DNA from: Synechococcus sp. PROS-9-1
GTDB taxonomy: Bacteria; Cyanobacteriota; Cyanobacteriia; PCC-6307; Cyanobiaceae
Direction of reading: 5' to 3'
Length of the DNA: 64,000 bases
NCBI RefSeq assembly: GCF_014279775.1
Contig: NZ_CP047961.1
Location: forward strand, 186,001 to 250,000
In this document: positions 1 to 64,000 of the stretch, piece after piece
Numbering within the stretch: the first letter of the stretch is position 1
Layout of the letters: every line of letters starts with the position of its first letter
The notes under the pieces: generated by a model
Database searches by the model: none
What the model saw: only the letters and a program-made list of their open reading frames with translations
What the model was told of the DNA's origin: nothing
Translations under genes and position numbers: made by a program

Positions 1-2
1 CT

Positions 3-1241
3 TTGATTGATGTTGATTACTCCTCTCAAGTTGACTCTTGGCGAGAATTATTTTTTGATAGTGTAAATATACGAATGAGGTCTGATGTTCGGATTGGAAC
101 GGCACTAAGTGGTGGTTTAGATTCAAGTTCAGTACTTGCGGCTATGTCTGCCATTAGTGGTCATTCTGCTTTCCCTAATAATCGTGTCGCTACTGACTGG
201 CAACATGGAATATGTTGTTCATTTCCTGGAAGTTCTTTAGATGAGTCTCATTTTGCAAAGAAAGTTGCACAATCATGCAATGTCAATTTTGATTCTTTGA
301 ACGTTCTCCCCAATGTCTCTGAAGTTGATATCATTGAATCACTTGCCCGTGTCGATGATCCTTATCTCACAATGCCTATTCCTATGCTGGCTACTTATAA
401 GGCAATTAAGTCAAAAGGAATTAGTGTTACCCTCGATGGTCATGGAGCTGACGAACTTTTTAGTGGTTACGGTCATCTAAAGTATGCATTGCAATGTTCT
501 AAAACGTATCGGGAATTTTCTCAAATTATGGAGATTGACCGCTCTACACGTACGGGAATCTTTTCTTACAAGGAGCGCCGGAATATCAGTTGTAGATTAA
601 GGTGTCGGGTTTATTACTTTCTTTATTCTTTAGGTGTACTTCCCCTAGGTCGTTTTCGAATGTTGTTGTCTGGTGTACATTTTAATTCCGATTATGGTGG
701 TCCTTCCTCAAGGCTTTATGAGGCTCGTAAATATTTATATAACCATCCCCGATTTCTTGAACTAGATGCTTTCACTCAAGTTCTGTATGAAATTTTTCAT
801 CTGACTATATTGCCTACTCTTCTTCGTAATTATGATCGCTATTCTATGGCTAATGGTCTTGAGATTAGGATGCCTTTCATGGATTGGCGACTTGTCACTT
901 ACACCTTTTCTTTGCCTTTACAATCTAAACTAGGCGGTACTTTTACGAAAAGAATTTTGAGAGACGCCCTTTCAGGATTTCTCATTGACGAGGTTCGTTT
1001 GCGGAGAGATAAAATTGGTTGGAATGCCCCAGTTCACGAATGGTTTCAGGGCCCCTTGAAGCAGTCACTTGATGAGCGTTTTGCAAATCATTCTTCAAGT
1101 CCTTATCATGAAAAGTTTAGGTATGCATATCTTAACTTCTTGAAATTGCATAACCCAGGTTTTCGTGACGGTCAACAACTTTGGAATTCTGTTCTTCCCC
1201 TTTTGTGGCTTGAGTCTTTAAATTCGTCTTCATGGAATTAA
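3..1241 (+). CDS. Asparagine synthase-like amidotransferase, C-terminal synthetase part (5' truncated by window edge)
   Basis: This is the ATP-pyrophosphatase (synthetase) half of an asparagine synthase B-type protein. The motif SGGLDSSSV near residue 37 is the PP-loop that binds ATP, and DGHGADELFSGY near residue 146 is the second conserved family signature. The N-terminal glutaminase domain with its catalytic Cys would lie left of the window, so the start at base 3 is only where the sequence begins. In polysaccharide clusters such proteins are thought to amidate sugar acids or transfer nitrogen to a glycan precursor, rather than to make free asparagine. That role is inferred from the neighbours (a glycosyltransferase 10 bp downstream, then rfbFGH). 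The codon use is AT-rich, like the rest of the left island. Confidence 0.85.
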   Translation: MIDVDYSSQVDSWRELFFDSVNIRMRSDVRIGTALSGGLDSSSVLAAMSAISGHSAFPNNRVATDWQHGICCSFPGSSLDESHFAKKVAQSCNVNFDSLNVLPNVSEVDIIESLARVDDPYLTMPIPMLATYKAIKSKGISVTLDGHGADELFSGYGHLKYALQCSKTYREFSQIMEIDRSTRTGIFSYKERRNISCRLRCRVYYFLYSLGVLPLGRFRMLLSGVHFNSDYGGPSSRLYEARKYLYNHPRFLELDAFTQVLYEIFHLTILPTLLRNYDRYSMANGLEIRMPFMDWRLVTYTFSLPLQSKLGGTFTKRILRDALSGFLIDEVRLRRDKIGWNAPVHEWFQGPLKQSLDERFANHSSSPYHEKFRYAYLNFLKLHNPGFRDGQQLWNSVLPLLWLESLNSSSWN

Positions 1242-1251
1242 AATTGATTTT

Positions 1252-2232
1252 ATGACTTTACTGACTCCTCCTATCTTACTTCTTGCCTGGCGTCGTCCCC
1301 ATACGCTCCGCCAGGTAATTAACGCTATTCGGCTGGTTTCTCCCAGCCGGCTATACGTAGCCTGTGATGGCCCCAATCCTGATTCTCCTTATGATGTTGA
1401 AAAGGTAGCTGCGACCCGAGCCGTGATCGATTCAGAGATTGATTGGTCTTGTAATGTTGAACGTTTGTACTCTGACGTCAATCTGGGATGCCGTATTGGT
1501 GTTAGCAAAGCTATTACCTGGTTTTTCGACCAGGTTGAGGAAGGCATCATCTTGGAGGACGATTGCGTACCTCATCCCGATTTTTTTACTTACTGCACAG
1601 TCTTGCTTCAGCGTTACCGTCATGATTCACGGGTTTGGTGCATTAGTGGCAATAACTTTCAAGACGGTACATGGAGTGGACATGGGGACTATTTTTTTAG
1701 TCAAATACCAATGTGTTGGGGTTGGGCTACATGGCGGTCGAGATGGGCGACTTATGATTCAGATTTGAATGGATGGCCTGTTGCCCAAGACCTTAACTTA
1801 TTATTTTCGCTCATCCCAGATGCTTCTATGCGTTTGTATTGGTCACAGATTTGGCAAAGATTGTGGTTTGAAGACAAGCCCGATTCATGGGCTTACCGTT
1901 GGGCTTTCACATGCGTTGTAAATCGAGGAATCACTGCTGTACCAAAAGCTAATTTGGTTACAAATGTTGGTTTTGGAGATGACGCAACTCATACTTTTGG
2001 TGTTGCTAGTGTGAGAGAAGTATTTGGTTTGCCGTCGAATATCCTTAAGCATCCTTCTTTTATTGTTTCAAATTCTATCAATGATCTTTCAATCTTTAAC
2101 TATCATTTCAAAGGTAGATGGCGTAGGTTTCCGTTTTCTGTTTTAAGATTTACATTTATTGTAATAAGACGCCTAGTTGGCAGAGTTATTTCTTTCTTGA
2201 CTTCGCGCTTTAGGCCTGTGAAAGTAGGCTAA
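1252..2232 (+). CDS. GT-A fold glycosyltransferase (family 2-like)
   Basis: Probably a nucleotide-sugar-dependent glycosyltransferase acting on the cytoplasmic face. The N-terminus (PPILLLAWRRPHTLRQVI) is the first beta-alpha unit of the GT-A fold, and EDDCVPHPDFF near residue 100 supplies the DxD-like acidic cluster that binds metal and nucleotide. CWGWATWRSRW around residue 155 resembles the WGWATWRRAW box found in HlpA-type/FkbM-neighbour glycosyltransferases. The C-terminus is basic and hydrophobic (about residues 285-325), which fits membrane association. It starts 10 bp after the asparagine synthase-like gene and 35 bp before rfbF, so all three could be co-transcribed. The sugar and acceptor cannot be read from the sequence. 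Confidence 0.75.
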   Translation: MTLLTPPILLLAWRRPHTLRQVINAIRLVSPSRLYVACDGPNPDSPYDVEKVAATRAVIDSEIDWSCNVERLYSDVNLGCRIGVSKAITWFFDQVEEGIILEDDCVPHPDFFTYCTVLLQRYRHDSRVWCISGNNFQDGTWSGHGDYFFSQIPMCWGWATWRSRWATYDSDLNGWPVAQDLNLLFSLIPDASMRLYWSQIWQRLWFEDKPDSWAYRWAFTCVVNRGITAVPKANLVTNVGFGDDATHTFGVASVREVFGLPSNILKHPSFIVSNSINDLSIFNYHFKGRWRRFPFSVLRFTFIVIRRLVGRVISFLTSRFRPVKVG

Positions 2233-2267
2233 TGATATAGGTTCCTCTTTTTTTATTACTCTTTCCT

Positions 2268-3038
2268 ATGAAAGCTGTTATCCTCGCAGGTGGTTTTGGT
2301 ACCCGTATTAGCGAAGAGACCCATCTCAAGCCAAAACCTATGGTCGAAATTGGCGGAAAGCCAATTCTTTGGCATATTCTTAAGATCTTTAGCTCTTACG
2401 ATATTAATGAATTTGTAATCTGTTGCGGTTATAAAGGCTATGTAATCAAGGAATACTTTGCTAACTATTTTCTCCATATGAGCGATGTTACCTTCCATAT
2501 GAAATCCAATTCGATGGAGGTTCACCATAAAAAAGCTGAGCCCTGGGAAGTAACGTTGGTTGATACTGGTGAGTCAACAATGACTGGGGGCCGCCTCAAG
2601 CGTGTGCGCGACTACATCGGAGACTCTACCTTTTGCTTTACTTATGGCGATGGTGTGGCCGATTTAGATATCACCGCATTGGTTGCCCATCACAAAAGTC
2701 ATGGGCGTCTGGCCACAGTGACAGCTGTGCAGCCTCCAGGCCGTTACGGGGCTTTACAGTTTGGTACGGCTGGTGTCGTGAAGGGATTTCAAGAGAAACC
2801 CCAGGGCGATGGTGGTTGGATTAATGGTGGCTTTTTTGTCTTAGAGCCAGAAGTGATCAATACGATCGATGGTGACGCAACTCTCTGGGAACAGGAGCCC
2901 CTGAAAACACTTGCCAGCGAAGGTCAGCTCATCGCTTACCACCACACTGGCTTTTGGCAGCCGATGGATACTTTGCGTGACCGCCAGCAGTTGGAGGATC
3001 TTTGGAAGAAGGGCCGCGCACCTTGGAAGGTTTGGTGA
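2268..3038 (+). CDS. rfbF: Glucose-1-phosphate cytidylyltransferase
   Basis: Makes CDP-glucose from CTP and glucose 1-phosphate, the first step to CDP-linked 3,6-dideoxyhexoses. The N-terminal nucleotidyltransferase signature is complete: [19 protein letters not shown] (residues 6-24) with the activating Arg and Lys, followed by [22 protein letters not shown] near residue 126 holds the metal-binding Asp, and [18 protein letters not shown] near 180-197 is typical of RfbF. The length (256 aa) matches the family. It is separated by only 3 bp from rfbG, and base composition rises in GC through this gene compared with the upstream transferase. The function is confident because the next two enzymes of the pathway follow directly. 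Confidence 0.95.
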
Positions 3039-3041
3039 TCT

Positions 3042-4154
3042 ATGGGGATCGATTCTACTTTTTGGAATGGCCGACGCGTTTTGCTCACCGGGCATACGGG
3101 TTTTAAAGGTAGCTGGTTAGCACTTTGGCTTTGCCAATTAGGGGCTGAGGTTCATGGGTTAGGCCTACAGCCTGATACAAATCCATCTCTTTTTGGTCAG
3201 TTGGATCTTGCTAAGCAGCTCTCCGGGCATCATCTCCTCGATATCAGGGATGCAGCTGCTCTTGCTTCCTTGGTTGCCTCCTGCCAACCTGAGGTGGTGC
3301 TTCATCTTGCTGCTCAGCCGTTGGTTCGGCGCAGCTACCGCGACCCACTGGGCACCTGGGCTACAAATGTTCAAGGAAGTTTGCATCTGCTAGAGGCCCT
3401 CAAGCCCCTGCAGCACCACTGTGCTGTGGTGATGGTGACGACGGACAAGGTTTATGAGAATCAGGAATGGGACTACGGCTACCGCGAAGAGGACAGACTC
3501 GGGGGCCACGATCCTTACAGCGCCAGCAAGGCCGCCGCAGAGTTGTCGATTGCTAGCTGGCGCTCTAGTTTCTGTGGTCAAGCCCCGCACCAAACGCCAC
3601 ATCTCAGCATTGCCACTGCTCGTGCTGGCAATGTGATTGGAGGCGGTGACTGGGCAGACGACCGGATCATTCCTGACGCCATGCGCTCCTTGGGGGTATA
3701 TGAGGCGATTTCAGTGCGCCGGCCAGAGGCCACCAGGCCTTGGCAGCATGTGCTTGAGCCACTGGGTGGCTATCTCCTCTTGGCTGAGAAGCTTTCTGCG
3801 GGTGCGGATGTTTTTTCCAGCTCTTTCAACTTCGGCCCGGCTTTGGAGGCTAACCGCAGTGTGCGTGAATTGGTGGAGACTGCAATCTGCTATTGGCCTG
3901 GAATCTGGAGGGATTGTTCCGACTCCTTCGCTCCCCATGAAGCAGGTCGCTTACACCTTCAGATTGATAAAGCCCATCACCTTCTTGGGTGGAGTCCTCG
4001 GTGGGCTTTTGAAACAACCGTGAATCGCACAGTGTCTTGGTATCGGGCCGTCCACGAAGGATCTAATCCTCTCGAGTGCTGCTTGGATGACCTTCAGGCA
4101 TACGAGATGACCAACACCAAAACACAACCTCGAGCTCCAACACGACCACAATAA
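3042..4154 (+). CDS. rfbG: CDP-glucose 4,6-dehydratase
   Basis: Extended SDR enzyme converting CDP-glucose to CDP-4-keto-6-deoxyglucose using tightly bound NAD+. The Rossmann glycine motif is TGHTGFKGSW (about residues 16-25). TTDKVYEN (near 131) and the catalytic YSASKAAAE (Tyr-x-x-x-Lys, near 158) are present, and RAGNVIGGGDWADDR near 190 is a strong signature of the CDP-glucose/GDP-mannose dehydratase group. The length of 370 aa is normal for RfbG (about 360). It lies 3 bp after rfbF and 4 bp before rfbH, which indicates a single transcription and translation unit. Its GC content is clearly higher than that of the glycosyltransferase genes further left. Confidence 0.95.
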   Translation: MGIDSTFWNGRRVLLTGHTGFKGSWLALWLCQLGAEVHGLGLQPDTNPSLFGQLDLAKQLSGHHLLDIRDAAALASLVASCQPEVVLHLAAQPLVRRSYRDPLGTWATNVQGSLHLLEALKPLQHHCAVVMVTTDKVYENQEWDYGYREEDRLGGHDPYSASKAAAELSIASWRSSFCGQAPHQTPHLSIATARAGNVIGGGDWADDRIIPDAMRSLGVYEAISVRRPEATRPWQHVLEPLGGYLLLAEKLSAGADVFSSSFNFGPALEANRSVRELVETAICYWPGIWRDCSDSFAPHEAGRLHLQIDKAHHLLGWSPRWAFETTVNRTVSWYRAVHEGSNPLECCLDDLQAYEMTNTKTQPRAPTRPQ

Positions 4155-4158
4155 TTAA

Positions 4159-5649
4159 ATGAACGAAGTCTCATCACTCCGGGAGCAAATCCTCAGACTG
4201 ACACGTGAATATTCACGCCATGTGCATTCCGGATTTCGACCTGCTTCAGATCCCGAACGCAAGCCCTGGCAGGAAGGTTCCACCATCCCATATGCCGGCC
4301 GTGTTTTCACAGAGGATGAGGTTGAGGCAGCTGTAGCGAGCACCCTTGATTTCTGGCTCACGTTGGGACAGGAGGGTGAAGCTTTTCAGCGGGAACTGGC
4401 AGCGTTTATGGGTGTGCGCCATAGCTTGCTGGTGAACTCAGGCTCCAGCGCCAATCTCATCGCGATTTCTGCTCTTACTTCTTCCAAGTTGCCGGAGGGT
4501 CGGCGGATTCATCATGGTGATGAGGTGATTACGGTTGCGGCAGGTTTCCCCACCACTGTCGCGCCGATTATTCAAGTTGGCGCGGTGCCTGTATTCATCG
4601 ATGCTGACCCGATTACGGGTAATGCTCGATGTGATCAGCTCGAAAATGCTTACCAGGCTGGCAAAACCAAGGCTGTGATGATGGCCCACGCTTTGGGGAA
4701 TCCTTTCGACCTTGCGGCCACCTTGGCGTTCTGTCGCAAGTACAACTTGTGGTTGGTAGAAGACAATTGCGATGCCCTGGGGTGCACTTATTCCATGCCG
4801 CGCCAACTTGCAGAAAGTCTTGGTGTTAGCGAGAACAGTCCAGGTTTGGATGAAGGCCCTGACCGAGTGGTGCGCTGGACGGGCACTTGGGGTGACATAA
4901 GCACCCAAAGCTTTTATCCCCCGCACCACCTCACCATGGGGGAGGGAGGTGCAGTGAACATCGTGTGCGATACAAAGTTCAAGGTGATTTCCGAAAGTTT
5001 TCGCGACTGGGGCCGAGATTGTTGGTGTCCGAGCGGTATCGACAACACTTGCAACAAGCGCTTCGGTTGGCAACTTGGTGAACTGCCAGAGGGGTATGAC
5101 CACAAGTACACCTATAGCCATTTGGGCTACAACCTAAAACCGCTTGATCCCCAGGCCGCGATTGGGCGGGTTCAGCTGAAGCGGCTGCCGGAGTTCATCG
5201 AGGCCCGCAAGCAGAACTGGATTACCTTACGCCGGGGGTTAGCTGCCCAAGAAGACATGCTCGAGTTCGCCCTTCCTACCCATGCAACGGCATGGGATCC
5301 CGAGCAGGGCTTTCGTTGGGATGAATCAGGATGCCGCACGGATTGCAGCTGGTTCGGTTTCAAGATTGCAGTCAAACCTGAAGCAACCTTCACCCGTACC
5401 GACCTGGCCCAAGAGCTGGATAGAAATCAAATTGGTAACCGTATGCTCTTCGGCGGCAATCTTGTTCGTCAGCCAGCCTTCATGCAACTTAGACAAGATC
5501 GCCCTGAGGCTTTAAGGGTTGTGGGAAGACTTTCTGATTCCGATCAAATCATGAACACCACTCTGTTTTTGGGAACTTATCCAGGACTTACTGTTGAGAT
5601 GCTTGATGCAGAAATTGATGTGATCAATCGATTCTGTACTGCACGATGA
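4159..5649 (+). CDS. rfbH: CDP-4-keto-6-deoxyglucose 3-dehydrase (E1)
   Basis: PLP- and iron-sulfur-dependent enzyme of the DegT/DnrJ aminotransferase fold that removes the C3 hydroxyl of CDP-4-keto-6-deoxyglucose. The usual PLP-binding Lys is replaced by His in SFYPPHHLTMGEGG (about residues 250-263), the hallmark of E1 dehydrases. Cysteines in WGRDCWCPSG and DNTCNKRFGW just downstream fit the [2Fe-2S] ligands. The glycine-rich NSGSSANLIA near residue 95 contacts the PLP phosphate. At 496 aa it is longer than the usual roughly 437 aa. It ends in an ATGA overlap with the next gene. An E3 reductase partner (RfbI/AscD) is not in the window and must be encoded elsewhere. Confidence 0.94.
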   Translation: MNEVSSLREQILRLTREYSRHVHSGFRPASDPERKPWQEGSTIPYAGRVFTEDEVEAAVASTLDFWLTLGQEGEAFQRELAAFMGVRHSLLVNSGSSANLIAISALTSSKLPEGRRIHHGDEVITVAAGFPTTVAPIIQVGAVPVFIDADPITGNARCDQLENAYQAGKTKAVMMAHALGNPFDLAATLAFCRKYNLWLVEDNCDALGCTYSMPRQLAESLGVSENSPGLDEGPDRVVRWTGTWGDISTQSFYPPHHLTMGEGGAVNIVCDTKFKVISESFRDWGRDCWCPSGIDNTCNKRFGWQLGELPEGYDHKYTYSHLGYNLKPLDPQAAIGRVQLKRLPEFIEARKQNWITLRRGLAAQEDMLEFALPTHATAWDPEQGFRWDESGCRTDCSWFGFKIAVKPEATFTRTDLAQELDRNQIGNRMLFGGNLVRQPAFMQLRQDRPEALRVVGRLSDSDQIMNTTLFLGTYPGLTVEMLDAEIDVINRFCTAR

Positions 5650-6497
5650 ACATTTGCCTCACTGGTGGCACTGGTTTTATTGGCTCTCACTTTCTCAAGC
5701 AGGCCCTTGCAGCTGGTCATTCTGTTCGGGCAATCAGGCGCAGTTCTGATAGCCAACCTCGAATTAAGATTTATCAGCAACCTGATTGGTTTAATTGTCA
5801 GCTCGATCAGGTGAAAGCTAATGAATTGCAGGGCTGCGATGTTTTGGTACATTTTGCGGCTCATTCAGTTCAATATCCCTTTGATAGCCTCACCAATTGC
5901 TTGCGTTGGAATTTGATCGCAGCTTTAGAACTTTTCGAGCAGGCACGTAGAGCAGGTATCCGCCGCTTTGTGGTTGCCGGTAGCTGCTTTGAATACGGTC
6001 GTAGTGGTGAACGCTACAAAGAGATTCCCATTGATGCACCACTCGAACCCATAAACAGTTATGCAGCATCGAAAGCTGCTGCATCCATTGCCTTATGTCA
6101 GTGGGCTGAGGAATATCAGCTGGGTTTAAACCTTCTGCGTGTTTTTCATGTTTATGGTGAAGGTGAAGCTGAAACACGTTTTTGGCCTTCACTAAGGCGG
6201 GCAGCATTGGCAGGTAGCGATTTTCCGATGACGGCAGGTGAGCAAATTCGTGATTTTATCAAAGTAGAGAAAGTTGCACACGCATTCTTGAAAAAAGCAG
6301 AAAATATGTCAAACAATGATGGTGTAAATGTTTACAATCTTGGTTCTGGGAAACCACGCAGTCTTCTGTCTTTCGCACAGGGCTACTGGGCAGGTTGGAA
6401 TGCAAAAGGCTCTCTGATTGAGGGAGCTGTCCCCTACAGAGAGAGTGAGTGTATGAGATATGCTCCTGGAGAAAAGCTGATTAATGTCAATAAATAG
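5646..6497 (+). CDS. NAD(P)-dependent SDR epimerase/reductase, likely final CDP-3,6-dideoxyhexose synthase
   Basis: Extended short-chain dehydrogenase with TGGTGFIGSHF (residues 6-16) as the cofactor site, HFAAHS near 72, the catalytic SYAASKAAA (Tyr-x-x-x-Lys near 140) and VFHVYGEGE near 170. Translation is coupled to rfbH through an ATGA overlap, so it most likely performs the last step: reduction of the 4-keto group to a CDP-abequose, CDP-paratose or related sugar, as RfbJ and RfbS do. Which stereochemistry results cannot be told by eye. At 283 aa it is close to the roughly 290-300 aa of CDP-abequose synthase. Alternatively it could be a C5 or C2 epimerase. Base composition falls again towards its 3' end. 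Confidence 0.8.
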   Translation: MNICLTGGTGFIGSHFLKQALAAGHSVRAIRRSSDSQPRIKIYQQPDWFNCQLDQVKANELQGCDVLVHFAAHSVQYPFDSLTNCLRWNLIAALELFEQARRAGIRRFVVAGSCFEYGRSGERYKEIPIDAPLEPINSYAASKAAASIALCQWAEEYQLGLNLLRVFHVYGEGEAETRFWPSLRRAALAGSDFPMTAGEQIRDFIKVEKVAHAFLKKAENMSNNDGVNVYNLGSGKPRSLLSFAQGYWAGWNAKGSLIEGAVPYRESECMRYAPGEKLINVNK

Positions 6498-6538
6498 CAT
6501 CTAATTCTATTAATTGTTAAATTCTTTTTATTATTTGC

Positions 6539-7609
6539 ATGAGGAAGTATTTAATTTCTGGTATCGGGCCTGGCTCTTCAGGGGTTGGTAGATTAATGAA
6601 TAAGCTGGTACCTGAGTATCAAAGCAAAGGATATGATGTAATTACGCGTAGAAATGCACAGTCTATTTCTCGTTTAATTTATCGCAAAAGATATCTTTCG
6701 GTTGGTATCGAGATCTTTGCTAGAGTTTTCGGTAAAATAGTGTTTATTGTTAAGTGTCTCGGAGTATTTGATGGTGAAATTGTTTTTTTGCATCCTCAAA
6801 CGGCTGGTTATTTGTTGCTGTTCTGGCTAACTCTTTTTAATAGGGTTTGCGTCTATGTTATGGATAATTCATTTTTTTGCATCCGTTCATACAATGTGCA
6901 TCCTCTGACGCGTAACGAATGCCTTGAGTGCTTGGGACATATTAGGCCTCATTATCTTTGTGCTCCAGCACCTGAGTGGATGCCAAAATTTGTCAATACT
7001 TTGTATCTTTCTTTGTTTCAAGTATTATCCTTAAGGTTAAAATTTCTTGCTCAAAATACGCTGCAATCAGAGTTGCTGCGTCTTCATTTTGGTCGAAAAG
7101 TAAATGTATCCGTCATCGGAATGAATGCTGAAAATAATGTTCAGCAAATTGAATTTCCTGATAGCGGCAGGTCTTATATTTGCAATACTTTTTGTTATGA
7201 TATTGTTTTTCATGGAGCAAGTAATGCTGCGAAAGGTCTCTTTTTTGTTCTTGAAATTGCAGATCTCCTTCCTGAACTGAGTTTCCTTATTCCAGATAGC
7301 CTTTCAAATGTTGTGGGCATTACTAAGAATTCCCCTCCCAGTAATGTTTCTTGTGTGGAGATGACTTGGGAGACAGGGCTAAAAGAGGCAGTTGTCTCGG
7401 CTCATATGGTGATTAATCCAAGTATGTGGTCTGCCCCCATTGAGGGCGCGCTAATTAAAAGTGCGAAATTCAATAGTAACGTCGCAACTGTGAAAAGTCA
7501 GTACTCTTATGAGGCCGAGATTAAATGTATTCGTAATCACTTGAGATTATCTTCCGATCCTCGGACCGCTTCGAAAGTATTGCGAGAATTTTTTGAAGAC
7601 TCTCGGTAA
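6539..7609 (+). CDS. Putative GT-B (GT4-like) glycosyltransferase
   Basis: Weakly conserved but recognisable GT-B protein. The N-terminus (LISGIGPGSSGVGRLMNKL) resembles the acceptor domain with its glycine-rich loop, and VFHGASNAAKGLFFVLEIA near residue 224 looks like the opening strand and helix of the donor domain. INPSMWSAPIEGALIKSA near residue 300 occupies the position of the EX7E segment but does not preserve it cleanly. There are several Cys residues in the middle (RNECLECLGH). It follows the CDP-dideoxyhexose cassette and may transfer that sugar, which is inference. The gene is AT-rich and begins 41 bp after the SDR gene. Confidence 0.6.
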   Translation: MRKYLISGIGPGSSGVGRLMNKLVPEYQSKGYDVITRRNAQSISRLIYRKRYLSVGIEIFARVFGKIVFIVKCLGVFDGEIVFLHPQTAGYLLLFWLTLFNRVCVYVMDNSFFCIRSYNVHPLTRNECLECLGHIRPHYLCAPAPEWMPKFVNTLYLSLFQVLSLRLKFLAQNTLQSELLRLHFGRKVNVSVIGMNAENNVQQIEFPDSGRSYICNTFCYDIVFHGASNAAKGLFFVLEIADLLPELSFLIPDSLSNVVGITKNSPPSNVSCVEMTWETGLKEAVVSAHMVINPSMWSAPIEGALIKSAKFNSNVATVKSQYSYEAEIKCIRNHLRLSSDPRTASKVLREFFEDSR

Positions 7610-8042
7610 AACTAATAATTCTGTGATTCCGTACTTAGCAGAACTTATGTTTCTTTAGAGGTTGATAGCATTGGGTTTTTTGGTTTAACTAATTCACGAT
7701 TTTAGATATAATTATGAATTGTTGCCGATTTCTTATGGCAATGGCTACAGCTTGGTCTTTTGACCTTCCCTGTCAGATAGTGTTGATCTGAACGTAACTC
7801 TTGTTATTTTAAAAGGGAACTTTGGCGGCGAGGCGAGTGTTGCATGGCACATGCCCCGGCCAGCGTCATATTAATTGGTTTTATGCCAGCACTCTAATGA
7901 CAAAATCAATTGAATCTAAACTTCGACGATAACGTATGAGCTTAAACTACATTTGCAGGTCCTAGGCTGATAGCTAAATCTTTTAACAGGAAGATAGTCG
8001 CCGTCAATTTTATTTAATCAATGTACAATGACTTGCATCTTT
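7610..8042. other. Non-coding stretch, 433 bp, no confident gene
   Basis: All frames are closed by many stops. One plus-strand frame around 7822-7870 reads GNFGGEASVAWHMPRPASY before a stop, which looks protein-like and could be the tail of a decayed gene, but I cannot name the family. No convincing terminator or promoter is visible. Confidence 0.4.
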
Positions 8043-8780
8043 CTAAAGGCCATCCGGACAGAAGTAATTTGAGGGTCTTAAGGATATGAATTTTTTGAGC
8101 ATCCTCAGATATGGAGCAAATACAGATTTGTAATGTCTTCCATTGTGGTGGCATTGGTGGAAAATGTCTTGATTAATAAATGATCTAAATAAAGTTATTT
8201 CCATCGAAAGGCGATCTTTTGAATCCCCGGGTATTGCTGCGTGATTGATCTTATCGTTCTTAAATAAAACCGCTGCCCCGGCTGGCAAATCTGTTATGAC
8301 TTTATTCTCTAGCTGGAATGCGCCTGTTGATGCAGATAGGGGGGTTAGATATAGCATTACCTTTAAGTGCCCACGATAAAAGCCGTCTAAATGCAAAGTA
8401 TTGGGTCCAAATGCTTCTGATTTTGGGCGGGTTGACCAAGCTCTGATATTTACAAAGCAAAATGGCGATCGCAAATTATTCGAAAACAAATTGCGAAGTT
8501 CGCCTTGAAGGTCTAAGGCTAATTTACTCGAGCCATCAAAAAACCAATATTTCAACTGATCATCTAATTTTATTTCAACCTCTTCTGGCAGTTTGTTTGT
8601 GAGCACCCACCTAGAGGAATTATATCCTGGCGAGAGAAATTTAATGCTGGCATTATTCGTAAAATATTTGTTCAATTCATTCACTAGCTTTGGACTTATA
8701 TGACGAATCTTGTAATCATCGGCGTTTCCAAATAAAAAACCAATAATAGCTTCATGAATTGCGAAAAGAATTTTCTGCAT
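8043..8780 (-). CDS. PhyH-like 2-oxoglutarate/Fe(II) oxygenase
   Basis: Probable non-heme iron oxygenase. The facial triad is visible as HLDGFYRGHLKVMLYL (the HxD pair near residues 127-129) and INHAAIPGDSKDRLSMEIT (distal His near 180 and the 2-oxoglutarate-binding Arg about 10 residues later). The spacing between the pairs (about 50 residues) fits phytanoyl-CoA dioxygenase-like proteins. The gene stands alone on the minus strand, with about 430 bp before it and a decayed IS element behind its start. Its AT-rich composition matches the island. A role in modifying a lipid or glycan precursor is possible but is not shown. The substrate is unknown. Confidence 0.7.
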   Translation of the reverse strand: MQKILFAIHEAIIGFLFGNADDYKIRHISPKLVNELNKYFTNNASIKFLSPGYNSSRWVLTNKLPEEVEIKLDDQLKYWFFDGSSKLALDLQGELRNLFSNNLRSPFCFVNIRAWSTRPKSEAFGPNTLHLDGFYRGHLKVMLYLTPLSASTGAFQLENKVITDLPAGAAVLFKNDKINHAAIPGDSKDRLSMEITLFRSFINQDIFHQCHHNGRHYKSVFAPYLRMLKKFISLRPSNYFCPDGL

Positions 8781-9073
8781 AATAGGCTAAAAGAATAAAT
8801 TTTTGATATCCAGTTTACACTCTGATTCCTGAATTGCCTGAGACTGGTAAACAGTTTTGTTACTTACACGAGGCGGATCAATCACCTGCTAAATGGAGGC
8901 TTCACCGCTCTCTTAGCGCGGCTTCAGGCTCATCAGCACCCGTAGGTCGTCACCGGACATGTGGTGATCCATGCATCAAAGGCCTGGCAACACACGAGTT
9001 ATCTAATCTCGTTTGCCTGTAAGAACAATGCAGGCAGACTAATCCCCCGAACACTGAGGCGGACTGGTTTTTC
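8781..9073. other. Intergenic stretch between oxygenase gene and IS element
   Basis: About 290 bp. The composition switches abruptly from AT-rich to GC-rich near 8830. A short open frame exists but has no recognisable protein content. It may be relic sequence brought in with, or next to, the insertion sequence. Confidence 0.4.
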
Positions 9074-9134
9074 TGGACAGGCCCCATCGTTAACCTCTGA
9101 GGCGGGGTACCGCCCCTGATCGGGGCTCCCACCC

Positions 9135-9422
9135 ATGAGCAAGCGCCGCACCCACAGACCTGAGTTCAAGGCTCGAGTCGCCATGGAGGCGATTAGTGGC
9201 CGCAAGACGATCCAGGCAATCGCCGCTGATCACGCCATCCACCCGATCCAGGTGAGTCAGTGGAAGCGGCAGCTCCTCGATGGCGCCAGCGAGCTGTTCA
9301 CCAGAGGCAAATAGAGCAAGGACACCGGCGAGAGCCAGGTCAAGGAGGCTGAGCTGTTCCAGCAGATCGGCAAGCTGCAGATGGAGCTGGAGTGGCTCAA
9401 AAAAAAATCTCAGCTGCTCTAA
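9135..9422 (+). pseudogene. IS3 orfA (helix-turn-helix transposase subunit) with internal stop
   Basis: The frame begins MSKRRTHRPEFKARVAMEA and continues through an HTH region (TIQAIAADHAIHPIQVSQWK), typical of IS3 OrfA. A TAG at 9312-9314 interrupts it where related proteins have a Lys in a KKSK-like segment, so one A-to-T change explains it. After the stop the same frame resumes with a leucine-zipper-like stretch (ELFQQIGKLQMELEWLKKK) and ends at TAA 9420-9422. A run of nine A (9399-9407) is at the usual place of the programmed frameshift site. OrfA alone would normally bind the inverted repeats. Confidence 0.8.
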
Positions 9423-9423
9423 C

Positions 9424-10277
9424 GCTCGTGTACTTTGCAAGCTGGTCGACCACTACCATCCAGAGCTCAGTGTCAGCAGGCAATGTGCCTTGTTGGTTCT
9501 GCCCAGATCCACGCTCTATTACCGGCCGACACCGGTGCGGGAATCGACGCTGCAGATCATGGCCAGGATCGATTCGCTCTACCTGGAGGATCCCTACAGC
9601 GGCAGCCGCCGGATGGTGGACTACCTGGCCAGAGATGGGATCCCGATCAGCCGCGATCGGGTGCGAAACCTCATGCGATGCATGGGTTTACGGGCGATCT
9701 ACCGGAAACCGCGCACCACGGTTCCAGGAGACCCGTTGGAGCGGTTTCCTTGCCTGGTTGACCTCAAACAGACCACCAGAGTGGATCAGTTTTGGGCGAC
9801 CGCCATCACCTATATCCCCCTACAGAAAGGATTCCTCTACGTGGTGGCGGTCGTGATCTGTTCTCCAGGAACGTGCTCAGCTGGTAGCTCTCGAACAGCC
9901 TTGACACGGAGTTCTGCATCGATGCCCTGGAGATGGCGCTGGAGACAGGCCGCAAGCCAGAGATCTTCCACTCCGACCAGGGCTGCCAGTTCACCTCTTC
10001 TGTCTTTGTGGCCAGGCTGCAGGCCGAGAAGATCAAGATCAGCTGGTCAGGCAGAAAGCGCTGCTACGACAACATCCCGGTGGAGAGGCTGTGGCGCACG
10101 GTCAAATACGAGGAGGTGTATCTACATGCCTACAGCGATGGCTGGGAGGCTGAAATCAGCCTGACTCGCTTCCTGTGGAGGTACTGCCATGTAAGGCCGC
10201 ACAGCTCCCTGGGAGGCAGAACTCCCCATGAGGTCTACAGTAAAATCGAACCCTGTTACTCCCCCGCCCGGAGTTAA
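9424..10277 (+). pseudogene. IS3 orfB transposase (DDE integrase), frameshifted and inactivated
   Basis: From about 9424 one frame reads as OrfB (HYHPELSVSRQCALLVLPRS, then YSGSRRMVDYLARDGIPISR). The frame is lost at about 9855, where restoring one G gives VVDLFSRNVLSW. The restored frame then meets TAG at 9885-9887 before continuing to 10277 with HSDQGCQFTS (second catalytic Asp) and the catalytic Glu in NIPVERLWRTVK. The first catalytic Asp is also gone: the conserved WATDITY is WATAITY here (about 9796-9816). The OrfB frame is +1 relative to orfA, not the expected -1, suggesting one more indel near the A-run. The transposase is therefore dead by at least three independent lesions. Confidence 0.85.
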
Positions 10278-10361
10278 CGATGTCATGGACCAGATCTGTC
10301 CAATAAAGGCACCCACCTCAATCTTTCTATTTTATTTATGCGTTCAATATGTTTTCAATAA

Positions 10362-11723
10362 ATGACTAAATTATCTATATTTACCCAGCTAGTTTTGCTT
10401 GGATCTATTTTAACCTACTCTAAATTCGAACCTATTCCCTTCGGAAGTACTGCAAACCCAAGTATATTACTTGCTATTCTTCTCTGGATTAGTTTTTGCG
10501 CTAGTCCTATACCAAAGATTTGTATCGGCATGCTTCAGCGTGCATTTATATATATCCCAATTAGCGCCTTTTTTGCTTATTTATTCATTAGTGATTATAA
10601 TCTTTCACTTGACCCTAGATTTGTACTCACATCGCTTTGCTTTTTTATATATAGTACAGTTTTCATAGGCTTTGGCGTTTACTTATCATCGATCTACAGA
10701 AATAATTTTCCGGAAATGCTTAGCCTCTGCCGAAAACTACTTGATTCGTTGATACTCTTGCTTTGTGTGGTAACTCCTTTAAATATATTGTCTTTGCATT
10801 GCAATCTTTTCAAATGTAGAGAATATGGTGGTAGCCTTGGTTTCTCACTTATAAATTCAGAGCCATCGTATGTAGGAATATTTTTGTTTTCTATTATTAC
10901 CTTTTCATTTTATATTATCAATGACTTCCGCTTGTGCAGCTACTCATCTCTGAGATTGAGATCTAAATTTTTAATTATATTGTCAATTGTGTTATTGTTA
11001 TCTTCAAAATCACCTCTTGCGGTAGCGTCTGTTGGCTTATATGCCGCGTTTATACTATTCATCCATAGAGCAGTACCCATTTTAAAGAATTGGAAGTTTG
11101 TTCTATCTAGTCGCTTTTCTTTCCCACAATTAGTCACTGGTACTATTTTTCTAATAACCATATCATATGCGCTATTCAACACTAAAGTAGGTATAGAATT
11201 TGTGTCACTTTTAAATCCTTCTGTATATTTGCCAAATAACCAATCAGAATCTAATCCATTTCAAGTTCTGGTCTTCTTGGGTGGTAATCGCATATCTTAT
11301 CTTGGTTCTCTTTATTATGTTAATCCTTTACTGTTAATTTCCGGCCACTCAATTTTTTCCTCATCTTTAATATTTGAGAATTCAGTTAATTTATTTTATC
11401 AAAATGTTATGAAAGTTGGATTTTTTAGCGAATATGGAGCCAAGCCTCATTCAGCTTTTGGCCAATTAATGTTTACTTTTGGATTTCTCGGTTCTTTGTT
11501 CATTTATCTTCCAGTATTTAAATTGTTTTTTCAAAACATCTCAACTATATTTCGTAGTAAAACTTCTTATATTGCATTGTGGATTATTTTTAGTCCATTG
11601 TTCTTATTATTGTACTTTACTCCAAATACTGATCCATGGAAATTTTGTACCCTTACGATTTTTGTAGTTTTTACCTCTACTTATCCCCAACTTTTAATCT
11701 CACGAAATCCCAGATCCTTATAA
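10362..11723 (+). CDS. Wzy-like O-antigen/polysaccharide polymerase (polytopic membrane protein)
   Basis: Strongly hydrophobic 453-residue protein with about ten or eleven membrane segments starting at residue 6 (IFTQLVLLGSILTYS). A longer hydrophilic region around residues 280-360, containing PNNQSESNPFQVLVFLGG and EYGAKPHSAFGQLMFTFG, fits the large periplasmic loop of Wzy or WaaL proteins. The HSAFG segment resembles the conserved PHN/HS position near the loop of O-antigen polymerases. It lies 60 bp after the IS element and 1 bp before the next glycosyltransferase gene. Polymerase and ligase cannot be separated by sequence inspection. No separate Wzx flippase is visible nearby. Confidence 0.75.
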   Translation: MTKLSIFTQLVLLGSILTYSKFEPIPFGSTANPSILLAILLWISFCASPIPKICIGMLQRAFIYIPISAFFAYLFISDYNLSLDPRFVLTSLCFFIYSTVFIGFGVYLSSIYRNNFPEMLSLCRKLLDSLILLLCVVTPLNILSLHCNLFKCREYGGSLGFSLINSEPSYVGIFLFSIITFSFYIINDFRLCSYSSLRLRSKFLIILSIVLLLSSKSPLAVASVGLYAAFILFIHRAVPILKNWKFVLSSRFSFPQLVTGTIFLITISYALFNTKVGIEFVSLLNPSVYLPNNQSESNPFQVLVFLGGNRISYLGSLYYVNPLLLISGHSIFSSSLIFENSVNLFYQNVMKVGFFSEYGAKPHSAFGQLMFTFGFLGSLFIYLPVFKLFFQNISTIFRSKTSYIALWIIFSPLFLLLYFTPNTDPWKFCTLTIFVVFTSTYPQLLISRNPRSL

Positions 11724-11724
11724 T

Positions 11725-12558
11725 ATGAATAACTGTTTAATAACCATTGTTTGCCTTACATTTAATAATCCAGTTGAATTCAAGGAGACTTTGGGATCTA
11801 TCATCAATGCTTCTATTTCAGTCGAACATCTGGTAGAGGTACTTGTCATTGATTCCTCTGATGATTTTATATTTAAATTAAACAAGCAATTTCTTAACGG
11901 GATTTGTCCACGCAACCTTTCCTTTAGGCATCTATTAGTAAAGCCAAGGGGGATATATAGTGCTATGAATTATGCTATTGAGAATGCTTTGGGCTTATAT
12001 GTTAACTTTATGCATTCGGGTGATATATTTTTGGCTAAATTCAACCTTTCGTTAATTACATCTTTGATAGCTGAATCTGATTTTGAGCCCGCTTCTCCGG
12101 AATCATATCCATATTTACTTTATGGGAGAACGCTTGTTCAATCTTGTATGACATCTCTCAAATATTTGAATCCACCGCTTAATGTGATTCCAAATCGTAG
12201 ACGCTATTGGAATTATGTCATACCACCTGGCCATCAAGCTTGCTTTTTTCTTCGTACTTGGCATATTGCAAACCACTATTCTCTTGATATAGGAAGTACT
12301 GCTGACCGTTATGTCATTCAGCTTAGTATCATTAAATCTGTTTTCATTGATGTTGTTATCTGTAGTTTCCGGTTATCCGGCACATCTTCATTGAATAATT
12401 TAAAACCTATCAACTACCTCTCTAGATTCTTGCAGATTAAATCTCCAATTATTAAGTTTGGTTTTTGGCCTAAGATCTTTATTAAGCATGTTTTTGGTAA
12501 AAACTGGGAATATATACGACGATTACGTCTTTTTTTCCTCAGTCTTTTTGTTTTTTAA
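11725..12558 (+). CDS. Family 2 glycosyltransferase
   Basis: GT-A fold enzyme. ITIVCLTFNNPVEFKETL (from residue 6) is the first beta-alpha unit, and VEVLVIDSSDD near residue 40 is the second strand with the acidic loop. KPRGIYSAMNYAIENALG (about residues 73-90) is the region that typically reads GIYDAMNKGI in WcaA/WbbD-like transferases. VNFMHSGDIFL near 95 corresponds to the DxD area (usually LNSDD), here HSGD. YVIPPGHQACFF near 164 matches the HQ acceptor/catalytic block of this subgroup. It starts directly after the polymerase gene and is co-directional with the next gene 5 bp away. The sugar donor is unknown. Confidence 0.85.
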   Translation: MNNCLITIVCLTFNNPVEFKETLGSIINASISVEHLVEVLVIDSSDDFIFKLNKQFLNGICPRNLSFRHLLVKPRGIYSAMNYAIENALGLYVNFMHSGDIFLAKFNLSLITSLIAESDFEPASPESYPYLLYGRTLVQSCMTSLKYLNPPLNVIPNRRRYWNYVIPPGHQACFFLRTWHIANHYSLDIGSTADRYVIQLSIIKSVFIDVVICSFRLSGTSSLNNLKPINYLSRFLQIKSPIIKFGFWPKIFIKHVFGKNWEYIRRLRLFFLSLFVF

Positions 12559-12563
12559 ATGCC

Positions 12564-13739
12564 ATGTATGTTCGTTTAATATGGATTGCTCCTGATATTG
12601 CAAGTTTGCGTTATAATAACGCTTCTGATATTTTGCGTCAGGCATTCTCTGCTCTGCGCAAGGAAAATTATAATGTAAAAATGACTATATATGTCTATAC
12701 ATTGGATAATTTTAGCCCAATTGACTCTGCTTATGACGATATTTCTGTCGAGTATATTCCTTCAGCGGCGACTATTTTTAGCCGAAATTCTCGCGAAGAT
12801 TTTAAATTTATTTTTTTTGATGGTTATCGTCTGCCAGATAAGCTTTCTCTGCTTTGTGTCAATATTCGTAAGCCCCAGAACGTGAGAACGTTTTACATAC
12901 AACATGGTAGGTATACTAAGTTGAGCCGAAAAGTCATAAATATGCATATTTTAAAAAAATCTATTTTTTATTCAATTTTTCTACTTAGAACTCTTTTTCA
13001 TTTACCATTATCTACCCTGAATTTATTGTTCTTCCGAAGCCCAGTCGTTGCTGATTTTGCATTTATTTATTGCCCCTTACAGTATTGGATACGCTTTCAC
13101 TCGATGCATAGATTGCTTTTCAAATCGCCCTTTTTAATACAGGATCGTGATATGAAGAGATTTTCTTTGAAATCTCGCATCTTCTATAGTATAAAAAAGC
13201 CATTTCTTTACATTGCCCAGACTCTTGTTGAGGATGGCCGTTGTTCTAAAGATCAATTTTTCGATTTCTGGCGTTCATTAGTAGCCTTTTCTTTACGCTA
13301 CGGTCTTAGTATTGATATACGATTGCACCCCAGGTCGAGTAACAAGCTTTGGCAAGAGATTCAATCTAATACTCAGGATGTTGAATTTAATTTAATTGCT
13401 TCTACAGAATTTCCGAGGTACGATTTTGTCATTACCCATAATTCAGCCATGTCAGTATTCTTTTTGAATAATTCCATTCCTGTATATTTTTTTAGTTTGT
13501 CTTCAGAGCCTTTGCCGTTAGGTCTTGGAAATCACCCACTCTCCCGATCGTTTGAATTTTCAAATAATGCATCTGATGGTCTCTTTTCTTGCCATTCTCA
13601 TCCTTCAGAATTTTCCAATCCATATGATCTTGCTTTAGAAGACAATTTGTCTTTATCTGATGATGCGGTTAGAGAAGTTGACTTGGAGGCTGAAATTGAA
13701 TATCTTACTCTTACAACACTTAAATCTTGTTCTTTTTGA
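12564..13739 (+). CDS. Unassigned GT-B-like protein, possible capsule/nonulosonic-acid transferase
   Basis: No family is certain. The visible features are IRLHPRSSNKLWQEI near residue 253 and YDFVITHNSAMSVFFLNN near 288. An HP motif in a basic context followed by a serine-rich segment at the next strand is the pattern of polysialyltransferase- and capsule-type (KpsS/LipA-like) GT-B transferases. IQHGRYTKLSRKVI near 113 is another strand-loop with a His-Gly. The N-terminal half is basic and AT-rich. It starts 5 bp after a family 2 glycosyltransferase and runs into the start of the cytidylyltransferase-HAD gene, so it is the nearest candidate to use that gene's product. That is inference from position and weak motifs. 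Confidence 0.5.
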   Translation: MYVRLIWIAPDIASLRYNNASDILRQAFSALRKENYNVKMTIYVYTLDNFSPIDSAYDDISVEYIPSAATIFSRNSREDFKFIFFDGYRLPDKLSLLCVNIRKPQNVRTFYIQHGRYTKLSRKVINMHILKKSIFYSIFLLRTLFHLPLSTLNLLFFRSPVVADFAFIYCPLQYWIRFHSMHRLLFKSPFLIQDRDMKRFSLKSRIFYSIKKPFLYIAQTLVEDGRCSKDQFFDFWRSLVAFSLRYGLSIDIRLHPRSSNKLWQEIQSNTQDVEFNLIASTEFPRYDFVITHNSAMSVFFLNNSIPVYFFSLSSEPLPLGLGNHPLSRSFEFSNNASDGLFSCHSHPSEFSNPYDLALEDNLSLSDDAVREVDLEAEIEYLTLTTLKSCSF

Positions 13740-13744
13740 TTATT

Positions 13745-15106
13745 ATGAATTCAACTGCTGCAATCATTCCTTTGAAAATGAATTCGCGTAGGCTACCAAA
13801 TAAGAACTTTCTTTCACTTGGAGGAATACCTTTATGCGCTCATGTCTTCAATTCAATTTCAAAAGTATCAGGTGTTGATACCTACTGCTACTGCTCAAAT
13901 CCTCGAGTAATGGAACTTTTGCCATCTTCGATTAGGTACTTGCCGCGAGACGCATACTACAATGGGGATAATGTTCGTGGCAGAGAACTTTTTGCATCTG
14001 CTATAGAAAAGATTGCCGGATATGATCATATACTTATCACTCATGCCACTTCTCCCTTTGTTCGAACTGATAGTTTTCAAGCAGCTCTTGACTTCTATCT
14101 TTCAAATTTAGATCATTACGATTCTCTTATTGCATGCCGAAAGTTTGATAAATATGCTTGGTTCGAAGGCAAAACACTCAATTACGATCCCTACGAGATG
14201 ATTCAAACAAATAGTATTTCCCCAATTGTTGTTGAAACTAGTGGCTTTTATTTTTTCTCTGCTTCGCACTATTTAAGCACAGGTAGCAGAGTTGGTTATA
14301 GGCCTCATTTTTGGGAACTTTCTTATATAGAAAGCCTTGATATTGATACTGAATCTGATTTCAAAGAGGCTGAACGTGTTTTTGGCTTGGAACAGATTCA
14401 GGCTCTTGTAGGTCACCACCTTGGTGAATCAATGTCTAAGGATATTGATTGCCGCTTGAAAGTCTCACTTGAAAAACCTAAGCTTATAGTTTTTGATTTT
14501 GATGGAGTGTTGATTGATTCAAGGCGTTGTATGGAGCTTGCATGGTCGGCAACCTGTAAGCAGTTTTCTGTCGACATAGATTTTGAACTCTTTTTTGCAT
14601 GTGTTGGCATGAAGTTTGAAGATATTATGCGGAATTTAGATATTGACCACAGCCAGTGGTCGGCTTTTTCTGATACTTATTTCCAGAATACTTGCTCTAA
14701 TTATCATGAAGTTGTTGTTTTTGAAGGTGTCCTAGAAGGGCTTTGTGATTTGAAATCCTATGGTTATAAAGTGGCTATCAATACCTCCAAAAGACTTTCC
14801 AACACTATGGAGCTGATCAGTCTTCTTTTTCCTGACATTGAATTTGACTTTGTTTGCACACCTGATAATATTTTGAGTAAAAGAGGCAAGCCCGCGCCTG
14901 ATTCGCTTCTTCTAATTGCTTCGACTCTTGGCATTGATCCGGCTGACTCTGTCTACTGTGGCGATATGAATGTAGATCAACAATGTGCTATTCGTGCAGG
15001 AGTTAAGTATTTTCATGCTGGCTGGGGTTTTGGTGATTTTGCGCAAATTAATACTATTTGGTTTGAGTGCTTTAAGGACTTTTCGAACTACCTTTTATTT
15101 CTTTGA
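13745..15106 (+). CDS. Bifunctional CMP-nonulosonate cytidylyltransferase / HAD phosphatase fusion
   Basis: Residues 1 to about 220 are a NeuA/KdsB-type cytidylyltransferase: AAIIPLKMNSRRLPNKNF with conserved Arg and Lys, LITHATSPFVRTDSF near 97, and ESLDIDTESDFKEAERVF near 197 with the metal-binding Asp pair. From about residue 246 to 453 there is a HAD phosphatase with a small alpha-helical cap: VFDFDGVLIDS (motif I nucleophile Asp), INTSKR (motif II), RGKPAPDSLL (motif III Lys) and YCGDMNVDQQCA (motif IV). This could dephosphorylate a nonulosonate 9-phosphate and activate the product with CTP. I chose ATG 13745 over an upstream TTG at 13727 that would overlap the previous gene. The exact sugar is not determinable. 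Confidence 0.82.
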   Translation: MNSTAAIIPLKMNSRRLPNKNFLSLGGIPLCAHVFNSISKVSGVDTYCYCSNPRVMELLPSSIRYLPRDAYYNGDNVRGRELFASAIEKIAGYDHILITHATSPFVRTDSFQAALDFYLSNLDHYDSLIACRKFDKYAWFEGKTLNYDPYEMIQTNSISPIVVETSGFYFFSASHYLSTGSRVGYRPHFWELSYIESLDIDTESDFKEAERVFGLEQIQALVGHHLGESMSKDIDCRLKVSLEKPKLIVFDFDGVLIDSRRCMELAWSATCKQFSVDIDFELFFACVGMKFEDIMRNLDIDHSQWSAFSDTYFQNTCSNYHEVVVFEGVLEGLCDLKSYGYKVAINTSKRLSNTMELISLLFPDIEFDFVCTPDNILSKRGKPAPDSLLLIASTLGIDPADSVYCGDMNVDQQCAIRAGVKYFHAGWGFGDFAQINTIWFECFKDFSNYLLFL

Positions 15107-15221
15107 GTTTTTATACTTGCATGAATCAAAATAATTAGTCTTCTCTCTGGATACTTATCATTCAGGGAATGTTGGTTTAGAGTGTAGTTCTAGCATCCGA
15201 ATGAGCGCATACCTCTTTTAA

Positions 15222-15776
15222 TTGTTGTCATTGGTGGAGCTAGCCCAGCCCCCTTTCTCCTCGGTCAGCCCCCTGGTCACGTTGCTGCTTTTGGGGCTAG
15301 CGATTGCCTGTTTCATCGGCGGTTGGCTGGCGCCTGAGCTGGTGGCCTTGTTGGCCGCAGGCTTACTGATGGCCACAGGTGTGCTCACGCCCAATGAGGC
15401 CTTAGCTGGTTTTGGGAGCCCTGCCCTGATCACCCTGGTGGGTTTGTTTGTGCTCTCCAATGGCTTGCTGCATAGCGGCGCCTTGGATCGCTTGCGTGAA
15501 TTGCTGGCGTCGCCCCGAATCCGCAACCCCAGCCAGTTGATGCTGGTGTTTGGCTTTGTGGTCGCACCCATTTCGGGATTCATTCCCAACACTCCGATCG
15601 TGGCGATTTTGCTGCCGGTGTTGCAGGGCTGGTGTCAGCGCCGCGGGATCAGCCCATCGCGGGTGTTGATGCCGCTGTCGTTTGCCACCCTGATCGGCGG
15701 TACGATCACGTTGATTGGCACCTCCACCAGCTTGTTGGCTAGTGATTTGGTACCCAGGCATCACAGTAAGAAGTAG
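15222..15776 (+). pseudogene. 5' fragment of an SLC13-type permease gene (partial duplicate)
   Basis: The protein (about 184 aa) matches the first roughly 165 residues of the complete permease at 31.3 kb, sharing blocks such as [18 protein letters not shown] and [15 protein letters not shown]. At DNA level, 15271-15759 aligns to 31325-31813 without gaps (constant offset 16054), and roughly nine in ten bases agree by eye. Homology stops abruptly after a CCAGGC, and the frame then runs to an unrelated stop. The first four or five membrane segments remain and the rest of the transporter is missing, so it should be non-functional. Its GC-rich composition is foreign to the AT-rich genes on both sides. 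The start codon would be TTG. Confidence 0.85.
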
Positions 15777-16358
15777 TTTCGCTTGATATGGCTGTGTATC
15801 GCGGATGTTCCCAGACTTTGAGTATTTGTTATGTTGACGATTTGGTAAATGGTCTAATGCTACTTATCTAAAGCAGGTGCATCTGCCCTACTAGTATTGG
15901 CAACTTTCGTGAGTTCAATGTCCTTAAACTTGCTGAGTAAGTGCACGACAAAATGGATCCCGAATTACCCTTAACAATGAAATCTCTTCTTTTCTTGCCT
16001 GGTTTCAAGAAATCCTTCAACAAGATTTTTGTCGGCTTTGACAATGTCTGAGTTGCGTCGACTCTTGACAGCGCCAAGCGATGGCTGTGTTTGCCATGAA
16101 GTTCTTATGAAAGTAATGAGTTGTGATGAGAGTTGGCAGTAGTTATAGCTAAATTTTTGCAAGTAAATTTTCCCCTCTAAGGACGTGAATTGTAGGAATT
16201 TGGGATTAATCCTATGGCTTTATTGTCTTTGCTTGGACATATGTATTCGCGAAAGTTTCAAGTTTTTATTCAGCCACTGTGGCCAATAGTCGAAGTGTTC
16301 CAGGTCAGCGCTGTTAGATTAGCCTTTAAGTAGTATGCGTATAATTAAATAAAGCAAT
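15777..16358. other. Non-coding stretch, about 580 bp, no gene recognised
   Basis: It lies between the truncated permease fragment and neuA. Stops are frequent in all frames and codon-like structure is absent. It probably holds decayed sequence plus the promoter of the neuA-neuB unit, but I could not pick out a convincing -35/-10 pair. Confidence 0.4.
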
Positions 16359-17036
16359 GTGAGACCTTCTGCTCTGGCAATTATTCCTGCAAGAGGTGGT
16401 TCTAAGGGAATCCCTGGTAAGAATAGTAAAATTTTAGGAGGTCTTCCTCTCATTGCAAGGGCTATATCTGCAGCAAAGGGCAGTTCAAGAGTTGAGCGAG
16501 TCGTCGTAAGTACTGATGATGATTTAATCGCTTCAATTGCTCGAGATTATGGGGCAGAAATAGTTGTTCGCCCTGAAGAGCTGGCAGGAGATACGTCTAG
16601 CTCCGAATCAGCTCTCTTGCATACGCTTAATGTCTTAAGCGAGGGTGTGAAATTGCCAAATCAATTGCTTTTTCTGCAGTGCACCTCCCCATTTACTTCT
16701 AGTCAGCAGATCGATACAGTTCTTAGTGCTTTGGACGATCCATTTATTAATAGTAGTTTTTCAGTTTCTCCGTGGCATGGGTTTATTTGGCAAGGTGATG
16801 GATTGCCCGTCAACCATGATCCCAATAAACCCCGTCAGCGTCGTCAAGACTTGATGCCGTCTTATATTGAAACGGGAGCTATTTATGCAATGAATACAGA
16901 GGCTTTTCTTTTGTCCGAAAGCAGGTTTTGCAAGCCGTGGATGCCGGTTATTATGAACGAACATTCTCCTGAAATTGATACCCTTGAGGATTTTGAATAT
17001 TGCCATTTCCTTATGTCTAAATCTGGTTTAAAGTAA
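16359..17036 (+). CDS. neuA: CMP-N-acylneuraminate (nonulosonate) cytidylyltransferase
   Basis: Activates a sialic-acid-like nonulosonic acid with CTP. The signature LAIIPARGGSKGIPGKN (residues 5-21) is canonical for NeuA/PseF/LegF, and QCTSPFTSSQQIDTVL near 108 is the next conserved block. ETGAIYAMNTEAF near 168 and SPEIDTLEDFEYCHF near 206 carry the metal- and substrate-binding residues. The length (225 aa) is that of a single-domain enzyme. The start is GTG at 16359, because the overlapping ATG at 16357 runs straight into TGA. It is 16 bp upstream of the neuB-like gene, so the two form an operon. It is a second cytidylyltransferase in addition to the HAD fusion 1.3 kb upstream, so two different CMP-sugars are possible. 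Confidence 0.92.
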   Translation: MRPSALAIIPARGGSKGIPGKNSKILGGLPLIARAISAAKGSSRVERVVVSTDDDLIASIARDYGAEIVVRPEELAGDTSSSESALLHTLNVLSEGVKLPNQLLFLQCTSPFTSSQQIDTVLSALDDPFINSSFSVSPWHGFIWQGDGLPVNHDPNKPRQRRQDLMPSYIETGAIYAMNTEAFLLSESRFCKPWMPVIMNEHSPEIDTLEDFEYCHFLMSKSGLK

Positions 17037-17052
17037 GTTTCTTTTTTGATTC

Positions 17053-19332
17053 ATGAATTCTATTAGTATTGAGAGAAATTTCACCAAGTTCGTTGTTTTT
17101 GCAGAAGACACAATTCTATCTGCTTTGAGCAAGATCACCGCCAATGAATCGCGATTAATATTTGTAGTATGTGAGTCTGGAATCCTGCAGGGTGTTTTCA
17201 CCGACGGCGATTTCCGTCGATGGATTGCCAGCTGCGGTGACATCGAATTAAATCGTCCGGTGACGGTGGCGATGAACCCAGAATTCCAAAGTGCTTCAGA
17301 GGGAACGTCTCCAGTAGAGCTTGCCGCTCTTCTGACCTCACGAATCATCGCCCTGCCGCTTCTAGATAGTCATGGTCGGATTGTGGCGGTCGCTCTTCCT
17401 GCCACGGATGGTTTGCAGTTGGGCTCCCGTCGCATCGGTGATGGCGAGCCGAGTTTTGTCATTGCTGAGATTGGTAACAACCACAACGGCGATGTTGCCT
17501 TTGCGCTTCAGTTGATTGATGCGGCCCACGCTGCAGGTGCGGACTGTGCAAAGTTCCAGATGCGTGACATGACGAAGCTGTATAGCAATGCAGGCAACAG
17601 CAATAATATGGCCTCGGATTTGGGGACTCAGTACACGCTTGATCTGCTTGAACGCTTCCAGCTCAGTGACGATGAATTGTTCCGATGTTTCGACTACGCC
17701 GCCTCAAAAGGGCTTTTGCCGCTTTGTACCCCCTGGGATGAGACCAGTCTAGAGAAGCTGAATGGCTGGGGTATGGAGGGGTTCAAGGTGGCCTCCGCTG
17801 ACTTCACAAACCACACTCTGATCAGCAAGTTGGCCTCCACGGGGAAACCGCTGATCTGCTCAACAGGAATGGCTAGCGAGCTTGAAATCCGCTCTGGTAT
17901 CCGTCACCTGCAGCAGGAGGGTGCGAACTATGTTTTGCTGCACTGCAATTCCACCTATCCCACACCGTTCAAGGATGTGAACCTGCGCTATCTCGACCGC
18001 TTAAGAGAACTGACTGATGCTCCTGTGGGCTATTCCGGACACGAACGGGGGATTGAGGTACCGATTGCGGCTGTTGCTATGGGCGCAGCAGTGATCGAAA
18101 AACACATCACCATTGACCGGGGTATGGAGGGAAACGATCACAAGGTGAGTCTGCTGCCTGATGAATTCGCCCAGATGATTCAGGGCATCCGCCGAGTTGA
18201 GGAATCTATGGGTCAGGGCGGCGAGCGAAGCATCAGCCAGGGTGAGATGATGAACCGTGAGGTGCTGGCCAAAAGCCTTGTGGCTGCCTTCGATGTGCCG
18301 GTTGATACGGAGATCACCGAAGCGATGGTGCGCATCCAGAGCCCAGGCCAGGGTCTGCAACCGAACCGGCTCAAGGATCTGATCGGCCGCCGCCTGCCGG
18401 TGGCCAAGGCCCAAGGGGAGGTGTTCTTCCCATCCGATCTGGAAACATCAGCGGTCACCCCACGCCACTATCAGTTCAAACAGCCGTTTGGTCTTCCCGT
18501 TAGGTACCACGACATTAAAGTTTTTTCCGAGGTCAGTAACCTCGATCTGGTCGAGATCCATCTCAGCTACAAGGATCTCGAGGTTGATCTCAACCAAGTC
18601 TTACTGGATCGGCAGGGCATAGGACTGGTGGTTCACGCCCCTGAACTTTTTGCCGGCGATCACACCTTGGACCTCTGCACGGAAGACTCGAGCTATCGGG
18701 AACACTCGATCGCCGAACTTCAGAGGGTTATAGATATTTCAAGGGATCTGAGAAATCGCTTCCAGTGCCCGGAGCCAGTGTTGTTGGTGACCAATTTAGG
18801 GGGGTTCTCAGAACACCATCACCTCAGCCGCAGCGAGCGTGAGCCCCTGCGCGAGAGGCTGATTGCAAGTCTCCAGAAGCTCAATACAGCTGATGAGGTG
18901 GAGATTATCCCCCAAACGATGCCCCCATTCCCCTGGCACTTCGGCGGACAACGCTTCCACAACTTATTTGTAGACACGGACTTCATCCGTAAGTTCTGTG
19001 AGGAGCAGGGCATGCGGGTATGCCTAGATGTATCCCACTCAAAACTTGCTTGCAACCATCTGCATATCCCATTCCGTCAGTTCCTCGACCAGATTCTGCC
19101 TTTCACGGCTCACCTGCATCTGGCGGATGCTAAGGATGTGGACGGTGAAGGTCTACAGATCGGAGAAGGTGATATCGATTGGATGCAATTGTTCGAGCAG
19201 ATAGATCAACACTGCCCCAATGCCTCGTTTATTCCAGAGATCTGGCAGGGGCATAAAAATGGCGGGGAGGGGGCATGGATAGCATTAGAAAAGCTTGAGG
19301 CTTTCAATCAGAATGCCTCAACAAACAAATGA
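17053..19332 (+). CDS. Multidomain nonulosonic acid synthase: CBS pair + NeuB + SAF + xylose-isomerase-like TIM barrel
   Basis: 759 residues with four visible parts. Residues 10-125 are two CBS repeats (FTDGDFRRWI is typical), which often bind adenine nucleotides. Residues about 136-380 are the NeuB barrel: IAEIGNNHNGD, AKFQMRD, CSTGMASE, LHCNSTYPTP, GYSGHERG and IEKHITIDR, which condense phosphoenolpyruvate with an N-acyl hexosamine. Residues about 400-463 are the antifreeze-like SAF domain (KSLVAAFDVP to GEVFFPSDLE). Residues about 485-748 look like a xylose-isomerase/AP-endonuclease-2 barrel with potential metal ligands in VVHAPE, CLDVSHSK, AHLHLADAKD and FIPEIW. A normal NeuB is about 340 aa. 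The last domain could be an epimerase or isomerase preparing the hexosamine substrate, which is inference. Confidence 0.9.
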   Translation: MNSISIERNFTKFVVFAEDTILSALSKITANESRLIFVVCESGILQGVFTDGDFRRWIASCGDIELNRPVTVAMNPEFQSASEGTSPVELAALLTSRIIALPLLDSHGRIVAVALPATDGLQLGSRRIGDGEPSFVIAEIGNNHNGDVAFALQLIDAAHAAGADCAKFQMRDMTKLYSNAGNSNNMASDLGTQYTLDLLERFQLSDDELFRCFDYAASKGLLPLCTPWDETSLEKLNGWGMEGFKVASADFTNHTLISKLASTGKPLICSTGMASELEIRSGIRHLQQEGANYVLLHCNSTYPTPFKDVNLRYLDRLRELTDAPVGYSGHERGIEVPIAAVAMGAAVIEKHITIDRGMEGNDHKVSLLPDEFAQMIQGIRRVEESMGQGGERSISQGEMMNREVLAKSLVAAFDVPVDTEITEAMVRIQSPGQGLQPNRLKDLIGRRLPVAKAQGEVFFPSDLETSAVTPRHYQFKQPFGLPVRYHDIKVFSEVSNLDLVEIHLSYKDLEVDLNQVLLDRQGIGLVVHAPELFAGDHTLDLCTEDSSYREHSIAELQRVIDISRDLRNRFQCPEPVLLVTNLGGFSEHHHLSRSEREPLRERLIASLQKLNTADEVEIIPQTMPPFPWHFGGQRFHNLFVDTDFIRKFCEEQGMRVCLDVSHSKLACNHLHIPFRQFLDQILPFTAHLHLADAKDVDGEGLQIGEGDIDWMQLFEQIDQHCPNASFIPEIWQGHKNGGEGAWIALEKLEAFNQNASTNK

Positions 19333-19440
19333 AACCATTTTATTTTTTGAAGCTATTCTTCAAAGCAATAACTGATCAAGTACGAAAAAAGACTTTTTCT
19401 AAGCAAGTTCCTTGTTCTCGCTTTTTTATAGTTTTTTAAT

Positions 19441-20514
19441 GTGAAAAAGATACTTATTTTTTGGAAGGGTTTGCCAGCCTGCTCCGCTCTCACTAATTCT
19501 TTAGCAAAATCCCCGGAATATCATGTTGATCTTTTCTATACACAGCCATCCGTTCCTTTTGAAAACCTTCACACTTATCTTGATGGAATAAAATCACTCA
19601 GGCGGATTAGTTCAATAAAAGACATCCCTGAGCCCTGCGAGTTATCCAAATACAACCTTATAATCGTTACTGGATGGTACTCCCATCAGTGGAATCGAAA
19701 CTTGCAGATTGCAAAAAAAATTAATCGGTCACTTATAGTAGCTTCAGCAATTGACAACATTAAGGCTATAAAAACTACACACAAACTAAGACAACTTTTT
19801 GGCATGTTAGCTTATCGCGTTTATTTAAGTAGAATATTTGATTATTGTCTTGTTCCTGGAACGGATTCTTCTGAGTTAATGAAATTTCTGGGGCATCCAA
19901 GTTCCAAAATTTATCAGGGTTATTATGGGGCCTCTAGTCAAATTTATTCTACATGTGTAAAAATAAGAAATCGACCTAAAAATTTCTTATTTGTTGGACA
20001 GATTATCCCAAGAAAAGGTATTGATATACTGATTAATGCATTTAAGCTATATCAGAAAGCCGGTGGTACATATGGCCTAACAATTGTAGGCTCTACAGAT
20101 GAAAAAGAGGATAAAGCAATACTTAGTATCGAAGAATTTCAAAGTATTCAACTTTTATCTTTTGCCCAGCCTGATAAAATAGCTGATCTCATGAATTGGC
20201 ATAGAGTATTAATAACTCCTAGTCGATTTGATCACTGGGCTACGGTAGTTTGTGAAGCTGCGGCGTGCGGATGCCTTCTAGTTGCATCGAAGCAAGTTGG
20301 TGCTTCCAACGACATCATAAAAAATGGCATTAATGGCTTTGTTTTTGATGCCTTAAAAAAATCTCCTGAGAAGGACTTAGCTGCAATTATGCATAAATTA
20401 GAATTATTGCTAGATTCTGAGTCTGCTGAACAAAGAAGTATGATTTCTCAAAAGATTTCGTCATTGTGGTCTGAACATCAATATAAGTTGTCTGTAGAGG
20501 CTATGTTAAAATGA
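19441..20514 (+). CDS. Family 4 glycosyltransferase
   Basis: GT-B enzyme. FLFVGQIIPRKGIDILINAF near residue 181 opens the C-terminal donor domain (the GRL..KG pattern), and SRFDHWATVVCEAAACG near 260 is the EX7E-type sugar-nucleotide site, here in the D..H..E variant seen in several O-antigen transferases. Translation starts at GTG 19441, since the ATG two bases earlier is followed by TGA. It ends in an ATGA overlap with the ABC transporter gene, so it is translationally coupled to the exporter. It follows the nonulosonate genes after 108 bp and may build the same glycan. The donor sugar is unknown. Confidence 0.85.
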   Translation: MKKILIFWKGLPACSALTNSLAKSPEYHVDLFYTQPSVPFENLHTYLDGIKSLRRISSIKDIPEPCELSKYNLIIVTGWYSHQWNRNLQIAKKINRSLIVASAIDNIKAIKTTHKLRQLFGMLAYRVYLSRIFDYCLVPGTDSSELMKFLGHPSSKIYQGYYGASSQIYSTCVKIRNRPKNFLFVGQIIPRKGIDILINAFKLYQKAGGTYGLTIVGSTDEKEDKAILSIEEFQSIQLLSFAQPDKIADLMNWHRVLITPSRFDHWATVVCEAAACGCLLVASKQVGASNDIIKNGINGFVFDALKKSPEKDLAAIMHKLELLLDSESAEQRSMISQKISSLWSEHQYKLSVEAMLK

Positions 20515-22187
20515 GTACATCAAGCATAAGTTTAGCTTTTAAGCTTTTCATTAGGTATTCCGGCCAGTACAAATTATTGTTTTTAGCTTCATCAGTAGCA
20601 AATTTTTTTTCCAGTTTATTTGAAGCTATACTTGCTATATCTCTCCCCCTTTTAGTTAGTCAATTTTTTGCTGGCAATAACAAAACAACCTTGCAATATT
20701 TCCATGTTTTTAGCGAACCTTCAGTATTTATTCTTACAGTTGCAGCAGCCCTCGCGTTGAAAAACTATAGTTTGTATATTAGCGCTAGATACTCTGCATC
20801 AGTCTCATGCGCTTATTTAAAAGATTTTTGCACATCATTTTATGAACAAGATATAGATAGCATAAAAAAAACAACAAAAGAAAATCTCTCATCTTTCATC
20901 CAAGGAAATTTCCCTCTCATCGGAAGGGAAGTCTTTTTCCCATCAACTCAAATCTTTTCGTCAGGAGTTTTTATATGCATATTGCTTGTTTCTATATTTA
21001 ATACAGATGAAGTTGATATCTCATTGTTAGGAATACTTTTAATCACAATGGTAGTAAGTTATATACTTACCTCATTATTTACGAGTAAAAAACTGGTTAA
21101 GTTAGGCAGTAAGGTGAAAGACATTATTCACTCTCAAGGTGATCTCGTTGGATTTTTGCATACCACATCACTTGATGATGCGTATTCAAGCAAGCCATAT
21201 CAATACTCTCAAATGTTAAATAATAACGATTATCGATTGAAAAAAATTCAGATTAAAGCAGTTTTACTTACCTCTTTACCAAAATCTCTTGCTGAATCAT
21301 CACTGTTAATTGTATTGGTAATATCTGTAATAGTAGCTTCTCAACACGCTGGTATTATATCTGTTTCCTCTTCCGCTCTTATTGGATCATTTTATATATT
21401 ATTTAAATTACTAAGTGCAGTACAGCTCCTATCTAGATCAATTTTCTTACTAAAATCGAACGCAGAAATTCTAAATCTGCTCGAATCTAATCTTCACGAG
21501 TTTAAGATTAATAAAGTTCGTGATTATGTTCAATTTGAGACATTTCTGGATCCACGGATTTTACTTAAAGTTTGCTCATTAGTTGTAAATTCGAGGCTTA
21601 TGAAAAGCAAATTGAACTTTATTGTAAATGAAGGCGATATTTGTTTAATTGACGCACAATCTGGAATCGGAAAGTCTAGATTAATGTATACTCTTACAGG
21701 GAAACTGGAACCCTTAGAAGGCAGTGTTAGATTTAATAGGATAATTCCATTAAATCAATCTTTCCCTTTTCTTGTGGCACAAAAACAGCAGTTAATTAGT
21801 GGCATTGTTAACGATATGATCGATTTTGGAACAATCCCTGAAACTGTAGAATATATACAAAAACTTTATAGTATTTATGATGTAGATGTTAAGGTCTTTA
21901 CTGATGGTATAGGTTTCAATGACAATATACAATCATTCTTGGAGTCATCTGCTCATGATTTATCTGGAGGACAATTGCAAAGAGTTTTAATCCTAAAAAG
22001 TTTAACTTGCCAAAATATGCTTCTGATTTTAGATGAACCTACATCAAATCTAGATTCAATAACGGAATCTAAATGTTTAAGTGAATTAGTCAAATTTGTA
22101 ACTAAAAGACCCAAAACCGCACTAGTGTACACCTCACACTCTTTTAATGCTAAGCACTTTGCAACTAAAGTTATCTCACTATCCTAA
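20511..22187 (+). CDS. ABC exporter half-transporter, PglK/MsbA-like lipid-linked glycan flippase
   Basis: Fused membrane domain (about residues 15-310, six predicted segments) and ATPase domain (about 340-555). The Walker A is variant, with Ala for the first Gly: AQSGIGKSRL. The signature is HDLSGGQLQRVLIL, the Walker B is LLILDEPTSNLDS and the switch His is in YTSHSF. In this setting (pyruvyltransferase and glycosyltransferases on both sides, no Wzx) the most likely role is flipping an undecaprenyl-linked oligosaccharide to the periplasm, as PglK/Wzk does. It overlaps both neighbours by a few bases, which marks a co-translated unit. A general lipid exporter role cannot be excluded. Confidence 0.85.
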   Translation: MSTSSISLAFKLFIRYSGQYKLLFLASSVANFFSSLFEAILAISLPLLVSQFFAGNNKTTLQYFHVFSEPSVFILTVAAALALKNYSLYISARYSASVSCAYLKDFCTSFYEQDIDSIKKTTKENLSSFIQGNFPLIGREVFFPSTQIFSSGVFICILLVSIFNTDEVDISLLGILLITMVVSYILTSLFTSKKLVKLGSKVKDIIHSQGDLVGFLHTTSLDDAYSSKPYQYSQMLNNNDYRLKKIQIKAVLLTSLPKSLAESSLLIVLVISVIVASQHAGIISVSSSALIGSFYILFKLLSAVQLLSRSIFLLKSNAEILNLLESNLHEFKINKVRDYVQFETFLDPRILLKVCSLVVNSRLMKSKLNFIVNEGDICLIDAQSGIGKSRLMYTLTGKLEPLEGSVRFNRIIPLNQSFPFLVAQKQQLISGIVNDMIDFGTIPETVEYIQKLYSIYDVDVKVFTDGIGFNDNIQSFLESSAHDLSGGQLQRVLILKSLTCQNMLLILDEPTSNLDSITESKCLSELVKFVTKRPKTALVYTSHSFNAKHFATKVISLS

Positions 22188-23368
22188 TGAAAGTATTTCT
22201 TCTAAATGACGGACGAGCCACTTCAAATTGGGGACTTCAAGCATCAACTCAAGCTTTGCTTGAGATATTCAATGCAAGAGGTTTGACTGTATCGACACTC
22301 ACTCATTCAAAACTCCATAGCAAGTACTTATGGGACTTTACAGTATTTAATAAGAAATTTTTCAATGAAAATAGTAGATTCTTGTCTAAATTTTCTCCGT
22401 CTAATCTTAATATACCTCAAACATCTGATCAATATGAAGTTTATACTGAACTATGGAATACTGGTCAGGGAGGTGCTCTTTCAAAAGAAATAATAAACAA
22501 AATCGAAGAGGCAGACATTGTTATATTCAATGCTGAAGGAAGTACTTATAGGAAAAACTTTGGAGCACTAGCGGGATTATTTATACTTAATTATGCGGTT
22601 CAAATCTATCAGAAAAGGGCATTATTTGCCAATGGAAGCTTTACTATAAGCAGTATCGATAATATATTGACTGGTATTGCGAAGAAATTGAATGATAATG
22701 GTGTGAATTTTTTTGTTAGAGAACCAATTTCGGCAGAGTGCCTGTATTCAATTGGAATAAGATCAGTAGTTGTCCCAGATTCAGTTTTTTATTATGCAGA
22801 TTCAAGATTAGTAGTACACAATGATGTTCGAAAAAAGAAGACTTTCGCTATTTCTAAAAGTATGCTTCCCATGTGCAATTTTGGAGCAGTAGAAGATGAT
22901 CCTTTTTATCATTTAATATGTGAAATTATGAAAACTACTGGCCTCAATCCTGTATTTTTTGCCAAAGATCCCGAAGATCAAATGATACGTAAGTATATTA
23001 AGCACATACCGGATGCACAAGTTGGCATATTTAATTCTAACGACTTCAAAAAAGTTCAGTCTACTATTTCCGACTCCAAGTTTTTGTTGTCAGGTCGTTA
23101 TCACCACCTCATCTTTGCAATCAATACTGGTACATATATTTGCCCTTTATCAAGTTCATCCCATAAGATTGAAGGATTAATGAAGTTAATCGCTCCTTCT
23201 CCACCCGCCTCTTGCCAGTGCTTTGATCCAACCGATATTCAAGCTAATATAAAATTAATAACCAAAAATATTGATACTCAAATACACACACAAAACACTG
23301 TACCTTACATTAGTGCTGATTCATTGCGACATCAACTTATCGATTCGTTTACCACTATTCTACAATGA
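22187..23368 (+). CDS. Polysaccharide pyruvyl transferase family protein
   Basis: Likely adds a pyruvyl ketal from phosphoenolpyruvate to a glycan sugar, as CsaB, WcaK and ExoV proteins do. VFLLNDGRATSNWGLQAST at the N-terminus is the usual N-x-G start of the fold, IVIFNAEGSTYRKNFGAL near 110 carries the conserved E-G segment, and FVREPISAECLYSIGI near 180 is the family R-E-x-x-S/A-x-x-x-L block. SGRYHHLIFAINTGTYICP near 303 matches the R-x-H-x-x-I-x-A motif with the catalytic His, and SHKIEGLMK completes it. The length is 393 aa. It shares one base with the exporter stop (TAATG) and four with the next gene. Confidence 0.85.
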   Translation: MKVFLLNDGRATSNWGLQASTQALLEIFNARGLTVSTLTHSKLHSKYLWDFTVFNKKFFNENSRFLSKFSPSNLNIPQTSDQYEVYTELWNTGQGGALSKEIINKIEEADIVIFNAEGSTYRKNFGALAGLFILNYAVQIYQKRALFANGSFTISSIDNILTGIAKKLNDNGVNFFVREPISAECLYSIGIRSVVVPDSVFYYADSRLVVHNDVRKKKTFAISKSMLPMCNFGAVEDDPFYHLICEIMKTTGLNPVFFAKDPEDQMIRKYIKHIPDAQVGIFNSNDFKKVQSTISDSKFLLSGRYHHLIFAINTGTYICPLSSSSHKIEGLMKLIAPSPPASCQCFDPTDIQANIKLITKNIDTQIHTQNTVPYISADSLRHQLIDSFTTILQ

Positions 23369-24840
23369 AAAAAGCCGCCCTTTTTCTACCTTCTGTCGCA
23401 TTTACTCCACCTTTAGAGCTTAGTATTTGTCATGCAAGGCGCCTTATAGCAGAGGGTTATGAGATAACGACATTTGAGTTTGGTAAACATATAATAAGGT
23501 CTCAGTTTAATCAATATGGAAATATAATTATGCACATATATACTTTATCAAGACAAAAACAATTCTCTCGCTTTGTACCTACACATAAAAAAGTATATTT
23601 TAGGAGGTCCGTTTCGAATTTCTCTTTTGCGTCAGTCGACCTAAATGATAGAAATAAATCAGCTTACCTGTCTGTAATGTCATCGTTAGCATCGCGTTTT
23701 AGAGTTACTGATTTTGATCAGCTACCTCATACTTGGCAAATACGTTTTCCATATCTTATTCAAAGTTATCAACTGATTTATGAGAATGCTATCAGAGCAA
23801 TTCAATTAGAGAATATTTCAGTTGTAGGAGTATTTAATGGTAGATTTTTTGATTCTGCTGCGATAGTTAGTGCTGCACAGGCTATGGGTATAGATTATTT
23901 TGTTTACGACGTAAATAGATCGGCCTCTCAGTATTATTTCTACAATACAAGTCTTCATAGTATACAAGCTAATCAAGAAAAAGCGTTGAATTTCTATGAT
24001 CCTAAGAATTTAAACCATGTAAATTGCGCTCATGAATTCTTTTTGAAAAGAAGGTCTGGTAAACGAACCTATGAGAAATCATTTACTGCTGGCCAAAAGA
24101 GAGGATTCCTGCCAAAAGAGATAAAAAATACAAGGATCATAGCGGTTTATCCAAGTTCTGATGATGAATATAGATTTTTAGTGGATGAAAGTATTTATAA
24201 ATGTGTTGATCAAGTTTCAGAGCTTTCCATGTTTTGCAACGAACTGTTAAAAGCTGATTTGGATTATAAGATTTGCATAAGATTGCATCCCAATATGGCT
24301 CAAATGCATCCTACTGCGCTTCAAAGATACAATTTACTTGCTGAGTATAAGAATGTTTACCTTGCCAATCCTCTCGATGACTTAGATACTTATGCTCTGC
24401 TTGATGCGGCAGAAATTGTTGTTGGTTTCTGCTCTTCTATTATTTTAGAATCTGCGTATATAGAAAAGTCAACTTTATTGATAGGTCCTTCATTGTATTG
24501 TGGCATGAAATTGGGTGACGAATTCTCATCAGGCTTAAAGGCTGCGAATTTTATCATAAATAAATATGAGTTTACTGTGCCTTCAAAAGTAAATTCCATG
24601 ATGTGGGCGGCTTATATTAATCTTTATAATGATCCACTACCTTCTTTTTCTATTGATAATGGTCTAGCTAGGGTTGATTTATTAGAGATTTTGCCTCCTC
24701 GTATATGGCGAATCTTATCGGCTGTCGTAAAATTATACTACGAAATTTTTGAGTATCATTCTTCTTCACTGACCCTTAAGCAAAAAATTCGAGATATATT
24801 ACGTCGTAGTAAAGCAATTATGCACAACAAGTGGTCTTAG
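23365..24840 (+). CDS. Capsule-type GT-B-like protein of unknown specificity
   Basis: 491 residues, probably a glycosyltransferase of the KpsS/KpsC or polysialyltransferase-related kind. ICIRLHPNMAQMHPTAL near residue 306 supplies the HP motif. Further on, LLDAAEIVVGFCSSIILES near 347 and KSTLLIGPSLYCG near 370 are the strand-loop-strand parts of the nucleotide-sugar domain, where the serine pair usually binds the CMP phosphate. The N-terminal LELSICHARRLIAEGYEI is a GT-B acceptor-domain helix. Together with the 12564 gene it is one of two HP-motif proteins in a cluster that makes a nonulosonic acid, so a CMP-sugar donor is plausible. It is the last gene of a four-gene overlapping run. Confidence 0.55.
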   Translation: MKKAALFLPSVAFTPPLELSICHARRLIAEGYEITTFEFGKHIIRSQFNQYGNIIMHIYTLSRQKQFSRFVPTHKKVYFRRSVSNFSFASVDLNDRNKSAYLSVMSSLASRFRVTDFDQLPHTWQIRFPYLIQSYQLIYENAIRAIQLENISVVGVFNGRFFDSAAIVSAAQAMGIDYFVYDVNRSASQYYFYNTSLHSIQANQEKALNFYDPKNLNHVNCAHEFFLKRRSGKRTYEKSFTAGQKRGFLPKEIKNTRIIAVYPSSDDEYRFLVDESIYKCVDQVSELSMFCNELLKADLDYKICIRLHPNMAQMHPTALQRYNLLAEYKNVYLANPLDDLDTYALLDAAEIVVGFCSSIILESAYIEKSTLLIGPSLYCGMKLGDEFSSGLKAANFIINKYEFTVPSKVNSMMWAAYINLYNDPLPSFSIDNGLARVDLLEILPPRIWRILSAVVKLYYEIFEYHSSSLTLKQKIRDILRRSKAIMHNKWS

Positions 24841-24881
24841 TATATATTTCATGATAAATTTAACTTTTTGATGGTTGACCT

Positions 24882-25162
24882 ATGCTCCTACCTTTGACAA
24901 TACTTTCTTTGATTTCATTATTTATAGTACTATTCTTTTCCAAGTTCCTAAGCTATGTTTGGCAAGTATTTTCTTTCCAATATTACCTTCCGTAGCATCA
25001 AGATTTGTAGATATTTAAGATTATGCATTGTATGGTGTTGCACTGATCAAGCAGATGAATAATGTTAAGGTTGCGTTAATTACTTGCCTTGTCTATAGAT
25101 GTGTAAGCTCTCTGCTCATCCGCTTGATTTTCAGTAATATTTTAACTAGAATGTGCAATTAA
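24882..25162 (+). pseudogene. Decayed membrane protein remnant, possibly AglD/UPF0104 (LPG-synthase TM) flippase-like
   Basis: In the about 400 bp gap two broken frames read as a membrane protein: LLPLTILSLISLFIVLFFSK then, one frame over, LPSVASRFVDI, a TAA, and in the same frame DYALYGVALIKQ followed by NNVKVALITCLVYRCVSSL. The second part resembles the C-terminal P-x-x-x-G...E-x-A-L...A-x-x-x-L-x-Y-R-x-x-S signature of lysylphosphatidylglycerol-synthase-type membrane domains. At least one frameshift and one stop are needed to join the parts. The assignment is by eye and tentative. Confidence 0.35.
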
Positions 25163-25242
25163 ATCGCAATTTCCAATACGGCAAACTCTGTAAAGTTAAT
25201 TACACGCACCCTTATTCTTCTTGCGACAATAAAACTTCTTAT

Positions 25243-26355
25243 ATGAAAAAAATTGTTTTTCACGGCGAAATATTCTATATGCAACGGTATGGGGGCATAT
25301 CTAACCATTTTTTTTCAGTTATCGAACTTCTGGTAAAAGTATATTTCATAAAAGTTGATATAATTATACCCAAAAAAAGTTATCCTAAAGCGATTCTTAA
25401 TCCCTCCTTTGAGAGACTTCGTTCTCTTCCAAAAGTAAGCATAATTCAATATCAAGAACTGGCTGCATGTCTGTCCAGCAATAAAGTTGCCTATGTTCAT
25501 GCAACTTATTACAATCCGTCTTTGTTGTTGTATTGCAAAAATGTATCATATACTTTTCATGATGCTGCTCAAGAGCGTTTCTTCTTTCGGTTTTTTCGAC
25601 CTAATAATATTGCTCTTTTTGTATTGAGACAAATATGCTTTACTTTTGCATCCAAAATTGCAGTAGTATCACTGGCCTCTCTTTCAGAGTTGAACCGCTA
25701 CTTTCCTCTTTCACGAATGCGTTCGAATCAGCTGAAAATCGTGGTTGGCAATGGAGTTGATAAGCATTATTTACGTGTCGGTAATAGCAGACTGCATGCT
25801 ATTGCGACTCGTGAAATCAATAAGCTAATTATATCAATATGTTATATTGGCTTGCGTGGTTATTATAAAAACTTCAGATCAATGGTTGTTGCTGTTGGGC
25901 AACTCAGCAAACAGCTCAATGTATCTGTTGTTATCAAGATTGTAGGAGGTCCAAGTCTCAATAAATCTGAATTATCCTTGTTATCTAAAGAAGGATTAAA
26001 TTGGGAACATCTCAATCCTTTGTCTAGAAGTGAATTGGCTGATTGTATTGTTAGTTGTGATATTTTCTTGCATCCTTCGATCTATGAAGGTTTCGGCATG
26101 ACTGTACTTGAGGCAATGGCGTTGTCAGTACCGGTTGTTGCTGTAAATATTTCTTCTGTGAGGGAGTTTGCTGGGGATACAATTATTTATGCTTCTTCCG
26201 GTTCTCCAGATGACATCACTTTAGCTCTGGCCAATAGTTGCGCTTTGACGCCTTCTGCTCGCCACTCTATGCTTTGTAAAGCACACCATTTTGCTTTGTC
26301 CCTTAGCTGGAATAATGTTGCTTACAATTATTCGATTATGTTTGATTCAAATTAA
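25243..26355 (+). CDS. Family 4 glycosyltransferase
   Basis: GT-B mannosyl/galactosyl-transferase type. The N-terminus (IFYMQRYGGISNHFFSVIE) carries the glycine-rich RYGGISxxF block usual in this group, and VGNGVDKHYL near residue 170 precedes the donor domain. The nucleotide-sugar site is IYEGFGMTVLEAMALSVPVV near 284, a full E-G-F-G...E (EX7E) motif. I chose ATG 25243 because the protein then begins at the first strand. An upstream GTG at 25153 would add 30 residues without similarity and lies in decayed sequence. It stands apart from the preceding overlapping run. The donor and linkage are unknown. Confidence 0.88.
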   Translation: MKKIVFHGEIFYMQRYGGISNHFFSVIELLVKVYFIKVDIIIPKKSYPKAILNPSFERLRSLPKVSIIQYQELAACLSSNKVAYVHATYYNPSLLLYCKNVSYTFHDAAQERFFFRFFRPNNIALFVLRQICFTFASKIAVVSLASLSELNRYFPLSRMRSNQLKIVVGNGVDKHYLRVGNSRLHAIATREINKLIISICYIGLRGYYKNFRSMVVAVGQLSKQLNVSVVIKIVGGPSLNKSELSLLSKEGLNWEHLNPLSRSELADCIVSCDIFLHPSIYEGFGMTVLEAMALSVPVVAVNISSVREFAGDTIIYASSGSPDDITLALANSCALTPSARHSMLCKAHHFALSLSWNNVAYNYSIMFDSN

Positions 26356-26551
26356 CAAGTTTCGATCTGCACTAACCCACGCCCACCCTTCTCCAAAGTC
26401 ATTTCACCAGCATCAAGTTTTCAGCGATCTGTGATGCCTGGATCGTAATTTTTTCTGTACTACTCCGTTCCTGAGGTTTAGCTGTGATTTGCTGATAAGT
26501 ACACAATTTTCAAGGTTCTCATGAAAACTCGACTCTTTGCCTATTTATCTA

Positions 26552-27355
26552 ATGACTACTCCCTTGCTAATTGTTGTTCCAACACTTGATTCCTTTGGTT
26601 TATTGCCAAGACTTTGTACTTCATTGTGTGAGCAATCGTGGTCTGGGTGGCGTGTCTTGTTTATCGATGGACCCTCTTCTGCTGAACATCGTGAGTGGTT
26701 AAGCCAATGTTGTTTGTCTGATTCACGTTTCAGCTGGATTCCACAAGACCCTAATTCTCCCGGCATATTTGGTGCTATGAATCAGGGTTTTACTGCTGCT
26801 GCGCATCAGTCTGTTGAGTGGCTTTTGTTCTGGGGTTCTGATGACTGGGCAGCTTCTTCTACTATTTTTGCAGAAGTTTTTGAGGCAGTTCACAGCTCGA
26901 GCTCTCTAACGGCACAGCCTGATCTCATTGTATGCCGTGGTCGGTATGTGAATTTAGCAAGTAAATATGTTAAACGATCCACTTCTTTTCATCCGGAATG
27001 TTGTCTGGATGCATCTTCATATCGTCTTGCTTTGTTGTTGGGCGCTACCCCTCCACATCAGGCAACTCTCTTTGGTGTTGGTGCACGTAAGATTCTTGGA
27101 TATTACACCTCTGGATTCCGCCTTAGTGCCGATCTTGATTATTTTCTTCGATTGAGTATTTCGCCTAATATATGCATCCGATGCCTTGACCTTGATTTAG
27201 TGTATATGAGTGATTGTGGTGTTAGTGCAACGCAAACTAAGAGGCGTCTAAAAGAGGTTCGCTGGGCCTACAAGTATGCCTTTGGCTTGATATGGTGGCT
27301 GCCCTTCTTGCTGCGTTACATACGACGTTTCGTCAGCCTCCTTAGTCAAAGTTAA
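26552..27355 (+). CDS. Family 2 glycosyltransferase
   Basis: GT-A enzyme of the colanic-acid WcaA/WcaE-like kind. LLIVVPTLDSFGLLPRL forms the first unit, VLFIDGPSS near 36 the second strand, GIFGAMNQGF near 71 the G-I-Y-D-A-M-N-x-G block, and LLFWGSDDWA near 89 the metal-binding DD. PPHQATLFGV near 167 holds the conserved HQ. ATG 26552 is taken over TTG 26537, which adds five non-conserved residues. Composition starts to rise in GC from here to the right. The next gene follows after 13 bp, so it likely belongs to the initiation module (SDR, WecA-like, CapD-like). Confidence 0.87.
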   Translation: MTTPLLIVVPTLDSFGLLPRLCTSLCEQSWSGWRVLFIDGPSSAEHREWLSQCCLSDSRFSWIPQDPNSPGIFGAMNQGFTAAAHQSVEWLLFWGSDDWAASSTIFAEVFEAVHSSSSLTAQPDLIVCRGRYVNLASKYVKRSTSFHPECCLDASSYRLALLLGATPPHQATLFGVGARKILGYYTSGFRLSADLDYFLRLSISPNICIRCLDLDLVYMSDCGVSATQTKRRLKEVRWAYKYAFGLIWWLPFLLRYIRRFVSLLSQS

Positions 27356-27368
27356 CGATTTTCCCAAA

Positions 27369-28286
27369 ATGTATTTTCATGTCTTTGGCGCCTCCACTCC
27401 ATCAGGAAATGCTTTCAGGCAGACCGTATCGCGTGAACATCCGGCTTCTCATCTCTATGTGTATTCTCGTCGGCCATCTAAACTTGATGGAGGCTTTGGT
27501 ACTGCTAGTTATGTTGATTTTTCCTGCCCAAAGCATTTTGTGCAAGCAGGAAATTTGGATTTGCCTGCCGCCTGGGTTTGTTTTGCGCCTATCTGGTTAT
27601 TAGCTCCGTTTCTTGAGCATCTCGCCAATAACCATTCAAAGCACCTTGCAAATGTGAAAAGTTTAGTGGCATGTTCATCGTCATCTGTTATTACCAAGCG
27701 TTTTGCCGCTAATCGTTTCGATCGTGAACTGGTAGCTCGACTTAATAGTTCAGAGCAGCTTTTAATTGAGACCTGCAAGCGAATTGAAATGCCATTTGCA
27801 ATTTTGCAGCCAACCCTGATCTATGGAAAGGTCGGTGTTTACGGCGATCGCAATCTCAGTCGCCTGCTACAGCAGCTGTGTCGTTTGCCTGTATTGCCGC
27901 TCCCTGCCGAGACTGGATTGCGCCAACCGATCCATTCGACTCAACTGGCCGCTGTGGCTCTGCACTTGGCCCAGCAACTCAAGGGCGCTGATTTTGATCC
28001 TTCTTTGCCGGAGCGGATTGCAGTCGGTGGCGACAGCACGCTCACTTACACAGAGATGATCAGTCGTCTTCAAAAGGCCCAGCTCTCTGGTGATCCAGCC
28101 CGGCGTTGTCGGTTGTTGCCGATACCTAATCGTCTGTTTTTCTTACTTCTTGCGCCACTGCTCTTGCGTTCACCTAAGGCTTTTGAAGCCGTGCTTCGTA
28201 TGGGTGCAAATCTTTCCGGTTTTACTCCCGCCCATCAGCTACTGGGCAGGGCACCTCAACCCTTTCCTGTGCTTCCTTTGGCTTGA
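27369..28286 (+). CDS. NAD-dependent epimerase/dehydratase-like SDR
   Basis: Atypical extended SDR of 305 aa. The N-terminal HVFGASTPSGNAFRQ replaces the usual TGxxGFIG glycine motif with a related loop. CSSSSVITKRFAAN near 100 covers the catalytic Ser region, while a clear Tyr-x-x-x-Lys is not evident, so activity in the classical sense is uncertain. LQPTLIYGKVGVYGDRNLSR near 152 is the R-P-x-x-x-Y-G-P-G block of epimerases. Proteins like this usually sit directly before WbpL/WecA-type genes, as here (one-base TGATG overlap), and are thought to make the UDP-sugar that starts the chain. That function is inferred from context. Confidence 0.75.
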   Translation: MYFHVFGASTPSGNAFRQTVSREHPASHLYVYSRRPSKLDGGFGTASYVDFSCPKHFVQAGNLDLPAAWVCFAPIWLLAPFLEHLANNHSKHLANVKSLVACSSSSVITKRFAANRFDRELVARLNSSEQLLIETCKRIEMPFAILQPTLIYGKVGVYGDRNLSRLLQQLCRLPVLPLPAETGLRQPIHSTQLAAVALHLAQQLKGADFDPSLPERIAVGGDSTLTYTEMISRLQKAQLSGDPARRCRLLPIPNRLFFLLLAPLLLRSPKAFEAVLRMGANLSGFTPAHQLLGRAPQPFPVLPLA

Positions 28287-29266
28287 TGGTCTTACCAGTG
28301 TTTCTTTCGATTGTTTTTTCCGCTGCAGTGAGCTGGTGTCTCCTCCTGGTGCTGATTCCCTGCCTCCACCGTCGCCTGCTTGATCAACCCAATGAGCGAA
28401 GCTCTCATCGCCGGCCTACGCCCCGTGGAGGTGGGGTGGCCTTTGTCGTTGTCGCCTCTGTTGCCAGTGCTCTGGCGTTGTTAGTTAGCTCCGGCTCAAC
28501 TTCGGCGCCTCTGCCCCTAGTTGCAGCACCCTTGTTAGCGCTGCCTCTGGCCCTGGTTGGTTTTCTCGACGATTGCCACAATCTTCCCGCTAGTTGGCGC
28601 TATGGCGTACAGCTTTCTAGTGCCGTGGTGGTCGTTCTGGCGAGCCCCCTGGTGGCTCCGTCCTTCGATTTACTGCCTCTATTGGTGATGTTGGTGATTG
28701 CTGTTACCGCGGTGATCAACTTCACCAACTTCATGGACGGTCTGGATGGCCTTGTGGCTGGTTGCGTTGCGGTGGCGATGACTGCAGCCGCCTTCCGGCT
28801 CACTACACCTTGGCCCATCTGGGCCCTGGTGGGCGCCTTGCTTGGGTTCCTGCTCTCGAACTGGAGCCCCGCAAAGGTGTTCATGGGTGATGTGGGCAGC
28901 ACCTTTTTGGGAGCCGTGTTTGCCCTGCTAGTCCTGCAGTCGTCCACCTGGTCGGAAGCACTCGCTTTGCTTCTAGTGGCCACACCGCTTTTAGGCGACG
29001 CTTGCCTTTGTGTGCCGCGGCGACTGATGGCGGGGCAGCAAGTAATTAATGCCCATCGCCTGCATCTCTTCCAGCGCCTCCATCAGGCCGGTTGGCCCCA
29101 TGCTCGCGTCTCCAGTCTTTACGTAGTAGCTACAGCTGTGCTCTCCATCGCACTCCTCTTGGGTGGTTTGCCTTGGGTGATAGCCCTTGCTGCCCTTGAG
29201 TTGTTGATCGGAATCTGGTTGGATCAACACGTGGCCGTTCCCTTTGCCGTGGCATCCCGTACTTGA
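28286..29266 (+). CDS. Undecaprenyl-phosphate N-acetylhexosaminyl-1-phosphate transferase (WecA/WbpL-like)
   Basis: Polytopic phosphoglycosyltransferase that starts glycan assembly on undecaprenyl phosphate. DQPNERSSHRRPTPRGGG (about residues 34-51) is the first cytoplasmic signature with the RRPTPRGGG loop. ALVGFLDDCHNLPAS near 93 has the DD metal site, NFTNFMDGLDGLVAG near 147 has the catalytic NxxNxxDGxDG, and SPAKVFMGDVGSTFLG near 193 is the third conserved loop. CVPRRLMAGQQVINAHRLHL near 250 is the sugar-recognition loop (HRxHLYQ-like). About ten membrane segments. The first base of ATG overlaps the SDR stop, and its own TGA overlaps the TTG of the next gene. Confidence 0.92.
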   Translation: MVLPVFLSIVFSAAVSWCLLLVLIPCLHRRLLDQPNERSSHRRPTPRGGGVAFVVVASVASALALLVSSGSTSAPLPLVAAPLLALPLALVGFLDDCHNLPASWRYGVQLSSAVVVVLASPLVAPSFDLLPLLVMLVIAVTAVINFTNFMDGLDGLVAGCVAVAMTAAAFRLTTPWPIWALVGALLGFLLSNWSPAKVFMGDVGSTFLGAVFALLVLQSSTWSEALALLLVATPLLGDACLCVPRRLMAGQQVINAHRLHLFQRLHQAGWPHARVSSLYVVATAVLSIALLLGGLPWVIALAALELLIGIWLDQHVAVPFAVASRT

Positions 29267-31203
29267 AACCTAAGTTGTCGCGTTCATATTCCATCGGTGT
29301 AGCCGAGCGAGCTGTTCGCTTTCCGCCTAGAGCCCGCCGGCTGCTGTTGATCGGCATAGACGTTCTGTTGCTTCCCCTGGCGGTGTGGCTCAGCTTCTGG
29401 TTGCGGTTGGCCCATCCGCTCCTTCCAGGTTTTCAGGCTGCTGGCTTGTGGTTGCTACCAGCAGTGCTTCTGATCGGACTACCGCTATATGCCTTCACTG
29501 GGCAGTACAAAGGACTGACGCGTTACGTGGGCAGCACTGCCTTATATCGCCTTGCTGGACGCAATGGACTGCTGGTGCTCCTTCTGGCAGTAACCGGATT
29601 GATGCTGCGTTTTCCAATGCCTCCGCGCAGCAGCTGGATCCTGCTCTGGTTGTTGCTTACCGGTTTCACCGGGGCGGTGCGTTTTGCCCTGCGTGATCTT
29701 CTGTTGTCGTTGAGATCGATGGCGAACAAGCATATGGTGCGTGTTGCCATCTATGGAGCTGGGGAGGCTGGTGGCCAGCTTGCTGCTGCATTGCGCCTGG
29801 CTGGCAATCACCAGATCATTACCTTTCTCGATGATGCTCCGAGTCTCTGGCGGCGCACGATCAACGGCATTCCGATCCAGCCCCCCCTGGTGCTCAGCCA
29901 GATCCAGGATCAGCTTGATCAGGTGTTGTTGGCAATTCCCTCTAAGCCCCGCAGTGAACGACGCCGCATCGTGTCTGAATTGCAATGCCAGTCGATCCCG
30001 GTTTTGCAGATCCCCTCGGTTGATGACCTCATCTCCGGTCGAGCCCGCATCGATGCCCTGCGTCCCGTTGCAATTGAAGACCTGCTCGGACGTGATTCCT
30101 TGCCGCCAGTGCCTGACATGCTCGGGCCTGGTCTGCGAGATTCGGTGATCTGCGTCACCGGTGCCGGTGGCTCGATCGGTTCTGAGCTCTGCCGCCAGAT
30201 GCTTTCCATGCGACCGGCTCGATTAATCTTACTGGAAATTAGCGAACCCTCACTCTATGTAGTCGAGCAAGAGTTGCTCGCGCTGCTGCCTGAAGGTGTG
30301 ATCCTTCAGGCGGTGCTCGGAAGTGCTTTTAATCCTCAGTTTATGCAGCAACTTTTTGCTGATCAGGCTGTTGATTTTGTTTTTCATGCAGCAGCCTATA
30401 AACATGTGCCTTTAGTGGAGGCAAATCCCCTCGCGGGCTTGGCCAACAACGTTGTCTCAACTCGGGTAGTGTGCCGTGCTGCCTCTGCTGCCGGCGTTAG
30501 CAAGGTGGTGCTAATTTCTACCGATAAGGCTGTTCGCCCCACCAATGTGATGGGTGCCACAAAGCGTTTGGCAGAACTGGTGATGCAGGCTTTTTCGCAA
30601 GAGTCGAACAGCACCTGCTTCGCCATGGTGCGCTTCGGCAATGTGCTGGGATCCTCGGGATCGGTAGTGCCACTGTTCCGCCGCCAGATAGCGGCCGGTG
30701 GGCCAATTACCCTTACTCACCCGGAGATTATTCGCTACTTCATGACTATCCCCGAAGCCGCTCAGTTGGTCCTGCTGGCCTCGGGTTTTGCTAGCGGCGG
30801 TGAAGTATTCCTTCTCGATATGGGCGAACCGGTACGGATCAAGAATTTGGCTGAACAGATGGTGCGCCTCAGCGGTCTCTCCCTGCGTGATGCTCATAAC
30901 CCCAGCGGTGACATCGAGATCGTCTGCACGGGCTTGCGGCCCGGCGAGAAGCTCTACGAGGAGCTGCTGATCGAAGCCGAGAGCGAAGCTACTGCCCATC
31001 CCTTGATCTACCGCGCCCAGGAAAGGGCCCTGCAGCCGGAATTCCTCTGGCCACGCCTCGATGCTCTCGAGGCTGCTATCACCGCCCAGAATGTGGAGGC
31101 TGCGCTTGCGTTGCTGGAGGAACTGGTGCCCGAGTGGCAGCGAGGAGATGGAGGGAAAGGCGTTGGTGTGGAGCCCGCTGCTAAGGAGGAGAACGATGCA
31201 TAG
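29263..31203 (+). CDS. Membrane-bound UDP-sugar 4,6-dehydratase/epimerase (FlaA1/CapD/WbpM family)
   Basis: 646 residues. The N-terminal part (about 25-150) has four membrane segments (IGIDVLLLPLAVWLSFWLRL and following). A first Rossmann domain (VAIYGAGEAGGQLAAALRLA near 163) is followed by the catalytic SDR domain: VTGAGGSIGSELCRQML near 298, FHAAAYKHVPLVE near 376, ISTDKAVRPTNVMGATKR near 420 (Met replaces the usual catalytic Tyr region, as in WbpM/FlaA1 proteins) and LTHPEIIRYFMTIPEA near 483. It converts UDP-GlcNAc to a 4-keto-6-deoxy sugar, giving precursors such as UDP-QuiNAc/FucNAc for the WecA-like enzyme next door. The start is TTG 29263, overlapping the previous stop by four bases, which fits translational coupling. 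Confidence 0.92.
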   Translation: MKPKLSRSYSIGVAERAVRFPPRARRLLLIGIDVLLLPLAVWLSFWLRLAHPLLPGFQAAGLWLLPAVLLIGLPLYAFTGQYKGLTRYVGSTALYRLAGRNGLLVLLLAVTGLMLRFPMPPRSSWILLWLLLTGFTGAVRFALRDLLLSLRSMANKHMVRVAIYGAGEAGGQLAAALRLAGNHQIITFLDDAPSLWRRTINGIPIQPPLVLSQIQDQLDQVLLAIPSKPRSERRRIVSELQCQSIPVLQIPSVDDLISGRARIDALRPVAIEDLLGRDSLPPVPDMLGPGLRDSVICVTGAGGSIGSELCRQMLSMRPARLILLEISEPSLYVVEQELLALLPEGVILQAVLGSAFNPQFMQQLFADQAVDFVFHAAAYKHVPLVEANPLAGLANNVVSTRVVCRAASAAGVSKVVLISTDKAVRPTNVMGATKRLAELVMQAFSQESNSTCFAMVRFGNVLGSSGSVVPLFRRQIAAGGPITLTHPEIIRYFMTIPEAAQLVLLASGFASGGEVFLLDMGEPVRIKNLAEQMVRLSGLSLRDAHNPSGDIEIVCTGLRPGEKLYEELLIEAESEATAHPLIYRAQERALQPEFLWPRLDALEAAITAQNVEAALALLEELVPEWQRGDGGKGVGVEPAAKEENDA

Positions 31204-31317
31204 GCTTCGTTGATGGCTGTAAGGGCCTAGAAGCGCTACCTGCGCATTCTCCTGCTGCCAGTGCTCAATGTCCGATGCTGAAGACGTATCTGTGCTGCTG
31301 ATCCCAGTGAGGCCGTC

Positions 31318-33072
31318 TTGAGCGCCTTGGTCACGTTTCTGTTGTTGGCGCTTGCGATCGCCTGTTTCATCGGCGGTTGGCTAGCGCCTGAGCTGGTGGC
31401 CTTATTGGCTGCAGGCCTGTTTATGGCCACAGGGGTTCTCACTCCCAACGAGGCCTTGGCTGGATTTGGTAGCCCTGCCCTGATCACTTTGGTGGGCTTG
31501 TTTGTGCTCTCCAATGGCTTGCTGCACAGCGGCGCCTTGGATCGCTTGCGTGAATTGTTGGCATCGCCGAGGATCCGCAACCCCAGCCAGTTGATGGTGG
31601 TTTTTGGCTTTGTGGTGGCGCCGATTTCCGGGTTCATCCCCAATACCCCGATCGTGGCGATTTTGTTGCCGGTGGTGCAGGGCTGGTGTCAACGCCGCGG
31701 GATCAGCCCGTCGCGGGTGTTGATGCCGCTGTCGTTTGCGACTTTGATTGGCGGCACGATCACTTTGATTGGCACCACCACCAGCCTGCTCGCCAGTGAC
31801 TTGGTCACCAGGCTGGGCTATGGCTCCTTTGAGCTGTTTTCTTTTACGGCCATCGGCATTCCGGTATGGCTGATCGGTGCCTGTTATCTCGTGATTGCCG
31901 GCCGTTTTCTCCCCGATCGCGGGGATCAAAACGACGACAATCTGCAGGCCTTGAGCCGTGATGGCTACCTCACGGAGGTGGTGATTCCGCAGCGCTCTCC
32001 GCTCTGTGAGGTCACCCTGCATGAGAGCAGGTTGCAGCGCCGCTTTGATGTGGATGTGCTCGATGTGCACCGGGATGGCCAACGGCTGCAGCCGCCCCTT
32101 GCCCAATTGCGTTTGCAAGCCGCCGATCGCTTGCTGTTGCGTTGCAGCCGCCAGGAGCTGTTGCGCTTGCAGCAAGACCGGATGGTGGATCTCGCCGGCA
32201 CCCTTCTCGCCGAGGAGTTGCTCCACATCCGTCATGCCGAAGTGTTGGTGCCGGCTGGCTCGTTATTGGCTGGCGCCACGCTGCGTGAGCTGCGCTTTCG
32301 CCAGCGTTTTAATGCCACGGTGCTGGCTGTGAACCGGGCGAACAGCACCCTCCGTGATCGCTTGGGGCGAGTGGTTTTAAGAGAAGGAGACATGCTGCTG
32401 CTGCAGGCCCCCCTCGATGCCCTGCGAGGACTGCAGCAATCCAGTGATCTGGTGGTGCTCGATCAGCTCGACGACGATCTTCCCTCCACCCACCGCAAAG
32501 GCTTAGCGATCAGCGTGATGCTGGCGGTACTGCTGCTCGCAGGCTTCAAGGTGATGCCCCTGGTAGCAGCCGTGCTCGTGGGTGTGGGGGTGTTGGTGAT
32601 CGGCAAATGCCTCGATGCTGGTACCGCCCTGCGCTCGATTCGTTGGGATCTCTATCTGCTGCTGGGTGGCCTTTACAGCTTCAGTGTGGCCATGCAGAAA
32701 ACAGGGCTGGCTGATCAGGCGGCTTCAAGCTTGCTCACGCTCTTGCAGCACAGCTCTGCTTACGTGTCTTTATTGGTGATCTATGCGATCACCCTGGTGG
32801 CCACCGAACTGCTCAGCAATGCGGCTGCTGTGGCCCTGGTTTTACCGATCGCCGCTGCTGTCGCCACCGGCTTGGGGCAGCCGCCGATGTTGTTTGCCAC
32901 AGCCGTGGTGTTTGCGGCCAGCCAGAGCTTCCTCTCGCCGATTGGCTATCAAACCAACCTGATGGTGTATGCCCCTGGTCGCTACCGCTTCCTTGATTTT
33001 TTCCGCTTTGGCTGGCCGCTCTCGCTGGCTTACACCCTGATGGTGCCGCTGCTGTTGCTCTGGTTTGCTTAA
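31318..33072 (+). CDS. SLC13/DASS-type permease with TrkA-C domains
   Basis: Complete inner-membrane transporter of the divalent-anion:Na+ symporter group, probably for sulfate or dicarboxylates. The N-terminal membrane block (residues 1-200) includes [15 protein letters not shown] and [16 protein letters not shown], the S-N-T/TT substrate loop. Two TrkA-C (RCK-C) domains lie at about 215-290 and 300-380 ([19 protein letters not shown]). The second membrane block runs from about 390 to 584 with [19 protein letters not shown] and [17 protein letters not shown], the mirrored substrate loop. A TTG start at 31318 is used because an in-frame stop lies just upstream at 31279. Its 5' end is duplicated at 15.2 kb. 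Confidence 0.88.
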
Positions 33073-33635
33073 AGCTCCAGTAGTCCTGGCGGTGGGGTGA
33101 GCAGCAACCAGCCCTCCTCCAGCTGCACCTCGGGCACGATCGCCTCCACAAAGGGAACCAACACCGTTTTGCCGCTGTGAAGCTTGATCTCCAGCAGGTC
33201 ATTGCCACCGCTGATCAGGTTGCTCACCGTGCCGATCGATTCATCATTGCCGGCCAAGCGTGCCTCGAGGCCCACCAGATCGAGCAGGTGGAACTCACCA
33301 TCAGCGAGTTCGGGCCGGTCTTCTGCGGGCACCAGCACGGTGCAGCCCACGAGCGCTTCGGCGCTCATGCGGTTGCTTACGCCTTTCAAGCGCACCACAT
33401 AGAGGCTTTTGCCTGGCAGTTGCCGGCCTTCGAGCAGCTCCACTTCTTTGACTGCTGATCCCTTGGCTTGCAGCCAGCGAGGCCCCGGTTCGGTGAAGCG
33501 TTCCGGGAAATCACTCGCCGGGTTCAGGCGTAGCTCGCCCCGCAATCCCTGAGCGCCCACGAGCTGCCCCACCGGTAGCCATTCGTCTGCGCTGTTCGGA
33601 TCAGCTGAGCTAAGTGACGGAGTGGAAGTCATCAT
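33069..33635 (-). CDS. rimM: Ribosome maturation factor RimM
   Basis: Helps 16S rRNA processing and 30S head assembly by binding ribosomal protein S19. [19 protein letters not shown] (about residues 19-37) is the conserved RimM N-terminal start (VGKIxxxhGlrGElkv). The PRC-barrel second domain begins near [17 protein letters not shown] (about 110), and the C-terminal [20 protein letters not shown] block is typical. Its 188 aa are normal. It converges on the permease gene, with stops overlapping by 4 bp, and diverges from the ndhS-like gene. The first 16 residues are unconserved, and the second Met is equally possible as start. Confidence 0.93.
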
Positions 33636-33668
33636 TCGATAATGCTCCTACGACTGCCCGTTTCTGTC

Positions 33669-33851
33669 ATGGCCTCCGCCACTCCGATCCTGCCTGGTGC
33701 CACGGTCATCGTGGTGGACGCCCGTTCGATCTATGCCGGCTACACCGGGTTTGTGCAGCGCATCAGTGGCGATCGCGCCGCTGTGCTATTTGAAGGGGGC
33801 AACTGGGACAAGCTCGTGACAATGCGTCTGAGCGATCTCAGCGCCGCCTGA
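33669..33851 (+). CDS. ndhS: NdhS-like small SH3-domain protein (NDH-1 subunit S)
   Basis: Small (60 aa) protein with the SH3-like sequence [20 protein letters not shown] followed by [14 protein letters not shown], the pattern I know from cyanobacterial NdhS (DUF3252), the ferredoxin-docking subunit of photosynthetic NDH-1. I chose ATG 33669. ATG 33642 upstream would add nine residues that are not part of the fold. It is transcribed divergently from rimM, and a potassium channel gene follows 4 bp after its stop. The assignment to NdhS is from memory of the family and reasonably specific. Confidence 0.75.
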
Positions 33852-33855
33852 TCTG

Positions 33856-34665
33856 GTGTCGTTGCGCCTGCGCTTACGGAAGATTGTTCTTGAGGCAGAC
33901 ACCCGGACCGGCCGTGTCTACAACCTGATCATTTTCGGCACGATTCTGCTCAGCGTGGCTGGATTGCTCGTTCAGCCCCATCCCTTGAGGCTGGCCGCGC
34001 CGGGGGAAGTGCCCAGCTGGGTCGGGCAACTCGAACATGGTTGTTTGTTGGTGTTCATCGCCGAATTCTTGCTGCACCTATGGGTGTCGCCCAGGCCGCG
34101 CAAATACTTGTTCAGCTTTTACGGCCTGATTGATGTTTCAGCCGTTCTGTTTTTTTTCGATCCCCAGATCAACATTGGTCTGTTTCTATGAATCTTAAAG
34201 TTTGGGCGGTTGCTGCGCGTGTTCAAGCTGCTGCGCTTCCTCGATGAAGCCCAGTTGCTGGGCAATGCCTTGAAGGCCAGTGCTCGCCGCATTGGCGTGT
34301 TTTTGTTTTTTGTGGTGCTGGCCCAGGTGGTGCTGGGCTACTTGATGGTGCTTGTGGAAAGCAGCCATCCAGAAACCCAGTTCCAAACGGTTGGCCAAGG
34401 GGTGTATTGGGCGATCGTCACGATGACCACCGTGGGTTACGGAGACATCGTTCCCCAAATCGTGCTCGGCCAATTACTGGCAGCGGTGGTGATGCTGCTG
34501 GGCTTTGGGATCATCGCCATTCCCACGGGGATCATCACCGTGGAAACGATGCAGCAGGTACGCCGCGGTGGCCGCAGCTGCCTGAGTTGTGGGGCGCAGA
34601 GCCATCGCTCGGAAGCGCTGCATTGCGATCAGTGCGGGGCGATCTTGCCGCCCCTATCGGCGTGA
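33856..34665 (+). pseudogene. Voltage-gated-type potassium channel gene interrupted by one in-frame TGA
   Basis: Reading through a TGA at 34189-34191 gives one continuous frame of about 269 codons for a six-segment ion channel. Residues 20-110 contain S1-S3 (YNLIIFGTILLSVAGLLV and LLVFIAEFLLHLW). After the stop comes ILKFGRLLRVFKLLRFLDEA, the charged S4-like segment. Then follow S5 and the pore helix with MTTVGYGDIVPQ, the K+ selectivity filter TVGYGD, and S6. The C-terminus carries CLSCGAQSHRSEALHCDQCG, a zinc-ribbon-like pair of CxxC motifs. The stop most simply arose from TGG (Trp). It could be a recent pseudogene or a sequencing error. An internal TTG at 34210 could start a pore-only product. 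Confidence 0.8.
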
Positions 34666-34759
34666 GGTGCGATGGAGCTCACCAGCCGAGTCCAGCACCG
34701 GTAGAAGAGCCGCACCCGCTTCGATGCTCTGATCGCGAAAAAGATCAGGGGTGAAACCT

Positions 34760-34986
34760 TCAGATGTCGAAGAGCGACCAGAGCATCACTTGGGTATCAA
34801 GCAGACAGCACATCAAAGCTTGAAAAGTTCGGAAATCTGCTGATCCACGGCCTCGCCAAACGCTTCATCCACTTGGGAGGCCTGAAGGGAAAGAGCAGAG
34901 AGACTTCCAGGATCCTTCAAGCCGGCAGCAGAAGCGCAGGGAACCAACTTCAGCTCAGCTTTGCCTTCAGGGGGGTTCTTGTTCAA
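34760..34986 (-). pseudogene. Possible relic of a type II toxin-antitoxin pair downstream of rnc
   Basis: On the minus strand, a 57-codon frame (34986 to 34813, TTG start) ends in QISELFKL and its TGA overlaps an ATG (TGATG at 34815-34811). The second frame is only 17 codons: MCCLLDTQVMLWSLFDI, then stop. LLDTxVxLW is the start of PIN-domain (VapC-like) toxins, including the first catalytic Asp. No continuation of a PIN domain is found in the following roughly 90 bp. The first frame is not a recognisable antitoxin. This is a motif-based suggestion only. The rest of 34666-34759 shows nothing. Confidence 0.35.
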
Positions 34987-34995
34987 CTCTTTGCC

Positions 34996-35760
34996 TCAGC
35001 TGTTTTGAGTTTGAGAGCTAGATGGAACGCTTGCAAGTGTTGTTTGTTGCATCGCAGCTTTGGCCGCCTGCTGCTCCGCTTGGCGCCGCGATCCACCCCA
35101 GGCTTCTGCCCTTGGCTTGTTTTGGTCTTGGATGAACACCTGGCAATGAAAGCGCCGCGGATCGCCATGGCGTTGGCTGATTTCGCTGCAGACGTAGCTA
35201 GGTAGTCCCAGCCCCTGGGCTTGGGTCCATTCCTGCAATGCCGACTTGCTGTTTCCGCGGTGGGGATCGGCGAGCACCTCACGGCTGGTTTCGCGCCAGT
35301 AGGGCGTCAGCCAACTTTGTACCGGAGACACCTTGCCGCTGATCCGGTAGAGCGCACCGATCAGGGCTTCGCAGTGCTCGGCGCGGAGGGTGGCGCGTGC
35401 TGCTGTGTCACCGCTAGCTTTCGCTCCCAGCTTGATGAGCGCTTCGATGTCGATGTTGCTTCCCAGCTCCGCCAACCAGCGGTCGCTTACCAATTGGGCT
35501 CTCAGAGCAGAGCGCTCCCCCACAGGCATTTGGGGGTGTTCGGATTCGATGAAATCCGAAGCCGCGAGCCGCAGCACGGCATCACCAAGAAACTCCAGCT
35601 GTTCGTGATGGCGGGCAAGCCCGGTGGAGGTGTGGGTGAGCGCTTCATCGAGATGCGCCAACTGCTCCTGGCTCAGCTCTCCCTGTGTCGCAAGGCTCGA
35701 ACCTGCAACCAGTTGCTGCCAGAGCGCTTGGAGTTGCTGTTCACGCTGGGGAGTAATCAC
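34996..35760 (-). CDS. rnc: Ribonuclease III
   Basis: Double-strand-specific endoribonuclease for rRNA and mRNA processing. The catalytic signature HEQLEFLGDAVLRLAASDF (about residues 52-70) carries the acidic metal ligands. AEHCEALIGALY near 126 is the second active-site block with its Glu. A C-terminal dsRNA-binding domain runs from about 165 to 240 (SALQEWTQAQGLGLPSYVC to RRQAEQQAAKAAM). I chose GTG 35760, which leaves 254 aa, because the longest possible frame would start inside the 3' end of the RNase P RNA gene. The final residues are Gln/Ser-rich. It lies directly downstream of rnpB on the same strand. Confidence 0.93.
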   Translation of the reverse strand: MITPQREQQLQALWQQLVAGSSLATQGELSQEQLAHLDEALTHTSTGLARHHEQLEFLGDAVLRLAASDFIESEHPQMPVGERSALRAQLVSDRWLAELGSNIDIEALIKLGAKASGDTAARATLRAEHCEALIGALYRISGKVSPVQSWLTPYWRETSREVLADPHRGNSKSALQEWTQAQGLGLPSYVCSEISQRHGDPRRFHCQVFIQDQNKPRAEAWGGSRRQAEQQAAKAAMQQTTLASVPSSSQTQNS

Positions 35761-35792
35761 AGCAACTAGGCCTGACGGAACATCAACAAAAA

Positions 35793-36192
35793 GGGTTGAA
35801 AGCAGGACATAAGCCGGGTTCTGTTCACCCTTCCAAGGAAGGGGGGTGATCATCTATCTGGGATCGCCGTTACCGACGACCTCGAGCGGCGCATACTGGC
35901 GGAACGGGGAAGATGGCCACCCGTCGTTCCTAGGCCTTGCTCCCAGCCGGGGTTTACCGAGCCAGCACCTCTCGATGCTGCTGGTGCGCTCTTACCGCAC
36001 CTTTGCACCCTTGCCTGTGCCGGCAGAACCGGCCATCGGCGGTGTGTTTCTGTGGCACTCTCCTCACGGTCACCCGCACTGGGCGTTACCCAGCAAGCCT
36101 GGCCATCGGGGAGCCCGGACTTTCCTCAATCGATGACTCCAGCCCGAAGGCAACACCCATCGATTGCGATCACCTCGCCTACTTTCAACCCC
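35793..36192 (-). ncRNA. rnpB: RNase P RNA (class A)
   Basis: Catalytic RNA that matures tRNA 5' ends. On the minus strand the 5' part contains GAGGAAAGTCCGGGCTCC (complement of about 36109-36126), the universal P4/P2-adjacent core. The 3' part contains ACAGAACCCGGCTTATG (complement of about 35804-35820), which forms the other side of P4 and the CCA-contact loop region. The ends pair as helix P1: GGTTGAAAGTAGG at the 5' end with CCTGCTTTCAACC at the 3' end, one mismatch. The length of about 400 nt fits cyanobacterial rnpB. The ends are set from the P1 pairing and may be off by a few bases. tRNA-Arg lies divergently 15 bp away. Confidence 0.93.
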
Positions 36193-36207
36193 CATAATGG
36201 CCTGTGA

Positions 36208-36281
<74 letters not shown>

Positions 36282-36557
36282 TTGTTTAAGACTCCGTTTG
36301 CTGCACGGCTTTTAAAGGATGCGAAGGGCCAGACATTGGCTCAAGAAAGCGATGTTTTGTTAGGAATCGCTTCGCTGGATGAAGCGATTAGCTGAGCCAA
36401 TGGCTTCATCCTGGATTTGGCAGCAACCGGACTAGCCCAAGTTCCGTTGGAAGAGCTCCGCTCTGGAGCCTCTGCTTGATGAGGGCCGCAGTGACCTGCA
36501 GAAGCTCTCAGGCTTCGGTCTGTTGATCCCTGGGAAGGATGGCAAACGGGAGATGTT
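36282..36557. repeat. Gene-free stretch with a nested inverted repeat
   Basis: Two perfect 9-bp inverted repeats are nested. The outer arms are ATTGGCTCA (36335-36343) and TGAGCCAAT (36393-36401). The inner arms are AATCGCTTC (36365-36373) and GAAGCGATT (36381-36389), with the loop GCTGGAT. A structured RNA or cruciform could form. No poly-T tract follows on the plus strand, so it is not a classical terminator. The remaining sequence up to the fic stop has no convincing reading frame and may be relic DNA. Confidence 0.6.
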
Positions 36558-37730
36558 TCAGAGCGGTTCGGCGCCCTCGCTGAGGATGGCCAGAAAGGCT
36601 TCGTAGGCAAAGAAGCGATTGCGTTGCCCACCGGTGATTTCCCGCGCAATGCCTAGTTTCACAAGGGCCTCAAGAGATTTGGAGGTGGTCGGAAAGCTCA
36701 GGTCACAGGCGGCACTGAGCTGACCGATGCTGTTCAGCGGCCGTCGGCAGAGGGCCGCAAATACCAGCCTCACACTGGGGCCTGAGCGACCCAAGCCGCT
36801 CAGGCAGCTCTCGTCAGCACGGAACAATGCCAGAAGTCGATGAGCGGTGGTTGCCGCGGCTGTCGCTGTGCTCTCTACTCCCTCTAGAAAGAAATCAATC
36901 CAGGCCTCCCAGTCGCCGTTCAGGCGCACACTATTGAGCAGCTCGTAGTAGCGGTTGCGGTGCTGCTTAAAGAACAAACTGAGATAAAGAAGAGGCTGCT
37001 GCAGAACCCCGGCATCGATCAGCATCAACACGATGAGTAGCCGGCCCAGGCGGCCGTTGCCGTCCAGGAAGGGGTGGATGGTTTCGAGCTGCACGTGCGC
37101 CAGGGCGGCCCGGACCAGCACAGGCAGGGCATGGGCCCCGTCAGTTGTGCCATGAATGAAGTGCTCCAGTTGGCCCATGCACGCCTCCACAAGTCCCGGG
37201 GGGGGGGGCACGAAGCTGGCGTTGCCGGGTCGGGTGCCACCGATCCAGTTCTGACTACGGCGGAACTCCCCAGGCAGCCGATCGGCTCCGCGGCCGCTGG
37301 CGAGCAGTAGTGCGTGGATCTCCCGCAGCAAGCGGGAGGAGAGGGGGAAGCCATCCCGCAGCCGTGCTAGTCCATGTTCCAGCCCCGCCACGTAGCTAGA
37401 GACCTCGACCACGTCGTCTAAGGGAGCGCCGGGGGCTTCCTCCAGTTCAAATAGCAGTAGGTCTGAGAGGGACGACTGGGTTCCCTCGATCTGGGAGGAA
37501 AGTAAAGCTTCACGCCGCACATAGGCGTAAAGAAAAAGCTCCGGATCCGGGAGCAGGGATGACACCCCATCAAGGCGCCCGCAAGACAGCAGCGCCCTTT
37601 CATGCAGCGCCTGCAGAGGACCTTCGAGCAGGACGGCTGGATCAGGCGGTAAGGGCGCCGGCACGTAGGCGCGAACGGTCTCACCAGCTGTGCTCGTGAT
37701 CTCGTAGCGTCCCGCATCGTCGCGTTGCAT
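36558..37730 (-). CDS. Fic-domain AMP-transferase with N-terminal inhibitory motif and C-terminal winged helix
   Basis: 390-residue Fic protein that most likely adenylylates proteins. The core is HPFLDGNGRLGR (about residues 217-228), a perfect HxFxDGNGRxxR with catalytic His. SSQIEGTQSS near 75-84 matches the (S/T)xxxE(G/N) inhibitory helix of class II Fic proteins, which self-restrains by placing a Glu in the ATP site. The C-terminal part (about 310-385: SIGQLSAACDLSFPTTSKSL to RNRFFAYEAF) looks like a winged helix that may bind DNA. I start at ATG 37730 because the longer frame to 37805 would span a palindrome 16 bp upstream. It is alone between tRNA-Arg and mscL. Confidence 0.92.
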   Translation of the reverse strand: MQRDDAGRYEITSTAGETVRAYVPAPLPPDPAVLLEGPLQALHERALLSCGRLDGVSSLLPDPELFLYAYVRREALLSSQIEGTQSSLSDLLLFELEEAPGAPLDDVVEVSSYVAGLEHGLARLRDGFPLSSRLLREIHALLLASGRGADRLPGEFRRSQNWIGGTRPGNASFVPPPPGLVEACMGQLEHFIHGTTDGAHALPVLVRAALAHVQLETIHPFLDGNGRLGRLLIVLMLIDAGVLQQPLLYLSLFFKQHRNRYYELLNSVRLNGDWEAWIDFFLEGVESTATAAATTAHRLLALFRADESCLSGLGRSGPSVRLVFAALCRRPLNSIGQLSAACDLSFPTTSKSLEALVKLGIAREITGGQRNRFFAYEAFLAILSEGAEPL

Positions 37731-37745
37731 GGCTTCTTTCTCGCG

Positions 37746-37776
37746 AACCTTAATAAGCTTGGGCCTTATTAAGGTT
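37746..37776. promoter_or_regulatory. Perfect 12-bp palindrome upstream of fic, probable operator
   Basis: The arms are AACCTTAATAAG (37746-37757) and CTTATTAAGGTT (37765-37776), separated by seven bases (CTTGGGC). It ends 16 bp before the fic start codon, the position of an operator or leader hairpin. Binding by the C-terminal winged helix of the Fic protein itself is a reasonable guess. The AT-rich arms stand out from the GC-rich surroundings. Confidence 0.7.
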
Positions 37777-38014
37777 ACAGGCGCTTCTCTTGAATATGGG
37801 CGCATGGGCCGTGGCCTGTGCAGGCCCTACGCCCAAGCCAAGTTCAATCTGCTCGGGGCGCACTCGAGAATGGTTGTTGCGCATAGCCGATCCTGGTCGA
37901 ACCCGATCGACGTCATCGAGCAAAATTCCTAGCCAAGAGGGACTCAGCAATCCTCTGCAGCGGACGTTTAGGTGTTTGGCTAAGCAGACTGCAATCGCTT
38001 TCGGTTTGATTCCC

Positions 38015-38398
38015 TCAGAAACCCTTGCGCTCTAGGGCGTCTGTGAGGCGAGTGATCGCAGACGCCAGTTGCGCTTGGGGATCGGGTTTGGTTTCGGCAA
38101 CGATCTCTTGCTTGCGTTTTGTGGCCTCGATTGATTTGACAATCGAGAAGCACACAAAGGCGATCACGAGGAAGTTGATGATCGCCACAATCACGCTGCC
38201 TGCTGGCCAGGAATTGATTGAGTCCACATTCGCTGCCTTGAGTGCCGGCTCAAGCGCATTGGTCATCAATAAGGTGACAACCGAGCCAACAACCTTGCCA
38301 AACGCGCCTGCAATCACAACGGCAATGGCGAGATCAACCACATTGCCTTTGTTGATAAAAGCTTTGAAGTCTGCAAATAAACCAGGCTTGCGAGTCAT
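38015..38398 (-). CDS. mscL: Large-conductance mechanosensitive channel
   Basis: Osmotic safety valve in the inner membrane. FADFKAFINKGNVVDLAIAV (residues 8-27) is the highly conserved amphipathic N-helix and the start of TM1, GAFGKVVGSVVTLLM (31-45) forms the pore-lining and gate region, and VIVAIINFLVIAFVCFSIVK (69-88) is TM2. A charged C-terminal helix (LASAITRLTDALE) follows. At 127 aa it is slightly short but complete. ATG 38398 is chosen because the protein begins at the conserved helix; a longer frame upstream to 38833 has no channel-like sequence. Confidence 0.95.
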   Translation of the reverse strand: MTRKPGLFADFKAFINKGNVVDLAIAVVIAGAFGKVVGSVVTLLMTNALEPALKAANVDSINSWPAGSVIVAIINFLVIAFVCFSIVKSIEATKRKQEIVAETKPDPQAQLASAITRLTDALERKGF

Positions 38399-38548
38399 TG
38401 AAGGTTTCAACTGATTCCCATTGGATAGACATTCAGGCTGAGCGTTCCCCGCTCCTAGATACAAATTGATGGATTGCCTTGGATAGATATTGATGGGGGT
38501 AGCCAGATGCCAGACCCCCGATATCTTTGAGGGTGTGAACCCGGTTCC

Positions 38549-38902
38549 ATGACCCAGCTTCACGAGCTTCGACTTCGGCTTTTGGTTCAGCAAGAAAGCG
38601 AGCGCATTGCTGCCAACCAGCCAACCGACCTTGACTTGTCTGTGGTGCAGGCGCGCTGCCTTTGCTGGCTCGCCCTTTTGGCGGAAGCCCATGAGGATCA
38701 GGCCAGCGACGCCGAGAATCGTGGAGACACCGAACAAGCGATGGGTTGGTTTGCCGATTCCATGCGTTTGCGCGATGCGCTCAATGTAGTGAGCTCGATC
38801 GAGATTCCACTGCCAGGGGCCGTGGACAGACATGGAGATCCTTTCGGCGATCAGCTTGGTGATCGGTCTGGGTTCGATCAGGATCCGCCGTTAGCGGCAT
38901 GA
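38549..38902 (+). CDS. Hypothetical protein, 117 aa
   Basis: I do not recognise a family. The protein is acidic and mostly helical in appearance, with no signal peptide or membrane segment. The start (MTQLHELRLRLLVQQESER) is an amphipathic helix, and the segment QARCLCWLALLAEAHEDQA is hydrophobic on one face. The end (RHGDPFGDQLGDRSGFDQD) is Asp/Gly-rich and probably disordered. Codon use is like the surrounding core. The opposite strand is part of the overlong frame of mscL, but the real mscL ends 150 bp away, so both genes can coexist, divergently transcribed. The next small gene follows 36 bp downstream. Confidence 0.6.
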   Translation: MTQLHELRLRLLVQQESERIAANQPTDLDLSVVQARCLCWLALLAEAHEDQASDAENRGDTEQAMGWFADSMRLRDALNVVSSIEIPLPGAVDRHGDPFGDQLGDRSGFDQDPPLAA

Positions 38903-38938
38903 TCAGGTGCCATGATGGTTAATAACTGAGGGTCTGCT

Positions 38939-39394
38939 TTGCCTGAAGAGCCCTGTCAATGTCCGGACTGTCAACGCTTCTATCGAGAGCATGACCGTCT
39001 GATCAGAGAGTCACCAACCTTGCGTCAGCAGCAGGAGCTGAGTTGGGCGGCGCTTCAAGCCTTTAGAACCTTGTCTGGCCGCGTGCTCGAGGACCTTCAA
39101 AAACAACACGGCACTCCAGGCGCTGACGCCCAAACCCATGCCACTCCGATGGGTGGTGGAGAAGAGCCTGCTGATGCGACCCATCAAGCGATGGCTGATC
39201 TTGAAAACATCAACGCTCACTTATTTTCAATCGAAGCGTTGATGGAGCGCATCTTTGATGTTCGCGTGCCCGACGATATTGAACAGAAATTCAGGGAGCT
39301 GGCCGGTGAGCTAGCCCCAGACCCCCTCAATGCTGATCGCCTGCGTTTAAATCGCTTGCTGCACCAAACCCCTGATCTTCCTGATCGCAGCTGA
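38939..39394 (+). CDS. Hypothetical protein with N-terminal cysteine cluster, 151 aa
   Basis: Function unknown. The N-terminus PEEPCQCPDCQRFYREHDR has CxCxxC, which might bind zinc. The rest is helical and charged (RQQQELSWAALQAFRTLSGR; DLENINAHLFSIEALMERIF). A TTG at 38939 is the only start before the Cys cluster, so the N-terminus is uncertain. It is followed by a strong terminator shared with glgP from the other strand, and codon use is core-like. Confidence 0.6.
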   Translation: MPEEPCQCPDCQRFYREHDRLIRESPTLRQQQELSWAALQAFRTLSGRVLEDLQKQHGTPGADAQTHATPMGGGEEPADATHQAMADLENINAHLFSIEALMERIFDVRVPDDIEQKFRELAGELAPDPLNADRLRLNRLLHQTPDLPDRS

Positions 39395-39417
39395 ACATTC
39401 TGAGATCAATTCCGCTC

Positions 39418-39453
39418 AAAAAAAGCCCTCGAGATCATCGCGAGGGCTTTTTT
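39418..39453. terminator. Bidirectional rho-independent terminator
   Basis: AAAAAAGCCCTCG and CGAGGGCTTTTTT form a strong GC stem with A-tract and T-tract on both sides, so it works in either direction. It lies between the converging ends of the 38939 gene and glgP. Confidence 0.93.
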
Positions 39454-39477
39454 AATGCAAGGGCAATTGCCCTTCCA

Positions 39478-42003
39478 CTAATCAGGCACGTCGCAGGTGA
39501 TCTCTACGGGCATGGGCTCAACCTTCCAGATGTCACGGCAGTAGTCACGGATCGAGCGATCCGATGAAAAGAAGCCGCTTCTGGCGCTGTTCAACACCGA
39601 CATCCGGTTCCAGTGATGGCGATCGGTCCAGGCCAGGCTCACCGCATCTTGAGCGCGCAAGTAATCGGCGAAATCAGCCATCACAAAGAACGGATCATTG
39701 CCCGTGAGGTTGTCTATCAGAGGACGGAACAGCTCACCATCCCCATTGCTGAAATGACCCATTTCCACCAAGCGGATGGCTTCAGCAAGCTCAGGAACAG
39801 ACTCCACCACGTCCCAAGGCCTGTAACCGCTCTGCTTGAGGGCAGCAATTTCTTCCACGGTCTTGCCGAAGAGGAAGAAGTTTTCAGGTCCCACGTGCTC
39901 ACGGATTTCCACGTTGGCACCATCGAGGGTGCCAATCGTGAGCGCTCCATTCATCGCGAACTTCATGTTGCCGGTGCCGGAGGCTTCCTTGCCGGCGGTG
40001 GAGATCTGTTCGGAAAGATCCGAGGCTGGATACACCTGTTCACCCAGCTTGACGTTGTAATCAGCCAGGAACACCACCCTTAGCCGTCCGTCCATATCCG
40101 GATCAGCGTTGATCGTTTCGGCGATGCCATTGATGAAGCGGATGATCAACTTGGCCATGTAATAGCCAGGTGCCGCCTTGCCTCCAAAGATCACCGTGCG
40201 CGGGGCCATGCCATCGGCCTGGCCGTTTTTGATCCTGAGGTATTGGGTGATCACCTGCAGCGCGTTGAGGTGTTGGCGTTTGTACTCATGGATGCGCTTC
40301 ACCTGCACGTCAAACAGGCTGGATGGATCCACCAACACGCCCGTGTTGCGGTGGATGTAGGTCGACAGCTTGCGCTTCACGGAGAGCTTGGTGTCTTCCC
40401 AATGAGTGAGGAAGCCAGTGTCGTTCTTGCGATCCTCAAGCTTGCGCAGGAGCTCCATGTTGGTGACCCAGTCGGGGCCCACATGCTCATCAAGCAGGGC
40501 AGAGAGTCCTGGATTGGAGAGTGCAACCCAGCGCCTAGGGGTCACGCCATTCGTCACGTTGGTGAATTTTTCGGGCCAGAGCTCAGCGAATTCAGGCATC
40601 AGCTGCTCACGCACCAAGTCGGAGTGGAGCGCTGCCACACCATTCACGTGATGGGCGCCAATGGTGGCGAGGTGTGCCATCCGGATCGACTTACCCCCCT
40701 CCTCATCAATGATCGAGAGTTTGCGTTGAATCGCCTCGTTACCGGGGTAACGCAGGCGCACTTGCTGCAGGAAGCGGCGGTTGATTTCGTAAATCAGCTC
40801 AAGGTGCCTAGGCAACAGGCTTCCAAACAGGTTGAGATCCCATTTTTCGAGGGCCTCGGGAAGCAGGGTGTGGTTGGTGTAAGCCACGGAACGGCGGGTG
40901 ATGTCCCACGCCTTATCCCATTCCATGTGACGATCATCGATCAGCAGACGCATCAGTTCTGCCACAGCGATGGCGGGGTGGGTGTCGTTGAGCTGAACGG
41001 TCCAGTACTCAGGGAAGTCGTCAACGGATAGCCCACGGTTATCGAGGCTGCGCAACATGTCCTGAAGGGAGCAGCTCACAAAGAAGTGCTGCTGTTTCAG
41101 GCGTAGGCGCCGGCCTTCATCGGTGCCGTCGTTCGGGTAAAGCACCTTGGAGAGGGTTTCGCTGCCCACCTTCTCTTCCACTGCGCCGTAGTAATCGCCG
41201 ATGTTGAAGGCATAGAAATCAAAGCTTTCCGTGGCATCGGCGCGCCATAGACGCAGGCGATCGCAGGTGTTCACGCGGTAGCCGAGAACGGGGACATCGT
41301 GGGGCACGCCAATGGCGTGATCCGACGGGATCCAGCGCGAGCGGTAGTTGGCTTTGTCGTCTAAGTAGCTCTCAGTGCGCCCGCCAAAACCCACAAAGCA
41401 GGCCTGATCGGGTTGGGGCAGTTCCCAGGGCCAACCACCCTTCAGCCACTTGTCGGTGACCTCCACCTGCCAGCCATCGCGGATCAGCTGATCAAAAATT
41501 CCAAATTCGTAGCGGATGCCATAGCCCGTGGCAGGGATTTGCAGGCTCGCGAGCGACTCCATATAGCAAGCAGCTAGGCGCCCCAGGCCGCCATTGCCGA
41601 GGCCTGGCTCTTCTTCCACTTCGATGATCTGCTGCAGGGATTCAATCCCGAAGCGTTTCACGGCTTCTTCTGCTTCGTTTTGGATTCCCAGATTGAGCAG
41701 GTTGTTGGCCAGTTGCGGTCCAATCAGAAATTCCGCAGATAGATAGGCCACCGTTTTTTGCGGTCGTTCCCGAATCGCCTCCAAGCTGGCCAAGTAGCGG
41801 GTCATCAGCCGATCGCGCACGGCATAGCTCAGGGCCATGTAGAGGTCATGGCGGCTAGCGGATGGTGCAAGCTTGCCCAGCGTGAAAAACAGGTGCTCTG
41901 TCATGCCGTCGAACACGGCATCAGCATCCAATCCGGCTCGTTCTGGGTCGGCGTAGCAACCAGGAGTTGGAAGGCGAAGATCGAGGGGTTCGGAGCTGCT
42001 CAT
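39478..42003 (-). CDS. glgP: Glycogen phosphorylase
   Basis: Releases glucose 1-phosphate from glycogen using phosphate and PLP, which mobilises night-time carbon reserves. The PLP site KEASGTGNMKFAMNG near residue 680 contains the Schiff-base Lys in GNMKF. Other conserved blocks are YLSAEFLIGPQLANNL near 90, EEEPGLGNGGLGRLAACYM near 130, VQLNDTHPAIAVAEL near 333 and TNVTNGVTPRRWV near 480. The 841 aa are full length. The gene is monocistronic, with a terminator 25 bp after its stop, and transcribed divergently from the antiporter gene. Confidence 0.97.
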   Translation of the reverse strand: MSSSEPLDLRLPTPGCYADPERAGLDADAVFDGMTEHLFFTLGKLAPSASRHDLYMALSYAVRDRLMTRYLASLEAIRERPQKTVAYLSAEFLIGPQLANNLLNLGIQNEAEEAVKRFGIESLQQIIEVEEEPGLGNGGLGRLAACYMESLASLQIPATGYGIRYEFGIFDQLIRDGWQVEVTDKWLKGGWPWELPQPDQACFVGFGGRTESYLDDKANYRSRWIPSDHAIGVPHDVPVLGYRVNTCDRLRLWRADATESFDFYAFNIGDYYGAVEEKVGSETLSKVLYPNDGTDEGRRLRLKQQHFFVSCSLQDMLRSLDNRGLSVDDFPEYWTVQLNDTHPAIAVAELMRLLIDDRHMEWDKAWDITRRSVAYTNHTLLPEALEKWDLNLFGSLLPRHLELIYEINRRFLQQVRLRYPGNEAIQRKLSIIDEEGGKSIRMAHLATIGAHHVNGVAALHSDLVREQLMPEFAELWPEKFTNVTNGVTPRRWVALSNPGLSALLDEHVGPDWVTNMELLRKLEDRKNDTGFLTHWEDTKLSVKRKLSTYIHRNTGVLVDPSSLFDVQVKRIHEYKRQHLNALQVITQYLRIKNGQADGMAPRTVIFGGKAAPGYYMAKLIIRFINGIAETINADPDMDGRLRVVFLADYNVKLGEQVYPASDLSEQISTAGKEASGTGNMKFAMNGALTIGTLDGANVEIREHVGPENFFLFGKTVEEIAALKQSGYRPWDVVESVPELAEAIRLVEMGHFSNGDGELFRPLIDNLTGNDPFFVMADFADYLRAQDAVSLAWTDRHHWNRMSVLNSARSGFFSSDRSIRDYCRDIWKVEPMPVEITCDVPD

Positions 42004-42183
42004 GGAGGGGGAAATATGGCGTTTGCGTTTTGTGTTCGATTAAGTGTGGTGGTATCGAGCCAAGAAAGCTTGAAACAGTGCAGGAACTGTGACCGAGGCG
42101 TCCTTTTTGTTGCCATCAGCAAGCACAGGTTCCCAATGCGCGGCCGCTGACCGTGTTTGCCCTTAAGGTCCCGCTGAGAAAAC

Positions 42184-43590
42184 ATGCCGATTCCGATGCT
42201 CGCTGCTGCGATGCCGCCCCTTCTCACGCCGCTTCTGGCTGAACTGTCAGCCCACGATCTCGAGATGGCGGGCACCTTGATTGGGGTTGGTCGATTCATG
42301 CTGATCTTCGTGGCGGCGCGAGCGCTGGCCGAGGTTTTGGTGCGCCTTCAGCTCCCGACAATTTTGGGAGAACTGCTTGCAGGTGTGTTGATCGGCGCCT
42401 CTGGTCTGCATCTATTGGTGCCACCAGAAACCCAAGTGGAGCTGAGCAATGGCTTAATCACCCTGCTGAGCTCTCTGGGCAATGTGCCGCCCGAATCGGT
42501 CACGGAGCTCTACAACGAGAGCTTCCCAGCCTTGGAGGCTGTGGCGCAGCTTGGTCTGTTTGCTTTGCTCTTCCTTACCGGTTTGGAGAGTGAGCTTGAT
42601 GAGCTGATCGCCGTGGGCACGCAAGCCTTCACCGTGGCTGTAGCCGGTGTGGTGTTGCCTTTTGCCCTGGGCACCTGGGGGCTGATGGCCATCTTCCATG
42701 TGGGCGCGATCCCAGCAATCTTTGCGGGCGCCTCGATGACCGCCACCAGCATTGGCATTACCGCCAGTGTGTTCGGAGAACTTGGATATTTGAAAACCCG
42801 CGAGGGGCAGATCGTGATCGGTGCGGCCGTTCTCGATGACATCCTCGGCATCGTGATCTTGGCCGTGGTGATTGCCTTGGCCTCGGGCGGAAGCCTGGAC
42901 ATTGGTCCGATCCTGAAGCTCGTCGCGGCCGCCGCTGTGTTTGTTGTGGCGGCGATTGGCTTGAGCCGCTCGGCAGCCCCCGCTTTCGACTGGCTGATCG
43001 ACAAACTCAAGGCACCGGGTGAGGTGCTGGTGGCCTCCTTCGTGATCCTCGCGTTGAGCTGCTTTACAGCTACCGCGATTGGTCTGGAGGCCGCCCTTGG
43101 CGCCTTCGCGGCTGGCCTGATTCTCAGCAGCTCGAAGCACAATCACGCCATTCAGCAGGCCGTCCTGCCGATCGTGACCCTATTTGCCACGATCTTCTTT
43201 GTGCTGGTGGGTGCTGGCATGGATCTGTCGGTGATCAATCCTTCCGATCCCGCCAGCCGTACCGCTTTGATCATCGCGGCCTTCCTGTTTGTGGTGGCGG
43301 TGATTGGCAAGATTGCTGCGGGCTGGGCCTTTGTGAGCAAGCAACCCACACGCCGTCTTGTGGTTGGGCTTGGAATGATGCCGCGCGGGGAAGTCGGTTT
43401 GATTTTCCTCGGTCTTGGCACCAGCGCAAAGCTTTTGTCTCCGTCGCTCGAGGCGGCCATCCTGTTGATGGTGATCGGCACCACCTTCCTGGCTCCGGTG
43501 TTGCTCAGGTTGGTGATTGGTGGCGATAAGCCTGACGACGACGACAAGGTGGATGGCGAGGTGGCGGCTGATCCCGTTGGTTTGATCTAG
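42184..43590 (+). CDS. CPA2-type cation:proton antiporter
   Basis: Membrane antiporter (Na+ or K+ for H+) with about 12-13 segments. LQLPTILGELLAGVLIG (near 57) is the conserved TM motif of the CPA2 family, and LFALLFLTGLESELDEL near 125-140 is the next block. AVLDDILGIVILAVVIA near 215-231 has the paired Asp of the ion site. Unlike KefB/C there is no TrkA-N domain at the C-terminus, which is only a short acidic tail (KPDDDDKVDGE). It resembles NhaS3-type cyanobacterial antiporters. The stop overlaps the converging small membrane protein gene by four bases. The ion specificity is not readable. Confidence 0.9.
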   Translation: MPIPMLAAAMPPLLTPLLAELSAHDLEMAGTLIGVGRFMLIFVAARALAEVLVRLQLPTILGELLAGVLIGASGLHLLVPPETQVELSNGLITLLSSLGNVPPESVTELYNESFPALEAVAQLGLFALLFLTGLESELDELIAVGTQAFTVAVAGVVLPFALGTWGLMAIFHVGAIPAIFAGASMTATSIGITASVFGELGYLKTREGQIVIGAAVLDDILGIVILAVVIALASGGSLDIGPILKLVAAAAVFVVAAIGLSRSAAPAFDWLIDKLKAPGEVLVASFVILALSCFTATAIGLEAALGAFAAGLILSSSKHNHAIQQAVLPIVTLFATIFFVLVGAGMDLSVINPSDPASRTALIIAAFLFVVAVIGKIAAGWAFVSKQPTRRLVVGLGMMPRGEVGLIFLGLGTSAKLLSPSLEAAILLMVIGTTFLAPVLLRLVIGGDKPDDDDKVDGEVAADPVGLI

Positions 43591-43910
43591 TCCCCTTGGC
43601 CGCGAGCGACCATGAGAAACAAACTCCAGCCAATGGTGATTAAGGCCAGGCTGGAGGCCCAGCCTGGTCCGAGTGCCCAGGCCAAGATGAGTTGGGTGAT
43701 CACACCCACAGCAAGGGCGAGCAGAAGACTGCTGATCACCAGCGCGGCCTGACGCCAGGCTCCAGTGAGGGGGCTGTCCTCCAGGCTTGCCTCCAGTCTT
43801 TGCAGGGGGCCACTAAGCGGCAGGTAGAGGGCAAGCGCCCAAAACAGGCCTCCGCTGAGCGTGCTGCTTTGCAGCAGGGGCCCCATCTCGTAAGTGTCCA
43901 TCGTTGGCAA
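43587..43910 (-). CDS. Small hypothetical membrane protein, 107 aa
   Basis: Not recognised. Three hydrophobic stretches are visible: about residues 17-32 (LSGGLFWALALYLPLSG), 53-77 (AALVISSLLLALAVGVITQL) and 82-101 (GWASSLALITIGWSLFLMVA). An amphipathic helix (LQRLEASLEDSPLTGAWR) sits between the first two. Cyanobacterial core-like composition. It converges on the antiporter gene, overlapping by 4 bp. A start at the second Met (43901) is equally possible. Confidence 0.65.
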   Translation of the reverse strand: MPTMDTYEMGPLLQSSTLSGGLFWALALYLPLSGPLQRLEASLEDSPLTGAWRQAALVISSLLLALAVGVITQLILAWALGPGWASSLALITIGWSLFLMVARGQGD

Positions 43911-43970
43911 GTGCCCGGCTCTGCGGAGGAATGAACAGGATGCCTAGCATCGCTGCCCGACGAACAGAGA

Positions 43971-44885
43971 GTGGTGGGCGAGACCTGGTGGCAGTTTGAA
44001 AACCATGCGGTGCATGGTCTTTGCCAGATGCCTGATCAGCCTGAGGCCGCGGCTCAGGCCAAAACGCGACCAGCGCTGTTGCTTGTGCATGGTTTTGGCG
44101 CTTCTACCGACCATTGGCGCCACAACATCCCCGTGCTGGCAAGCGAATACGAAGTGCATGCGCTCGATCTCCTTGGCTTCGGCCGCAGCGCCAAACCAGC
44201 AGGGCTCACCTACGGCGGTGCGCTGTGGCGCGATCAATTGGTGGCCTACGTCCAGGAACGGATCGGTCGCCCCACCGTGATCGTTGGAAATTCGCTCGGC
44301 GGATTTGCTGCCCTGGCAGCTGGTGCCGCTTTAAAGGACCAATCAGCGGGCGTGGTGCTGCTCAACGCGGCAGGGCCCTTCAGTGATGAACAGCGCGCGA
44401 CGCCGAGTGGCTGGGGCACGATCGCTCGCCGCACGATCGCTTCAGCCCTGCTCAAAAGCCCTGTGTTGCAACGGGTTTTGTTTGAGAATTTGCGCCGGCG
44501 GTCCACGATTCGGCGCACCCTCAATCAGGTGTATGTCGATCGCACCAACGTGGACGCCGCCCTTGTGGAATCGATTCGCCTGCCGTCGCTTGATCCAGGG
44601 GCTTTTGGCGTGTTTCGCACCGTGTTCGATATTCCCAGCGGTCAACCCCTGGATGAATTGTTTGACCAGTTGCAATCACCCCTGTTCCTGCTTTGGGGGA
44701 TCCGCGATCCCTGGATCAATGCCCCTGGACGTCGTGCCAGCTTTCAACGCCACGCCCCGGAAAACACCCATGAAGTGGTGTTAGAAGCCGGTCATTGCCC
44801 CCATGACGAGGTTCCTGATCAGGTGAACAGCGCCTTGCTCGATTGGCTTGGTTCCCTGGAAAACCAACCAAAACACTCCAACTGA
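43971..44885 (+). CDS. Alpha/beta-fold hydrolase
   Basis: Serine hydrolase of the haloperoxidase/lipase-like group. LLVHGFGASTDHWRHNIP near 38 is the oxyanion strand and loop, YEVHALDLLGFGRSAKP near 63 the following strand, and IVGNSLGGFAALAAG near 104 the nucleophile elbow (G-N-S-L-G). LLWGIRDPWI near 243 carries the acid, and LEAGHCPHDEVP near 270 has the catalytic His. No signal peptide, so it is cytosolic. Some cyanobacterial members of this type act on chlorophyll or lipid esters; the substrate here is unknown. Start GTG 43971. The mutarotase gene follows 62 bp downstream on the same strand. Confidence 0.88.
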   Translation: MVGETWWQFENHAVHGLCQMPDQPEAAAQAKTRPALLLVHGFGASTDHWRHNIPVLASEYEVHALDLLGFGRSAKPAGLTYGGALWRDQLVAYVQERIGRPTVIVGNSLGGFAALAAGAALKDQSAGVVLLNAAGPFSDEQRATPSGWGTIARRTIASALLKSPVLQRVLFENLRRRSTIRRTLNQVYVDRTNVDAALVESIRLPSLDPGAFGVFRTVFDIPSGQPLDELFDQLQSPLFLLWGIRDPWINAPGRRASFQRHAPENTHEVVLEAGHCPHDEVPDQVNSALLDWLGSLENQPKHSN

Positions 44886-44947
44886 ATTGAGCTCGATGGC
44901 TGCGCGGATGACACGCCCTTAGTCACACTGAAGAAGCTCCGGGTTTC

Positions 44948-45808
44948 ATGGCCATGACCCTTCGTCAACTGTCAACGCCGTATGCCCATTGGGAATACGT
45001 CCATCCCCAAAGTGGTGATCGCTTGCGGGTTGTGCCCGAGCGCGGCGGCATTGTCACCGAATGGCTCTGCAACGGGCGAGAGATTCTTTATTTCGACCAG
45101 ACGCGTTATGCCGACCCAACGCAGAGCATCCGTGGTGGGATCCCTGTGTTGTTCCCCATCTGCGGCAACCTTCCCGGTGACCGGCTTCCCTTAAAGAGCG
45201 GAGAGGCCACTCTTAAGCAGCATGGTTTTGCTCGCGGCATGCCCTGGCAGCTGGAGTTGCTCGATGACCAGAGCGGCGTGAGTTTGTCCTTTACCGAGTC
45301 GGATGAGACCTTTGCGGACTATCCGTTCCGCTTTCGTGTGGAGATGGCGGTGCGTCCTGTGAATGATGCGATTGAGATCACCACCACGATTGCGAATACC
45401 AATAAAGACGGCGAGCCGATGCCCTTCAGTTTCGGCCTCCATCCCTATTTCAATGTGACCGATCTCAGTCGCACGAGCCTCGAGGGTTTGTCGCCCCAAT
45501 GCCTCAACCACCTTGTGATGGCAGAGGCTGAAACCGCAGGCCAACTGAGCCGATTGCCCGAGGGGGTGGACTTTCTCACCCGTCCGGCTGGACCGGTCAC
45601 CCTGGTGGATGAGGCTGCGGGGTTGCGTTTGCAGCTTCAACATCAAGCGCCCATGGATCTCACAGTGGTCTGGACCGAGCCTCCTCGCCCGATGGTCTGC
45701 CTCGAGCCCTGGACGGGCCCTCGTCAGTCTCTGATTAGTGGGGACGGCAAGCTAGAGCTCGCGCCTGGCAAGAGCCTCCAGCTCAGCTGCCGCTATGCCG
45801 TGAGTTGA
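44948..45808 (+). CDS. Aldose 1-epimerase / hexose-6-phosphate mutarotase-like protein
   Basis: Beta-sandwich sugar mutarotase. RGGIPVLFPICGNLPGD near 58 is the conserved G-G-I-P-x-x-F-P block, LKQHGFARGMPW near 86 contains the catalytic QHGFAR His, FSFGLHPYFNV near 156 has the second His, and VCLEPWTGP near 254 includes the catalytic Glu. It likely interconverts alpha and beta anomers of glucose 6-phosphate or similar sugars and so could support glycogen turnover (glgP is 3 kb away, but in a separate unit). The gene converges on glcE, and their ends overlap by 26 bases. Confidence 0.9.
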   Translation: MAMTLRQLSTPYAHWEYVHPQSGDRLRVVPERGGIVTEWLCNGREILYFDQTRYADPTQSIRGGIPVLFPICGNLPGDRLPLKSGEATLKQHGFARGMPWQLELLDDQSGVSLSFTESDETFADYPFRFRVEMAVRPVNDAIEITTTIANTNKDGEPMPFSFGLHPYFNVTDLSRTSLEGLSPQCLNHLVMAEAETAGQLSRLPEGVDFLTRPAGPVTLVDEAAGLRLQLQHQAPMDLTVVWTEPPRPMVCLEPWTGPRQSLISGDGKLELAPGKSLQLSCRYAVS

Positions 45809-47015
45809 GAGGCGCTGCCACCCCAGGCAGCCGTCCTCTCGAGAGCTGATCTTTCGGGTCAAATTGACGCTTTACGGCTTCAATCAGGGGACGGGATGGT
45901 GCATCCAGCCAGGCCGGTAGAGCCCCTGGCTCGGCTCCAGGTTGGATCAGAACGCTGAGTTGCCCCCCTAACGCGATCACCCGTCTTCTTAGTGCTTCGA
46001 TCAGGTACTCCGGTGTGGGAGAACCGCTGGGTTGCCAGGCCTCGCCGCTACCGGCTCCAGCGGCGAGCTGCCAATGCCAGCCCTTAAGAGCCGTGCATTC
46101 TCGCGAGCTGAATACGTTCTGGAGCTGGGCGGGTGGTAGGCAGAGGCGCAGCAGCCAGGCTGGATCTTTATTTGTGGCAGATCCTTCAGGGATAGTGTTC
46201 TCCCACGGCATGGGTTCTGGGGTTAGCCCCTGCTTTGCGGCGAGTGTCTCGAGCCGGTTGAGCTGGTCGACAACCGCACTATCACTGATGCTGGCCACGC
46301 CCATCAGGATTCTTGGTCCCTGGTCCGGGCGGAGCTCCCAATCGATCCACTCGGGTGTGAAGCTGCTGCCCACCACCTCGGCTCGGAAGGCTTCCAGCTG
46401 GCTTAAGTCGCCTTCCAGAACCAGTTGACCGCGTGGTTCACGAATCGGTTGCACGCGCAAGGTGAGCCCGCTGATCAGGGCGAGGCTGCCCCAGCTGCCG
46501 CAGAGCAGGCGCATCAGGTCATAGCCCGCCACATTTTTCACCACTCGGCCGCCGGCACGGGCGCTCACCCCATCGCTGCGGATCAAGCTGATGCCAATGA
46601 TCTGGTCGCGCACGCCTAAGTGACGTTGTCGCAGGCCTCCAGACAACCCCCTCGCCACGAGCCCACCGATCGAGCCCGCCGATGTAGGTGAGGCCATGCT
46701 GCTGCCCCAGGGCCAGTTGAGCGGAAGCCATTGCTGATGCTCTGCCAGGGCTGTCTGGAGGTCGGCCAGGGGCATGCCCGCATTCACGGTGATCGTGAGG
46801 TCATCCACCGCATGGTCAACGATCCCGGACAGGTGGCGCATGCTCAGTACTGGCCCCGAATCTGCGCAGAGAGGAGGACCCCAGTGCAGACGGCTACCCA
46901 TGCCGGAAGGCACCCAAGGTTGTCCCTTGGCATGCATGTCGGCGATGAGTTGGCCAAGCTCCTCAACAGAATTGGGTGCTAGTACCGCTGTGGAAGACAA
47001 CCCTTGTTCAGGCAC
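45783..47015 (-). CDS. glcE: Glycolate dehydrogenase subunit GlcE (FAD-binding)
   Basis: FAD-binding oxidoreductase of the BBE/PCMH fold, working with GlcD and GlcF to oxidise glycolate from photorespiration. The FAD pyrophosphate loop is WVPSGMGSRLHWGPPL (about residues 34-49). GSIGGLVARGLSGGLRQRH near 115 and VKNVAGYDLMRLLCGSWG near 158 are conserved second-site blocks. The C-terminal segment (RRRVIALGGQLSVLIQPG) closes the domain, and LIEAVKRQFDPKDQLSRGRLP is the usual ending of GlcE/GlcD. At 410 aa it is slightly long. GlcF lies 1.4 kb upstream on the same strand, with an opposite-strand kinase gene between them. GlcD is not in the window. Confidence 0.88.
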   Translation of the reverse strand: MPEQGLSSTAVLAPNSVEELGQLIADMHAKGQPWVPSGMGSRLHWGPPLCADSGPVLSMRHLSGIVDHAVDDLTITVNAGMPLADLQTALAEHQQWLPLNWPWGSSMASPTSAGSIGGLVARGLSGGLRQRHLGVRDQIIGISLIRSDGVSARAGGRVVKNVAGYDLMRLLCGSWGSLALISGLTLRVQPIREPRGQLVLEGDLSQLEAFRAEVVGSSFTPEWIDWELRPDQGPRILMGVASISDSAVVDQLNRLETLAAKQGLTPEPMPWENTIPEGSATNKDPAWLLRLCLPPAQLQNVFSSRECTALKGWHWQLAAGAGSGEAWQPSGSPTPEYLIEALRRRVIALGGQLSVLIQPGAEPGALPAWLDAPSRPLIEAVKRQFDPKDQLSRGRLPGVAAPLNSRHSGS

Positions 47016-47056
47016 GTGAGCGAACAGGCCAGATCAGTACAACAACTGATCGTGCC

Positions 47057-48460
47057 ATGAAGATTGTCGTAATCGACGACGATCCCACCGGTTCTCAGAC
47101 GGTGCACAGTTGCCCGCTGCTGTTGCGTTGGGATCAAGCCGCACTGCGTAAGGGATTAGCGCATCCCTCGCCCTTGGTGTTTGTGTTGGCGAACACGCGG
47201 GCGCTCACGCCTGAGGCCGCGGCAACCCGCAACCGCGAGATTGTGGGCGCTCTGGTGCTGGCCATGGCCGCTGAAGGCCTTCAGGAGCATGAGCTTCTGC
47301 TGGTGAGCCGCGGTGATTCCACCTTGCGTGGTCATGGCGTGCTCGAACCCCAGGTGCTGGCGCAGGCCTGGGAGGAGCACTTCGCTGCGGTGGATGCCAC
47401 CTTGCATGTGCCTGCATTCTTGGAAGGGGGGCGCACCACCGTGAATGGGGTGCATCTGCTTCATGGAGAGCCGGTGCACACCACAGCGTTTGCCCGAGAT
47501 CGCCTGTTTGGTTACAGCACCAGTGATCTGGCGGAGTGGCTCGAGGAAAAGAGCGCTGGCCAGATCGCTGCAGAAGCAGTGCTGCGAATCCCGCTGGCGT
47601 TGCTGGAAGCAGGGCGTTCGGAGGATCTCTTGGCTTGTCTTAAGGCGCTAAATGCCAACAGATCGGTTGTCGTCGATGCAACCCATCCCGAGCAGCTGCT
47701 GGCATTGGGAGTCGCAATTCGCAGGCTGCAGGGGCGCAAGCGCTTCTTGTTTCGTTCCGCCGCAAGCCTTCTCAACGGCCTGGTGGATTCCGGTCCATCG
47801 CCCTTGGGACCCCAACCCCTGGATGCCGATGGCCTGGCGGGCTTGCGTCGCCGGGATCCCTTTGGTCAGCCACTCCCTGGTTTGGTGGTAGTGGGCTCTC
47901 ATGTGGCCTTGGCGGATCAACAGTTGAAATCTCTGCTGGCCAACGAGCGTTGCCGCGGCATTGAGCTGCCGGTGGCTCGCATCGCCCGGGTGCTGGAGGG
48001 GGGATCTCCGGATTTGCTTCTGCCGGATCTGGAGGCTGAATGGCGATCGCAGCTGGAGCTTGCGCTGGAGGAAGGGCTCACTCCGGTGTTGTTTTCGAGC
48101 CGTGGGGAGTTGGTGTTTGGAGCTGGTGCGGCTGCTGCTGCGCGGCGGCTGCGCTTTGGGATCGATCTGGCATCCCTGATGGCCCGTTTGCTGGCCGGCG
48201 TGGCACCGCGGCTTGGCTATCTGATCAGCAAAGGAGGGATCACTACCGGCACCCTGTTGGTGGAGGGGCTTGGCCTTGAGGCTGTGCAGTTGGAGGGGCA
48301 GCTCTTGCCAGGCTTGTCGCTGGTGCGGTCCATTCCTGCCTTGGAACAGGATCTTCGCGAGCTGGAGCCCAGCGATCCCCTGCCGGTGATCACCTTTCCA
48401 GGCAACCTTGGAGAGCCAGACACCCTTACCGAGGCTTGGCGTTGGCTCGAAGGGCTTTAG
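47057..48460 (+). CDS. Four-carbon acid sugar kinase family protein (DUF1537/OtnK-like)
   Basis: Likely ATP-dependent kinase of a hydroxyacid. The start MKIVVIDDDPTGSQTVHSC is the family N-terminal signature (DDxTGAND-like). SRGDSTLRGHGVLEPQ near 85 is the second substrate block, and HVPAFLEGGRTTVNGVH follows. The C-terminal nucleotide domain has FSSRGELVFG and LISKGGITTGTLL near 395, the K-G-G-I-T segment typical of the family. 467 aa. ATG 47057 is taken because the longer frame starts inside glcE. It is transcribed against glcE and glcF and lies exactly between them, with a 4 bp overlap to the glcF stop. Its substrate could be a glycolate-pathway acid, which is inference from position. Confidence 0.85.
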   Translation: MKIVVIDDDPTGSQTVHSCPLLLRWDQAALRKGLAHPSPLVFVLANTRALTPEAAATRNREIVGALVLAMAAEGLQEHELLLVSRGDSTLRGHGVLEPQVLAQAWEEHFAAVDATLHVPAFLEGGRTTVNGVHLLHGEPVHTTAFARDRLFGYSTSDLAEWLEEKSAGQIAAEAVLRIPLALLEAGRSEDLLACLKALNANRSVVVDATHPEQLLALGVAIRRLQGRKRFLFRSAASLLNGLVDSGPSPLGPQPLDADGLAGLRRRDPFGQPLPGLVVVGSHVALADQQLKSLLANERCRGIELPVARIARVLEGGSPDLLLPDLEAEWRSQLELALEEGLTPVLFSSRGELVFGAGAAAAARRLRFGIDLASLMARLLAGVAPRLGYLISKGGITTGTLLVEGLGLEAVQLEGQLLPGLSLVRSIPALEQDLRELEPSDPLPVITFPGNLGEPDTLTEAWRWLEGL

Positions 48461-49731
48461 GCCTTGCTGTGCGTTTGGCTGAATGGCCCCACACCAGCGG
48501 AGCGGGCGAGCAGTTCCATGGGGTGCTCAACCTTGGGGCCGTCTTGGCTGAGATAACGCCTTAGTTGCAGGCTGCAACCGATGTTGGCGCTGGCCACAAT
48601 CTCGGCTCCGGTGCTGCTGAGGTCGTCGGCCTTGAGTTGGCCGAGTGCTGCGGCCTCATCCGGTTGCACCAGGTTGTAGATGCCGGCACTCCCGCAACAC
48701 ACACCAGCTTCCGTGGCTTCTTTGAGCTGGAGTTTGGGAATGGCGCGCAGCAAGTCCCTCGGCTGGGCTGCAATCCCCTGGCCATGGATCATGTGGCATG
48801 CGTCGTGAAAGGCCACCGTGCAGGGAAGTGGTGTGAGCGCTTGTCGAAACGACTCTGAAAGCCCCTGATGCGCGAGAAATTCATGCACGTCCAAGACCGG
48901 CGCAGTGAAGTTGCCTTCGCTATCGAGAAGCTCCCCATAGGCCTTCATGGTGTGCCCGCAACCTGAGGCGGCCACCAGCACGGCATCTAGGGCCTCCGCT
49001 GAAAAGCTCTGTACCAAGGCGCTGGCCAGCGCGTGGGTTTGTTGGAGTTGGCCTTGGTGATGGCTCACCGCCCCGCAGCAGCCTTGATGGGCTGGAATCA
49101 CCACCTCGAAGCCATTGGCCTGCAAAACGGCAACAGTGGCCTCATTCACCCCTGGATCAAAGCAACGTTGGACGCACCCCAGCACCAAGCCCACCCGTCC
49201 CCGTTGCTTGCCGTGGGCCGGATTCACCCGCGGGAAACGATCGGTAAAGCCTTCAGGAGGCAAGGGAGGCAAGAGCGCTTCCATCGCTGCCAGTTGTGGA
49301 CCCAGCAGCCGTAACAGGCCTGTTTTGCGTGTGAAACGCTGCAGTCCGGTGCCGGCATAGGCGCGCAAGGGCTGCAGCAGAGCACGCAAGCGGTTGGGGT
49401 AGGGCAGCACCATCAGCAGCAGCTGCCGGAAACTGGTTTGCCAACTGCTCCGAAACTCCGGTTGGTTGAGTTTGGGGCGGGTCGCCTCGATGAGCTGGTC
49501 GTAGCGCACGCCGGATGGACAGGCGGTCACGCAGGCGAAGCAGCCCAAGCAGCTGTCGAAATGGCTGGCCACTGTGGCATCAAGCTCCAGCTCTCCAGCC
49601 TCGATCGCTTTGAGCGTGTGGATGCGCCCGCGCGGGGAATCCATCTCCGTGCCAAGCACCCGGTAACTGGCGCAGGTGGGCAAGCAAAATCCGCAGTGAA
49701 CGCAGGGGTCGCTTGGATCGACAAAAGCCAT
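48457..49731 (-). CDS. glcF: Glycolate dehydrogenase iron-sulfur subunit GlcF
   Basis: Carries electrons from GlcD/GlcE. Two 4Fe-4S clusters are visible: CVHCGFCLPTCASYRVLG (near residues 10-27) and CLGCFACVTACPSG (near 65-78). Two CCG (DUF224) domains follow with GCCGAVSHH near 220 and GVCCGSAGIYNL near 350. CHMIHGQGI near 312 is another conserved block. The 424 aa are normal. I start at ATG 49731, 34 bp after the icd stop; the longer frame to 49800 would overlap icd without adding conserved sequence. It may be co-transcribed with icd. The partner glcE is separated by an opposite-strand gene. Confidence 0.92.
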   Translation of the reverse strand: MAFVDPSDPCVHCGFCLPTCASYRVLGTEMDSPRGRIHTLKAIEAGELELDATVASHFDSCLGCFACVTACPSGVRYDQLIEATRPKLNQPEFRSSWQTSFRQLLLMVLPYPNRLRALLQPLRAYAGTGLQRFTRKTGLLRLLGPQLAAMEALLPPLPPEGFTDRFPRVNPAHGKQRGRVGLVLGCVQRCFDPGVNEATVAVLQANGFEVVIPAHQGCCGAVSHHQGQLQQTHALASALVQSFSAEALDAVLVAASGCGHTMKAYGELLDSEGNFTAPVLDVHEFLAHQGLSESFRQALTPLPCTVAFHDACHMIHGQGIAAQPRDLLRAIPKLQLKEATEAGVCCGSAGIYNLVQPDEAAALGQLKADDLSSTGAEIVASANIGCSLQLRRYLSQDGPKVEHPMELLARSAGVGPFSQTHSKA

Positions 49732-49765
49732 AAGCCGATTCTGGCCTGAATCGGCCTTTTGGTGT

Positions 49766-51190
49766 TCAGAAGCGTTCGATGATGGCGTCTGCAAAGCCAC
49801 TACAGCTCACGGGATCCACTTTGGGTTCCATCAGTCGGGCGAGGTCATAGGTGACCTGCTTGTCCTTGATAGCGGCGCTGAGGCCCTTGGTGATCAGGTC
49901 GGCCGCGTCCTGCCATCCGAGGAATTCCAGCATCATCACGCCACTCAGGATCACGGAACCGGGGTTGATTCGATCCAGTCCTGCGTGCTTGGGGGCGGTG
50001 CCATGGGTGGCCTCGAAGATGGCAGACGTTTCGCCGATGTTGGCTCCAGGGGCCATGCCCAGGCCTCCCACCATCGCGGCAGCGGCATCGGAGATGTAGT
50101 CGCCATTGAGGTTGAGGGTGGCCAGGATCGAATACTCCTGAGGGCGGGTTTGAATCTGCTGGAAGATGCTGTCGGCGATGCGGTCATCCACAAGCACCAT
50201 GCTTTTCCATTTTCCGTAGCCGTGGCTTTCGCCAATCGCTGCAAGCACCTCCCGCACTTCCGAATCGAGCATCTCTTTTTTCTCAGGCGTGAGGCTGTCG
50301 TAGCCGGGCTCAATCATGCGCGCATTGTCCTGGGCGCTGAGCGAGTGATCCCGATCGAGATTGTCGAGAATCCAACTCTCACGTTCGGTGATGCAAACAT
50401 CGCGGAATTCAGTGGTCGCTAGCTCGTAGCCCCAGTCACGGAAGGCGCCTTCCGTGAATTTCATGATGTTGCCTTTGTGCACCAGCGTGACGTGACGCTT
50501 ATTCCCTTCCAAGCGCAGCGCGTGTTGGATGGCTTTGCGGATGTGGCGCTGGCTGCCGTGCTTGCTCACCGGCTTGATTCCGATGCCAGATCCTTCAGGG
50601 ATTTGCCGTTTGCCGAGCTTGCCGTTGGCGGGGATGACCACTTCATTGAGATGCTTGCGCAGCTCTTGGCCGATCGGATCTTCGGCTTCCCACTCAATCC
50701 CCATGTAGATGTCTTCCGTGTTTTCCCGGTAGACGATCACGTCAAGGTCTTGGGGGCGCTTGTGGGGACTGGGGGTGCCTTCGTAGTAGCTGCAGGGCCG
50801 GACACAGCAGTAGAGATCGAAAATTTGTCGCAGGGCGACATTCAGCGAGCGGATTCCGCCACCCACTGGCGTGGTGAGGGGACCTTTGATGGCCACGCCG
50901 AAGCTGCGGATCGCTTCGAGGGTGTCTTCAGGAAGATATTGATAAGTGCCGTAAAGGTCGCAGGCTTCATCACCGGCATAGACCTTGAACCACTCGATCG
51001 CTTTCTCGCCTTTGTAGGCCTGAGCTACAGCTGCATCAAGCACCTTCTGGGTGGCGGGCCAGATGTCCACTCCGGTGCCGTCGCCGCGAATGAAAGGAAT
51101 GATCGGATCGTTCGCAACTACGGGTTGGCCGTTTTCGAAGCGGATAGGGGTGCCCTTAATCGGGGCGGTGAGCTTCTCAAACTGAGCCAT
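49766..51190 (-). CDS. icd: NADP-dependent isocitrate dehydrogenase
   Basis: Makes 2-oxoglutarate, the carbon skeleton for ammonium assimilation in cyanobacteria. RSLNVALRQIFDLYCCVRP near residue 114 is the isocitrate-binding S-x-N-x-x-L-R block. VYRENTEDIYMGIEWEAED near 152 and LVHKGNIMKFTEGAFRDWG near 234 carry the substrate Tyr/Lys. GDYISDAAAAMVGGLGMAPG near 365 and TEATHGTAPKHAG-like FEATHGTAPKHAGLD near 393 contact the cofactor. 474 aa. I start at ATG 51190 (MAQFEKLTAPIKG), as the eight upstream residues are not conserved. Followed by glcF on the same strand. Confidence 0.96.
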   Translation of the reverse strand: MAQFEKLTAPIKGTPIRFENGQPVVANDPIIPFIRGDGTGVDIWPATQKVLDAAVAQAYKGEKAIEWFKVYAGDEACDLYGTYQYLPEDTLEAIRSFGVAIKGPLTTPVGGGIRSLNVALRQIFDLYCCVRPCSYYEGTPSPHKRPQDLDVIVYRENTEDIYMGIEWEAEDPIGQELRKHLNEVVIPANGKLGKRQIPEGSGIGIKPVSKHGSQRHIRKAIQHALRLEGNKRHVTLVHKGNIMKFTEGAFRDWGYELATTEFRDVCITERESWILDNLDRDHSLSAQDNARMIEPGYDSLTPEKKEMLDSEVREVLAAIGESHGYGKWKSMVLVDDRIADSIFQQIQTRPQEYSILATLNLNGDYISDAAAAMVGGLGMAPGANIGETSAIFEATHGTAPKHAGLDRINPGSVILSGVMMLEFLGWQDAADLITKGLSAAIKDKQVTYDLARLMEPKVDPVSCSGFADAIIERF

Positions 51191-51284
51191 GGAGGGGTCG
51201 CTGCCTGGCGGCATTTTGGATTTGGCGAGCTTATGACTCGGGGGGTGCTGCTTAAGGTTCCCCGTAAGCCTCCACGCACGATCG

Positions 51285-51434
51285 ATGGTGAAACCTCAAG
51301 GTGTCTGGGTTGTGGCCGCTTGTTTCAATGAACGGGCGGTGATCACCTCGTTCATCGAGAGAGTGCTCGCCGTACCAGGAGTGGAGCGGTTGGTGTTGAT
51401 CGACGATGGCTCCAGCGACGACACCATGACTTAG
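51285..51434 (+). pseudogene. N-terminal fragment of a family 2 glycosyltransferase
   Basis: A 49-codon frame reads VWVVAACFNERAVITSFIER and then VERLVLIDDGSSDDT before TAG at 51432-51434. This is the first beta-alpha-beta of a DPM1/GT2 enzyme, including the DDGSSDDT acidic loop; the remaining about 80% of the protein is absent. It lies between the divergent icd and a hypothetical gene. No continuation is evident in the other frames, so it looks like a deletion remnant. Confidence 0.7.
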
Positions 51435-51477
51435 ATGGCGAAAGCCCTGGTAACCCTTCACCCTGGGGCCAGCGGCG

Positions 51478-51939
51478 ATGAACCCAGTGAATGCGGCGGC
51501 GGCGGTCCATAGCGTGGCCTTGGCCCAGGCCTTGGCCTCCAGTGTCACGCTGGTGCGGAGACAATTTCCTGCGGCTCAGCCGAATTTGAGCCCCTGGCGT
51601 GATGACTCTTGCACCCGCCATTGGGACGAGGCCACAACCTTGGATTTGGCCTTCGATTTCCCAGGATGGAGCCCGCGGCTGCAGTGCCGCAGCTTGTTGC
51701 TGCAATTACGACTCAACTCGGACACGGAGGGAATGGCCTCGTCTTCTCCATATCTCCTAGGCGTAGTCATGCGTGGAATGACCTTTGATGGCGAACGCTG
51801 GCGTTTGGCAACGTTGGGCGATTGGTTGCCTGCTGGCCCCCATCTACCCCAACCGGATCAGGTGGAGCAGCTGCAATTGATCTGTCGTGAGTTGTTTGAA
51901 GTGTTCGAAAAGGGTGTGCCCAATCGCACCAGTTCTTAA
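51478..51939 (+). CDS. Hypothetical cyanobacterial-type protein, 153 aa
   Basis: Not assigned to a family. The sequence has an N-terminal helix (AVHSVALAQALASSVTLVRR), a basic/aromatic middle with SPWRDDSCTRHWDEATT and DLAFDFPGWSPRLQCR, then alternating strands (CRSLLLQLRLNS, LLGVVMRGMTFDGERWRLAT) and an acidic C-terminal helix (QVEQLQLICRELFEVFEKG). No membrane segment or signal peptide. Good core-like codon use supports it as a real gene. It starts 43 bp after the glycosyltransferase relic and ends 73 bp before ho1, on the same strand. Confidence 0.65.
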   Translation: MNPVNAAAAVHSVALAQALASSVTLVRRQFPAAQPNLSPWRDDSCTRHWDEATTLDLAFDFPGWSPRLQCRSLLLQLRLNSDTEGMASSSPYLLGVVMRGMTFDGERWRLATLGDWLPAGPHLPQPDQVEQLQLICRELFEVFEKGVPNRTSS

Positions 51940-52012
51940 CCCTTCGCAACCGATCAGAGCCATCTTCGCCAACTGAATTTAAGGTCGTTAAATCGCTTCG
52001 TCTTTCACTCGT

Positions 52013-52726
52013 ATGTCCGTCGCTCTGGCAACCCAGCTCCGGGAAGGGACGAAAAAGTCACACACCATGGCCGAGAACACCGGCTTCGTGAGCTGCTTCT
52101 TGAAGGGTGTGGTGGACAAGCTGAGCTATCGCAAGTTGGTGGCCGATCTCTTCTTTGTCTATGAAGCCATGGAAGAGGAGATGCATCGGCTCAAGGATCA
52201 CCCCGTGTTGGCCCCGATTGCCTTTGAGCAGCTCGATCGCGTCACAGCCCTCGAGGAAGACCTCGCTTTCTATTTCGGCGCTGAGTGGCGTCAACAGATC
52301 GAAGCCTCTCCTGCGGCAACGGAGTACGTCGCACGGATTCGCGAGGTGGCTCAGACGGCTCCTGAGTTGCTGGTGGGGCATCACTACACCCGCTACCTCG
52401 GCGATCTCTCTGGCGGGCAGATCCTCAAGAACATTGCTCAGAAGGCGATGAATAACCCCACCGATGATGGACTGCACTTTTATGTGTTTCCTGAAATCGC
52501 GGACGAAAAAGCTTTCAAGACCACCTATCGCTCCGCGATGGATGCCTTGCCCATCGACCAGCCCATGGCAGATCGCATCGTCGAAGAGGCCAACCAGGCT
52601 TTCCACCTGAACATGAAAATGTTCCAGGAGCTTGAAGGTAATCTTGTTGCTGCCATCGGAAAGGTGCTGTTTGGCTTCCTTACTCGTCGTCAGCGGACAG
52701 GGAGTACAGAGTCGGTAGCTGCTTGA
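52013..52726 (+). CDS. ho1: Heme oxygenase
   Basis: Cleaves heme to biliverdin with ferredoxin, the entry to phycobilin and phytochrome chromophores. LREGTKKSHTMAENTGF (residues 8-24) includes the proximal His of the heme ligand. FVYEAMEEEMHRLKDHPV near 48 and YTRYLGDLSGGQILKNIAQ near 125 (distal helix with G-D-L-S-G-G) are diagnostic. 237 aa, the usual cyanobacterial HO1 length. No transmembrane tail. Its TGA overlaps the ATG of an AT-rich glycosyltransferase gene, which marks an abrupt border between core genome and a polysaccharide island. Confidence 0.97.
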   Translation: MSVALATQLREGTKKSHTMAENTGFVSCFLKGVVDKLSYRKLVADLFFVYEAMEEEMHRLKDHPVLAPIAFEQLDRVTALEEDLAFYFGAEWRQQIEASPAATEYVARIREVAQTAPELLVGHHYTRYLGDLSGGQILKNIAQKAMNNPTDDGLHFYVFPEIADEKAFKTTYRSAMDALPIDQPMADRIVEEANQAFHLNMKMFQELEGNLVAAIGKVLFGFLTRRQRTGSTESVAA

Positions 52727-53790
52727 TGGTAGACCCGGAGTTTTCTCCAGGAGCTTTTAAATCCATCCGAGTTCTTGTTCCTGGAACAAGAACTCGTTTT
52801 CGTTGTGGTGGATTAAATATTGCGATTCAGACTGCACGTGTGCTTGCAAATATTCTTCCTTCAGAGGTGGTTACATATATAGAGCGTGAAGATAATCATC
52901 TTTTTTTGGATGATCTTTTGGCTCAAGAGTCGCCTTCTGACTCAGTTCTATGGTTAGTTAGTTGGGGCTTTCATGTCCCAAAACTTCTGCGACGCCTGCA
53001 GGGACGCTTAGTTGTTTATCAAGCTCATAGCAGTGGTTATGGGTTTAATGTGCCACTGGGCATCCCAATAATTGCAGTAAGCCGAAATACTTTGGGATAT
53101 TGGGGCGATCGTGCTCCAAGAAATCCATTGTTTTTTGTGCCCAACCCACTTGAGTCGCAGTGGCTTGAAAAGGGTTGTCGTGCTGCCACTACGAAGGAAG
53201 ACGGAGCGGCTCGTCCAATTGATGTGTTGGTACAGAAGCGTAAAAGCAGTCCCTATGTGCTGAAGCAATTAGTGCCAGCTTTGCGGGCTAGGGGTTTATC
53301 AGTGGAAGTGCAGAGCGGTTGGGTCGATGACTTAGTGGATTTATTCAACAGAAGTAGTGTTTATCTCTATGACTCGGCCGAGTATTGGCGTGGCAAGGGG
53401 CTCACCGAAGGATTTGGCCTCCCACCATTGGAAGCAATGGCCTGCGGATGTGTTGTTTTTAGCAGCGTGAATCATGCATTGGCTGACACATTGATGCCAG
53501 GTCTAACTGCCCATCAGTTGGGTTGCGGCAGCTTGAGTTTTGATGTCAATAGGATTATTGCTGCTGCGGAGCGTCCTGATCAATGGCTAGGTAGTGAAGA
53601 TGTTGTTAGACAATTATTAGATGCTAGCACTGAGAAGTTTTGCATTTCTCGTTGGGCGTATGTGCTGAATCAGTTAGAGCAGGGCTTTCCATTTTGGAAA
53701 GACGGAAAGCCCTTATTGGCTAGTTCACCCACAGTTTTCCTTCGTTTGAGAGCTTTGGTACAGCGGTTTCGTCAGCTTTTTTTAAGATGA
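52726..53790 (+). CDS. Family 4-type glycosyltransferase
   Basis: GT-B enzyme of 354 aa. RVLVPGTRTRFRCGGLNIAI near the N-terminus holds the glycine loop of the acceptor domain, VVYQAHSSGYGF near 104 a strand-loop with His, and RAPRNPLFFVPNPLES near 134 a linker. LTEGFGLPPLEAMACGCVV near 226 is the EX7E nucleotide-sugar site (E-G-F-G...E). ATG 52726 shares a base with the ho1 stop, so its translation would be coupled to ho1 unless an internal promoter exists. AT-rich composition fits a transferred island. Function inferred for a surface glycan; donor unknown. Confidence 0.82.
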   Translation: MVDPEFSPGAFKSIRVLVPGTRTRFRCGGLNIAIQTARVLANILPSEVVTYIEREDNHLFLDDLLAQESPSDSVLWLVSWGFHVPKLLRRLQGRLVVYQAHSSGYGFNVPLGIPIIAVSRNTLGYWGDRAPRNPLFFVPNPLESQWLEKGCRAATTKEDGAARPIDVLVQKRKSSPYVLKQLVPALRARGLSVEVQSGWVDDLVDLFNRSSVYLYDSAEYWRGKGLTEGFGLPPLEAMACGCVVFSSVNHALADTLMPGLTAHQLGCGSLSFDVNRIIAAAERPDQWLGSEDVVRQLLDASTEKFCISRWAYVLNQLEQGFPFWKDGKPLLASSPTVFLRLRALVQRFRQLFLR

Positions 53791-53891
53791 AGTTGGCAAG
53801 ACGTTTACTGGTCCAATCAGTTCACTGGCTGTCTTAGATTTTTTAAATGGTGACCTTTGAGTTATAGATTTGAATTAATTTCAGATGAAGT

Positions 53892-55736
53892 GTGAACGGC
53901 TACCGAAAAAGCCAATCAATTCATGAGTCTTTGAGACTGCTGAGCTTTTTGCCTCGTCAGCGAATTATTTCGTTGCGTTGGCTTTTGGCTTTTTCTTTCA
54001 TTCCAGGTTTTCTGGATTTTTTCTCCATTGCAGTTGTTGGTCGTCTTACCGGTACGCTCGTGGGTGGTCAACTAAGTAATCTACTCCCGGGGATTCGTGT
54101 TTTTGGTGCTTCTCAACTAGAGCAATCCTTATGGTTGATGGCTCTCTTTGTGCTAATTATTTGGGTTCAGTCGCTTACAAGGATCTGTTTAAGAGTTTTT
54201 CAAGAGCGAACAGCTAGTTCTATTTGGCTTGATTTGTCCCAAAAGATTTTTGCAGGAATTATTGATCAGCAGTATGAGTTCCATATTACTAATAATCTAT
54301 CGCGCCTATCTTCTGATCTTTTGCTCAGCCTTGAGTGCCTCCTTAAAGAGATTGTCACACCTGTTCTAAGAGCTTTTAGCAGCATAGTCTCTATAGTCAT
54401 TCTGACTTTAGGTATAGTTTATATAGGAAGAAGTACGGCAATAGGCCTTATTATTGTAATGGTGTCAGGCTATATCTCCATGTCTTGGCTAATGACTCCA
54501 AGGCTAAGGATAGCCTCTGCTCAAAAACTCAGATCCAGAGATGCTTACACTAAGACTTTCTTCGAGACTTTTAAATCAATTAAGGATATTAAACTTTCTT
54601 CTAAGCAAGGTTTTTTCACCAGAAGATTTGTAAAAGCTACTTTGGAATTTAAAAGGGCTGATACTCAATCATTAGTACTGCCAGAAATCCCCCGAATGCT
54701 TATTGAGGCTCTTGGCATTACTACGATCTTTGTGATCGGAATTCTTCCTGCTGTTTTATCTAAAGACCCTGATAAGATATTGCAAACATTGCCTTTTTTG
54801 GCAACATTGTCTGTTGGTGCTCTGCGTTTATCAAAGCCATTGCAAGACTTATTTACTGCTATTTCCAAGCTTAGAGGCGGTCTCCCACAATTGCAATCTA
54901 TAAATGATCTACTCGATCTTGATCAGGCCTCAGATTTTGAATATATTACCGACTATTCAATATCTAACGATGGGATCGCCCCAAAAAGATCAATTTCTTT
55001 AATAAATGTTTCTTACTCGTATCCTGCCTCTGAGCAAGTAGTTTTAAATGATTTAAATTTATCGATTCCTGTAGGATCTCGTGTGGCATTTGTTGGTCCA
55101 ACTGGAAGTGGTAAAAGCACTGCTGCTTCTATTTTGCTTGCATTGTTATCACCGTCTAAAGGCTCTTTAATGATTGATGGCTTGCCTTTGGAATCTTTTC
55201 ATGTTCAATCTTGGCACCAATGTTGCTCTGAGGTCCCACAAAATATTCAATTACTTGACGACTCAGTATTTGCAAATGTTGCTTTTGGTTATGAGGAACA
55301 TCAAATAAATTTTGATCTGGTTTGGGATTCTTTGAAATCTGCACAGCTTCTTGATCTTATTGACGAATTGCCATACGGCTTATATACTCAAATCGGAGAA
55401 AATGGTATTAATTTGTCGGGTGGTCAAAGACAGAGAATAGCATTAGCAAGAGCTTTTTACAGGAGATCTAAATTTCTAGTTCTAGATGAAGCTACTAGTG
55501 CTCTAGACAATAAAACTGAATCTGACGTAATCCAATCACTCGAAATAATTGGTAGAAGATGTACCACTGTGGTTATTGCCCATAGGCTTTCTACTGTTCA
55601 GAGATGTGACATGATTTATGAATTTTCTTGTGGCAGGATTATAGCGAGTGGTTCCTTTGAGACATTGCGCGAAAAATCTAAGTCTTTTAATCGTCTTGTT
55701 CAATATGAGTTCACTAAATCAGCCGAAGATTTTTGA
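53892..55736 (+). CDS. ABC exporter (permease-ATPase fusion), PglK/MsbA-like
   Basis: 614 residues with six membrane segments in about 1-310 and an ATPase domain in about 365-600. Walker A is FVGPTGSGKSTAAS, signature INLSGGQRQRIALARAF, Walker B FLVLDEATSALDN and the switch His is in IAHRLS; all canonical. As in the first island, it is surrounded by glycosyltransferases and no Wzx is present, so it most likely flips a lipid-linked oligosaccharide. Export of a finished lipid or peptide is the alternative. Start GTG 53892, 101 bp after the upstream transferase. Its TGA overlaps the next ATG by one base. Confidence 0.9.
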   Translation: MNGYRKSQSIHESLRLLSFLPRQRIISLRWLLAFSFIPGFLDFFSIAVVGRLTGTLVGGQLSNLLPGIRVFGASQLEQSLWLMALFVLIIWVQSLTRICLRVFQERTASSIWLDLSQKIFAGIIDQQYEFHITNNLSRLSSDLLLSLECLLKEIVTPVLRAFSSIVSIVILTLGIVYIGRSTAIGLIIVMVSGYISMSWLMTPRLRIASAQKLRSRDAYTKTFFETFKSIKDIKLSSKQGFFTRRFVKATLEFKRADTQSLVLPEIPRMLIEALGITTIFVIGILPAVLSKDPDKILQTLPFLATLSVGALRLSKPLQDLFTAISKLRGGLPQLQSINDLLDLDQASDFEYITDYSISNDGIAPKRSISLINVSYSYPASEQVVLNDLNLSIPVGSRVAFVGPTGSGKSTAASILLALLSPSKGSLMIDGLPLESFHVQSWHQCCSEVPQNIQLLDDSVFANVAFGYEEHQINFDLVWDSLKSAQLLDLIDELPYGLYTQIGENGINLSGGQRQRIALARAFYRRSKFLVLDEATSALDNKTESDVIQSLEIIGRRCTTVVIAHRLSTVQRCDMIYEFSCGRIIASGSFETLREKSKSFNRLVQYEFTKSAEDF

Positions 55737-56914
55737 TGAAAAATATTGTCCTTTTATCAACAGCTGAATGGGATAACCCATTTTGGACTAATAAGCAGCA
55801 CACTGCATGCAGCTTAGCAGATTTAGATTGCCGAATATTGTATATTGAATCACTTGGCCTTAGAAGGCCAAGTATTCATCCTAGAGATTGGCATAGGTTA
55901 ATTAAACGCTTCACTAAAGCATTTTCTTTGCCTAAAAAAATTAATTCAAACCTATGGGTTTGGTCCCCCCTTGTCATTCCTGCGCCAACAACTTGGCATA
56001 CTAAGCTATTAAACAGAATTGTCTTTTCAGTATCCCTATATCTTGTTATGATGATTTTAGGGTTTAATGATTCCATATTATGGACCTATAATCCCCTTAC
56101 CAAGAACTATGTTAGCATTAAGCATTTCTCTTCAACAATTTACCATTGTGTCGATAATATTTCTGCCCAGCCTGGCATGAATGCCCGCCTGATTAATGCT
56201 GAAGAGAAAAAGCTTTGTAACGATGTAGATCATGTGTTCGTTACCTCTTCAACCTTATATCGCTCTCTAAAAAGATGGACAAAAAATATTACGTATATGC
56301 CAAATGTAGTAGATTTTAAGCACTTTAGTAAGGCTAGGAGTAGGCGTCCAGCTCCCAACGAATATATAGATATACCCGAGCCTAGGTTGCTTTTTGTCGG
56401 GGCTATTAGTTCTTATAAAGTAGACTTAGGCATGATTCGTGAAATTGCCTTGATGATGCCAAGCTGGTCGATAGTTTTAATTGGACTGGTTGGAGAGGGA
56501 GATCCAGCCACGAATATTAAAGAAATAGATGATTTATCAAATATCTACCTTTTAGGTCCCAAGCCATACCAGGATTTGCCTATTTATATGTCTCATTCGC
56601 AAGTGGGTCTTTTACCTTGTTTGTTGAATAAGTATACAGAATCTATGTTTCCAATGAAATTTTTTGAGTATTTAGCAGCAGGACTTCCTGTAGTTTCGAC
56701 ACAGCTAGCAGCATTGAATAGTTTTAAAGATTGCTTTTTGACAGGAAAAAATTCCTTTGAGTTTGTAGTACATATTAAATCCATTCTAGATGGCCGGTCA
56801 ACTATTAACCCAGATCATGCCAGTTCTATAGCGTCTAAGTACACTTATGAAATGAGATCTGTCGCTATGCTTAGGATAATTGACCGAGTTTTGGATAAAT
56901 CAATGAGGAGATGA
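55736..56914 (+). CDS. Glycosyltransferase of the TuaH-like GT-B group
   Basis: 392 aa. TAEWDNPFWTNKQHTACSLA near residue 9 is the typical N-terminus of TuaH-like transferases (W-x-x-x-x-x-R/K-x-Q-x-x-A). TIYHCVDNISAQPGM near 135 is the Y-x-x-V-D-D-like block, FVTSSTLYRSL near 166 the following strand, and VVDFKHFSKAR near 190 the start of the donor domain. LFVGAISSYKVDLGMIRE near 220 and GLLPCLLNKYTESMFPMKFF (residues 287-306) with LAAGLPVVST complete the fold. Coupled by overlap to the exporter in front and the GT2 gene behind. Likely adds a sugar to the glycan the exporter moves. Confidence 0.82.
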   Translation: MKNIVLLSTAEWDNPFWTNKQHTACSLADLDCRILYIESLGLRRPSIHPRDWHRLIKRFTKAFSLPKKINSNLWVWSPLVIPAPTTWHTKLLNRIVFSVSLYLVMMILGFNDSILWTYNPLTKNYVSIKHFSSTIYHCVDNISAQPGMNARLINAEEKKLCNDVDHVFVTSSTLYRSLKRWTKNITYMPNVVDFKHFSKARSRRPAPNEYIDIPEPRLLFVGAISSYKVDLGMIREIALMMPSWSIVLIGLVGEGDPATNIKEIDDLSNIYLLGPKPYQDLPIYMSHSQVGLLPCLLNKYTESMFPMKFFEYLAAGLPVVSTQLAALNSFKDCFLTGKNSFEFVVHIKSILDGRSTINPDHASSIASKYTYEMRSVAMLRIIDRVLDKSMRR

Positions 56915-57891
56915 GAACATTAAAGCCTCTAATATCAGTAATTATTCCTGTATTTAACAAGGCAAGTTTTCTTCCTTTTGCCTTAGATAGTGTTAGGAAG
57001 CAAACCTTTAGAGACTTTGAGGTTATTGTTGTTGATGATGCTTCAACAGATAATTCTATCGAATGCCTTCCTCAATTCTCATCTCTTGATATTCTATTGT
57101 TACGACGAGCCCGCCCAGGACCAGGAGGCTATGCGGCTAGAAATTTAGCGGTGACGCATGCAAAAGGTTCATGGATATCTTTTCTCGATGCAGATGACTT
57201 GTGGATGCCCAATCATCTTTCTGTAGTTGTGGAGTCTATCTTTATGGACCAAGGTGTTACGTTTATCTGTACTGGGTTTCTTGAGAAAAAGTACAATTCT
57301 GTTAAGAGAATAGTTCATTATCGTGATACCTTGTTTTCTGCATCAACTTTCTTAGGCCTTTATTCAAAGTCCGATATAATTCATACTAATTCAATGACCA
57401 TTCGCCGGGATGATTTTCTGAAGACTGGTGGTTTCCCCGAAAAAAATGTAAAGCGAGGTGGTGATCACATGCTGTGGTTAAAATTAGTATTGTTGGGCAA
57501 TCCTATTTTATTGCTGTCTACTATAACCACTTGCTATCAAACTGAGCATAGCGGTGTTGTTTCTAATCCTCAGTTTATGCAAGATGAACATCCTGTTGTG
57601 TATGTGGTAAGAATGGCCTTGTCTGGAGAATTATTAATTCCTGATACTTGGGGGAGAGTAGAAAAGATTCATTTGAAAAACTTTGCAAACCGTAAGACAT
57701 TGCTTTGGATGGCTCAAAAAAAGAGGTCTGGAATCTTATTGTGGACCGATTATAAGTTGCCTTTTCCCTTTGTATCGTCGCCATTAAATATATTAAGGTG
57801 GTTTGTGATTGTTTTATCCCCTGGAATAGTTCTAAAGGTTCTTACGAGATGCAAGGGTTTTCTGACGTCATGTGCAAAAAAGTTAAATTGA
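56911..57891 (+). CDS. Family 2 glycosyltransferase
   Basis: GT-A enzyme of 326 aa. ISVIIPVFNKASFLPFALDS (from residue 8) is the first unit, FEVIVVDDASTDNSIE near 36 the second strand with acidic loop, and GYAARNLAVTHAKGSWISF near 70 the R-N-x-G/A block. FLDADDLWMPNHL near 90 is the DxD site. RGGDHMLWLKLVLLG near 183 has the catalytic acidic pair. The ATG is inside the previous stop (ATGA overlap). The C-terminal 50 residues are hydrophobic and may bind the membrane. Its stop overlaps the end of a convergent glycosyltransferase gene by nine bases. Confidence 0.9.
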   Translation: MRTLKPLISVIIPVFNKASFLPFALDSVRKQTFRDFEVIVVDDASTDNSIECLPQFSSLDILLLRRARPGPGGYAARNLAVTHAKGSWISFLDADDLWMPNHLSVVVESIFMDQGVTFICTGFLEKKYNSVKRIVHYRDTLFSASTFLGLYSKSDIIHTNSMTIRRDDFLKTGGFPEKNVKRGGDHMLWLKLVLLGNPILLLSTITTCYQTEHSGVVSNPQFMQDEHPVVYVVRMALSGELLIPDTWGRVEKIHLKNFANRKTLLWMAQKKRSGILLWTDYKLPFPFVSSPLNILRWFVIVLSPGIVLKVLTRCKGFLTSCAKKLN

Positions 57892-58833
57892 TATCTTTAA
57901 TACTGGTTTGAAACCAAAAATAGTAAAGACCTCGCCAAGAAAATAAATTAAATAATATATTTGGCCAATTATTATTGCTCCTGGTATGAAAATCAAGGGT
58001 AAGTCTACTGATCTATGACGCAGGGTAATTTTTGCGAAAGATTTTACACTATTTTCGAATAGTCTATATATAGAATAGCCAATGTGCCGCTGACAAGGTT
58101 TATTTCGCAAAAGACGATCTCTTCCTTGTGCAAGCGCTCTTAGAATAAAATGACTTCCAAATTGCGGTGGAGGATGTGCAACAAAAGCATTTTCGCAGAG
58201 ATAAATGTCTATTCCATCTTTTCGTAGACTTTCCCCTAAGGCTAAACAACCACCTCGCGATACCTGATCATTCTTTCCGAAATAGTATTGCAAGAAAAGA
58301 TTTTTCTTAAAGGCTACATTGTTTGCAAAGAAGTGATTAGTTGTTCTTCTTGGCCTGGAAAGATGGTAGTTTTTGGTTGGAAAAAACCAAAACAATGCGA
58401 ATGCTTTTGTATATAAATTATGATGATCTATGTATGCTTTCCCGCAGCTTGCTTGAATTCTTGGATTTCTAAACGAATCTGTAAGATTTTTTAGCCAGTC
58501 TTTATCCGGAAGTACATCACTGTCAACAAAGATGATAACTTCACTCTTGGCGTGGCGTGCTGCTTCGTCTTTGAGTTGATAGTAGTGGAGTCCTGTATTT
58601 ACAATTAATTTCCATTCAATATTTTCATTTAGTTCTTTTGGTCTCTCTTTCAACTCGGGCTGATCTGTATTGGCACTAACAATTATTTCACAAAAATTTT
58701 TTAATAAATTGGCTTGAGCGATCACTCTTGATAGCATTTTATACGCTCTTGATTCCCCTGAAAGGAGAACATTCTCCCATTCGATCAGGATAGAAAAGGA
58801 TGTATTGCTAATACCTTCTATTTCTAGCGTCAT
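57883..58833 (-). CDS. Family 2 glycosyltransferase, reverse orientation in the second island
   Basis: 316 aa, AT-rich. SFSILIEWENVLL begins the fold and is followed by EIIVSANTDQPEL near 55. EVIIFVDSDVLPDKDWLKNL (residues 98-117) is the DxD site. Further blocks are FFANNVAFKKNLFLQYYFG near 172 and GGCLALGESLRKDGIDIYLC (residues 197-216), where the G-E-D-x-x-L acid is replaced by G-E-S. The C-terminus has two hydrophobic helices (LPLIFIPGAIIIGQIYYLIY). It is the only minus-strand gene of the second island and starts just 12 bp from the next gene on the other strand, so the two must share a very compact promoter region, or one start is misplaced. Confidence 0.85.
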   Translation of the reverse strand: MTLEIEGISNTSFSILIEWENVLLSGESRAYKMLSRVIAQANLLKNFCEIIVSANTDQPELKERPKELNENIEWKLIVNTGLHYYQLKDEAARHAKSEVIIFVDSDVLPDKDWLKNLTDSFRNPRIQASCGKAYIDHHNLYTKAFALFWFFPTKNYHLSRPRRTTNHFFANNVAFKKNLFLQYYFGKNDQVSRGGCLALGESLRKDGIDIYLCENAFVAHPPPQFGSHFILRALAQGRDRLLRNKPCQRHIGYSIYRLFENSVKSFAKITLRHRSVDLPLIFIPGAIIIGQIYYLIYFLGEVFTIFGFKPVLKISI

Positions 58834-58845
58834 TTTGTATTCACC

Positions 58846-60138
58846 TTGTATCTGTTCATTCTCACCCCTCTGCTATCGTTTATTCGAGCTCTATGTGCAC
58901 TTGTGGAGATGTCTTTCGCGAATTCCCCACTTTTGAGATTGCAGTTTGTTGTCTTTGTTGCGTTGGGCTTGTTCGGGCAAGTCCTGTTCTCTGTGATCGC
59001 GCATTTTTTGGATTTTGATAATCGTGTTTGTATGCTGCTTTACCGTGGAGGCTACTTATGCTTATGTTCTTATATTGTCGTCTATTCCTTTAAGGAAAGT
59101 AATAAAATATTTCTTAGGCCTTTCCCTATTAGCTTGTTCTTCTTCTGGTTTTATTATTTTATGCGGCTAGTTTGGGACTCTTCGGTGGCTAATGTTGACC
59201 TCATGTTGCCTATCTGGGAGTTTTTTGCATGGGGGTTTGGAAGTTGTTTCCTTCCTTCTTTGACTGCTTTTGTTTTGTCAGGAAGGGTCATACGCCAATC
59301 AAACTCTGCCTTTCTCGGTATTGCGGGAGCATTCATGTTGGGCACTGCTTCAATTCTGTTTTTTTTGATTAATGGATTCGAGCGAGTTCGCTTTATGCTC
59401 CCCAATCTTAATCCAATTAATGTATCTCAATCTTTCATGCTTCTTTCCTTGATTGGGTTGTCTTCTGTGTTTTGGGGCTCTCGTTCAAATCGGAGGATCC
59501 GTGCACTCTCTTTTGCTGTTTTCTTTTTAGCCTTGATGATGGGAGCTTATGCTGGCTCAAGGGGCGCAATGCTATCTTTTGCCGCCTCATGCATAGTCCT
59601 TATTTTTCTTTATTTCCAATCAAGCTTCACCTTTAAACGTCGTAAGTTTTTTGCTGTCGCAGGTGTGTTATTTGCAAGTTTCTTCTTGTTTATTACTTTT
59701 GTTCTGCCCTCGTTTTTCGAACGTATAAATACTTCAGGCTTCGATGCTAATTCCATTATAAGGATGATGGCTTTTAAGGAGAGTTTTGATGCATTTTTAG
59801 GTCACCCGTTGTTCGGTGCCGGTTTTCGTCTCCATTTAACTTTACAAGAAAATATTTATTCTGGCTTTTCTGTTTGGTTCCCTCATAACTTGATCGCAGA
59901 GAGTTTGGGCCTTGGTGGCATGTTGCTCTCAGTAACGCTCTGTTGTTGTTTAGTCCTTGCTTTCCGAAATGCTTATGCCTTAAGCAAATCGCTTGAATTT
60001 GAGTCTTGGCGTCTTTCCATCTTAGTGGCGTCTTTTGGATTTGTTCTTTTTTCTGGCCATCTCTCAAATATTCCGTTGTTTTGGATTGCGATGGGGATAG
60101 CAGCTTCTCCTAGTGATATTTCTGCTCAAAAGTCATGA
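58846..60138 (+). CDS. Wzy/WaaL-like O-antigen polymerase or ligase
   Basis: About 430 aa with roughly 11 membrane segments and a periplasmic-type loop near residues 280-350 that includes AFLGHPLFGAGF and VWFPHNLIAESLGLGGMLL. The G-x-G-F and P-H-N segments are the signature of the O-antigen ligase/polymerase (PF04932) superfamily. The TTG at 58846 is the most upstream start; ATG 58909 is an alternative that would leave more room for promoters to the divergent glycosyltransferase gene. It is the last gene of the second island and the counterpart of the polymerase at 10.4 kb. Confidence 0.82.
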   Translation: MYLFILTPLLSFIRALCALVEMSFANSPLLRLQFVVFVALGLFGQVLFSVIAHFLDFDNRVCMLLYRGGYLCLCSYIVVYSFKESNKIFLRPFPISLFFFWFYYFMRLVWDSSVANVDLMLPIWEFFAWGFGSCFLPSLTAFVLSGRVIRQSNSAFLGIAGAFMLGTASILFFLINGFERVRFMLPNLNPINVSQSFMLLSLIGLSSVFWGSRSNRRIRALSFAVFFLALMMGAYAGSRGAMLSFAASCIVLIFLYFQSSFTFKRRKFFAVAGVLFASFFLFITFVLPSFFERINTSGFDANSIIRMMAFKESFDAFLGHPLFGAGFRLHLTLQENIYSGFSVWFPHNLIAESLGLGGMLLSVTLCCCLVLAFRNAYALSKSLEFESWRLSILVASFGFVLFSGHLSNIPLFWIAMGIAASPSDISAQKS

Positions 60139-60449
60139 TTGTTATTTTGCAATTTAGCTGCCGATGAGCAACCTTCTCGTAATCATATGTTTTGTACAGA
60201 AGTGCATTCTGTTTTTGATTGTCCATCTAGTATTTTGATGTCTAAGGGAATTAGTGATTGTGGCTTCTACTACTTTTAATGCCTTGCTGAAGAATTACTC
60301 CTAAATAGTCTCTTTTGATTGATCATTGCGTCAAGCGATGGACTTATGCTGATTTGTCTGTTCGTATCGCATAGGCGCACGTTCGTTTGCAGCTTGCATG
60401 TTCATCACCTCAGGCCCTCATCATTGTCAGCCCCCCATAGAATTGTTTG
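60139..60449. other. Intergenic stretch, about 310 bp, island/core border
   Basis: No reading frame, RNA or terminator recognised. Composition changes from AT-rich to GC-rich across it. It must hold the pcrA promoter, which I could not define. Confidence 0.4.
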
Positions 60450-62861
60450 ATGAGTTTTCTCTCAGGCCTCAACGACGCCCAGAAGCGAGCGGTTGACCAT
60501 CATGAAGGCCCTCTTCTGGTGGTTGCTGGAGCGGGGAGTGGCAAGACCCGAGCGCTGACCCATCGGATTGCCCATCTCATTGGTGAGCATGGGGCCGATC
60601 CGGCCCAAATCTTGGCGGTGACGTTTACCAATAAGGCCGCCCGTGAGATGAAAGAGCGGTTGGAAATGCTTTTGGCGCAACGGTTAGCCCAGAGTCAATT
60701 CGGTCAACCCTGGAGCACGCTCCCTCCGGTGGAGCAGCGACAGTTGCGTACGCGGATTTATCGCGAGGTCACGAAAGAATTGTGGATTGGCACCTTCCAT
60801 GCCTTGTTCGCACGGCTGTTGCGCTTCGATATCGATAAATTTAAGGATCCTGAAGGCCTCACCTGGACGAAGCAATTCTCCATTTATGACGAGGCGGATG
60901 CTCAGAGTTTGGTGAAGGAGATTGTGACCCAAGAGTTGCAGCTTGATCCAAAACGCTTTGAGCCCAAAAAAGTGCGCTGGGCGATTAGTAATGCCAAAAA
61001 TCAAGGTTGGTCACCCGACGATTTAGAAGCCAACGCCGAGGGGCAGCGGGGCAAGCTCAGCGCCGATGTGTACAGGCGCTATCGCAAGGCTCTGGCTGCC
61101 AATAATGCCCTGGATTTTGATGACCTTCTGCTCCTTCCTGTGCAGTTGCTTCAGCAGAATGAGCAAGTGCGTGGTTATTGGTATCGCCGGTTCCGACACG
61201 TGCTTGTCGATGAATATCAAGACACCAATCGCACCCAGTATGAGTTAATCAAGCTGTTGGTGACGGATGGCAAAGAGCCGCAACAAGTGGATGATTGGTC
61301 AGGTCGATCGGTGTTTGTGGTGGGTGATGCTGACCAAAGCATCTACAGCTTTCGTGCTGCAGATTTCACGATTTTGATGGGTTTTCAGGACGACTTTGGT
61401 GACAAAGCTCCTGATGATGTCACCCGCACGATGGTGAAGTTGGAGGAGAATTATCGCTCCACCGCCACCATTTTAGAAGCTGCCAATGCCCTGATTTCGA
61501 ATAACAGCGAGCGGATCGAGAAGGTGCTGCGACCCACGCGTGGTGAGGGTGAATTGATCTCACTCACCCGCTGCGATGACGAAATCGCCGAAGCGGAAGC
61601 GGTGGTCCATCGCATGCGGATGATGGAGGCGGCCAATCCAGACCTCAGCTGGAAGGATATGGCTGTGCTGTATCGCACCAACGCCCAGTCTCGAGCAATT
61701 GAAGAATCCTTGGTGCGCTGGCGTATTCCCTATGTGGTAGTTGGCGGGCTGCGTTTCTACGACCGTCGTGAAATCAAAGACCTGTTGGGTTACTTGCGTC
61801 TTTTGATCAACCCCGCCGATACCGTCAGCTTGCTGCGGGTGATCAACGTGCCCAAGCGTGGCATTGGTAAAACCACCATTCAGCGCTTAACCGACGCTGC
61901 AAATCAGTTGGGGATTCCGCTTTGGGACGTGGTGAGCGATCCCGAGGCGGTGCGTTCCCTGGGCGGTCGTTCCGCAAGGGGGCTACTTCAGTTCTGTGAA
62001 TTGATCAACAGCCTGAAGGAGCGCATTCATGCTGCGACCCCATCGGAACTGATCCAAGAGGTGATGGAGAAGAGCGGCTATGTCAGCGAGTTGATCGCTG
62101 ATGGCTCCGATGAGGCCGAAGAGCGTCGCCGCAACCTCCAGGAGCTGGTGAATGCGGGTCTTCAATATCAGGAAGAAAATGATGAGGGTGACCTAGAGGG
62201 TTTTCTGGCCTCCGCCGCGCTCGCCAGTGATGCCGATAGCAAAGACACGGCGGCAGACAGGGTCACCTTGATGACCTTGCACAGCAGCAAGGGACTCGAA
62301 TTTCCTGTGGTTTGCCTGGTTGGACTGGAGCAGGGATTGTTCCCCAGCTATCGCTCCCTCGATGATCCAGCGTCGCTGGAGGAAGAGCGCCGACTTTGCT
62401 ACGTCGGCATCACCCGTGCCAAAGAGCGATTATTCATCTCTCACGCCAGTGAAAGGCGCTTGTGGGGGGGGATGCGCGAGCCGGCGATGCCCAGTGTGTT
62501 TCTTTCCGAATTGCCGGAAGGTCTTGTTCAGGGCGATGTGCCTCGAAGCGGAGGAGCGGCGCTGCGGCGTGAGCAGCGCCTGGAGCGCCTTACCCGCGTT
62601 GACCGCAATGACTCACAACGGGTGGCCTCCGGTGGAGCATCCGGAGCGCCAGCTAATGCCGTGCGTCGCCGCCAGGCCGGACCAGCCCCAGGAAAAAGCT
62701 GGAGTGTGGGCGATCAGGTGGTCCATGCCAGCTTCGGGGTCGGGGAGATCACCCACACGTTTGGTAGTGGCGAAAAGGTGTCGATTGCCGTGAAATTTGC
62801 GGGCATGGGCCCCAAAATTCTCGACCCGCGCTTGGCCCCCATTGAGCCTGCTGGAGGCTGA
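60450..62861 (+). CDS. pcrA: UvrD/PcrA-type 3'-5' DNA helicase
   Basis: Superfamily 1A helicase of 803 aa for repair and removal of blocked replication complexes. Motif I is VVAGAGSGKTRALTHRI (about residues 26-42), motif Ia AVTFTNKAAREMKERL, motif II VDEYQDTNRTQYEL near 253, motif III VVGDADQSIYSFRAAD near 287 and motif IV EENYRSTATIL near 331. VTLMTLHSSKGLEFPVVCL near 608 is motif V, and VGITRAKERLF near 652 motif VI. The C-terminal tail ends in a Tudor-like segment (WSVGDQVVHASFGVGEITHT), as in PcrA. ATG 60450 is used; a TTG directly upstream is less likely. Only 4 bp separate it from the CCA enzyme gene. Confidence 0.95.
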   Translation: MSFLSGLNDAQKRAVDHHEGPLLVVAGAGSGKTRALTHRIAHLIGEHGADPAQILAVTFTNKAAREMKERLEMLLAQRLAQSQFGQPWSTLPPVEQRQLRTRIYREVTKELWIGTFHALFARLLRFDIDKFKDPEGLTWTKQFSIYDEADAQSLVKEIVTQELQLDPKRFEPKKVRWAISNAKNQGWSPDDLEANAEGQRGKLSADVYRRYRKALAANNALDFDDLLLLPVQLLQQNEQVRGYWYRRFRHVLVDEYQDTNRTQYELIKLLVTDGKEPQQVDDWSGRSVFVVGDADQSIYSFRAADFTILMGFQDDFGDKAPDDVTRTMVKLEENYRSTATILEAANALISNNSERIEKVLRPTRGEGELISLTRCDDEIAEAEAVVHRMRMMEAANPDLSWKDMAVLYRTNAQSRAIEESLVRWRIPYVVVGGLRFYDRREIKDLLGYLRLLINPADTVSLLRVINVPKRGIGKTTIQRLTDAANQLGIPLWDVVSDPEAVRSLGGRSARGLLQFCELINSLKERIHAATPSELIQEVMEKSGYVSELIADGSDEAEERRRNLQELVNAGLQYQEENDEGDLEGFLASAALASDADSKDTAADRVTLMTLHSSKGLEFPVVCLVGLEQGLFPSYRSLDDPASLEEERRLCYVGITRAKERLFISHASERRLWGGMREPAMPSVFLSELPEGLVQGDVPRSGGAALRREQRLERLTRVDRNDSQRVASGGASGAPANAVRRRQAGPAPGKSWSVGDQVVHASFGVGEITHTFGSGEKVSIAVKFAGMGPKILDPRLAPIEPAGG

Positions 62862-62865
62862 GCGG

Positions 62866-64000
62866 GTGGAACATCCAGGCCTTCCATCCCAGCTTTTGCC
62901 GGCGCTTCAGGCCATCGCATCAGCGGCTGGAGTGTCGCGCTTAGCCCTTGTGGGTGGTGCTGTCCGTGATGCCTTGCTGCATGATCAGCACTGCGATCCA
63001 TGGCGAGACCTGCCGGATTTGGATTTGGTACTGGAAGGCTCGGCCTCCGAGTTGGCGGCAGCGCTGGAGCGGCACTACGGAGACCAGCGGGTGGAGGATG
63101 TTCGCATCCACGCTGCCTACGGCACCGCTGAGCTGTCCTTCGATGGCGTCCTGCTCGATCTCGCTGGGGCGCGGCAAGAGCATTACCCAGCTCCGGGCGA
63201 AAACCCTGTGGTGGAGAGCGGCTCTTTGGAGCGAGATCTGCAGCGCCGGGATTTCACGGTGAACGCGATGGCCTTGGAGCTGTCGCTCTCCGGCGATGGT
63301 GAGCCATGGCTCTTGGATCCGCACGGCGGCCAGGACCATCTGGCGCGCCGTGAACTTGCCTTCTTGCACGGCTCCAGCGTGGCCGATGACCCCACGCGCG
63401 TGGTGCGTGCCTGCCGTTATGCCGCTCGATTGGCATTCGTTTTGGCACCAGAAGCGCAGCAGCAGATCAACCAGACGCTCGAGGCCTGGCCTTGGGCATG
63501 GACCCACGGCGATCCGCCGGCTGCCTCTCCCCCTGCTCTCGCCACGCGTCTCCGGATGGAATTAGAGCTCCTATTTGAACGGGAGCCATGGCCTGAGGCT
63601 CTTCTTGCTCTTCAGTCCTGGGGAGCTTTGATGCTGCTGGACCCCGCCCTGCAGGCTGATTCCCGCCTGGTTCGCAGTTTGATTCAGGCCCAGCGGTTGC
63701 ATCTTCCATTGCTGCTAGCGCTCGTGGCTGGAGCCGATGATCCGCTGGAGTTGGCGGCTCGGCTGCAGTTGCCGCAGCAACAGCAGCGCTGGTTGCAGCA
63801 GATGCAGGAGCTCAGCGCTTGGCTGGAAGTCAACGCGTTTGAGGACGCCTTGGCTGGCTGGACGGCGGAGGAGTGGTGTGATGCCTTGGAGCAGCAAGCC
63901 TGGGGTGCGGAAGCGGTGGCGTTGCTGGTGAGTCAGAACCCGCCGCAGAGAAGACCGTTGTTGCGCTGGTGGGGGCGCTGGCGCCATTGCCCATCTCCCC
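62866..64000 (+). CDS. cca: CCA tRNA nucleotidyltransferase (3' end cut by window)
   Basis: Poly(A)-polymerase/CCA-adding family, class II nucleotidyltransferase fold. The reading frame begins GTG 62866, four bases after the pcrA stop, and stays open to the window end (378 codons visible). LALVGGAVRDALL near residue 25 is the G-G-x-V-R-D motif that binds nucleotide, and LPDLDLVLEG near 45 holds the two catalytic Asp (D-x-D). RRDFTVNAMALEL near 128 is the R-R-D-F-T-x-N motif and VADDPTRVVRACRYAARLAF near 168 the next conserved helix. It adds or repairs the 3' CCA of tRNAs, consistent with the tRNA-Arg here lacking an encoded CCA. The C-terminal end is missing. Confidence 0.93.
   Translation, partial: MEHPGLPSQLLPALQAIASAAGVSRLALVGGAVRDALLHDQHCDPWRDLPDLDLVLEGSASELAAALERHYGDQRVEDVRIHAAYGTAELSFDGVLLDLAGARQEHYPAPGENPVVESGSLERDLQRRDFTVNAMALELSLSGDGEPWLLDPHGGQDHLARRELAFLHGSSVADDPTRVVRACRYAARLAFVLAPEAQQQINQTLEAWPWAWTHGDPPAASPPALATRLRMELELLFEREPWPEALLALQSWGALMLLDPALQADSRLVRSLIQAQRLHLPLLLALVAGADDPLELAARLQLPQQQQRWLQQMQELSAWLEVNAFEDALAGWTAEEWCDALEQQAWGAEAVALLVSQNPPQRRPLLRWWGRWRHCPSP

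Follow-up and report, generated by a model that had tools for sequence, protein, structure and literature searches.

A conserved fusion of a NeuB-type nonulosonate synthase with a CBS pair and a second TIM barrel in Synechococcus sp. PROS-9-1 and other bacteria

Synthases of the NeuB/PseI/LegI type, represented here by meningococcal NeuB (1xuu) and the PseI of C. jejuni (8h2c), combine a NeuB barrel with a SAF domain. In meningococcal NeuB the residues K53, Y186, H215, H236 and D247 comprise the metal-binding His pair and residues that handle PEP and sugar, while R314 touches the N-acetyl group of the substrate. The antifreeze-like (SAF) domain that houses R314 extends into the active site of the partner subunit, according to the pertinent passage of PMC7591256. 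A larger enzyme has been reported from Leptospira interrogans (sas/neuB2; LA_1613, NP_711794; YP_002104), for which the relevant passages of Ricaldi 2012 (PMC3438082) describe endonuclease homology in a C-terminal domain; from this they infer that the domain is a phosphatase and that the pathway runs through a 9-phosphate, as in animals. The corresponding passages of PMC4758666 repeat the phosphatase inference, give the synthase of pathogenic species a further N-terminal domain, named a transferase, and place neuB2, an aminotransferase and neuA2 in a row (Table 3 of that paper).

The fusion that we analyse here has the same pairing of NeuB with a C-terminal endonuclease-like domain, as far as the published description of the Leptospira enzyme allows them to be compared. 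Fusions of this kind have therefore been in print since 2012 (PMC3438082), and a preliminary description of the present locus, made from its sequence, was right to caution that similar fusions might already be annotated. The Leptospira gene order recurs as fusion, DegT and CTP transferase in two of our loci, L152 (genome G1415 of the spirochaete group) and L058, whereas no aminotransferase lies beside the copy studied here; moreover, the Leptospira domain is termed a phosphatase, whereas the nearest folds of our barrel are sugar epimerases. The breadth of the family, its serine and glutamine marks and the link to a bare CMP-synthetase, all described below, are absent from the passages on the synthase in PMC3438082 and PMC4758666, a comparison to which subscription journals and preprints were external, and the passages drawn from PMC7439481 and PMC7591256 contain no mention of a NeuB-barrel fusion.

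The locus lies in a 64,000-nucleotide stretch of DNA from Synechococcus sp. PROS-9-1, referred to throughout as the window. A single ATG-started frame without internal stops encodes the whole protein, every domain of which exceeds its own Pfam cut-off in the order CBS, NeuB, SAF, AP_endonuc_2 (Table 1), so that the fused frame, the complete NeuB-SAF synthase and the xylose-isomerase-like barrel of the preliminary description are all borne out. The reverse complement of the same interval contains many stops in the frame translated. Relatives of near-full length, with 51–89% identity to the window protein across a 69-row alignment and found in several phyla, rule out a chance frame or an assembly artefact, and the fusion is a real, conserved family. 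In base composition the window gene stands apart from the surrounding glycosyltransferase island, with 52.9% G+C against 40.0% for window positions 8001–26500; positions 33001–64000 have 54.1%. Invariant columns (at least 97% conserved) account for 33% of the NeuB domain, 26% of the barrel, 24% of the SAF domain and 12% of the CBS pair. The full-length structure model has a pTM of 0.66, at which a channel linking the two active sites cannot be argued.

Table 1. Features of the fusion gene and its neighbours, in window coordinates (residues refer to the 759-residue protein)
Feature	Position	Strand	Evidence
759-residue fusion: CBS pair, NeuB synthase, SAF, AP_endonuc_2-type barrel	17053..19332	+	Pfam; near-full-length relatives in best 80 of 175 loci
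CBS pair, residues 1-118	17053..17406	+	Pfam CBS at residues 14-59, 25.8 bits (cut-off 24); PDB matches; similar pairs on other surface-sugar enzymes
NeuB synthase barrel, residues 154-389	17512..18219	+	Pfam NeuB (PF03102), 270 bits; five catalytic-residue equivalents invariant in 77/77
SAF domain, residues 407-464; Ser430 at R314 position	18271..18444	+	Pfam SAF, 33 bits; alignment to meningococcal NeuB
Second TIM barrel, residues 472-759, xylose-isomerase-like	18466..19329	+	Pfam AP_endonuc_2 (PF01261) at residues 498-736, 74.4 bits; structure model; fold matches
CMP-nonulosonate synthetase, PseF-like (below PseF cut-off), CTP_transf_3	16359..17036	+	Ends 16 bases before fusion
CTP_transf_3 and HAD hydrolase in one frame; possible accessory (phosphatase), membership uncertain	13727..15106	+	Pfam

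Relatives were sought by a scan of genome contigs, one genome per species, covering 84,980 species. The scan found 175, of which we kept the best 80, each matched over nearly its whole length. They come from Cyanobacteriota, Pseudomonadota, Bacillota, Spirochaetota, Thermodesulfobacteriota and other groups, a range that rules out a cyanobacterial novelty; the family is also found on viral contigs. Our main comparative set of 77 loci consists of the window and 76 loci drawn from these best 80. It leaves out L014, L054, L060 and L072, in which the greedy ORF caller placed no fusion frame longer than 600 aa, a fusion frame nevertheless being present in L014 and L054; the 69-row alignment further omits three rows containing X and five near-copies. 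In 291 sampled cyanobacterial genomes we counted as full fusions the rows scoring above 900 bits, of which there are 20 (that of the window included), besides one shorter form without CBS domains (G241). The full fusion is missing from the four other listed genomes of the same genus, as would fit an accessory gene.

With a PF03102 barrel followed by SAF, the central part of the protein is a NeuB-type nonulosonate synthase. It scores below the equivalog cut-offs of both NCBIfam models, at 308.3 bits for TIGR03569 (NeuB_NnaB; cut-off 399.65) and 222.8 bits for TIGR03586 (PseI; cut-off 340.25), and so passes as an equivalog of neither. The equivalents of K53, Y186, H215, H236 and D247, in columns taken from the alignment to 1xuu, do not vary among the 77 fusions, which have the catalytic residues in common with the classical synthases. 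They differ from these in carrying the additional CBS pair and barrel, and in the residue corresponding to R314, a column fixed by the mutant structures R314A (4ipi) and R314K (4ipj): it is Ser in 76 of the 77 fusions and Cys in the remaining one, whereas in 13 free NeuBs, drawn from related loci and genomes, the residue preceding PGxG is Arg in 12 and Lys in one. Two low-scoring NeuB-like frames, in L072 and L073, have none of the motifs and stand outside these 13. Six fused forms without CBS domains show Ser at this position in four cases, RSPQVG in one and RAPNIG in one, and the position of N184 is Ser in 77/77 fusions. Because the equivalent of R314 is replaced, we infer an acceptor other than ManNAc; the substitution suggests one that has no N-acetyl group at the customary position, such as a mannose-type sugar, which would yield a Kdn-like product.

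Modelled alone, the second barrel reaches a pLDDT of 90.4 and a pTM of 0.90, and it matches barrels of the tagatose-3-epimerase type, best of all 3wqo (Z 24.9; 2.6 Å over 248 residues). In Foldseek and VIA-align comparisons MJ1311, L-ketose and D-tagatose 3-epimerases and UlaE rank high; D-tagatose 3-epimerase, UlaE and MJ1311 share the fold at Z of about 22–25 and roughly 13–18% identity. Endonuclease IV (Z 22) and xylose isomerase follow so closely behind the sugar epimerases that the fold alone does not choose the chemistry. D-tagatose 3-epimerase and UlaE use a Glu-Asp-His-Glu metal and catalytic set, and the classic epimerase mechanism of this fold employs two Glu. In our barrel model the residues Gln621, Asp659, His662, His689 and Glu729 lie at or beside the ends of strands 5 to 8, and judged from these strand positions the apparent metal ligands of the preliminary description stand in three places, namely the Asp (Asp659), His (His689) and Glu (Glu729) at the ends of strands 6, 7 and 8 that are common to the epimerase-type barrels. 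The set is incomplete in the fourth, its first Glu being Gln621, whereas the strand-5 residue is Glu in UlaE and Hyi; this column was placed by hhalign at a probability of only 14% (UlaE) and 4% (Hyi), and in the model it falls where strand 5 ends. Like the strand-5 Gln, the residues Asp659, His662 and Glu729 show no variation in the 69 rows, and the position of His689 is His in 68. The signature around Gln621 is QTMPPFPWHFGGQ; it reads QWLPPIAWYFGG in L094 and L134, both distant forms, and QTLPPFPWYFGGQ on viral contigs. With the first metal and catalytic Glu changed to Gln, a copy of the two-Glu mechanism is unlikely.

The barrel was met only in the company of NeuB. Five barrel-led searches (3/229, 1/348, 3/345 and 2/344 genomes in four genome sets, and four viral loci) gave 13 matches, all in frames that also carry NeuB, and disclosed no stand-alone barrel gene. 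Nine of the 13 lie outside the centre genomes, the other four being G291, G292, G293 and G1222, which had been picked for their fusion; the spirochaete-group figure (2/344) includes such a search centre. Three of the four viral matches (L144–L146) are near-copies, and L150 was scored as fused from its 751-residue frame and from L052 of the same genome. A wider count, 122/122, is redundant and biased, since most of those loci were fetched using the fusion itself. In L094 the barrel falls below Pfam recognition at E 1e-4, and the family barrel profile matches it with 102 bits.

At the N-terminus Pfam calls a single CBS copy, and the pair of repeats that had been described, spanning about residues 14–113, is backed by matches to CBS pairs of the KpsF/KdsD type, of which the best PDB sequence match is 4o9k (E 1.6e-8). 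In the arabinose-5-phosphate isomerase KdsD/KpsF the resembling pair sits on an isomerase, whereas here it sits on a synthase. The pair is missing from L094, L134, L139, L140 and the viral forms of the fusion. In L140 a related pair (30% identity to that of the window, E 2e-12) starts the adjoining HddA-like kinase, and the same arrangement is seen at the start of the neighbouring HddA-like kinase in L139; a profile built from the fusions also matches frames in L072 and L118, nucleotidyltransferase-like by eye, and DegT aminotransferase-type frames in L033, L053 and L074. Since it is absent from some fusions and found on other surface-sugar enzymes, the pair behaves as a detachable and dispensable plug-in for such enzymes. 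Nucleotide sensing by it is plausible from its sequence, and feedback by a CMP-sugar is a natural guess by analogy with 4o9k, reportedly a structure of the CBS pair solved with CMP-Kdo.

A CMP-sugar synthetase is the one frequent neighbour of the fusion. A cytidylyltransferase homologue occurs within 5 kb in 58/77 loci, the window included, and by phmmer over whole loci in 59/77, counts that are limited by contig ends; the next clusters reach 15/77. Read by eye from mechanical ORFs, fusion and CMP-synthetase form apparent two-gene modules in L038 and L051, bounded by opposite-strand ORFs, and in L050, bounded so on one side. Genes of the SDR, Gfo/Idh or DegT types adjoin some copies. When the HAD half of the window's more distant cytidylyltransferase frame (Table 1) served as sole query, a counterpart was found in one of 77 loci, which is the window itself, and this frame was therefore kept out of the conserved module.

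In the window genome, a single contig of 2.27 Mb, the fusion frame accounts for the sole NeuB and the sole PF01261 match. No NeuC exceeds the cut-off anywhere in it (best model match 92 bits against 235.9), which extends to the whole genome what the preliminary description had said of the window, and no AGE-type GlcNAc 2-epimerase was found there, so that, for the NeuC and AGE families, an unfused pair of NeuB and epimerase doing the work from elsewhere did not appear. Its single full PF02350 match, at 1643491, is presumably a WecB-type enzyme. The dehydratase and aminotransferase genes at window positions 3042–5649 were considered as a Leg/Pse supply and excluded, being of the CDP-glucose 4,6-dehydratase and RfbH types (above cut-off). 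Of 12 other genomes, seven have no NeuB apart from the fusion, and none of these seven has a NeuC above cut-off; in all 13 genomes taken together NeuC passes in three, all with additional NeuBs. An AGE-family epimerase is present in three of the eight single-NeuB genomes, counting that of the window, which lacks it; in those three the enzyme could be a source of ManNAc, and the acceptor could likewise come from unlinked genes.

The reading that we tentatively favour, short of an even chance, is that of a bifunctional synthase whose barrel supplies the acceptor in cis. Judging from its conserved catalytic residues, the NeuB-SAF half would condense PEP with a six-carbon aldose, and the barrel would be a metal-dependent enzyme making that aldose from a common sugar or sugar phosphate, probably through an enolisation, whether ketose-to-aldose isomerisation or 2-epimerisation. 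The neighbouring cytidylyltransferase would then produce the CMP-sugar, and the CBS pair may adjust flux in response to a bound nucleotide, which might be the final CMP-sugar. In favour are the intact catalytic residues of NeuB alongside the loss of R314, the wealth of invariant columns in the barrel, its proximity to 3-epimerases and constant fusion to NeuB, the CMP-synthetase as sole frequent neighbour, the frequent status of the fusion as only NeuB in genomes without NeuC, and a CBS pair that shorter forms lack and other enzymes possess. The idea of the preliminary description that the barrel isomerises or epimerises to feed the synthase gains from the type of fold and from the missing NeuC and AGE enzymes, and is weakened by the Gln that replaces the first Glu in every row; its further claim of a self-contained synthase agrees with the single-NeuB genomes and the apparent two-gene modules, and less well with the AGE-type epimerase in three of the seven other single-NeuB genomes. 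Cis supply is weakened also by the window's own CTP-transferase and HAD frame, which could belong to a 9-phosphate route. A more specific version, in which the barrel converts a ketose, for instance fructose or its 6-phosphate, into a mannose-type aldose, the synthase joins this to PEP to give a Kdn-like non-acylated acid and the CBS pair senses the CMP-sugar, is an unlikely one in our estimate; if true, it would be a two-gene, epimerase-free pathway in several phyla and on viral contigs, with a layout unlike the Neu, Leg and Pse routes.

Against cis supply must be set the possibility of a phosphatase function, in which the synthase takes a 6-phosphorylated sugar and the barrel, resembling endonuclease IV, strips the resulting 9-phosphate; to this we would give about one chance in a handful. 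Endonuclease IV has a nine-residue trinuclear zinc site in which Asp229 and His231 are ligands; its fold is among the matches, it shares DxxH and HxxD motifs with the barrel, and a phosphatase activity would account for modules that lack a HAD phosphatase. The sugar 3-epimerases are nevertheless the better fold matches, by a small margin, and in a weak alignment (12%), which spans the barrel in part, Asp229 and His231 face gaps, as does Glu145 beside Gln621. Such an activity is what has been inferred for Leptospira, in passages of PMC3438082 and PMC4758666 whose relevant sections contain no phosphatase assay, and if it applied here the proposed animal-like route would gain a broad family. We think it similarly improbable that the barrel acts after the synthase, epimerising or dehydrating the nine-carbon sugar ahead of CMP activation. 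Its C-terminal position would suit that order, same-fold relatives include a keto-glucoside epimerase and a glucal hydratase, and the SDR, Gfo/Idh and DegT genes beside some copies could introduce keto or amino groups; the apparent two-gene modules of L038, L050 and L051, however, have no adjoining oxidising partner. More doubtful still is a catalytically dead barrel that binds or scaffolds the synthase: an invariant Gln in place of a key Glu is what it would predict, but dead enzymes usually drift, and here Asp659, His662, Glu729 and other polar residues at strand ends are unchanged throughout the alignment, with the motif QxxPPxxWxFGG kept even in the distant L094 and L134. In the seven other single-NeuB fusion genomes, an annotation that went by NeuB only would point to sialic, legionaminic or pseudaminic acid, although NeuC above cut-off is lacking and the arginine is replaced; if the barrel does make the acceptor, these genomes hold an unrecognised route to a nonulosonate.

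In the CBS-less form L140 the fusion is followed by the CBS-bearing HddA-like kinase and then by genes for an HddC-like transferase and for a GmhA-like isomerase, the three of them scoring under the equivalog cut-offs, and L139 looks similar by eye. A heptose link was set aside, given that heptose-gene queries beside the 77 loci returned no GmhA, two weak kinase matches and one weak and distant transferase.

A NeuB tree that took in 45 fusion rows places the free NeuBs on one side of a branch supported at 100/98, while L094 and L134, the most distant of the forms without CBS domains, have long branches and an unsure position. Phyla are mixed in this tree, a Spirochaetales MAG falling for instance among copies from Nitrosomonas, Rhabdochromatium and Methylococcaceae, which suggests horizontal transfer, MAG binning errors aside. 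Among 102 plasmid records one, which carries no annotated genes, holds a full-length copy and comes from Ensifer canadensis.

The stretch of the window that carries the fusion, a 759-residue frame joining a CBS pair, a NeuB synthase, an SAF domain and an AP_endonuc_2-type barrel, is bounded by two copies of a CitMHS-type transporter repeat, which flank 16 kb. The truncated transporter matches the start of the intact gene (15267-15759 against 31321-31813, 88% over 493 bases), and the repeat pair is possibly the trace of an insertion or duplication that introduced this stretch. The single frame joining CTP_transf_3 to a HAD hydrolase has a layout that resembles that of vertebrate CMP-sialate synthetase; a search with the HAD half turned up no counterpart in any of the 76 other loci compared. 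The CDP-glucose 4,6-dehydratase and RfbH-type enzymes both score above family cut-offs, making a 3,6-dideoxyhexose route likely in this Synechococcus-like genome.

In two other loci, L140 and L139, a shorter fusion lacking the CBS pair links a nonulosonate synthase with a heptose-type gene set; the GmhA-, HddA- and HddC-like family assignments were tested in L140, and the set in L139 looks similar by eye. CBS-less fusions also occur on four viral contigs (L143, L144, L145 and L146). In L144 the fusion is followed by a DapA/KdgD-family gene, scoring under cut-offs, and both sit within a long stretch of glycan-type genes that includes a CMP-sugar synthetase-like gene assigned by eye. Beside each of the two highly divergent fusions lies a GDP-mannose-dehydratase-type gene, assigned by Pfam in L094 and by eye in L134; the genome that carries L094 measures 1.6 Mb and belongs, like the window, to the Cyanobiaceae.

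Within the low-G+C island around the window's fusion, one frame matched HTH_21 as its only domain and is probably an IS-type transposase remnant.

Coordinates of features in the window and in loci with related fusions
Locus	Coordinates	Feature	Remark
Window	3042-5649	CDP-glucose 4,6-dehydratase, RfbH-type enzyme	
Window	9280-10164	Probable transposase remnant	
Window	13727-15106	CTP_transf_3 + HAD hydrolase	Single frame
Window	15222-15776	CitMHS-type transporter, truncated	Copies start of intact transporter
Window	31318-33072	CitMHS-type transporter, intact	
L094	4630-10194	Highly divergent NeuB-barrel fusion and neighbour	613 aa (fusion)
L134	444-3345	Highly divergent NeuB-barrel fusion and neighbour	621 aa (fusion)
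L139	7831-12408	Gene set similar by eye to that of L140, around CBS-less NeuB-barrel fusion	
L140	7749-12299	GmhA-like isomerase, CBS + HddA-like kinase, HddC-like transferase around CBS-less NeuB-barrel fusion	
L144	6984-9753, 13987-14682	CBS-less NeuB-barrel fusion region and further genes
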